DNA of 30,770 nt from positions 1 through 30,770 of the IMG/VR virus record IMGVR_UViG_3300030107_004580, one strand, 5' to 3'. Positions 1-30,770 of this stretch are shown here, piece after piece (within the stretch, counting starts at the first letter, position 1; the number at the start of each line of letters is the position of its first letter). Both the position numbers and the translations under genes were made by a program. The notes beneath the pieces were generated by a model. It worked only from the letters and a program-made list of their open reading frames with translations, did no database searches and was not told the DNA's origin. The stretch comes from a virus.

Positions 1-3000
1 ATAGCTGATTGTAATCCTGTAAATATGATACCTTGAATAGCACCATAGTATATTATTTTAGATATATGTGTCGCTGTATTTCCTCTACGATTTATAATAT
101 CTCTAAAAGATTTATCTATTATTCTACCGTACTGCATTGGTGTGTTTTGGAATGCTAATATTAATCTACCAAGAGGGTTTGCTTGCTGTTGTGATATTAA
201 ATCGGGTCTCGCTGACTGTTGGGATACTTCTGTTGTTTCCTGGAAGTCTAGCCAAGCTCTTTTTTCAGCTTCTTGTTGAGACATACCTTTTTTTAAGTAT
301 GATTTTATTCTGTTTCTATAAAAAGTAGCACCACCAGATGCAATAGCAAAACTATCTGCTATTTGTGTAGGTAAAAACCCTTTCTTTAACAACCAAGCGA
401 TAGCCGCTTTAGCTTTGTTTTGACTACCGGCCACAGCAGCGGATAGTTCAGCTTCATTAATACCTCTTCTATTACCAGATCTTCTTTGTTTTAAATAATC
501 TGAATTAAAAATATAAACAAAATCTTTCCAAAATTGTTTTTGATTAGCAAATGCCGCAGCTGCTGCTGCTATGTTGTTATCTGACCAGTTTATATAATTT
601 ACAGCAGATATAGTTTGTAATGTAGCAGAACGTATATTAAAGAACATAATTGCTCCAACCGAATTGTTCACCCAATTCATATATGTGTTCGTCAACCTAT
701 TACTACCTTGCTGTCTATTTTTACCGGTTTTCATTCGAAATAATACATCTTCTAAAGCTTCTCTAAATTTATTACCATATATTGCTTCTACTTTATTTAA
801 GTTTTCTTTAGAAAATATTTGATCTACATTTTGTTGCCATTCTTGTAAATAGTCACTTCTAGCGTCACCAATCGCACCATCACTGAATAAATCTGAATTT
901 ATATTCTCCATTAACCAGTATTCTCCAGGTTTTGAATATCCTTTTTTATGTTTAGAAACCAAACTCAAAGCATCGGCAAAAGCCTGCAATATAGGATCAA
1001 GTTTTACAACATCTGTTAGGGTTTTTAAATCTCTTTTTGATAAACCAGGTATCTTAACACCAGCTTTAGTCCATAAATAAACTCTAACGGCGTGATCATA
1101 ATTAAAACCAGTTCCAGCTATTTTACTTCTTATTTTCTTTTTAATTTCAGGAAAAGAATCTAGTAAATATTTGTAATCTTCTCCTGCTTTTTGCCTTGCT
1201 GTATTAAGCTCATTTATACCTCTAGCGAAAGGATCTATTAATGTTTTCTTGAAAAACTCCATAGCTTGTTCTCCTTTCTCTCCTTTAGGTAAAAAGCTAT
1301 ATAACAAACCTTGAAAATCTTGAGCTGAAGGTGGTATTAATCCTGTAAATTTACGTTTTTTACCTCTTAACTTAGCTTGTGCGTCTGAAAATTTTATAAC
1401 AGCTTGTATACCAGTTGATACTTGTAATATTCTATTAAATTCATTACTAGCTTTTTTACTAAACTGTATTTTTGCTTGAACAACTTTAGATTTTATATCA
1501 AGTTGATTTAAAACATCTTTAACCGCTGTGACATTAGTGATAGCATCGTCAACAAAATACATGTCGTTATATCCTTCTGTAAATTTATTAAGCATCCAAA
1601 GAGCTTTTGCTTCACCAGTACTGTTTCCTAAACCAGTAATATTTTTTAATGGTATACTTACCCCTTTTGATTTTAACCAACCATGTATCGCTGTATCAGA
1701 TTCTTGCGGTCTAGCTGTTAAAACAAAAACATTTTTAGGTCCAAATTTATCAATTTGATTACGCATTTTTTGCAATAAAGGACCATCAACACCGCCCCTA
1801 ACATTTACAAAATCTTCAAAATTAAATTTATATCCTTGTCTAGCTAATTTAGGCCCATCTATAGGCCAAGCGGCTGAACTTATTTTTATAGTTTCTTTTC
1901 CTTTTGTAGCTACAATAAAGTTTTTACCATCTATTATTAGTGTTTCATCAAAATCAAAAGTACTCATGCCTCTAGGATTGTTGTAATTAGATCTTGCATT
2001 TTGAATAGCGTCTTGTAAAGCTTTATTTTTATTACTATTTAAAGAAAAAGATATTTTTGAAGTTGGTTTAAAATAATCTTGTGCTTGTTTTAATGTTTTC
2101 TCTTTCATTATTAACTCATAAATCATTAGATTTTGAGCAGTAATTATTTCATCTGGTATATCTTTTTTAGCGAACCCTAAACCATAATTAGCTGGTATAC
2201 TTTCACCATTATTTAATATTATATTATTCATGTTAACATTAGAATCTGCATATCTAATCAATGGATTAGGTAGATTTTTATAATCTTTATTTCCTAGTTT
2301 TTCATTAAATTCGTTTTGCCATTCTGATGGAAAACCTTTTTTATATAATATATCAACTTGATTTGCTGTTTCTTGTGTTAACCCAATAGTATAATAATTT
2401 TTCTTTATAAAATCAAACCTTTCATTAACAGTACCCGTAGTTATAGCGTCAAACATATATACAGACATTTCTCCAGCTGGGAAAACATGCTCGTTTCTTA
2501 AGTTTTGTACTAATTTACCATCTTGATCTTTAACTTTCTTTTCTATACCATCTTGTCTACCTTTAGGAATAGCCATCATTCTTATAAAATGACTATTAGG
2601 ATAAGATTGACTATTAAATATAGCGGCAATAAAAGGTATATTACTTGGGGTTTTAGCTAAAGTTTCAAAAGCTTTTAATATAATTTTCACACCTTTATAA
2701 TGATCTTCTATTTTTTGTTGATATCCTGGAGATGAAAAATCATTTATACTATACCACTGTTTCCACTGTCTTTTAGCTCTAATAGCCATCTCAACTTGTT
2801 TTACTTGTTCTGGAGTAAAGTTGATATTATTTTTTCTTTGATATTCTTTTACTTTGTTTTGTAAAGCACCTCTAGTACCAAGTTTATCTTTGCTAATATT
2901 AGCCGTAAAAAATTGATTTTGAGATATTCTAGTACTTTCTCCAAAACTAGCGCTATTAATAAACTGCCACGGTAAAACTTTTGATAATTTATTTACAACA

Positions 3001-6000
3001 AAATCTTCCATTAATTTTACATGATCAGGGTTTGAATTATCCAAAATATCATAACCTAATCCTGTAACAACATTATTTATAATTTCTATTGATTCAATAT
3101 CAACATTTGCTTTTCGAGAAAACGATAAATTTGGTTTACCATCTTTAAGTCTAATAACTTGTAATTCAGTAAGTTTTAAGGCTTCTTTTTCTTGTCTTAT
3201 AGCTTGATTTGATGATATGACACCTATTTGTATAACCATAGACCTTAAAAACGGATCGACCTTAGTTGTTTTAACAGTAGGTTGCCCTTTCACCATGCCG
3301 GCTTGTTCTAATAAGAAATCTGGATCAATGTGTAATTTCTTTTGTTCTTTTAACCCTGGGCCTGTTTTTGTTCTAGCTCCTTCGGTATATAATATACCTA
3401 GCTTAGTATTAGCAACTCCAGTGGCTTTACCTTCTTTAGATGTGCCCTCAGGTATTACATAAGTAATAAGTTCTGGATAATTTTTACGTATATAATCTTG
3501 TATCGCGGTTCTTTGTTTTGTAGTAAAATCTACTTCTTTAACTGATCTTAAAGCTATATTAGCGTCACCAAATAAATCTACAGATATTTTTTCCAACACT
3601 TCAAACAACTCACCAGTTGGAACACGTTGAGACTTTTTAGCACCATCATGACTAGTTAATAATTTTTTAACATCTTTGTAAGTCGGTTTTTCTGGAAGTT
3701 TTACTCCACTAAAACGCGTAATACTTCTTATATCTTCATGTGTTTTGTTTGATCCTAAAGCTGCTAAAGTGATTTTCTTTTCTCTTTGTGTTTTTGGTTT
3801 TTTAGTCGGTGCATCGTCCTGCTCTGGCAACTTAGCTTCTTGTGGTAAACTATCTTTAAACTCTTGTATTGCTCTTTTACCTAAAAACGTATTTATATAA
3901 GCGGCTAAATTTCCATAAGTTTGTCTACCTTCTTCAAATTCGTTTTGAACCATACCAACAACGCTTCTGTTAGCATTACCTTTATTAACAAAACCATAAC
4001 TAGCAAATAACATACCATTAATAATATCGTCTTTAAAAGTTTCTTGTTTGGCTATCCAAGCACGTAAGTCCCTAGGTAATTGATCTACATAACGTTCATA
4101 AATATCATTAGCCATACCTTTATATAATTCAGCTATTTCAAAAGCACCGTCTTTACCTTTTTCTTTATATATTGCGTTAACATCAGCAGCGCTTTTTTTT
4201 GAAAACATTAATGACTTTTCGTACTCTGCTGTTTCTCTAGCTGTTCTCCCAAGACCAGTTGTATCAACATAACCTTCTGTTTCTATTTCAACTTGCTCAA
4301 GCAGTGTGCCCCCAATTTCTATACCTTCTTTATATTCTTTTTCTAAAGCTTTTCTTCCTCTTCCGGTTTCTATAGTGTTGTTATAATCTCTAATCCAATT
4401 CCAAACATCTCTTGGTTCTTTCCATTTCGCTGGAACACCATAAGATCTAAATATACGTCTAAAGAAATCACCAAGTTTGGTCCAAAAAGATACATTATAA
4501 CTTATTTCCCCATAAAAAACAGCGTCTGAAAACAAAGCTAATACTTCTTCTGCTTGAGTAGCTGTTAATTCGTTTTCTAATTCTTTCGCTTGTTTATCTA
4601 ATTTTTCAGCAAGTTCAATATCACCACGTGAAAACGCTTCATTTCTTTCAAATATTAATTTTTTTAATTTACCTGGGACTACGGTTCCCGTACTTGTTAC
4701 ATACTCCCAATTCTCTCCATACGCTATTAATCTTTTTCTAAAATCACTATTTTCAACACCTTCTGCGTCTATTTTAATTATCTCTTTATGGAGAGCTTTT
4801 CCAATAGCTAATCTAATAGCTGGGTTTCTTTTTAAAGTTGCTTGTAATAATTTATGTAAAAACTCATGGGCTGAAACGTTTAAATTACCACCTTCTGCAG
4901 ATATAGATGTTTGAGTATTTATTAAAGCTCTTTTTCCATCACGTGTAAAATTTCCGTGAGATTCTCCCATTATCTCTTTAGCGTATTTACTTTTTTCCAG
5001 TTTTCCACTATCTGGATTTTTTACATCTTCCAAGGCAATTATTTCCGTTTGAACTTCAGATCTCTCTTTCAAAAGAAGGTTTCTTTTTTTATCGTCCCAT
5101 TGCTGATTTATCATATTATCTAATTTTTTAAGATAATTTCTTAAATCTTTTGTATATTTTTCTACGTATTCTTCACTTGTTTCCGCTATATCTAAATCAA
5201 ACTCTTCTTCTTCAATACCCATACTCCTAATCAAATCTTTTACATCTTGATTTCTTTGTTGAAAAATATCTTTTCTTTTACTTTCCGCTATATTAGCTTT
5301 AACGTCTTTTAATAATTTATTTTTTTGATCTTGGATACGTATTATATCTTTTTGTAAATCATTTATTTGTATGTTAGCAAGTGTAACTCCACCTTCAAAC
5401 TTACTCTCATACAAACTATTCATTTCTTCTTGTTTTTCCTCTAAACTTATTTCAATTTTATCTAATTTTTCCGCTACATCAGGATTAGATTGCATAATTA
5501 TTTCCATTTCTTCTGCAATAGCCTCGTCCATTGCTTTGCTTTCCATCTCAGCTTCAATTTCTTTTTGTTTTCTAGTAAACCAATTATCAATATTTTCTAT
5601 TTCTTGGCCCCAGATATTCTTTTTAACTTCTGGTTTTGCTTTTGGAAGTATAACTTCTTGCCCAGGTCCAGGACGTTGATCTTTTACTATCTCAATACGA
5701 TCATCTGATTCTCCATATTCTTCTTCATAAGCTTGTTCGTATGCTAAATCAGCTTCGGCTTCTCGATCTTTTTTGGTAGTTGTTTTTTCTTTAGTGGTTG
5801 TTTTTTCTTTAGTAGTCGTTTCTTTTTTAGTAGTTTTAGCTCTTAAATCTAAAGTTTTTTTATAAAGTTTTGGGTCTACCTGCTTATTATTAAGCTGTAC
5901 TTCAAATTTAGTATTTTTATATAGTTCTTGTAATTCAGGATCGTTTTTAAGGGCTTCTTGAAGGTTTTTTTCTCCTTGTATTATTACCTCACTACCATCC

Positions 6001-6044
6001 TTTTTTTTGAATTTAAATCTATGTTTTCCTTTTCCGCCAGCCAT
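1..6044 (-). CDS. Giant multidomain virion/ejection protein (zincin + HAD domains), C-terminus off the left edge
   Basis: The frame opens with ATG at 6044, 5 nt after the stop of the 1206-aa gene, and stays open through 2014 codons to the window edge. I translated it codon by codon and found no stop. Visible parts in order: a Lys-rich N-terminus with a 6-residue tandem repeat (about 71-94); charged coiled-coil helices (about 160-340); a metallopeptidase-like domain with HEFLH at 393-397 and a downstream EEVLALFSD at 499-507; two unidentified domains (about 614-975 and 975-1333); a HAD phosphatase domain (about 1355-1520) with DFDET, LTARP and VDD motifs; then helical sequence with hydrophobic stretches (about 1798-1845 and 1995-2014). 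Position after other ejection-type genes suggests an internal protein delivered into the host, analogous in place to T7 gp16, though no lytic transglycosylase motif was seen. Similar architectures occur among phage 'large polyvalent proteins'. The substrates are unknown. Virion location is inferred. Confidence 0.85.
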   Translation of the reverse strand, partial: MAGGKGKHRFKFKKKDGSEVIIQGEKNLQEALKNDPELQELYKNTKFEVQLNNKQVDPKLYKKTLDLRAKTTKKETTTKEKTTTKEKTTTKKDREAEADLAYEQAYEEEYGESDDRIEIVKDQRPGPGQEVILPKAKPEVKKNIWGQEIENIDNWFTRKQKEIEAEMESKAMDEAIAEEMEIIMQSNPDVAEKLDKIEISLEEKQEEMNSLYESKFEGGVTLANIQINDLQKDIIRIQDQKNKLLKDVKANIAESKRKDIFQQRNQDVKDLIRSMGIEEEEFDLDIAETSEEYVEKYTKDLRNYLKKLDNMINQQWDDKKRNLLLKERSEVQTEIIALEDVKNPDSGKLEKSKYAKEIMGESHGNFTRDGKRALINTQTSISAEGGNLNVSAHEFLHKLLQATLKRNPAIRLAIGKALHKEIIKIDAEGVENSDFRKRLIAYGENWEYVTSTGTVVPGKLKKLIFERNEAFSRGDIELAEKLDKQAKELENELTATQAEEVLALFSDAVFYGEISYNVSFWTKLGDFFRRIFRSYGVPAKWKEPRDVWNWIRDYNNTIETGRGRKALEKEYKEGIEIGGTLLEQVEIETEGYVDTTGLGRTARETAEYEKSLMFSKKSAADVNAIYKEKGKDGAFEIAELYKGMANDIYERYVDQLPRDLRAWIAKQETFKDDIINGMLFASYGFVNKGNANRSVVGMVQNEFEEGRQTYGNLAAYINTFLGKRAIQEFKDSLPQEAKLPEQDDAPTKKPKTQREKKITLAALGSNKTHEDIRSITRFSGVKLPEKPTYKDVKKLLTSHDGAKKSQRVPTGELFEVLEKISVDLFGDANIALRSVKEVDFTTKQRTAIQDYIRKNYPELITYVIPEGTSKEGKATGVANTKLGILYTEGARTKTGPGLKEQKKLHIDPDFLLEQAGMVKGQPTVKTTKVDPFLRSMVIQIGVISSNQAIRQEKEALKLTELQVIRLKDGKPNLSFSRKANVDIESIEIINNVVTGLGYDILDNSNPDHVKLMEDFVVNKLSKVLPWQFINSASFGESTRISQNQFFTANISKDKLGTRGALQNKVKEYQRKNNINFTPEQVKQVEMAIRAKRQWKQWYSINDFSSPGYQQKIEDHYKGVKIILKAFETLAKTPSNIPFIAAIFNSQSYPNSHFIRMMAIPKGRQDGIEKKVKDQDGKLVQNLRNEHVFPAGEMSVYMFDAITTGTVNERFDFIKKNYYTIGLTQETANQVDILYKKGFPSEWQNEFNEKLGNKDYKNLPNPLIRYADSNVNMNNIILNNGESIPANYGLGFAKKDIPDEIITAQNLMIYELIMKEKTLKQAQDYFKPTSKISFSLNSNKNKALQDAIQNARSNYNNPRGMSTFDFDETLIIDGKNFIVATKGKETIKISSAAWPIDGPKLARQGYKFNFEDFVNVRGGVDGPLLQKMRNQIDKFGPKNVFVLTARPQESDTAIHGWLKSKGVSIPLKNITGLGNSTGEAKALWMLNKFTEGYNDMYFVDDAITNVTAVKDVLNQLDIKSKVVQAKIQFSKKASNEFNRILQVSTGIQAVIKFSDAQAKLRGKKRKFTGLIPPSAQDFQGLLYSFLPKGEKGEQAMEFFKKTLIDPFARGINELNTARQKAGEDYKYLLDSFPEIKKKIRSKIAGTGFNYDHAVRVYLWTKAGVKIPGLSKRDLKTLTDVVKLDPILQAFADALSLVSKHKKGYSKPGEYWLMENINSDLFSDGAIGDARSDYLQEWQQNVDQIFSKENLNKVEAIYGNKFREALEDVLFRMKTGKNRQQGSNRLTNTYMNWVNNSVGAIMFFNIRSATLQTISAVNYINWSDNNIAAAAAAFANQKQFWKDFVYIFNSDYLKQRRSGNRRGINEAELSAAVAGSQNKAKAAIAWLLKKGFLPTQIADSFAIASGGATFYRNRIKSYLKKGMSQQEAEKRAWLDFQETTEVSQQSARPDLISQQQANPLGRLILAFQNTPMQYGRIIDKSFRDIINRRGNTATHISKIIYYGAIQGIIFTGLQSA
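1485..1982 (-). other. HAD-superfamily phosphatase domain inside the giant protein
   Basis: Residues about 1355-1520 carry the HAD motifs in the right order. Motif I is STFDFDETLI, with nucleophile Asp1364 and acid/base Asp1366. Motif II is NVFVLTARP, with Thr1443 after a hydrophobic strand. A candidate motif III lysine lies in GEAKALWML. Motif IV is MYFVDDAITN, with Asp1499 and Asp1500 for Mg2+. Spacing is compact with no large cap domain, similar to small phage HAD phosphatases and the phosphatase half of polynucleotide kinase/phosphatase. This suggests a magnesium-dependent phosphomonoesterase, possibly acting on nucleotides or nucleic-acid 3' ends. The substrate cannot be read from the sequence. 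All key residues are present, so the domain is probably active. Confidence 0.8.
4485..5012 (-). other. Zincin-like metallopeptidase domain inside the giant protein
   Basis: Residues about 345-520 of the giant protein contain the motif SAHEFLHKLL, with candidate zinc-binding His393 and His397 and catalytic Glu394. About 100 residues later comes AEEVLALFSDA (Glu499/Glu500 ... Asp507), the kind of helix that supplies the third, glutamate ligand in gluzincin-type peptidases. A Gly/Asn-rich strand region just before the HExxH helix is also typical. In phages, such a domain could cleave host proteins after ejection or process the phage's own polyprotein; which of these applies here is inference. 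The motif alone is short and could be coincidental, but its context (strand, helix, distal E-xx-x-D helix) supports it. Confidence 0.6.
5763..5834 (-). repeat. Four tandem 18-bp units encoding a TTK(K/E) hexapeptide
   Basis: Four consecutive imperfect 18-bp units (5834-5817, 5816-5799, 5798-5781, 5780-5763) encode TTKKET, TTKEKT, TTKEKT and TTKKDR. They form a flexible, charged linker near the N-terminus of the giant protein. The codons vary (ACT/ACC, AAA/GAA) while the frame is kept, so it reads as a maintained linker rather than recent slippage only. Confidence 0.85.
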
Positions 6045-6049
6045 AATTA

Positions 6050-9000
6050 TTATTTATTTTTATATTTTTTTGGAAAATTTCCCCACCACTTTTTATTTTT
6101 TTGTTTTTTTCTAATATTAACATAATTTGCACCTCCAAAAATCAAAGAAGTTACACCCATTGCACCTGCCATTTCTTTAAAAAACGTAGGGTCAAACTCT
6201 CCAGTATTGGGATCTGTAAACGCTACATTCCATTTGTCACCCATTATTAAACTACTTATCGGTTGGTTTATAGCTTCTTCAAACATTTCACCTATAAGAC
6301 CGTTCCAACCTATACCTCTAGACCCAATATAGGCTGCTAGTGCTGTTCTAGTGTTTTTATACTTTTTACCTCTTTTCCACGCTTTAAATTTTTTAGTAGT
6401 AAGTATTTTACTCATAATAGCAGATTCTAACGTAGCGTATCCACCTTGTATTTGTGCTGGTGTTAAGAATTTCAAAAAAGGTAACACGAGTTCAGCTGAT
6501 CTTTCAGTCCCCATTTCAGCCCATGTTACACCATATGCTCTTAAAAGAGCTTCTCCAAGTGGCATTCCTGGCTCCCCGTCATACATTGGTCTCCATGTAA
6601 ATTTTTTGCCATTAAGAGCAGTATGCTCTTTACCATCTTTTATGTTTTTATAGTTAGGACCTTCGTTTTCTATAGTATTTTTATTTATTAAATCTATTAT
6701 ACTACCCTTTTCTTGCGTTTCACTATCTAATATAATATCATTTTTATCATGCTCTTTAAACCCCATAACCATTCCAGGTGTCATATTATCAAACATATAG
6801 CCTAAATACATTTGTGGATTAGCAGCACCATGAATACCAGTACCAACCATCCAGCTTAAACCACCTGCTATTTTAGAACTAACTTTGCCAGTCATTCCCA
6901 AACGCGTTAGTCCTGTTCCTATATATTGTTTAGTACCAAAAAACACCCCTCCAGTCATAGCAAATTCTTGAATGTAAGGAGCCATATCCCTTAACATTGA
7001 TGCTGAATTATACCAAGTACTAACTTCTGATACTTTAGATTGCATCATGTTGTTAAGTTGGTTCATGCTAACAAGTAGATAATCTGTTTCTGTAGGCTTT
7101 GTTTTATTTTTTAATTCTTTAATTCTATTTTTATCTTCACTAGTTGCTTCTTTCTTTTTAACTTTTAACTCTAACATATATAATTCATCTGCATGTTGAA
7201 TTCTTACAGACGCGTTTTTCAAATTATGTGTTTCATAAATACCCTTACCAGCGGATAAAAATGCAACTAACTCAAAAGGATCACCTTTTAAACCTGCAAA
7301 AAAATTCTGTATTCCATTATATTTTCCTTTTAACTGTTCTTCATCTGCATCTAAAATTTCTTGAGCAAAATTCTCTATTTGTTTTAATATTCTCCATTCT
7401 TCACCTTCAGCATTATTAATTAATTTAGAAAAATTACTAACTTGAGGATCAAAAAGATTACGTACATAATCTTTAATAGCAAAAACACTGTAACTTCTTA
7501 CTTTTCCACCAACTTTATCTGCTAATCCGGCATCTACATGTTCTTGTGTAGCTATTTCGTCAGTATATTCGTATGCTAGCTTTCCAAACGAAGGGCTAAA
7601 CATCATATAATAAAACTCGCTTTTCATATTTTCTAGCATTCTGCGTTGTTGTGCAAATTCCTGTCCTTGACTAAAATCTACAGGGTTATTTTTCCTATAA
7701 ACTTCTTCAATCATGTCCCACACATTAACCATAAATCTTTTTTGATCTATTGTTGACAAATTATGAAAATTAGTTGTTTTCATTTTTTCTTTAATCCAAC
7801 TTACATACTCTGTGGGTAATAACTCAAACTCAGGTTTAAAACCTTTAAGAACAAGGTTTTTAGTATACGTTTCCCAATCTGCCTGGGCTTTTGCGTAAAT
7901 TCCCTGCAAACCATCATGATTCTCCAACTCTTTATCTATAGCATGGTTCCAGTATATAGAATAATCTTTCATCGATAACATATAACGGTATTTACCATCT
8001 ATCCTAACCCGTTTAAGTTTTACATCATCGTTTCCAGCTTCTCTAAGTATATTTAAAAATGCCATACGTTTTTTCCCAGCTTCTACAGTCATCTCATTAA
8101 GTTCATCACTTAAAAAAAAATTTTCGTCAGAATGATAAATTCTACCATCTTCGCTAAGCGAAAAATATGTACTGGTAAATTCATTCATTATCGGCACAGC
8201 TGCTTCTTCTGCCTCTTTATAAATAGCTTTTACTTCTTCGTTATTTTCTGGGTCTAAAGATTCTAGTAATTCTTGTTGATATATCCCCGCAGTGTTTATA
8301 ATGTGATGTGTTTTTTTTGCTTGATCGTCTGCTTTAAAATTTTCAATATTATAATCAGACCCAATATTTCCGTATATCGAAAATTGAACTCCATCTGCTT
8401 TAGTAAATATTGCTTTCCAATCAATTTCACCCAAAGTTTCAGTATTTACTTGTTCCCACGTAATGTCTATACCTTTTTCTTTAAAATACTTCACCCACAT
8501 CTTTTTGTTTTCATCTGAAAGCTGAAGTAAAACTTTATCACCATCTTTTTTACCAAAAGTTTTGTCAACGAATTCATCCAACAGTTCTCTAATTTCTGGC
8601 TCGTCATCTGGGTTGTCAACAAGGTTTTCTACAAGAGCATCAACACCAGCTTGTATTGAGTTTGGATTTGAAGAAATGGTAATAGCGTTTGGGTTATTTT
8701 CAAGTTCAATATTTTCTGATTCTATTATAGCACTACCCATCGCGCTTGCGTACAATTCGCCACCACCTAACAAATCATCACTATCCAAATCAACATCTTC
8801 TAACGCATATTTTTTTATAGTTTCAGTAATTCCAGCATCAAATTCAAATTGAAAAAGTTTACTTTTAAAATTTTCTATTTCCGAGGGTTGAGCTAGTTGT
8901 AAGTTTTCCCCAATTAAAAACTGATTTTCATCATTTTTATAGTTTAATATATCATAAACTTCATATTTAAACATACCATTAGAATCATATGATCTTCTTA

Positions 9001-9670
9001 CACCGTCTATTTCTAAAAACTCCTTACCTTTGTCTAAACCAAATATACTATCGTCATACATTCTTAAATAGCCTAGTCGATGGCTTTGTTTATTTTCGTT
9101 TTCTTTTCGTTTTGATAAAGCTAGATTATAGTCTTCTGAATTATATTCTTCAAAAATACTTTTGTCAAAAAAACTTAAATCATTAGTGTTTGAACTGGGT
9201 ACAAATTTTGAATATAAAGAAGTGTTGATAAGAGAGTTTTGATCAAACTCCATGTATTGTCCACTTATTAAAGGGGTGGTTTTTTTCAACCAACTTAATC
9301 CAGGTTCAAGTGTTTTAATTTTTTTAGGCGCAAGTAAAGATAATTTGTTTACATCTAAAGTGCCTTGACCTATTAATGGTGTTTCTTTTGTAATTAAATC
9401 TTTATTTAAATCAGTCTGTTTTCTTTCTTTTTGTACAGTGTTAAATAAATTAGTTTTTATAATACCTAATTCGTATTGGTTATATTTATTAGATTCTATA
9501 AAAGGTTGAATTCTATTTTTTACATCATCTTCTACACTAATTATAGTTTTTGGCTCTTCTTCAGCAGTTTCTTTTTCTTGTACTTTTAATAAATCTTTTA
9601 TCTGAAGTTTTAATCTTTTTCTTATGTCTTCTTCTTCTTGTAGAGATATTGGTATGTTTTTATACGCCAT
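6050..9670 (-). CDS. Large putative internal virion (ejection) protein, 1206 aa
   Basis: I do not recognise a named family. The protein is mostly charged and helical with no signal peptide. From about residue 925 it becomes Gly/Ala-rich and hydrophobic, including MTGGVFFGTKQYIGTGL and GLSWMVGTGIHGAANP. The segment GWNGLIGEMFEEAINQP lies in the C-terminal quarter, a hydrophobic stretch spans about 1166-1184, and the tail is very basic (RKKQKNKKWW...). Size, membrane-active-looking C-terminus and position (between the S74-domain protein and the giant multidomain gene) suggest an ejected internal protein comparable in place to T7 gp15. This is inference from context. It starts 6 nt after the 274-aa gene ends and its stop is 5 nt before the next ATG, so the four ejection-type genes are probably co-transcribed. 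An alternative is a scaffold or cargo protein in the head. Confidence 0.85.
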   Translation of the reverse strand: MAYKNIPISLQEEEDIRKRLKLQIKDLLKVQEKETAEEEPKTIISVEDDVKNRIQPFIESNKYNQYELGIIKTNLFNTVQKERKQTDLNKDLITKETPLIGQGTLDVNKLSLLAPKKIKTLEPGLSWLKKTTPLISGQYMEFDQNSLINTSLYSKFVPSSNTNDLSFFDKSIFEEYNSEDYNLALSKRKENENKQSHRLGYLRMYDDSIFGLDKGKEFLEIDGVRRSYDSNGMFKYEVYDILNYKNDENQFLIGENLQLAQPSEIENFKSKLFQFEFDAGITETIKKYALEDVDLDSDDLLGGGELYASAMGSAIIESENIELENNPNAITISSNPNSIQAGVDALVENLVDNPDDEPEIRELLDEFVDKTFGKKDGDKVLLQLSDENKKMWVKYFKEKGIDITWEQVNTETLGEIDWKAIFTKADGVQFSIYGNIGSDYNIENFKADDQAKKTHHIINTAGIYQQELLESLDPENNEEVKAIYKEAEEAAVPIMNEFTSTYFSLSEDGRIYHSDENFFLSDELNEMTVEAGKKRMAFLNILREAGNDDVKLKRVRIDGKYRYMLSMKDYSIYWNHAIDKELENHDGLQGIYAKAQADWETYTKNLVLKGFKPEFELLPTEYVSWIKEKMKTTNFHNLSTIDQKRFMVNVWDMIEEVYRKNNPVDFSQGQEFAQQRRMLENMKSEFYYMMFSPSFGKLAYEYTDEIATQEHVDAGLADKVGGKVRSYSVFAIKDYVRNLFDPQVSNFSKLINNAEGEEWRILKQIENFAQEILDADEEQLKGKYNGIQNFFAGLKGDPFELVAFLSAGKGIYETHNLKNASVRIQHADELYMLELKVKKKEATSEDKNRIKELKNKTKPTETDYLLVSMNQLNNMMQSKVSEVSTWYNSASMLRDMAPYIQEFAMTGGVFFGTKQYIGTGLTRLGMTGKVSSKIAGGLSWMVGTGIHGAANPQMYLGYMFDNMTPGMVMGFKEHDKNDIILDSETQEKGSIIDLINKNTIENEGPNYKNIKDGKEHTALNGKKFTWRPMYDGEPGMPLGEALLRAYGVTWAEMGTERSAELVLPFLKFLTPAQIQGGYATLESAIMSKILTTKKFKAWKRGKKYKNTRTALAAYIGSRGIGWNGLIGEMFEEAINQPISSLIMGDKWNVAFTDPNTGEFDPTFFKEMAGAMGVTSLIFGGANYVNIRKKQKNKKWWGNFPKKYKNK

Positions 9671-9676
9671 AATATA

Positions 9677-10501
9677 TTATGTGTTTATTCTAGCCATTAA
9701 CTCTCTAGCTTTAGCAATGTCTTTATTTGATTGATAGTTTGGATCAAAAGCTGTTTTTAAATCATTAGCTATTACCTCGTGTATTCTTGTATCATAAGTA
9801 GGATCAAAAGAGTTTTTATCTAAATTATAATCAACAGGTATATTGCCGTTAGCATCAGCCGCTAAATGTAATATTTGTTGTAATCTATAGCCGTTGTGGT
9901 AATCATTCGGATCTAAAGTAGGATCTGGATCAGATAAAATACTTCTCCAGTTATCTTTTATTAAATTATTTACAAAAAAGTCTATATCAAATGGAGGGGG
10001 CGTATTTAAATCTCCTCTAGCTTTTATTAAATCTTGTTTAGCTTGCATTAACGTTTGCATCCAATCACCTATTGATTCCCAATCTTTAGTTATAATATTA
10101 GGTTTTTTATCTACCATTTCCCCTGTTGTTGGATCTAAAGCCCTTAATATTACATTCATGTTTTCATCAACAAAAATCTCTCCGTTTTCTGTCATAAAAT
10201 TATCATCCCAACCATGATCAGTCCAATTGGATCTAGTTCTTAAATCCATAGCGTGCTCTTCTTTTATCATTTTAACTGTATCTAATTCTTTTGATATTTT
10301 GTAAATAGCACTTTTAAATGTTTCGGCTAGTTCGGTGTTACCTTGTTGCATAGCGACATCAGACATCATTACTAGATTTTTTACAACCGCGTTTATATTT
10401 GCTTGGTTTTTAGGACCATGTATTTCTGAAGATAACGACTTGTTACCATAAGGTACAGTTTCGTAATATCTTTCCATTGCTCTTATTTTTTCTGAACTCA
10501 T
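9677..10501 (-). CDS. Unknown virion-module protein, 274 aa
   Basis: Not recognised. The protein is acidic and soluble-looking, without membrane segments or signal peptide. The N-terminal half is helical (MSSEKIRAMERYYETVPYG...). The middle is rich in Asp, Asn and Trp (SNWTDHGWDDNFM; ILSDPDPTLDPNDYHNGY), and the C-terminus is helical again. The gene sits 5 nt after the S74-domain protein and 6 nt before the 1206-aa gene, so it is locked into the ejection-type cluster. A small structural or chaperone role for the neighbouring large proteins is a guess from position. No catalytic motif was found. Confidence 0.8.
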   Translation of the reverse strand: MSSEKIRAMERYYETVPYGNKSLSSEIHGPKNQANINAVVKNLVMMSDVAMQQGNTELAETFKSAIYKISKELDTVKMIKEEHAMDLRTRSNWTDHGWDDNFMTENGEIFVDENMNVILRALDPTTGEMVDKKPNIITKDWESIGDWMQTLMQAKQDLIKARGDLNTPPPFDIDFFVNNLIKDNWRSILSDPDPTLDPNDYHNGYRLQQILHLAADANGNIPVDYNLDKNSFDPTYDTRIHEVIANDLKTAFDPNYQSNKDIAKARELMARINT

Positions 10502-10506
10502 ATTAT

Positions 10507-11394
10507 TTAATTTTTAGCTACCATATCTACGTCGATCATATTGTAATGAACTCCATAATAACCATTATCCATAATTTTTACAGCATCTTCTCTACCTAAT
10601 TCCAATAAATCTTGAGCTATTGTTCCAGACCATTTTTTACTATTACCTTTATAATTAAATGTATAAACAGGTATTCCAGATTCTGAAATTCCAGTTTTTA
10701 CTATATTTTCTTTTAACCTAATATCTGAAAACATTAAAGGAATTGCTGAACTAACAGCGCTACTTAAAAAAGCATCTCTAGATGCTCTAGCTTGGTCTCT
10801 TGCTGCATCTGCATACATTTTTCTTTCTTGAGCGAATTGTAATTGTTTTTCAACTTTTCCAATATCAAAAGCTTCAACCATTCTAGCACCTTCTCTTTCT
10901 AACATATCTCTTTTTTGTTCTCCTGTTCGTTCTAATTGATCTAATCTACCAGCCTCTGCTTTAGCTCTTAATTCGTTCGCTTGCTCTTGTCTACCTATAT
11001 CAACAGATTGCTGTCTAGCTTGTTGAACCCCTTGGTTTGCTAACACTTGCGCTAAACCAGCGATACCAGAAGAACCAGCAGCGCCAGACATATTATTCAT
11101 TATGTTGGCCATGTTTTGTTGTGATTGCTCTTTTGCATAATCAGCCGCTTGAAGATTAACTTTAGTGTCTTCGTAAACATTTTCCATGTCCGCATAAGGA
11201 TTTTTTACGCCAGCATATGGGTTTTCCATTTTTTGATTATCCCATTGCGTCATCCAATATTGATGATCCTCATTAGCGGCTCTCTGTTCTCTTCTTCTTT
11301 TAGATCCACCAAAAAGTAAACTTAGAAACTTATGTGGAGAGGTTCCAGTTTCCGCCTCTAATCTTTGTACTTTTTTAAAACTTGAATATTCCAT
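10507..11394 (-). CDS. Helical internal virion protein with C-terminal Peptidase_S74 chaperone domain, 295 aa
   Basis: Residues 30-40 are strongly basic (GSKRRREQR). Residues 80-210 are Ala/Gln/Arg-rich helices, including QQARQQSVDIGRQEQANELR, similar in character to T7 gp14/P22 gp7-type internal proteins. A Gly/Ala/Ser-rich hydrophobic patch lies near 102-118 and an Ala/Ser patch at 208-222. From residue 222 there is a Peptidase_S74 intramolecular chaperone domain: SDIRLKENI with Ser223 and Lys228 at the Ser-Lys spacing of the self-cleaving dyad, then YTFNYKG, WSGTIAQDLL and the terminal YGVHYNMIDVDMVAKN. The family trimerises and then cuts itself off phage fibres and spikes. Here it is attached to a helical protein, so the product may be matured to about 222 residues. 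A 38-nt gap separates it from the 120-aa gene. The S74 call is firm; the internal-protein role is inferred. Confidence 0.85.
   Translation of the reverse strand: MEYSSFKKVQRLEAETGTSPHKFLSLLFGGSKRRREQRAANEDHQYWMTQWDNQKMENPYAGVKNPYADMENVYEDTKVNLQAADYAKEQSQQNMANIMNNMSGAAGSSGIAGLAQVLANQGVQQARQQSVDIGRQEQANELRAKAEAGRLDQLERTGEQKRDMLEREGARMVEAFDIGKVEKQLQFAQERKMYADAARDQARASRDAFLSSAVSSAIPLMFSDIRLKENIVKTGISESGIPVYTFNYKGNSKKWSGTIAQDLLELGREDAVKIMDNGYYGVHYNMIDVDMVAKN
10510..10731 (-). other. Peptidase_S74 self-cleaving chaperone domain
   Basis: This segment encodes residues 222-295 of the 295-aa protein. The Ser-Asp-x-Arg-Leu-Lys-x-Asn-Ile signature is complete, with Ser223 as predicted nucleophile at the cleavage point and Lys228 as its partner. 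The domain is at the extreme C-terminus, as the family requires for autocatalytic release. Confidence 0.88.
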
Positions 11395-11432
11395 ATTTTA
11401 TTTATTTTATCTATAATTACACTTTTTACGCT

Positions 11433-11795
11433 TTATTTACTACTTATAAAAACTTCAGATCCAACACTAAACAACTCTACTTCGTTAGTACTACTGTTTG
11501 ACATTAATACATTTGCAAAATAACCTACTAAAGTAGAAACATTAACCTGATTGTTTTTTCTAAACATAAAAATCGGTGGTATTGCACCATCTTCAATATC
11601 TTGATTGGTTAAGTTCTGTGGTGCTAAACCAGTGTCTACCTCAACGAATGTATCACCAATACCAGTGATAAACCCTATTTGATTAGGTTCCGTGGTTGTT
11701 GCATCACCGTTCGCGTTTAAATTAACAAAATATAACATGTCTCCAATTTGCGCTGAATCGTTTATTTGTTGTGTAAAGTTTATTCTATCTGGCAT
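11433..11795 (-). CDS. Small beta-rich putative virion protein, 120 aa
   Basis: The product begins MPDRINFTQQINDSAQIGDMLYFVN and continues as alternating hydrophobic/polar strands with Thr, Asn and Val (IGFITGIGDTFVEVDTG; NQVNVSTLVGYFANV). It has no signal peptide, membrane helix or catalytic motif. Composition and position between two virion genes suggest a small structural or decoration protein of the tail or fibre region. I recall similar short 'INDSxQIGD' proteins in uncultured marine phages, but this is unverified. The gap to the upstream 433-aa gene is 14 nt and the leader is A/T-only. Confidence 0.8.
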   Translation of the reverse strand: MPDRINFTQQINDSAQIGDMLYFVNLNANGDATTTEPNQIGFITGIGDTFVEVDTGLAPQNLTNQDIEDGAIPPIFMFRKNNQVNVSTLVGYFANVLMSNSSTNEVELFSVGSEVFISSK

Positions 11796-11809
11796 AGTTA
11801 TTTTTTATA

Positions 11810-13111
11810 TTATGAAGCGGCTCCAACTGCAAACAATCTACTTAGTCCTAGGTAAATCGTGGTGTTACTTGATGGGAATTTTCTAACAATAGCTTTTCCT
11901 GTTATAGTATATTTTTTAGCTAAGTTTACCGCGGTTAATTTAGTGTTTTCAACTAATGTTTGATTAGTTGTCATGACTATTGTTCCAGCACTTGAAGAAG
12001 CACTAACCTCTGTTATAGGATTGGATGCAGTGTTATCAACGCCTAAACCTTCTATATAAGACGAGCCTGCCGATGAAGCAACCTTTCCAAACCCATATGT
12101 TCCATTTACTGTTACCGACGTAGAGTTAGAAACAGTTCCCCTAACTGTTGTAGTACTTGGCGTTGTAAGTTCTATTTTTAAATCTTCAAATGATATATCA
12201 ATCCCAGTGGCGTTTTTAATATTATCCGATCCGTATGCTCGAAATGTCAACGTAACATTATCTGAAAAAGCTCGTGCGGGTTGAATACGAATATAAGGTG
12301 CACCTGGAAGCTCTGTTGCTGTTAAAGGATAATTTTCAGCAACTGTAACTATAGTAGGTGTACTAGAAAGAACACCTGCAGAAGCAGCTGTTATCTCCAT
12401 ACCAACACCTATATTTGTAACAGTATCCATGCCGTACTCTGCGAAATTAGCACTAGCATCTCTACCTGGGTGATCAATAGTTTCAGTCTCTATAAAGAAG
12501 AAATCACTATCTACCAAGGTGTCTTTTAGTTTATACAAACCAAATCCACCCGCGTCTGTAGCGGCGTTTTCTATTGCAAAACTAAAATCTATTGTTTGAG
12601 GATCGTTTGAAACAGGTGATGCTGTCGCTGTAGCGGTTAGAGCGTTTGTTGCACTAGAAAAACTAGAAGAAGCATCTCCTTTTGGCTGTATAGTTAAAGT
12701 CACATCTGCTATTTGTTTTATATCGGTACTATATAAAAATCTATTATAAACATCTGCAACTCGCTCGCCTGAATCAAAATAACTCCCAGCAACATTTTCA
12801 GCAAACTCAGTTTCGAAATGAGCTTCTGCGTATACTATAAAAGTGTACGTCTCTCCATCTGTATCTTCTGGAAAATTTATAGAACCTGTATATGAACCAC
12901 CCTTCATGGTTATATTAGCTAGTTTATTATTAGGTCCATAAACACCGGCGTTGTCATATCTTTTTGCAGAAAAATTATAATATTTATTACCCGATGTTTT
13001 TACTTGTATACTAAAAACACAACCAGTATCACCTGTTATTCTAAAATTTCTAGATTGTCTTAGCGTAGATAAATCAGTTTCATCTATCTGTATTGATGTT
13101 ATTTGTTTCAT
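11810..13111 (-). CDS. Beta-sandwich-rich tail-associated protein, 433 aa
   Basis: The start codon overlaps the stop of the 2307-aa tail gene by one base (TAATG), so translation is probably coupled. The protein is dominated by Thr/Ser/Val/Ala beta-strand sequence, with at least two apparent strand-rich blocks. The first (about 20-110) includes FRITGDTGCVFSIQVK and YTGSINFPEDTDGETYTFIVYA. The second (about 140-430) contains the Ser/Thr repeats common in Ig-like or fibre domains (TTPSTTTVRGTVSNSTSVTV). No enzymatic motif or transmembrane segment was seen. It is most likely a tail-attached fibre, appendage or surface-decoration protein partnered with the upstream nozzle-like protein. That role is inferred from coupling and composition; I do not recognise the family. 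Confidence 0.82.
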   Translation of the reverse strand: MKQITSIQIDETDLSTLRQSRNFRITGDTGCVFSIQVKTSGNKYYNFSAKRYDNAGVYGPNNKLANITMKGGSYTGSINFPEDTDGETYTFIVYAEAHFETEFAENVAGSYFDSGERVADVYNRFLYSTDIKQIADVTLTIQPKGDASSSFSSATNALTATATASPVSNDPQTIDFSFAIENAATDAGGFGLYKLKDTLVDSDFFFIETETIDHPGRDASANFAEYGMDTVTNIGVGMEITAASAGVLSSTPTIVTVAENYPLTATELPGAPYIRIQPARAFSDNVTLTFRAYGSDNIKNATGIDISFEDLKIELTTPSTTTVRGTVSNSTSVTVNGTYGFGKVASSAGSSYIEGLGVDNTASNPITEVSASSSAGTIVMTTNQTLVENTKLTAVNLAKKYTITGKAIVRKFPSSNTTIYLGLSRLFAVGAAS

Positions 13112-16100
13112 TATGTGTTATATTCTATTCCTGAAGTTTGTCCTATTCCCTGAAAATTAAAAGCTTGAAGATCTACAACGTTAGCCTCACCTTTTATATA
13201 ATTAAACCACTTGTTTTCTTTTTCTATAAAATCATTTACCGTTCCAGACTGTTGATCCGTTATAATAGATTGACCAGTCCATCCTTCTGTACCCTCGTAG
13301 TTTAAAGTATTATAACTTTTAATTAACTTTGGGTTTGAGTTTAAAACGCTTGTTATAGTAGACGGTTGTAACACACCATAAAAAGTGTTTCTATTAACAT
13401 CATCCCCGTCGAAACCAACCTCAACATTATGTCTCCAAATTCTTCCTTGATTAAAAGTGTAGTAATTATTAGATGAGCTTACACCAAATTCTGGTATAAA
13501 AGATTTAAAACTTGACCACCCTTTTACTGATTCTTCAAAAGATATAGTAACACCGCTTACAAGATTATCATCTGGACTACCTGTTCCTCTTGTTAGTACG
13601 TTATTATCACTAGATAATGTTAAATTATAAGTTTTATTACGATCATCGTAACTACCCACAATTGAGTCTGAATTTCTTAAATTATCTCTAAAATAATCAT
13701 TCATTCCAGCAGATGATATAGGTGTTAATCCATCCATAGAAAGTCTTAACACCGCGCCTCTTTGTTTATCTGCAAAATAGGCTCTATAAGATTCTTTAGC
13801 AAAAGATTCTGGATTTTTTGATATACCATAATCTCCAACAAAAGGATTGCTATCACCAAGAACGGCGCTAGAAGCTATTAGTTGAGGTTTTCCATCTGCG
13901 TTATACAAAGTGTCTTTACCCGCTGTTATTCTAACAACTCTATCTTCACAAAAAGCAATTAAACTAACTCTTCTTTGAAATAATTTTTGTATACTTCCAT
14001 AAGTAGGGTTTATATCTTTTGTTATTTTTTCTGCTTGTATAAATTGATTTAAATTATTAACACCGCTAGTTGAATTATAAATTCCTGAATATATTAAACC
14101 ATGTTTTCTAGTTTCTTCTTTATATTGCTCTTCTAATGTCGCGGATGCTTTTACGCCTTTACCTATAGTCATTTCGTTAAAATCATCTCTAATTCTATTA
14201 GATTCCACACCATTACCAAAAGAAAAACAATCATAATAAGACAAACCAACTGCTCTAGAACCACCAGTAACTTTGTAGATTAAAGCTAGTTTAGTTATAT
14301 ATGTATCAACTATTTCTTCTACTTGGTATATTATAGCCGTAACAAAACTATTATCTTCGTTAAAAAATCTTATTCGTTTTCCTTGATATTTGTTTGTTTG
14401 CGCGGCTAATCCAGCAGCGTCATTACTATAAGTTTCTGTATTATCAATTTTTAAACCAGGAGAAGCTATTTCTACTATATTATAATAACCATTATTATTG
14501 GCATGCCAATTCGTAACTATAAGTGATAATCCCGCTGCATTTGATGGAAAAGTAGGCATAGAATCTGTTTTATCACACCATATTCTAGATCCAATAGGTG
14601 CAAACAATTCAGAGTTTGATTTTTTAGTACTCTTAAGAGTTACAGGTATTGCGTTACTTGCTTCATAATATATATCTAAATCTACATCTTCTTTTTGTTT
14701 TGTTTCCCATATAGCTGGTGTGTCTGGGGATTCAGAGCCACCGTCAGCGATTACCTCGTCAAAAAATCTAATAGCACTAGAAGTGTCAACATCTCTAACC
14801 CCATAAGGATTTATGTTATAAACAGTATCAGTGGGATCTTTATCCACTTCAATAATATAAAGTAACCGCCTATTAGTTTTGCTACCAAATTTAATCACCG
14901 CATTCATAAAATCATAACGAGATTGCGGTACGGTTCCATATGCGGTAAAACCATCATTTCCACCAACATAACTTTCATTAAGAGCAATGTTGTAATAATG
15001 CCTAATACTAGGTGAAGCAACGTTATCAGCTGGAGCCACCATACTTGTTCCATCCCAAATCTCAACGTTTTCATTACAGTTGGTATGATTGTAAATTCTT
15101 TTAACATTAAACTTTTTAATAGTAAATATTTCGTTACTACCTACGAATCTAAACTTCGCGCCAACTTGTATTTTTGCTGCAACATTTTTCTGATCTTCAT
15201 CTTTTATTTGCCACTGTGTTTTGTAACGATCAACATGTTCTTGTGTGATTTTCAACGTAGCATTTATATTCTCAACCCCAGTAGAGGCGTCAACAGCAAA
15301 AGCCATACCAGTCCCACCTACTCCCTGCATCTGTCCCCGTGGGTCGTAACTAGGTACCCAATTACCATCGTGTAAATCATCTCCAACAGGACTAATTGAT
15401 AGATGGATAAAATACGGTCCTGGAGCATTAGGATCAGTTGCTTCGTATTCCATATTGGAGGTGTACGCTTGAGTTGTCGTTGCGCCAGCCTCGTTACTCC
15501 AAAGTCTACTACCTACCTCACTCATAGTAAACTCGTAATCACCCATTGAGTCAACATTAATTATACCTTCTAAACTATCTACAACGTTACTACCATCTGT
15601 AGCAGGTGGATTAGTATTAGCTACAACACCATGACCTTTCCAAAGCCTACCACTCAATGAGGCTTCTAACGTGCCTGTGGCACCAGTTGGATCAGAAGGA
15701 TCAATTGGCTGTGCCGAGGCCATATAAGCTCTATCTATAAACCAATTTGGTTGTAATTCATTTTCTCCAAAATCAAGTAGATTGTTCCAAGCTCCTTCTG
15801 TATCACTTTTATTAAAACCATGCAACGTTTTTGTGTTTTCTGTATAAGAGTTATTAACACTAGCAACCCCATCTGTGTTAGTGCCATTACCCGCATAATC
15901 AGATTGTTCATCAGCAAAGTAGTAAGCTTTTAAACTAGCTGTTAAACTATAAGATACTTGATCTACTATTAAAGGTTCTAAATAAGCGTTTGTTATAGAA
16001 TCTGATATTATTTTAACAAAAAACCTACCTTCAAATTCAGAAGACTCTCTAATATTTCTCTTTTTAATTTCCACTCTTATAGTTGGATCTAACACACCTG

Positions 16101-19100
16101 ACACATAGGCAAACCCGTCTTCATTTGTGATTGGTTTGTTTAATTTTAACCTATATTTTGGATCGGTGTCTTCATCTAAAACTTCCATACTTAAAATCTC
16201 GTACCTACTAGATTCTATTCTGTTATTACCATCTTCTATAGAAAATTGAAACGTTAGTTTTTCATCTATATCTTCAAGAGCACCCCCAGAATTTTCAACC
16301 CACGTGTCTTTAAATATTAATATTTGGGTCTCATCTTCTTGAGGAATATTAAGGCCAGATAAATAATCAACAAACAAATCTTCTACTATTGCTAACGAGC
16401 CACCTACATTACCTACTTGTTGATAACTATATTTAACATAATCTGGGGCTTCTGTTTTTATATCAACAACTTTAAATTTATTATTAATAGGAACTTGAAC
16501 CTCTCGGTCAGCTTGTTTTTTAAGTATTAAATAATCTTCTTTTTGTAACTTGTTTACATCTGAAGAAGGAAAAGATATCCATAAATTCTCCGTATTTTCT
16601 GCTCTATAAACCCTATCCATAGATAAATTGTAATATTCACCTGAATTTTGTTTAATAAATATTTTGTAATACGTAGCGAAACCAGGCACGTTGTCTTGGT
16701 TTTCCAATGTAGCTGTTAGTTGTATAGATCTACTAGCGTTCCCATCAAAAATAGACGTGCTATCAGCATCCCAAGGTATTTTTACAGAAGCATTTTTACT
16801 TGTAAACACTGGAGTTTCTCTACCATATTCATCTCCATATACAACACCTAATTGATACGTTCTAAATGTTTTGAGTGATTTTTGTCCTGTTGTAAAATCT
16901 ATATTATCATTATCATTAAAAGATCTTTGCCTATAATTAGCTGTGATTTCGGGTTTAACAACACCATCTTCTCCAACCATATTATATCCCTGCGTATAGT
17001 TACCGTAAATTAATCTATTACTAGTTATCTCTTGAGCTAAAGCTTTTTTAGGTACATTGTCCCAAGGTCGTAAAATTTGATTAGATGGTAAAGCGGCGTG
17101 TACATTTTCTTTAGATACAGTATATTTACCCATGTATGAAGTTGGAAGTGCTAATGTGTTTACTACTGGTTGACCGAAAACAGCTGAATATGTATCATAA
17201 ACAGAAACACCCGGTGTTGTATTTGTATTCCAATCATTAAAAGTTTGACCATCAGGCGTGGGATCATCAGGTTTTATACTATCAAGTGAATAAATAGTAC
17301 TTGAGTTTTCTTTTTTAAAAAGTATATCTATTTGTACTACGTCTTCGGGGATATCGGCTGGAACTATATTTAACAAATCTATACTTTGACAATTATTTTG
17401 AATACCTGAGTTATACATGTTTTTGGTAGGATGAAAAGCAAATGAAGAAGCATTAAAAGCTACATCAGTAAACGGTGAGAAAGCTGAGTATTCACCATCT
17501 TCGTACTTCCATCTAGTTCCAAATCTAATAAATTTTTCTTCAAACAATCTATCTTCTTCAATTTCCTTCATTACATTCATGTAAACGCCTTCTGTTGTCT
17601 TGTACATAAAACCAGGAACATTAGGGTTTGGAGGCGTATCAAAACCAGCTGCTGTAGTTGGTACTGAATTGTCTATACTAATAATCTCTACTTTGTATTC
17701 CGTAAAACCAGGCGTACCTATTTGAGTGTATATGTCTACAATAGAACATCTTACTTGGAAATTAGATGGCAAAGATCCAGATTGATTAGGCTGACTTAAC
17801 AATAAAATATCCCCTATATTATAATTAGCACTAACTTGAAGATTAGCAACGTTAATACCTAAACCCCATTGATTAGCAGGCCAATCAGATTGTAAAATGT
17901 TTGGGTAAAATGTGGGATCGGGATCTTGTGATAACTGTAATGTCGTGTCATTACCACTAGTAGTAGCATTGAGAATATGTAAATTAGGACCAAACCCTGA
18001 GGCAACGATTAAATCACCACTACCAACATTAGTGCTACTAGGAACTATTATTTCATTTGTTGGTTCATAAAAATCTTCTGGAGCAACAACTTCAGCAGTT
18101 TTTGACCAGCCTATTCTATCAATATAATCGCCATCATCCGGGTTATTTCCAGGACCAGTTTGATCTGAAATAATAGTAGACCCACCATTATACATAACAG
18201 CTCTTATTATACCACCCGTGTGACTACTTGGTATCGTAAAAACATGGCTAAACGGTGTACCTAAAGTACCAACAGTGTTAACATCACTAGCGTCTCTAGT
18301 AAAATCTTTTGTATCTAAAACTTGATAGTTAGCCCCAAAACCAACATCTGCACTTTGACCATCGTAATCTATTAAAGCAATAGAAAGTGTTTGTGTAGAC
18401 GTATCTAAAGAGTGCCATCTAAAGTAAACTCTAATTTTCTCTCCAACTTCCCATTGCTGCTCAGCATTTGTAGCTAGAACACCATTTTGATAACTATAAG
18501 GACCGCTGCTTGGATTATTGTAAAAATGAAATCTAAGCCAACCAGCACCGTTATCATGGTTTGGACCAGGGTTTAATGGATCTAAATTATCAAATCTTAT
18601 AGCGCCAGTGCCATCATTACTAGGATCACTTGATTGGGAAAGACTTTCCGAATAGTATATATCATCTTGACTACCGTTGTCATAGTTAAATCTATATATT
18701 AAAGGTAAATTTTCATTTGTGTTACCGCCGCCATAATTAAATGTCCCAAATGGATTTATTGAAAGATAATAATTACCACCTGCATAGCCAATAGGATTTG
18801 ATAGCGGTACTGTTTGAGCAGGAGGATCAACAAAATTACCAAGCATAGTAGCCTGTATACTACTACTAAAATCACTTGCTGTTCTAGCTATTCTTACAAA
18901 AGCCGTGTCGCCTTGTGATACTAGATAAGTTCCATCACCACCACCATCATATGGATTTGATGGATCAGCGTTTACCGATGTCGAACCTTGTGAAAAATCA
19001 CAGTTAGCACTTAACTCTTCGGCACCACCAGGTATATTAACACTTAACTTTGGAGCTAACATTGGTCTTTTTTTAATAACGGCTATATGTTGCTCCTCTA

Positions 19101-20034
19101 TATCTTTCGTTGTAACAATACCATCTACAACTAGTTTTGTATGTGTTGTATTAGAGCTTGAACCAAGCTTACATCTAGATATATTTATTTTTTTTGGCTC
19201 ACTAGAATTATCAGTCCACATTAATATATCTTCTACTATATTAACACCTGTTATTTTATTACTTGGTTGAAACTTTAAAACACTTCGCTTTGTGTCAATT
19301 AATACGGGTGTTATAAGGTTTGTTCTAGTATTATGTTCTATTATATAGTCATTACCTGTTATTACGTGTATATTATCTATTTTTCCAGTAAAACCATTAT
19401 TTCCAACTCTCCTTATCCAAAACTTACCCATCCAACCTGAGTTAGTTGTTGTCTCGCTGCCAATAACGCCTGTAAACACAAAATGACCATCAAAAGGTTG
19501 AAATTTAGTTTTAAAACCGTCACCATTTTCATTGTAAACAGCCAATTCTAATTGTCCCTTTTTATAATCTTTAATATCAAAAGAAACACTAACAACATCA
19601 CCTACAGACAAAATATTGTTCTGTATATTCGTTGTTACCCTGTTATATAAACTAACATTTGTACCAACCATTGTTTCTTCTACAGAGCTCCATTGCCAAC
19701 CAGTAGAAGTACTCCATCCATCAGCGAAATTGTTGTTGTTTAAATCTTGTGAAAAATCACCATTGTTTATTAAGTTTTGACCAGTAACAAAGTAAAATAA
19801 TCTATCATTTTTTTCATCAGAAATTGAACCAATACAAGTGGCGTTATTGTTTATAAAATCTTGTCCTGGGATTAAAAGATTACCCAATATATTTTGCGCT
19901 GTTCCCACTTCTGATTGTTCTGAAGTAGAAACCGTTATATTCATAGCGTCTCTATATTGTCCATTGGGTATTATTCTCTCATCGAGATCTTTATTCATTT
20001 TACCCTGAGAGAAAGTGTTTGATATTTCGGGCAT
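13111..20034 (-). CDS. Giant nozzle/tail-tubular-B-like tail protein with jelly-roll insertions, 2307 aa
   Basis: The N-terminus (FSQGKMNKDLDERIIPNGQYRDAMN... then DRLFYFVTG at 78-85) resembles the start of podovirus nozzle or stabilisation proteins such as T7 gp12 and the crAss-like muzzle. These form the distal tail channel. Further signs are VEDILMWTDNSSEPKKINIS (267-286), FIRFGTRWKYEDGEYSAFSPF (835-855), and near the C-terminus ESYRAYFADKQRGAVLRLSMDGLTPIS (2081-2107), a pattern I associate with phage tail structural proteins. At 2307 residues it is far longer than usual nozzles. Much of the excess is strand-rich insertions, including a CBM-like jelly roll at about 86-227 and a second one at about 340-650. 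The protein is Asn/Thr/Asp-rich and has no transmembrane segment or obvious hydrolase motif. It lies 3 nt after the ring protein and overlaps the 433-aa gene by 1 nt. An alternative is a giant receptor-binding tail protein. Confidence 0.88.
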   Translation of the reverse strand: MPEISNTFSQGKMNKDLDERIIPNGQYRDAMNITVSTSEQSEVGTAQNILGNLLIPGQDFINNNATCIGSISDEKNDRLFYFVTGQNLINNGDFSQDLNNNNFADGWSTSTGWQWSSVEETMVGTNVSLYNRVTTNIQNNILSVGDVVSVSFDIKDYKKGQLELAVYNENGDGFKTKFQPFDGHFVFTGVIGSETTTNSGWMGKFWIRRVGNNGFTGKIDNIHVITGNDYIIEHNTRTNLITPVLIDTKRSVLKFQPSNKITGVNIVEDILMWTDNSSEPKKINISRCKLGSSSNTTHTKLVVDGIVTTKDIEEQHIAVIKKRPMLAPKLSVNIPGGAEELSANCDFSQGSTSVNADPSNPYDGGGDGTYLVSQGDTAFVRIARTASDFSSSIQATMLGNFVDPPAQTVPLSNPIGYAGGNYYLSINPFGTFNYGGGNTNENLPLIYRFNYDNGSQDDIYYSESLSQSSDPSNDGTGAIRFDNLDPLNPGPNHDNGAGWLRFHFYNNPSSGPYSYQNGVLATNAEQQWEVGEKIRVYFRWHSLDTSTQTLSIALIDYDGQSADVGFGANYQVLDTKDFTRDASDVNTVGTLGTPFSHVFTIPSSHTGGIIRAVMYNGGSTIISDQTGPGNNPDDGDYIDRIGWSKTAEVVAPEDFYEPTNEIIVPSSTNVGSGDLIVASGFGPNLHILNATTSGNDTTLQLSQDPDPTFYPNILQSDWPANQWGLGINVANLQVSANYNIGDILLLSQPNQSGSLPSNFQVRCSIVDIYTQIGTPGFTEYKVEIISIDNSVPTTAAGFDTPPNPNVPGFMYKTTEGVYMNVMKEIEEDRLFEEKFIRFGTRWKYEDGEYSAFSPFTDVAFNASSFAFHPTKNMYNSGIQNNCQSIDLLNIVPADIPEDVVQIDILFKKENSSTIYSLDSIKPDDPTPDGQTFNDWNTNTTPGVSVYDTYSAVFGQPVVNTLALPTSYMGKYTVSKENVHAALPSNQILRPWDNVPKKALAQEITSNRLIYGNYTQGYNMVGEDGVVKPEITANYRQRSFNDNDNIDFTTGQKSLKTFRTYQLGVVYGDEYGRETPVFTSKNASVKIPWDADSTSIFDGNASRSIQLTATLENQDNVPGFATYYKIFIKQNSGEYYNLSMDRVYRAENTENLWISFPSSDVNKLQKEDYLILKKQADREVQVPINNKFKVVDIKTEAPDYVKYSYQQVGNVGGSLAIVEDLFVDYLSGLNIPQEDETQILIFKDTWVENSGGALEDIDEKLTFQFSIEDGNNRIESSRYEILSMEVLDEDTDPKYRLKLNKPITNEDGFAYVSGVLDPTIRVEIKKRNIRESSEFEGRFFVKIISDSITNAYLEPLIVDQVSYSLTASLKAYYFADEQSDYAGNGTNTDGVASVNNSYTENTKTLHGFNKSDTEGAWNNLLDFGENELQPNWFIDRAYMASAQPIDPSDPTGATGTLEASLSGRLWKGHGVVANTNPPATDGSNVVDSLEGIINVDSMGDYEFTMSEVGSRLWSNEAGATTTQAYTSNMEYEATDPNAPGPYFIHLSISPVGDDLHDGNWVPSYDPRGQMQGVGGTGMAFAVDASTGVENINATLKITQEHVDRYKTQWQIKDEDQKNVAAKIQVGAKFRFVGSNEIFTIKKFNVKRIYNHTNCNENVEIWDGTSMVAPADNVASPSIRHYYNIALNESYVGGNDGFTAYGTVPQSRYDFMNAVIKFGSKTNRRLLYIIEVDKDPTDTVYNINPYGVRDVDTSSAIRFFDEVIADGGSESPDTPAIWETKQKEDVDLDIYYEASNAIPVTLKSTKKSNSELFAPIGSRIWCDKTDSMPTFPSNAAGLSLIVTNWHANNNGYYNIVEIASPGLKIDNTETYSNDAAGLAAQTNKYQGKRIRFFNEDNSFVTAIIYQVEEIVDTYITKLALIYKVTGGSRAVGLSYYDCFSFGNGVESNRIRDDFNEMTIGKGVKASATLEEQYKEETRKHGLIYSGIYNSTSGVNNLNQFIQAEKITKDINPTYGSIQKLFQRRVSLIAFCEDRVVRITAGKDTLYNADGKPQLIASSAVLGDSNPFVGDYGISKNPESFAKESYRAYFADKQRGAVLRLSMDGLTPISSAGMNDYFRDNLRNSDSIVGSYDDRNKTYNLTLSSDNNVLTRGTGSPDDNLVSGVTISFEESVKGWSSFKSFIPEFGVSSSNNYYTFNQGRIWRHNVEVGFDGDDVNRNTFYGVLQPSTITSVLNSNPKLIKSYNTLNYEGTEGWTGQSIITDQQSGTVNDFIEKENKWFNYIKGEANVVDLQAFNFQGIGQTSGIEYNT
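18085..19017 (-). other. Second strand-rich insertion in the nozzle-like protein
   Basis: Residues about 340-650 begin ELSANCDFSQGSTS and end DGDYIDRIGWSKTAEVV, with internal aromatic-rich strands (AGWLRFHFYNNP; EKIRVYFRWHSLDTSTQTLSI). The Asp-Phe-Ser start and terminal Ile-Asp-Arg-Ile-x-Trp resemble the first insertion but are more diverged. It may hold two adjacent beta domains. A sugar- or surface-binding role is inference. Confidence 0.45.
19354..19779 (-). other. Carbohydrate-binding-type jelly-roll insertion 1 in the nozzle-like protein
   Basis: Residues 86-227 read as a self-contained beta sandwich. It opens with QNLINNGDFSQDL and GWSTSTGWQW, and closes with TGKIDNIHVITG. The opening Asn-Gly-Asp-Phe plus Trp and the closing Ile-Asp-Asn-Ile-x-Val strand are hallmarks of CBM4/9-type and related galactose-binding folds. 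Removing it joins FYFVTG directly to NDYIIEHNTRT, restoring a continuous propeller-like strand pair. Confidence 0.6.
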
Positions 20035-20037
20035 ATT

Positions 20038-21537
20038 TTAGTGTTTTATCCACTTAGACTTACCTCTAAGTATTTGTGTTAATTCTTCTAACTTAAAGTT
20101 TGATAGTCTTAATTTGGCGTTTCTTATAGCAGCAAATCTTTCTTTTTTAAATCTTGCAACTAGATATTCTGGTGTATTAATTCTTGTTGCTAAAATAGCG
20201 TGCGTAATCCACTTATACATTGCTTCTTCTGCAAATTTATGGACTTTCATTTCTTTATCAGTTCCAAGACTATCACTTATATAATCTAGTATTACAGTTT
20301 TTCCTGAAATATTAGAACTAAAATGTATTTTTCCTAATCTTTGATCTATATAAAATGATCCATTAGTCTGGGCGTGACGTGGATCTATTCCATATCTATT
20401 ACCATCTAATGGCCAATATTTATCATCTTCATAATCATCATAAGAAGTATTATTTTCAGATGGTGTTTGAGATTTATAACTATTCCACGTTGATGATTCT
20501 GTTTGATTTCCTTCTTTAGCTGATAAACTACTACTAAATGTCCAGTTAGATACAGATATATTGTCTATATTATTTGTTTCTGTTAACGTACCATCTGCAG
20601 CTGTAAAGTTATGAAACGAAACCACAACAACATAAACAATATCAATATTTCTAACATCTATTTTTTGTAAAAACTTTTCATTCGTGTTATCATCAGCAAC
20701 AGACCATTCTAAATAACTATCAGAACCATCATCAGCTAATAAATCAAACATCGAAGTATCTGTGTTCGTTGATGGAACGTCGTTAGCTGTAGTAGTTGTA
20801 AAGTTTGTGGTGTTACCATCTGGTATCGTAGTGCTTATACCAACTCTTAATATACCAGGAGCAGTACCGCTATCAAAATCAACAGCTTGACCTGCTGCGG
20901 ATAAATTAATATATTCTTTATCACTAACATCTAATTCTTGCCAAACAGACATAACGTGACCCCAATATTGAGGTGTTGAAGTAGCGCCATTATAATTTGT
21001 TCTAGTTCTATGGGAAAAAGTTAATTTATTAGAAGATATTTGTGATGATGCGAATGTTGCGAAAGTTACAACATCAGCATTTTTAGACCAGTTGGTAAAA
21101 TCTCCATTGTCAAAACCCCCGTCAATAACTTCTTCAGCTCTTTCGGGGAAAGAATAACTACCATCCGTTTCTTGCGCTATTTGAAATGGATTATTAGTGT
21201 CGTTTGTATAATATAATGGATGTTTAATACCAGCTGTATCAACCCAAGATAATTTCGTGTAGTTTACATAGTCATGTGGAATAGGCATTGTCAACGTTAT
21301 TGGTACGTCTATTTGTTGAGATTTTATAGATTTAAACGTGTCGAAGGATAATTCAGCCAATGCTCTTTGAGCGTGAAAAGCCACATCAATTCTTTTTGCT
21401 TTACTTATTATTTTTTCTTCTCCAACATAAACGGCCATAAATTGGTTTATAATATCATCTAAAGAAACAAATTGATAATTACCTAGATCACTTCCTTCAT
21501 AATAATTTTTTTGTGTTTTTCCGTCTAATAATCCCAT
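20038..21537 (-). CDS. Tail connector/ring protein with jelly-roll insertion, 499 aa
   Basis: The core is split. Residues 1-130 (NYYEGSDLGNYQFVSLDDII; VGEEKIISKAKRIDVAFHAQ; ALAELSFDTFKS; PHDYVNYTKLSWVD) and 385-499 (RLGKIHFSSNISGKTVILDY; helical C-terminus KFAEEAMYKWITHAI...) look like a head-to-tail connector protein widespread in marine phages. By position it corresponds to a second ring/tail-tubular-A-type component. Residues about 137-333 are an extra beta domain (see the separate entry). The C-terminal helix region is basic (RFKKERFAAIRNAKLRL; GKSKWIKH), as expected near the DNA channel. The gap to the upstream 247-aa gene is 4 nt. No catalytic motif was found. The exact ring position is inferred from gene order. 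Confidence 0.85.
   Translation of the reverse strand: MGLLDGKTQKNYYEGSDLGNYQFVSLDDIINQFMAVYVGEEKIISKAKRIDVAFHAQRALAELSFDTFKSIKSQQIDVPITLTMPIPHDYVNYTKLSWVDTAGIKHPLYYTNDTNNPFQIAQETDGSYSFPERAEEVIDGGFDNGDFTNWSKNADVVTFATFASSQISSNKLTFSHRTRTNYNGATSTPQYWGHVMSVWQELDVSDKEYINLSAAGQAVDFDSGTAPGILRVGISTTIPDGNTTNFTTTTANDVPSTNTDTSMFDLLADDGSDSYLEWSVADDNTNEKFLQKIDVRNIDIVYVVVVSFHNFTAADGTLTETNNIDNISVSNWTFSSSLSAKEGNQTESSTWNSYKSQTPSENNTSYDDYEDDKYWPLDGNRYGIDPRHAQTNGSFYIDQRLGKIHFSSNISGKTVILDYISDSLGTDKEMKVHKFAEEAMYKWITHAILATRINTPEYLVARFKKERFAAIRNAKLRLSNFKLEELTQILRGKSKWIKH
20539..21129 (-). other. Carbohydrate-binding-type jelly-roll insertion in the ring protein
   Basis: Residues about 137-333 start with VIDGGFDNGDFTNWSKN and end with TETNNIDNISVSNWTF. 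They match the NGDF...W opening and the IDNISV closing strand of CBM4/9-like sandwiches. Between them lie Ser/Thr-rich strands (MSVWQELDVSDKEYINLSAA; VYVVVVSFHNF). The block interrupts an otherwise continuous connector protein. Confidence 0.62.
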
Positions 21538-21541
21538 TTAT

Positions 21542-22285
21542 TTATTGTTTTTCTTGTTGAATATTTTTATTATCTTCACCGGTGCCTATATTATATAAGT
21601 TTGGATCTTTTATAACAACACCAGCTAATGTTAATATTTTTATAACTAATTCGGTTTCTTCCGAAGGATGTAGTTCAAAATGTTGTGAGTTATTTTGGTT
21701 ATATAAAGCCGTATCACCAACAACAGTAAAACCCCAGTTAGCCAAAGCAGGTCTTTTTATATAAGAAATTAAAACGCGATCTACGTTTTGATCTTGAGAA
21801 GGATAAGGATATATCTTTAATCTTTGAGGCACGTTACCTACAGAATAATTAATATATACAGGTCTTTTTGTCGTCCACTTTAATAAAGGAGAATTATTAA
21901 TATATATCTGATCTTTTACCTGTATTAGTTCTGCTACTTTTCTTCCACTTTCAGCCTGATAGTCAACTCTTACTAATTCTAATCTATAAAAATCATCAAA
22001 GTTTTCATTAATATTAACATCTCCAAAATCACTAATAACATCAACAACATTATCGTATACTCTAAACAAACTTATTTTTTCTTCTAATACAGAACTCATA
22101 TCAGAGTAAACTGTATCGTTACCATTCATTCTTCTAAATTGGTTTAAGTCATAAAAATATTGCTCGAATATATCCATTTGAGCATGGTTAGCTAATAAAT
22201 TAAACTCTTGAGGCGTTATGTAACCTCTCTGCTCTTTATTGGCTAAAACTAAAACTCTTTGATATACTCTATCTATATTTACCAT
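21542..22285 (-). CDS. Head-tail adaptor / ring-type connector protein, 247 aa
   Basis: The N-terminal helices (RVYQRVLVLANKEQRGYITP; EFNLLANHAQMDIFEQYFYD) are followed by a beta-rich middle (FYRLELVRVDYQ; YINYSVGNVPQRLKIYPYP) and a C-terminal helix (EETELVIKILTLAGVVIKDP). This helix-sheet-helix plan and the position between the capsid genes and the tail suit the portal-attached adaptor (ring 1-like) of podoviruses. Its 'xxGYITPQEFNxLAxxAQxDxF' opening recalls proteins in crAss-like and marine phages; this is recalled, not searched. It lies 58 nt downstream of the previous stop, across a cUNCGg hairpin that could affect its expression. Confidence 0.82.
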   Translation of the reverse strand: MVNIDRVYQRVLVLANKEQRGYITPQEFNLLANHAQMDIFEQYFYDLNQFRRMNGNDTVYSDMSSVLEEKISLFRVYDNVVDVISDFGDVNINENFDDFYRLELVRVDYQAESGRKVAELIQVKDQIYINNSPLLKWTTKRPVYINYSVGNVPQRLKIYPYPSQDQNVDRVLISYIKRPALANWGFTVVGDTALYNQNNSQHFELHPSEETELVIKILTLAGVVIKDPNLYNIGTGEDNKNIQQEKQ

Positions 22286-22298
22286 AATTTCTTTTTAT

Positions 22299-22337
22299 TG
22301 TAGTTTGCAATCGCCCCGTAGGGCGACTGCCTCTACA
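22299..22337 (-). ncRNA. Strand-specific intergenic hairpin with UACG tetraloop
   Basis: In minus-strand RNA, GCAGUCGCCC and GGGCGAUUGC form a fully paired 10-bp stem (one G-U) closed by a C(UACG)G tetraloop. An outer 5-bp helix (UGUAG/CUACA) lies beyond a small internal loop. On the opposite strand the G-U becomes A-C, so the fold favours the genes' transcript. No U-run follows it, so it is probably an mRNA stability, processing or attenuation element rather than a simple terminator. Confidence 0.7.
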
Positions 22338-22343
22338 GTTTGA

Positions 22344-23168
22344 TTAATTGTTTAATCTTTTTTCTATACTTTTGTATATCTCCATACCTTCGTCAGTTTT
22401 AAACCAAGCAGCTAATGCTGAGTATGGGTGTTCATCAAACGGAACTGTCATTAACTTTCTATCATTAGACCCCCAAGTAAATGTTCTTTGGTCTTGTGAT
22501 AATTTAATTATTCCATTTTCAGTTGCTTTAATACCAAAGTTTCTAAGCATTACGTTTTCATCAGTAACAAGCTCTAAGAACAGTCTAGGGTTTCTTCTAG
22601 CGTATAATAACAAATCACGTTTAAGCTCCTTAGAACTCATCTCTGTAACCGCAGAACCTAATTCTACCCTCATAACAGCTTCTACCATTTCGATATCTAG
22701 ATTTCTAGCTGCGTTTAAAGCATCTACTTCAAATTCTAACCAATCTAATTGGCTTTCTGCTTCCGCAACTGGTTGCCACTCATAAAAAGTAATGTTTTTT
22801 TCTGGGTGATAAAGTGATAAAAGTTTTTGTAAAACTTGTTTTTCTCTTGGAACGTGTAAAGCGCCGTTTCTAAAAACAATATGTGACATTCTTTGATCAC
22901 CTTTCATTTCGTCAACAAAAGGAGTTCTTTGGTTTTCACAATACTTTAGTTCTCTTTCGTATCCTTCTTTTTCATCAAACCAATATATATTAGCTGATCT
23001 CACGGATTTTGATAAAGGCCTGTCTTTTGTTTTTAAATAATATACCCTATCTTTTATTTCCCATTCAGGTTTTTTAGGTCCAACTTTTTTTGGTGTTTCA
23101 ACAACTGGTGTTTCAACAACTTGTGGAGTTTCTTCCACTTCTGTTTTTGTTTCTTTTTTCTTTGCCAT
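22344..23168 (-). CDS. Unknown conserved-looking head-module protein, 274 aa
   Basis: The first 35 residues are a charged, Pro-rich disordered tail (MAKKKETKTEVEETPQVVET...). The rest is a folded, soluble, mixed domain: KDRVYYLKTKDRPLSKSVRSA, IYWFDEKEGYERELKYCENQ, RTPFVDEMKG, HIVFRNGALHVPREKQVLQK, and a helical C-terminal half ending in YSALAAWFKTDEGMEIYKS. No membrane segment or catalytic signature is visible. It is isolated between two strong hairpins, one after the capsid gene and one after its own stop, suggesting it is expressed at its own level. Its Lys/Glu-rich start resembles that of the scaffold-like protein upstream. A head-completion or capsid-associated role is inferred from position only. 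Confidence 0.82.
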   Translation of the reverse strand: MAKKKETKTEVEETPQVVETPVVETPKKVGPKKPEWEIKDRVYYLKTKDRPLSKSVRSANIYWFDEKEGYERELKYCENQRTPFVDEMKGDQRMSHIVFRNGALHVPREKQVLQKLLSLYHPEKNITFYEWQPVAEAESQLDWLEFEVDALNAARNLDIEMVEAVMRVELGSAVTEMSSKELKRDLLLYARRNPRLFLELVTDENVMLRNFGIKATENGIIKLSQDQRTFTWGSNDRKLMTVPFDEHPYSALAAWFKTDEGMEIYKSIEKRLNN

Positions 23169-23189
23169 AATATAATATATAATAAAATT

Positions 23190-23227
23190 AATAAAATAAA
23201 AGGCCGAGGCCGAAGCCCCGGGCTTTT
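23190..23227 (-). terminator. Intrinsic terminator after the major capsid gene (UUCG tetraloop)
   Basis: In minus-strand RNA, a 13-position stem runs from AAAAGCCCGGGGC to GCCUCGGCCUUUU (23227 to 23198) around a C(UUCG)G tetraloop. It has one C-C mismatch and one G-U pair. It is followed by a U-rich run (UUUAUUUUAU) and starts about 10 nt after the capsid stop. GC content here is far above the surroundings. This is a classic Rho-independent terminator, possibly partial because downstream genes also need expression. Confidence 0.85.
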
Positions 23228-23236
23228 AAAAATTGT

Positions 23237-24736
23237 TTACTGCATTAACATAAAGTTGTTTGCACCTTGAGTGATTAAACATCTTTCAGTTAACATGTGT
23301 ATTTGCATCGCATCTAATGCAGATGTAGCAGCACCTACAGAACCAGTAACCCAAGTTTTGAAGTATCTGTTATCTGTTTGTGAAGCTCTAAATCTAACAT
23401 GTAAAAACGGACGCTTAAGGTTTTTACCTAACATTTGGTCATAAACCGTAGAAGTACCAGCTGGGATAATAACCCCTCTAATAGCCGCAGAAGTAGCAGC
23501 AGCATTAATACCTCCTCTAGTAGCTTTGTCATTTAAGTATCTCCAGTCAGACTTATAGAAGTCATAAGAACCTCTTCTAAATCCAGAGAAACCTAAGTTT
23601 AATGCCATTTGCTCAGAGTTTTGGAATACTCCATAAGAAGTACCACCAGCACCATAAGAATTCATTGAAGCTAACATATCATCCATAGCTAAAGATGTAG
23701 CTCTGTTTACAAACATCATGTTTTCTTCAATAGCTCCTTGAGAATCAAACTCAGCTAAAATAGCATCAAACTCAGCTAAATCAGTCGCTGGGTTAACGCC
23801 AGTAACACCAGAAGTAACATTACCTCTTGTGCTAATAGCTTTAAATAAACCTTCTGTACCAGCTCCACCAGCTCCTAAATCACTAGCACCGTGATAGTTA
23901 CCGATAACAGAGTCAGCGTGAGTTTTTTCAGCTTCTAACATAGCCATTTCCATGTAATCAGCGAAACGTAATCTTGTTTCAGCTTCAGCTTTTAAGTACC
24001 ATAAGTAACCAGCTGTTCCATCCTCAGCAGCAATTTCAACCCAACCGATTCTAGCTGTATCAGAACCTGATACCTCGTAGTAATCTTTCATAATAATTGG
24101 TTTGTTGCTAAAAGACTTAAATGTTGGTTCGTTAGCACCTCTTGAATCGCTTTCAGTAGAACCGTCTGCGTTAGAGTAGTACTTAGTACCTTTACCGTAC
24201 TCAGAACCTACAACTAATAAAGTTGAAGCTCCCGCTCCTGTAGCATGACCAGTTAAATCAGCCTTGTCATAAGGCTCAACTTGTATAGTCGCAGTGTCTG
24301 CGTCAACAACTTTACATTTTGTAACGATACCAGCACTTGCGATAAGTACAATATCATTAACTCTAACACCGTGGTTTGCTAATGTAAACGCTGGTGAAGA
24401 TGAAGCGTTGTTTCCATCAATATCACTAGTAACTTCAAAAGTACCGTTTGTAGAACCTGCTGTTACTACTGTACCTTTTACTGAAATGTGTAATCTTGAT
24501 TGTTCTGACCAAACAACTTGGTCTGAGCTCATAGGCTCCTCAGCCCCTACTTGAGCAAGAAATCCTGAAATAGTTCTCGGTCCGAAAACTTCAGCTTCCC
24601 TCTCCATAAGGTCTGGTAAATACTGCTGAGCAAACGTATTGTCAGTAGTACCTGTAAAATCTAGGTAGTTTGTAGCTAGTGTTTGCTTCTGTGAAGAAGG
24701 AACACTATTTAAACTACCTCCTGCTGTAATTGCCAT
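23237..24736 (-). CDS. Major capsid protein, probably HK97-like fold, 499 aa
   Basis: Length, place after portal and scaffold, and sequence character identify it as the capsid subunit. Residues 1-85 contain NYLDFTGTTDNTFAQQYLPD, then FLAQVGAEEP and SDQVVWSEQSRLHISV. Residues about 90-180 form a Thr/Ser/Val beta-rich block (GTVVTAGSTNGTFEVTSDID; TATIQVEPYDK) that may be an insertion or extended-loop domain. A long spine-helix-like segment follows (YLWYLKAEAETRLRFADYME). The C-terminus (LHVRFRASQTDNRYFKTWVT; ALDAMQIHMLTERCLITQ; GANNFMLMQ) resembles, from memory, capsids of crAss-like and marine Bacteroidota phages. There is no N-terminal prohead protease-type delta domain, consistent with a separate scaffold. 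A strong terminator follows, as expected for the most abundant virion protein. Confidence 0.85.
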   Translation of the reverse strand: MAITAGGSLNSVPSSQKQTLATNYLDFTGTTDNTFAQQYLPDLMEREAEVFGPRTISGFLAQVGAEEPMSSDQVVWSEQSRLHISVKGTVVTAGSTNGTFEVTSDIDGNNASSSPAFTLANHGVRVNDIVLIASAGIVTKCKVVDADTATIQVEPYDKADLTGHATGAGASTLLVVGSEYGKGTKYYSNADGSTESDSRGANEPTFKSFSNKPIIMKDYYEVSGSDTARIGWVEIAAEDGTAGYLWYLKAEAETRLRFADYMEMAMLEAEKTHADSVIGNYHGASDLGAGGAGTEGLFKAISTRGNVTSGVTGVNPATDLAEFDAILAEFDSQGAIEENMMFVNRATSLAMDDMLASMNSYGAGGTSYGVFQNSEQMALNLGFSGFRRGSYDFYKSDWRYLNDKATRGGINAAATSAAIRGVIIPAGTSTVYDQMLGKNLKRPFLHVRFRASQTDNRYFKTWVTGSVGAATSALDAMQIHMLTERCLITQGANNFMLMQ

Positions 24737-24756
24737 AATTTTTAATTTTTAAATTG

Positions 24757-25974
24757 TTATTTTTTGTTTTTAATTTGAAATTTGAAATCAGGTCCATCGT
24801 CTTCTAAAGCACGAACTCTTAATCCACTCGTGTTAAGATTTTCAACATGAGTTTTTCTAGGGTCCATATTAATGTTTTTAGACTTAGCTATACTTTCCTT
24901 TAACGCATCTGCTTTGCCTTGCTCGTAAAAATGATTTGCTACAGCATCAGCATTCATTGCTGTAAATAAAGATTTATGATAACCACCAGCGTCACTCATT
25001 AAATTTTCTTCATTCAAAAACTTTTTGATAAAGTTGTTAATATCGCTTTGTGTTTCTTTAACTTTATTTGCATCTTTCACATTAAATCTAAACCTTTTGT
25101 CCCCAACACTGTATTCAAAACCTTTGAATTCTTTGTTAAAAACATTATCTGTTTGTTTAGAAAAAGTATTAGCTTGCTTTTCCATTATTTTATTAGACTC
25201 TTCTGATTCCTTGTTGTAACGATCGAAGAAATTAATTGCTTCTTGTTGCTCTTTTGTGAGCTTACTTCCAGCTTTTATATCTTCGTAATATTTGGACTTT
25301 AGCCCGTCCAAGTGGCTTTTAGCGCTGGCAACTTGCTCTTTTAACGCTAATTTTTTTCTTTTTATTTCTTTATCATCATGCTCATCTTCATCAAAAGAAA
25401 AGTTATCTTCCATTATAAACTCTATTTCATCTTCTGATAAATGAGGTTTTGTTTGTTTGTAATATTCTCTAAGTAAAGTATCGTTGTCTAAATCACTATA
25501 ATCACGGTTTAACTTAACATAGTCATTTAAATCCCCACCAGTTTCTTCCATAAAGTTTACCAACTTTTGAATGTTTTCAGGTAATTCTTCTCCTGTTTCT
25601 ATAGATTCAGTTATCGCTTCTTCTGCTACTTGTGCTATTTCTTCTACTTTTTCTTTTTCTACAACTTCCTCTATAATTGACGTTTCTTGTGCTTCTGCCT
25701 CCGGTTGTACTTCTTTTTGTTCTTGTACGGGCTCGGCATCTTTAACGAGTTCAACCACTCTTGTGTCGTCAATATTATCGTTTTTAATTTTTTCTGTGGT
25801 TTCACTTTTTTCTTCTTCTTTTAAACTAGGTTTACTTAAGTCTACTTTGATAATATCATCTTGTTTTGCAAACTTTTTTGGTTGTTTTTTAATTTGTATT
25901 TTTTCGACTTTATCGTCTACTATTGGTTTTTCAGTAGTCTGATCGACTACTTCTTCTTTTTTCTTTTTTGCCAT
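24757..25974 (-). CDS. Putative scaffolding protein, 405 aa
   Basis: The gene sits between portal and major capsid genes, the usual place for scaffold. The first 150 residues are extremely charged and disordered, rich in Lys/Glu/Val/Thr (MAKKKKEEVVDQTTEKP...). The middle is acidic and helical (GGDLNDYVKLNRDYSDLDND; EDEIEFIMEDNFSFDEDEHD) and is followed by a coiled coil (IKRKKLALKEQVASAKSHLD). The C-terminal part (KGFEYSVGDKRFRFNVKDAN; MNADAVANHFYEQGKADALK) could be the capsid-binding region. It has no catalytic motif or membrane segment. The role is inferred from position, charge and coiled coil. An internal cargo protein is an alternative. The gap to the portal gene is 30 nt, and 20 nt to the capsid start. 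Confidence 0.8.
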   Translation of the reverse strand: MAKKKKEEVVDQTTEKPIVDDKVEKIQIKKQPKKFAKQDDIIKVDLSKPSLKEEEKSETTEKIKNDNIDDTRVVELVKDAEPVQEQKEVQPEAEAQETSIIEEVVEKEKVEEIAQVAEEAITESIETGEELPENIQKLVNFMEETGGDLNDYVKLNRDYSDLDNDTLLREYYKQTKPHLSEDEIEFIMEDNFSFDEDEHDDKEIKRKKLALKEQVASAKSHLDGLKSKYYEDIKAGSKLTKEQQEAINFFDRYNKESEESNKIMEKQANTFSKQTDNVFNKEFKGFEYSVGDKRFRFNVKDANKVKETQSDINNFIKKFLNEENLMSDAGGYHKSLFTAMNADAVANHFYEQGKADALKESIAKSKNINMDPRKTHVENLNTSGLRVRALEDDGPDFKFQIKNKK

Positions 25975-26004
25975 AATAAAATATTATATAATTAATAAAA
26001 TTGT

Positions 26005-28404
26005 TTATCTAGGACCAAACATACCTAAATCAATACCACCTAATATATCATTACCAGATGATTCAAAGTTTTTAGATGGTCCTTCGTTTTGCCTTTGTTC
26101 GATCAACTCTGATTGTTGTGTTGCTTGTATTTTTGTTCTTTGATCTTTACGATCTTCTTTTTCAGTTTCTTTAACTTTCTGTCCTTCTACTTCCACACCT
26201 TTTAATTGCATATTAAACTGGAATTCTAACTCCATTAGTTGTTTTTTAATCTCTGCTTCTTGGTGTAGTTTTTGTATTTCTAATTGATTTTTAGTTTGCT
26301 CTAAAGCCATAGCTGTTTGCGTCATTGTTTGCTGTTTTTGCATCTCTGTTTGAGCAGCTGCTTGTTGAGCTTGTATATTAGCTTGAGATTGAGCTTGTAT
26401 GTTTTGCTGTTGAATCTGCTGGTCTCTTTGTAGTTTTTTTCTTCTACGTATTTTTAATAGTTGATTAGCTAATTTAATATTCTTAATCTCTCTTAAATCG
26501 ATAGCATCTTCTAGTTCTATATTTTGTTGTGCTAGCGCTACTTGTATATTATTTTCTAACATTGCTTTTTCTTCATCATCTGGCGCTAATTCAATAAATA
26601 TACCAAAATCATAAAGATATACTTCTGCCATTTCATCAAGAGTAGCTACGTTATGATACCCTAATGATTGAACAAAAGCATCGGCAGTAGATGAGTATTC
26701 AATAATATCAGATATTCTAAGAGATAAACACTCTGCAACCTCTCTTGTTAAATAAAGACCACCTTGTAACACGTGTCGCGTCGCGGTATTAGAATTAGCT
26801 GCTGCCATTTTTTGCACGCCAACAAGTGCTTTAGGATCAGGTTGAGCAGCATCTCTAGCCTCATTTAAACCTGTAGTATCTCTAATCATTTGTAGATAAT
26901 AATTATAATTACCTATTAAACTTTGTAATTTAGCTCCCCCACTACTGTTTTGTATTTCTTGAATAGGTACTTTACCAGGATTCATATCGCCTTCACTTGT
27001 AAAAGATCTACCAATAATACTACCTGTTTGGAAAAACATATTTAAAGCTTCTTGTGGATTGTAATTTGTCCCATTACCAAGATCTATTTCAACTAATCCA
27101 TCGGCATCAAGATATACACCGTCTGGTGTTATACGAGACATTACTTGTTGTATTTTTAAGTGTGTTAATTGAATCATGTCAGCAAAACCAGTTATTCTAC
27201 TAACTATAGACTCTATTTTGCCTTCATACATTCTAGGAGCACATATCGCGTAGTTCATTTTAACTTTACTAAAATTACTTTTTGAACGCATCATGTTTTT
27301 TGACATCTCCCATTTTATCAGTTGGTCAGTACCTAATATAAGCGCCCCATCATATAAACACTCTATAGACCTAGATTGTTTACTAAAATTTTCAGCATCT
27401 TTTGGTGGATTGAAAGAATCGTCTTTTGATATTGCTTTTTCAGCACCAGTTCCAGTTTCTTTCATTTTATAGACTTCGTTCATAAAAGTCTTATAGTTAA
27501 AATACAAAACTTGAACTTTGTTATTGTCAGAGTTTCTATTTCTATTTAAATGCGTGTTATGCCTACCTGTTCTTTGGTTATTATGTTGAACAGCTTCTTT
27601 TAGATTTTCCATTTTTAAATGAGGAAATTCTTTTACTAATTCATTTATAGGAATACTTTTTATTTCACCCACATAATATATATCTTCAAAATAAGGAGAC
27701 TCAGTGTATGAATAAACTAAATTAGCAGGGTCAACGTATTCTACTTTGGCACCATCTGAATTGTTAAAAGAGGTTTTTACAGCACCAATACCTAACACGG
27801 TAAGATCATAGTAAAACCTCTTTTTTATTAACTCATATTTACTTGCTTCAAGTAAAGTATTTATAGCTTGTTCTGTTGCAATTTCTATACCTTGTTTGTA
27901 CGACAACTGCATATGAAGATCTAATTCCTCTTGTGTTTCGGGTAATAACTCAGGTGGACTATTAAACAGGTTCATACCAAACTTTTCTTGAACAAAAGTT
28001 TTAAGTTCTCTGCTTCTCATGTCTTCCATTATAGCGTTCATATATTGTGTTCTTTTACCAACACCATTTGGATCTTGAGAATAAGCTTTTACATCATAAG
28101 TTCTATTAGACATACCGTTAACTACAATATCTACAAACTTAGCAATAATTGGAACTGGTTTCCAATCTAAATTTAAATAAGACAAATCACCATTAATAGA
28201 TAATTCGTCTTTATATTTTTGCACGCTTTGCTCGCCTCTAGCATACAATCTTAAGTTGTGAAAATTTTGTCTATTATAAATATATCTATTAGAATAGTTA
28301 TCTTTATCAAACCACTCATTTTCAATAGCCTTAGCTACTTTTAAACCATATTCATAACTTATTTTTTCTATGTCACTAACTACTTGACTTGGAAACTCCC
28401 TCAT
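26005..28404 (-). CDS. Portal protein, 799 aa
   Basis: Portals form the dodecameric DNA gate at one head vertex and dock the terminase. The sequence shows a helical clip/stem-type N-terminus (NRQNFHNLRLYARGEQSVQK; WKPVPIIAKFVDIVVNGMSN) and wing-like strands (KVEYVDPANLVYSYTESPYF; VGEIKSIPINELVKEF). A strongly characteristic block lies at 507-545 (IRDTTGLNEARDAAQPDPKA; LVGVQKMAAANSNTATRHVL), which I associate with crAss-like and related Bacteroidota phage portals. The C-terminus (about 660-760) is a long Gln/Lys-rich coiled coil (QQQNIQAQSQANIQAQQAAA...), a possible barrel extension into the capsid, ending in a Gly-rich tail. The start is one base after the TerL stop, implying coupled translation. 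Identification is firm; lineage is moderate. Confidence 0.9.
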   Translation of the reverse strand: MREFPSQVVSDIEKISYEYGLKVAKAIENEWFDKDNYSNRYIYNRQNFHNLRLYARGEQSVQKYKDELSINGDLSYLNLDWKPVPIIAKFVDIVVNGMSNRTYDVKAYSQDPNGVGKRTQYMNAIMEDMRSRELKTFVQEKFGMNLFNSPPELLPETQEELDLHMQLSYKQGIEIATEQAINTLLEASKYELIKKRFYYDLTVLGIGAVKTSFNNSDGAKVEYVDPANLVYSYTESPYFEDIYYVGEIKSIPINELVKEFPHLKMENLKEAVQHNNQRTGRHNTHLNRNRNSDNNKVQVLYFNYKTFMNEVYKMKETGTGAEKAISKDDSFNPPKDAENFSKQSRSIECLYDGALILGTDQLIKWEMSKNMMRSKSNFSKVKMNYAICAPRMYEGKIESIVSRITGFADMIQLTHLKIQQVMSRITPDGVYLDADGLVEIDLGNGTNYNPQEALNMFFQTGSIIGRSFTSEGDMNPGKVPIQEIQNSSGGAKLQSLIGNYNYYLQMIRDTTGLNEARDAAQPDPKALVGVQKMAAANSNTATRHVLQGGLYLTREVAECLSLRISDIIEYSSTADAFVQSLGYHNVATLDEMAEVYLYDFGIFIELAPDDEEKAMLENNIQVALAQQNIELEDAIDLREIKNIKLANQLLKIRRRKKLQRDQQIQQQNIQAQSQANIQAQQAAAQTEMQKQQTMTQTAMALEQTKNQLEIQKLHQEAEIKKQLMELEFQFNMQLKGVEVEGQKVKETEKEDRKDQRTKIQATQQSELIEQRQNEGPSKNFESSGNDILGGIDLGMFGPR

Positions 28405-28405
28405 A

Positions 28406-30622
28406 TTAATTTTTTATTATCTTTGAAATATTACCTTTGTTAGAATACTTAGCAATATCTATATTTAATTTTGGTTTTTGTATTTTCGCGTTTGGCCTAT
28501 ATAAGTGTCTATTACAAGCCATAATTGCTAATCCAGAACTAATAGTCGCGTCAAATTTAGTTCTTTTTGTTATATCAAACCTACCCCAATCGTTTAGCGT
28601 TTTGTTAAAATATATATTACCATAGTTACCATCTCCTAAATGACCAACGTGTTGTTGTATATACATTTCAATTGCAGCTGCGTGAGCTTGTTTAATATCC
28701 TCGCTAGAATTAGGTATTCCACCAATTTCCTTTTCTGTTACTGACAGTTTGTTCCAAACTTTATCTGGTCTATTCATAGAGTAACCTCTATAACCTCTAC
28801 GTCTTAAATAGTATAATAATCTCGGTTTATTATTTTCTGCCAAAAGAGGCATTCCATAAAACACTAACGCCATTAATACATCTTCGAAAAATATTTCTGA
28901 TGTTTGCGGTCTAGCTATATATTCTAAAAAAAAATGATTAGCCGGGGCGTCTTCCATACTAAATTTAGTTAAACCATGTAACGCACCATTAGAACCTCTA
29001 CCATCAACTGTCCCTGATATATCATAACTATCACAACCAAAAGCACCCATATGTTCATTACCAGGATATTTTATACCGTTTTTAACTACAATACGGTTTT
29101 GTAAGTTTTGAGCTGGCGTCCAACTAATTTTAAATCTACCTTTTGGATTTGGATAAAATATAACTTGCGTATCTTTTACTCCATTTACCCATTGAAAATT
29201 ACCAGTAGATATGTTTGCTAAATTACCAATACCATCGTTATAATCTACTTGTTCATATATTTTAACTAAATTAAAAACACTATTTACTGCTTCATCTCTA
29301 AAAGCGTGTTCTTCAGTTCTTGGAAATTGTCTATAAAACTCATTTAAAGCGTCGTGATCTTGTTTTAATCCCTCTGCTTCATTTTCCCAATGCTCTATTA
29401 TACCGATATCTATTAATTCACCATCTGGATCGAGGACATCTGTGTCAGGGTTATCAAATACTGGAAGTCCGTATTCGTCAATAAATCCTTCGTAGTTCCA
29501 TTCCATTGGGATGAACAAAGAGTATAAACCAGATTTTGTCTGGCCATTTCTATTTCTTTGCGTGACATCCGAAGCGTTATATAGTTTTTTAAAATTGTCT
29601 CCACCTTTGTCTAATGCGTTTGAAGTTGAGCCCATCATACATTTACCAACTATTCTACTACCTAGTCGTAAACATGTCTTTGTAACTCTCCAGTTATTTA
29701 ATATATTATCAGGTCTTTCCCATTTACCACTTTCATCATGTACTAATAAGTTTAGTTTCTCACCATCATAACTATTATCACCAGTGTTTTTCCAATCTAT
29801 AGTTGTGTCTAAACCTTGTATATCTTCAATCTGTTCGTTTGCAGTTATTTTTTTTCTTGTAAACTTACTAGCCGGTACTCTATAAGCTAATTCTGTTTTA
29901 GGTCGATCCATACCATCTTGAATCGGTTTAAAGAAAAACGGATAGTTTATACTAATAGGCACTACTTTATCTGTAAACATTTTTTTTGCATCTGCACCTG
30001 TTTTAGAAAGTATACCATATCTACTATCACTTGATATAGTAGCTAAGTTAACTGTTTCTGCAGATGACATGAACGAAAACCCTGATCTTCTGTTCTTTAG
30101 ATAGCACATACCATAACATCTTTTATCAGCTTTGCAAGCCTCCCAAAATATAAAAAACAATCTATTTGCTTCTCTAAAGTCTGGTGCACCTACATCTATC
30201 TTGCTCCATTGAAGATACATATAATGCGTACCTGTTATATATGTTGGTTTATTTTTGTTTATAAACCAAAACCCCTCATCTCTTCTTTTAAATTCTTCAT
30301 CAATATAATCATACCATTTTTCTTTTTGATCTTCTGGATAGTTTCTCCAATCAAATATGTTTTTGATTCTTTGAAGTTCTTTAGGGTATTCTTGTTTAAC
30401 CCATTTGTTTTTAGGATGTTTATATATTTCTTTAGGAGCTTTTGGTAAAGCTATGACTAGGTTTTGTATTTCTATAATCTCACCTATAACACCATTTTTA
30501 GAAAGTACAATTAAATCGTGTTCTTTGTCGTAACCATATTTCCATTTTTTACCCCTATTCATTCTAGTAATAGTGGTTCTTTTTATAGGCTCTACTGTTT
30601 TAACTAAACTTTGCTCGTACAT
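28406..30622 (-). CDS. terL: Terminase large subunit (packaging ATPase and nuclease), 738 aa
   Basis: TerL docks on the portal, pumps DNA into the prohead by ATP hydrolysis and cuts the concatemer. Visible motifs: a P-loop-like segment CYLKNRRSGFSFMSS (173-187), in which the usual GK[ST] lysine is replaced by Phe182 with a Lys upstream (176); Walker B NLLVHDES (291-298, Asp296 and catalytic Glu297); and coupling motif MMGSTSN (329-335). The C-terminal RNase H-fold nuclease has Asp531/Asp534 in FGCDSYDISG, a candidate Glu596 in PLLAENN, and Asp691 in TKFDATISSGLA. Length is within the usual 500-750 residues, at the long end. The ATG at 30622 overlaps the preceding TAA by one base (TAATG), fixing the start. 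Assignment is confident; nuclease residues 2 and 3 are inferred from order. Confidence 0.93.
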   Translation of the reverse strand: MYEQSLVKTVEPIKRTTITRMNRGKKWKYGYDKEHDLIVLSKNGVIGEIIEIQNLVIALPKAPKEIYKHPKNKWVKQEYPKELQRIKNIFDWRNYPEDQKEKWYDYIDEEFKRRDEGFWFINKNKPTYITGTHYMYLQWSKIDVGAPDFREANRLFFIFWEACKADKRCYGMCYLKNRRSGFSFMSSAETVNLATISSDSRYGILSKTGADAKKMFTDKVVPISINYPFFFKPIQDGMDRPKTELAYRVPASKFTRKKITANEQIEDIQGLDTTIDWKNTGDNSYDGEKLNLLVHDESGKWERPDNILNNWRVTKTCLRLGSRIVGKCMMGSTSNALDKGGDNFKKLYNASDVTQRNRNGQTKSGLYSLFIPMEWNYEGFIDEYGLPVFDNPDTDVLDPDGELIDIGIIEHWENEAEGLKQDHDALNEFYRQFPRTEEHAFRDEAVNSVFNLVKIYEQVDYNDGIGNLANISTGNFQWVNGVKDTQVIFYPNPKGRFKISWTPAQNLQNRIVVKNGIKYPGNEHMGAFGCDSYDISGTVDGRGSNGALHGLTKFSMEDAPANHFFLEYIARPQTSEIFFEDVLMALVFYGMPLLAENNKPRLLYYLRRRGYRGYSMNRPDKVWNKLSVTEKEIGGIPNSSEDIKQAHAAAIEMYIQQHVGHLGDGNYGNIYFNKTLNDWGRFDITKRTKFDATISSGLAIMACNRHLYRPNAKIQKPKLNIDIAKYSNKGNISKIIKN

Positions 30623-30770
30623 TACTTAGATCTGCCTTCTGCGAATCCTTTAAAGACTTTTTCCTTTCTCTCTTCAGGTGCTTTTCCCTCAAGCAGGTTT
30701 TCTTCTTCTTGGATTCTGTTAAGTATTTCGAATGCGTCAAATATAGCTAGTTTTTTAGTAGCCGCGGCAT
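30622..30770 (-). CDS. C-terminal fragment of the gene upstream of terL, possibly small terminase
   Basis: Only the last 48 codons are in the window, ending in TAA that overlaps the terL start by one base. The visible residues are charged and helical (FDAFEILNRIQEEENLLEGK...) and end in a basic tail (GFAEGRSK). Position directly before terL is typical of the small terminase subunit, which recognises DNA, but the fragment holds no diagnostic motif. The start lies outside the window. Confidence 0.7.
   Translation of the reverse strand, partial: AAATKKLAIFDAFEILNRIQEEENLLEGKAPEERKEKVFKGFAEGRSK

Follow-up and report, generated by a model that had tools for sequence, protein, structure and literature searches.

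The question raised by this locus is what a virus would do with a protein of more than two thousand residues encoded at the end of its virion genes. We addressed it in the 30,770-nucleotide stretch of viral DNA that carries the gene (the window) and among relatives of the protein in viral contigs. An earlier note, made from the sequence, had described a single giant multidomain protein combining protease-like and phosphatase domains.

The giant gene and its neighbors

Positions 3..6044 of the window, on the minus strand as are all features below, read through 2014 codons without a stop; we call this open frame P0001. At the composition of the window, the chance of such a frame is about 10^-82, and its codon usage is in line with that of five late genes (r=0.90). 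The claim of a single giant gene is thus borne out, as is that of its place at the end of the virion cluster, P0001 closing a late gene cluster that runs through TerL, portal, capsid and tail genes. The 42,439-bp virus record ends at window base 1, so that P0001 is truncated and its C-terminus is missing; from the colinear relative L047 (2378 aa) and the close relative L044, about 320-340 residues are lacking. P0001 gave zero matches by tblastn against 50,697 phage records at E 1e-3, and no convincing family match in Pfam, PHROG and NCBIfam searches.

The late cluster starts with the terminase large subunit (28406..30622). It also encodes a 2307-aa virion protein with a weak match to crAss001 gp44 (13111..20034) and, beside P0001, a 1206-aa protein without family match that is, from its context, a candidate internal protein (6050..9670). 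Most cluster genes (those of TerL, the portal, MCP, the 2307-aa protein and others) are homologous to genes of Cellulophaga phage phi18:3, and several of these phi18:3 homologues have been recorded as virion proteins by MS/MS. The same record exists for phi18:3 gp123 (1935 aa), whose gene closes the equivalent cluster. Like P0001, both gp123 and gp101 of Cellulophaga phage phi38:1 are encoded by a giant gene that comes last in a homologous virion cluster, these phages belonging to Pachyviridae and Pervagoviridae. However, gp123 is equivalent by position only, and profile-profile comparison of its C-terminus with the C-terminal module of P0001 gave no detectable sequence relation. Because this positional equivalent is found in phi18:3 virions, we infer that P0001 probably enters the host as cargo of the virus particle.

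A constant C-terminus behind changeable modules

At least 587 IMG/VR contigs carry giant proteins of the P0001 family. The complete members (n=111) have a median length of 2915 aa and a maximum of 4134 aa, and the plan of the family is a conserved all-helical C-terminal module behind a changeable row of N-terminal modules. In P0001, this row is made of a zincin-like HExxH...E domain, two domains termed D2 and D3, and a HAD phosphatase; with the C-terminal module, they form the assembly of disparate domains in one chain by which polyvalent proteins are recognized. Scans of viral contigs with single domains recovered almost solely the relatives L047 and L050.

The chain begins with a Lys/Glu-rich region common to L047 only (residues 1-344; 5013..6044), delimited by its sequence and by profile envelopes. 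Alignment and profile place the zincin-like metallopeptidase domain at residues 345-577 (4314..5012), with the motif HEFLH at residues 393-397 (4854..4868). The HExxH signature (H393, E394, H397) and a downstream Glu, E500 in P0001, are invariant in 25/25 aligned relatives, and the zincin profile matches 74/111 complete giants. Weak matches to Peptidase_M78 were obtained in 3/25 relatives (best E=3.3e-4). Judged from these residues, the domain is a likely metalloprotease.

The two following domains, of about 360 aa each, are exchangeable. D2 (residues 614-972; 3129..4205), delimited by profile, has a confident and mostly helical model, and its alignment contains no stretch conserved enough for scanning. 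D3 (residues 978-1331; 2052..3113), delimited by profile, alignment and model, contains an invariant pair, E1185-H1186, and an upstream His and Arg that are almost invariant. Neither matched a Pfam LPD family at the thresholds used. The earlier note could put no name to these central domains, but they are not unique, each being detected by profile in 37/111 complete giants. Searches by Foldseek and VIA with a 1200-residue model returned mainly HAD structures. Since these filled the result list, no fold could be assigned to the zincin-like domain, D2 or D3, and an unlisted fold is not an absent one.

The HAD phosphatase (residues 1355-1527; 1464..1982), recognized by motifs and fold, is found in 103/111 complete giants. 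Its motifs I, II and IV, in which DxD, T and DD are conserved, read D1364xD1366, T1443 and D1499-D1500 in P0001. In two models, the fold matches, at Z 10-11, were headed by the 3'-phosphatases of T4 Pnkp and Pnkp1 (Z 11.0-11.2, with an rmsd of 2.4-2.6 across 126-129 residues), with a small lead over other HADs, the best non-Pnkp fold reaching Z 10.5 in one model and 9.4 in the other. From these closest solved folds, we predict a Pnkp-type 3'-phosphatase acting on DNA or RNA ends. The resemblance to T4 Pnkp (1ltq, 5uj0) extends to the presence of a PNK-like kinase in at least 11 relatives, L013 and L014 among them. However, the kinase precedes the phosphatase in T4 Pnkp, whereas in these relatives it is nested within the HAD domain, between motifs I and II; P0001 has no kinase. 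An RNA ligase was considered as a partner of the phosphatase and rejected, PF09414 occurring in 3/20 records, which are fragmentary, and not in the record of the window.

The C-terminal module (residues 1535-2014, incomplete; 3..1442), defined by structural match and homology, is present in all giants by construction of the set. Its model is similar to C-terminal parts of 'large polyvalent' phage proteins: against BFVD structures, it matched proteins annotated as PolyVal ART, MuF C-terminal or LPD (E 1e-13 to 1e-5), these matches being distant (model pLDDT 75, TM about 0.4). The sequence profile of the module gave no match to LPD38-bearing loci; Pfam found no named LPD/PolyVal domain in P0001, and LPD14 in 1/42 relatives scanned (E=5.9e-6). 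The C-terminus of gp74 of Tenacibaculum phage Gundel_1, annotated as 'structural protein', is homologous to the module (E=1.2e-9).

What the earlier note had taken for a hydrophobic C-terminal region is in fact this all-helical module. The mean hydropathy of its best 19-residue window is only 1.2, so that no clear transmembrane helix is seen in the part encoded here. The note further proposed that the protein would travel in the virion and might act ahead of phage gene expression. Several of its other claims fared better. The multidomain make-up is upheld by the zincin motif and the HAD fold, the zincin-like domain by H393-E394-H397 with the invariant E500, and the phosphatase by its core motifs and top Pnkp matches in both models, while the proposed borders (345-560, 614-975, 975-1333 and 1355-1520) agree with profile envelopes and AlphaFold2 linkers. 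The seam peptide described below, the constant-C/variable-N design and the Pnkp-like character of the phosphatase were absent from that first reading.

A short peptide at the module seams

A short peptide of the type [IV]K[FY]S[KR][SN] is repeated at module seams in P0001 and its relatives. It lies mostly between the zincin and the C-terminal module, at about eight times chance: the stretch from the zincin to the end of the HAD domain contains 56 seam peptides vs 6.9+-2.2 in shuffles. The density is 0.61/kb in this stretch, 0.052/kb upstream of the zincin and 0.016/kb in the C-terminal module. Counted in a strict form, [ILVM]K[FY]S[KR][STN], the peptide occurs 44 times vs 0.6 expected.

At each of the four seams of P0001 (4/4), the peptide is matched or partly matched, and each site falls within or next to a linker modelled with low confidence by AlphaFold2. 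LMFSK (residues 612-616; 4197..4211) ends linker 578-613 and LSFSR (973-977; 3114..3128) lies inside linker 972-983. The third peptide, ISFSL (1331-1335; 2040..2054), is the partial match, at linker 1331-1337, and IQFSK (1526-1530; 1455..1469) is found at linker 1527-1533. In the relative L045, the C-terminal module has a gene of its own, which starts at the seam. Unlike P0001, phi18:3 gp123 and phi38:1 gp101 have no repeated seam peptide.

The Ser codons of the peptide mix TCN and AGY as the background does. The constraint on the seams is thus on the protein and not on the DNA, and a DNA-level recombination signal is ruled out as the cause of the peptide. Overall, the seam density is 0.43 per kb in giants with a zincin vs 0.15 without (p=5e-4, kinship being ignored), and in 35/89 giants that have a zincin, the strict form is missing between it and the C-terminal module. 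Giants with and without a zincin do not differ significantly in carrying the seam at the HAD/C-terminal border (Fisher p=0.30).

Probable ejection, possible processing and the alternatives

Because its C-terminal module resembles those of large polyvalent proteins, P0001 is of an already known kind, the new details being the seam peptide and, in relatives, the kinase nested in the phosphatase. P0001 is likely, in our view, to be one of the polyvalent (ejection-type) proteins of phages, encoded here by a short-tailed phage with relatives among those of Flavobacteriia. Like the proteins described under that name (PMC5512222), it is giant and multidomain, is encoded near virion genes, contains a zincin-like MPTase domain and has a structurally similar C-terminal module. 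A HAD phosphatase such as that of P0001 goes unmentioned in the paper's main text, and its passages on these proteins note no seam peptide. The C-terminal module would serve to pack the protein in the particle and/or to take it through the tail, and the remaining modules would go to work in the cell as infection begins. The phosphatase could clean the 3' ends of broken DNA or RNA, either for repair of the incoming genome or on tRNA or DNA cut by host defences.

One could also wonder whether the chain remains whole. Iyer et al. (2017, PMC5512222) proposed, on indirect evidence, that zincins probably process polyvalent proteins. A hypothesis less certain than the rest is that P0001 would be a polyprotein from which separate enzymes are released by cleavage at the recurring F-S-K/R peptides of the seams, the protease being either its own zincin domain or a different one. 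Such processing is an attractive but unproven extension of the ejection-protein reading. In its fullest version, a virion-delivered polyprotein whose own zincin cuts the seams would yield an exchangeable enzyme kit including a nucleic-acid end-healing unit, with in some relatives the nested kinase; we put this forward tentatively.

On the other hand, P0001 could be ejected as one uncut chain, with the seam peptide as a flexible hinge, or a point of unfolding, so that the modules can thread the tail singly. A precedent is N4 vRNAP (gp50), an ejected protein of ~3500 residues in which an HExxH domain precedes a large, helical C-terminal one (PMC12633501). According to the 2017 paper, this protein is packaged uncut despite its HExxH domain, and its domains are loosely connected (PMC5512222, PMC12633501). 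The enzyme modules of P0001 differ, no RNA polymerase domain being found in its Pfam scan, and the likeness is one of architecture, with no sequence link implied. The location of the seam peptides within predicted flexible linkers also fits an uncut chain, as does the lack of the strict form in many zincin-bearing members. A hinge, however, needs no fixed six-residue sequence, and the large excess of the strict form among unconserved flanks is poorly accounted for by flexibility; we regard the uncut chain as a credible, if uncertain, possibility.

It seems unlikely that the peptide is a mere by-product of shared ancestry, inherited with domain ends and carrying no signal. Such descent would suit the HAD/C-terminal seam, which most members share by homology (its 43 sites collapse to 9 contexts), but the seams between the zincin and the HAD end fall into 34 non-redundant contexts with unconserved flanks, and single proteins can carry the peptide more than once. 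Most improbable is a non-virion late protein that helps in assembly or morphogenesis and whose zincin would be a maturation protease, for although the late cluster position and a zincin that may act on other late proteins would agree with it, the other virion proteins of the window have no clear seam peptide, the C-terminal module matches ejection-type polyvalent proteins and the positional equivalent is present in phi18:3 virions.

For the ejected polyvalent protein that we favor, the presence of a Pnkp-like phosphatase in nearly all complete members suggests the repair of nucleic-acid ends as a possible first task of the infecting particle, perhaps in answer to nucleases with which the host defends itself. 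Well represented in public viral contigs, the family has a short predicted seam sequence that recurs between the zincin and the C-terminal module in many unrelated contexts, so that the 2017 idea of zincin cutting becomes directly testable.

The giant gene and its late-cluster setting

The earlier note had described a giant multidomain gene, and this observation is sound. P0001 (window 3-6044, minus strand) is a single open frame of 2014 codons without a stop, a run whose chance, given the local base composition, is near 10^-82, and its codon usage follows that of five late genes (r=0.90). The frame is open at the record edge (virus contig, 42,439 bp), and the sequences of relatives L044 and L047 imply that some 320-340 further residues are missing from its end.

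The window gene order TerL, portal, capsid, tail is that of Cellulophaga phages phi18:3 and phi38:1, and is also observed in Flavobacterium elemo phages, Maribacter phage Panino and a Manatee Spring phage. In each of these reference phages, a giant gene (1691-3859 aa) closes the cluster. The record of phi18:3 lists its terminal gene product, gp123 (1935 aa), among the virion proteins, citing "experimental MS/MS proteomics analysis". Profile-profile comparison found no relation between the C-terminal parts of the P0001 family and gp123, which therefore backs a virion role by position only. Gundel_1 gp74, a 2486-aa frame adjoining TerL and labelled "structural protein" without stated evidence, matches the C-terminal module (E=1.2e-9). 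The ejection-protein reading of the earlier note is supported in part, by the virion-cluster position and a polyvalent-like C-terminal module; the virion role itself is inferred.

Two side observations concern this cluster. The 2307-aa virion protein at window 13111-20034 weakly matches crAss001 gp44 (E=3.6e-5), hinting that crassviruses and this phage may have a tail component in common. The phage of L051 encodes a GroEL-type chaperonin (Cpn60, E=3.7e-51) upstream of the late cluster (L051:7524-9098, record about 35,524-37,098), which could help to fold giant virion proteins.

A mosaic family of modular proteins

P0001 had no match among 50,697 phage records and has 49 relatives in IMG/VR. 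A search with the C-terminal profile matched at least 587 contigs, 80 of which were kept, and 18 more matches come from bacterial or archaeal MAGs, on what are probably contigs of viral origin. Complete members (n=111) have a median length of 2915 aa (maximum 4134); all have the C-terminal module, since the search selects for it, and the counts for the other domains are 103 for HAD, 74 for the zincin and 37 each for D2 and D3. Over the N-terminal 1300-3000 residues the family is mosaic, full-length colinearity with P0001 being limited to L047. N-terminal segments of some giants (L027 62-309, L022, L025, L029) are common to Panino gp69, annotated as a tRNA methyltransferase, and elemo gp18, both without this C-terminal module, which argues that cargo modules are exchanged between lineages.

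The zincin-like domain claimed earlier (residues 345-577) has H393, E394, H397 and E500 invariant in 25/25 relatives, with only weak similarity to Pfam Peptidase_M78, in 3/25. D2 (614-972) and D3 (978-1331) are confidently modelled as mostly helical, D3 keeping E1185-H1186 and an upstream His and Arg. In structure, the all-helical C-terminal module (1535-end) resembles the C-terminal ends of phage proteins annotated as PolyVal ART, MuF or LPD (E 1e-13 to 1e-5), and Pfam LPD14 was found in 1/42 relatives scanned. Pfam DUF5763 was matched by 9/42 members (best E=9.7e-9).

The predicted HAD phosphatase (1355-1527) is borne out by its motifs (D1364-x-D1366, T1443, D1499-D1500) and by two AlphaFold2 models, from L044 and P0001, whose top solved fold is the T4 Pnkp or Pnkp1 3'-phosphatase (Z 11.0, rmsd 2.6 over 126 residues; Z 11.2, rmsd 2.4 over 129 residues), a small lead over the next proteins (Z 10.5 and 9.4). 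In some relatives (L010, L013, L014, L030, L032, L049, L082, L127, L138, L147, L156), a PNK-like P-loop kinase of ~200 residues, absent from P0001, lies inside HAD between motifs I and II. These motifs are 278-281 residues apart in 11 members and 78-81 in nearly all others. Pfam AAA_33/Zeta_toxin scored above cut-off in L010, L013, L014 and L030; AAA_33 takes in polynucleotide-kinase-like proteins. Nucleic-acid end repair would suit a kinase joined to a phosphatase of Pnkp-like fold, but given the Zeta_toxin similarity the kinase may have other substrates.

A seam peptide at module borders

Module borders repeatedly carry a short peptide, [ILVM]-x-[FY]-S-[KR]. P0001 has five globular parts, and all four seams that separate them show a match or partial match lying within or bordering a model linker: LMFSK at 614 (linker 578-613), LSFSR at 975 (972-983), the partial ISFSL at 1333 (1331-1337) and IQFSK at 1528 (1527-1533). 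The strict form [ILVM]K[FY]S[KR][STN] occurs 44 times in 135 giants versus 0.6 expected, and once versus 0.3 in other long ORFs. Domain edges have 3.04 sites per kb versus 0.018 inside domains, sites at homologous edges being counted anew in every protein. Zincin-bearing members concentrate the peptides between zincin and C-terminal module, with 56 sites (34 non-redundant) from zincin to HAD end versus 6.9+-2.2 in shuffles; upstream of the zincin the density is 0.05 per kb, and in the C-terminal module 0.016. No comparable repeat was found in the reference-phage giants checked or the window's other virion proteins, and no description of the seam peptide or nested kinase in the open-licence papers searched.

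A DNA repeat as its source is ruled out: flanking residues are unconserved and Ser codons are both TCN and AGY, near background proportions, so conservation is at the protein level. In L045:6063-12076, the C-terminal module is its own 702-aa gene and immediately follows a gene of 1303 aa, the break falling at the HAD/C-terminal seam, with a sequencing frameshift as a possible alternative cause. The terminal giant gene of phi46:3 (L181) is likewise in two (gp120/gp121, 1439 aa and 626 aa).

Possible seam cleavage and proposed function

We hypothesize that a protease, either the zincin or a different one, cuts the chain at seams. Supporting this idea, seams sit directly downstream of the zincin, they are denser in zincin-bearing than in other members (0.43 versus 0.15 per kb, p=5e-4, uncorrected for relatedness), and a published study (PMC5512222) proposes zincins as processors of polyvalent proteins. 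On the other hand, 35/89 zincin-bearing members lack a strict seam in the stretch separating zincin from C-terminal module, and the HAD/C-terminal seam shows no association with zincin presence (p=0.30). A close functional parallel, N4 vRNAP, also has an HExxH ahead of a large helical C-terminal domain (PMC12633501) and is packaged uncut, which also speaks against the cleavage hypothesis.

P0001 is a modular giant protein with zincin and HAD catalytic signatures, a polyvalent-like C-terminal module and a non-random seam peptide. The C-terminal module would direct its packaging and ejection, the delivered modules would act early inside the cell, and HAD may serve nucleic-acid end repair. P0001 belongs among phage polyvalent proteins.
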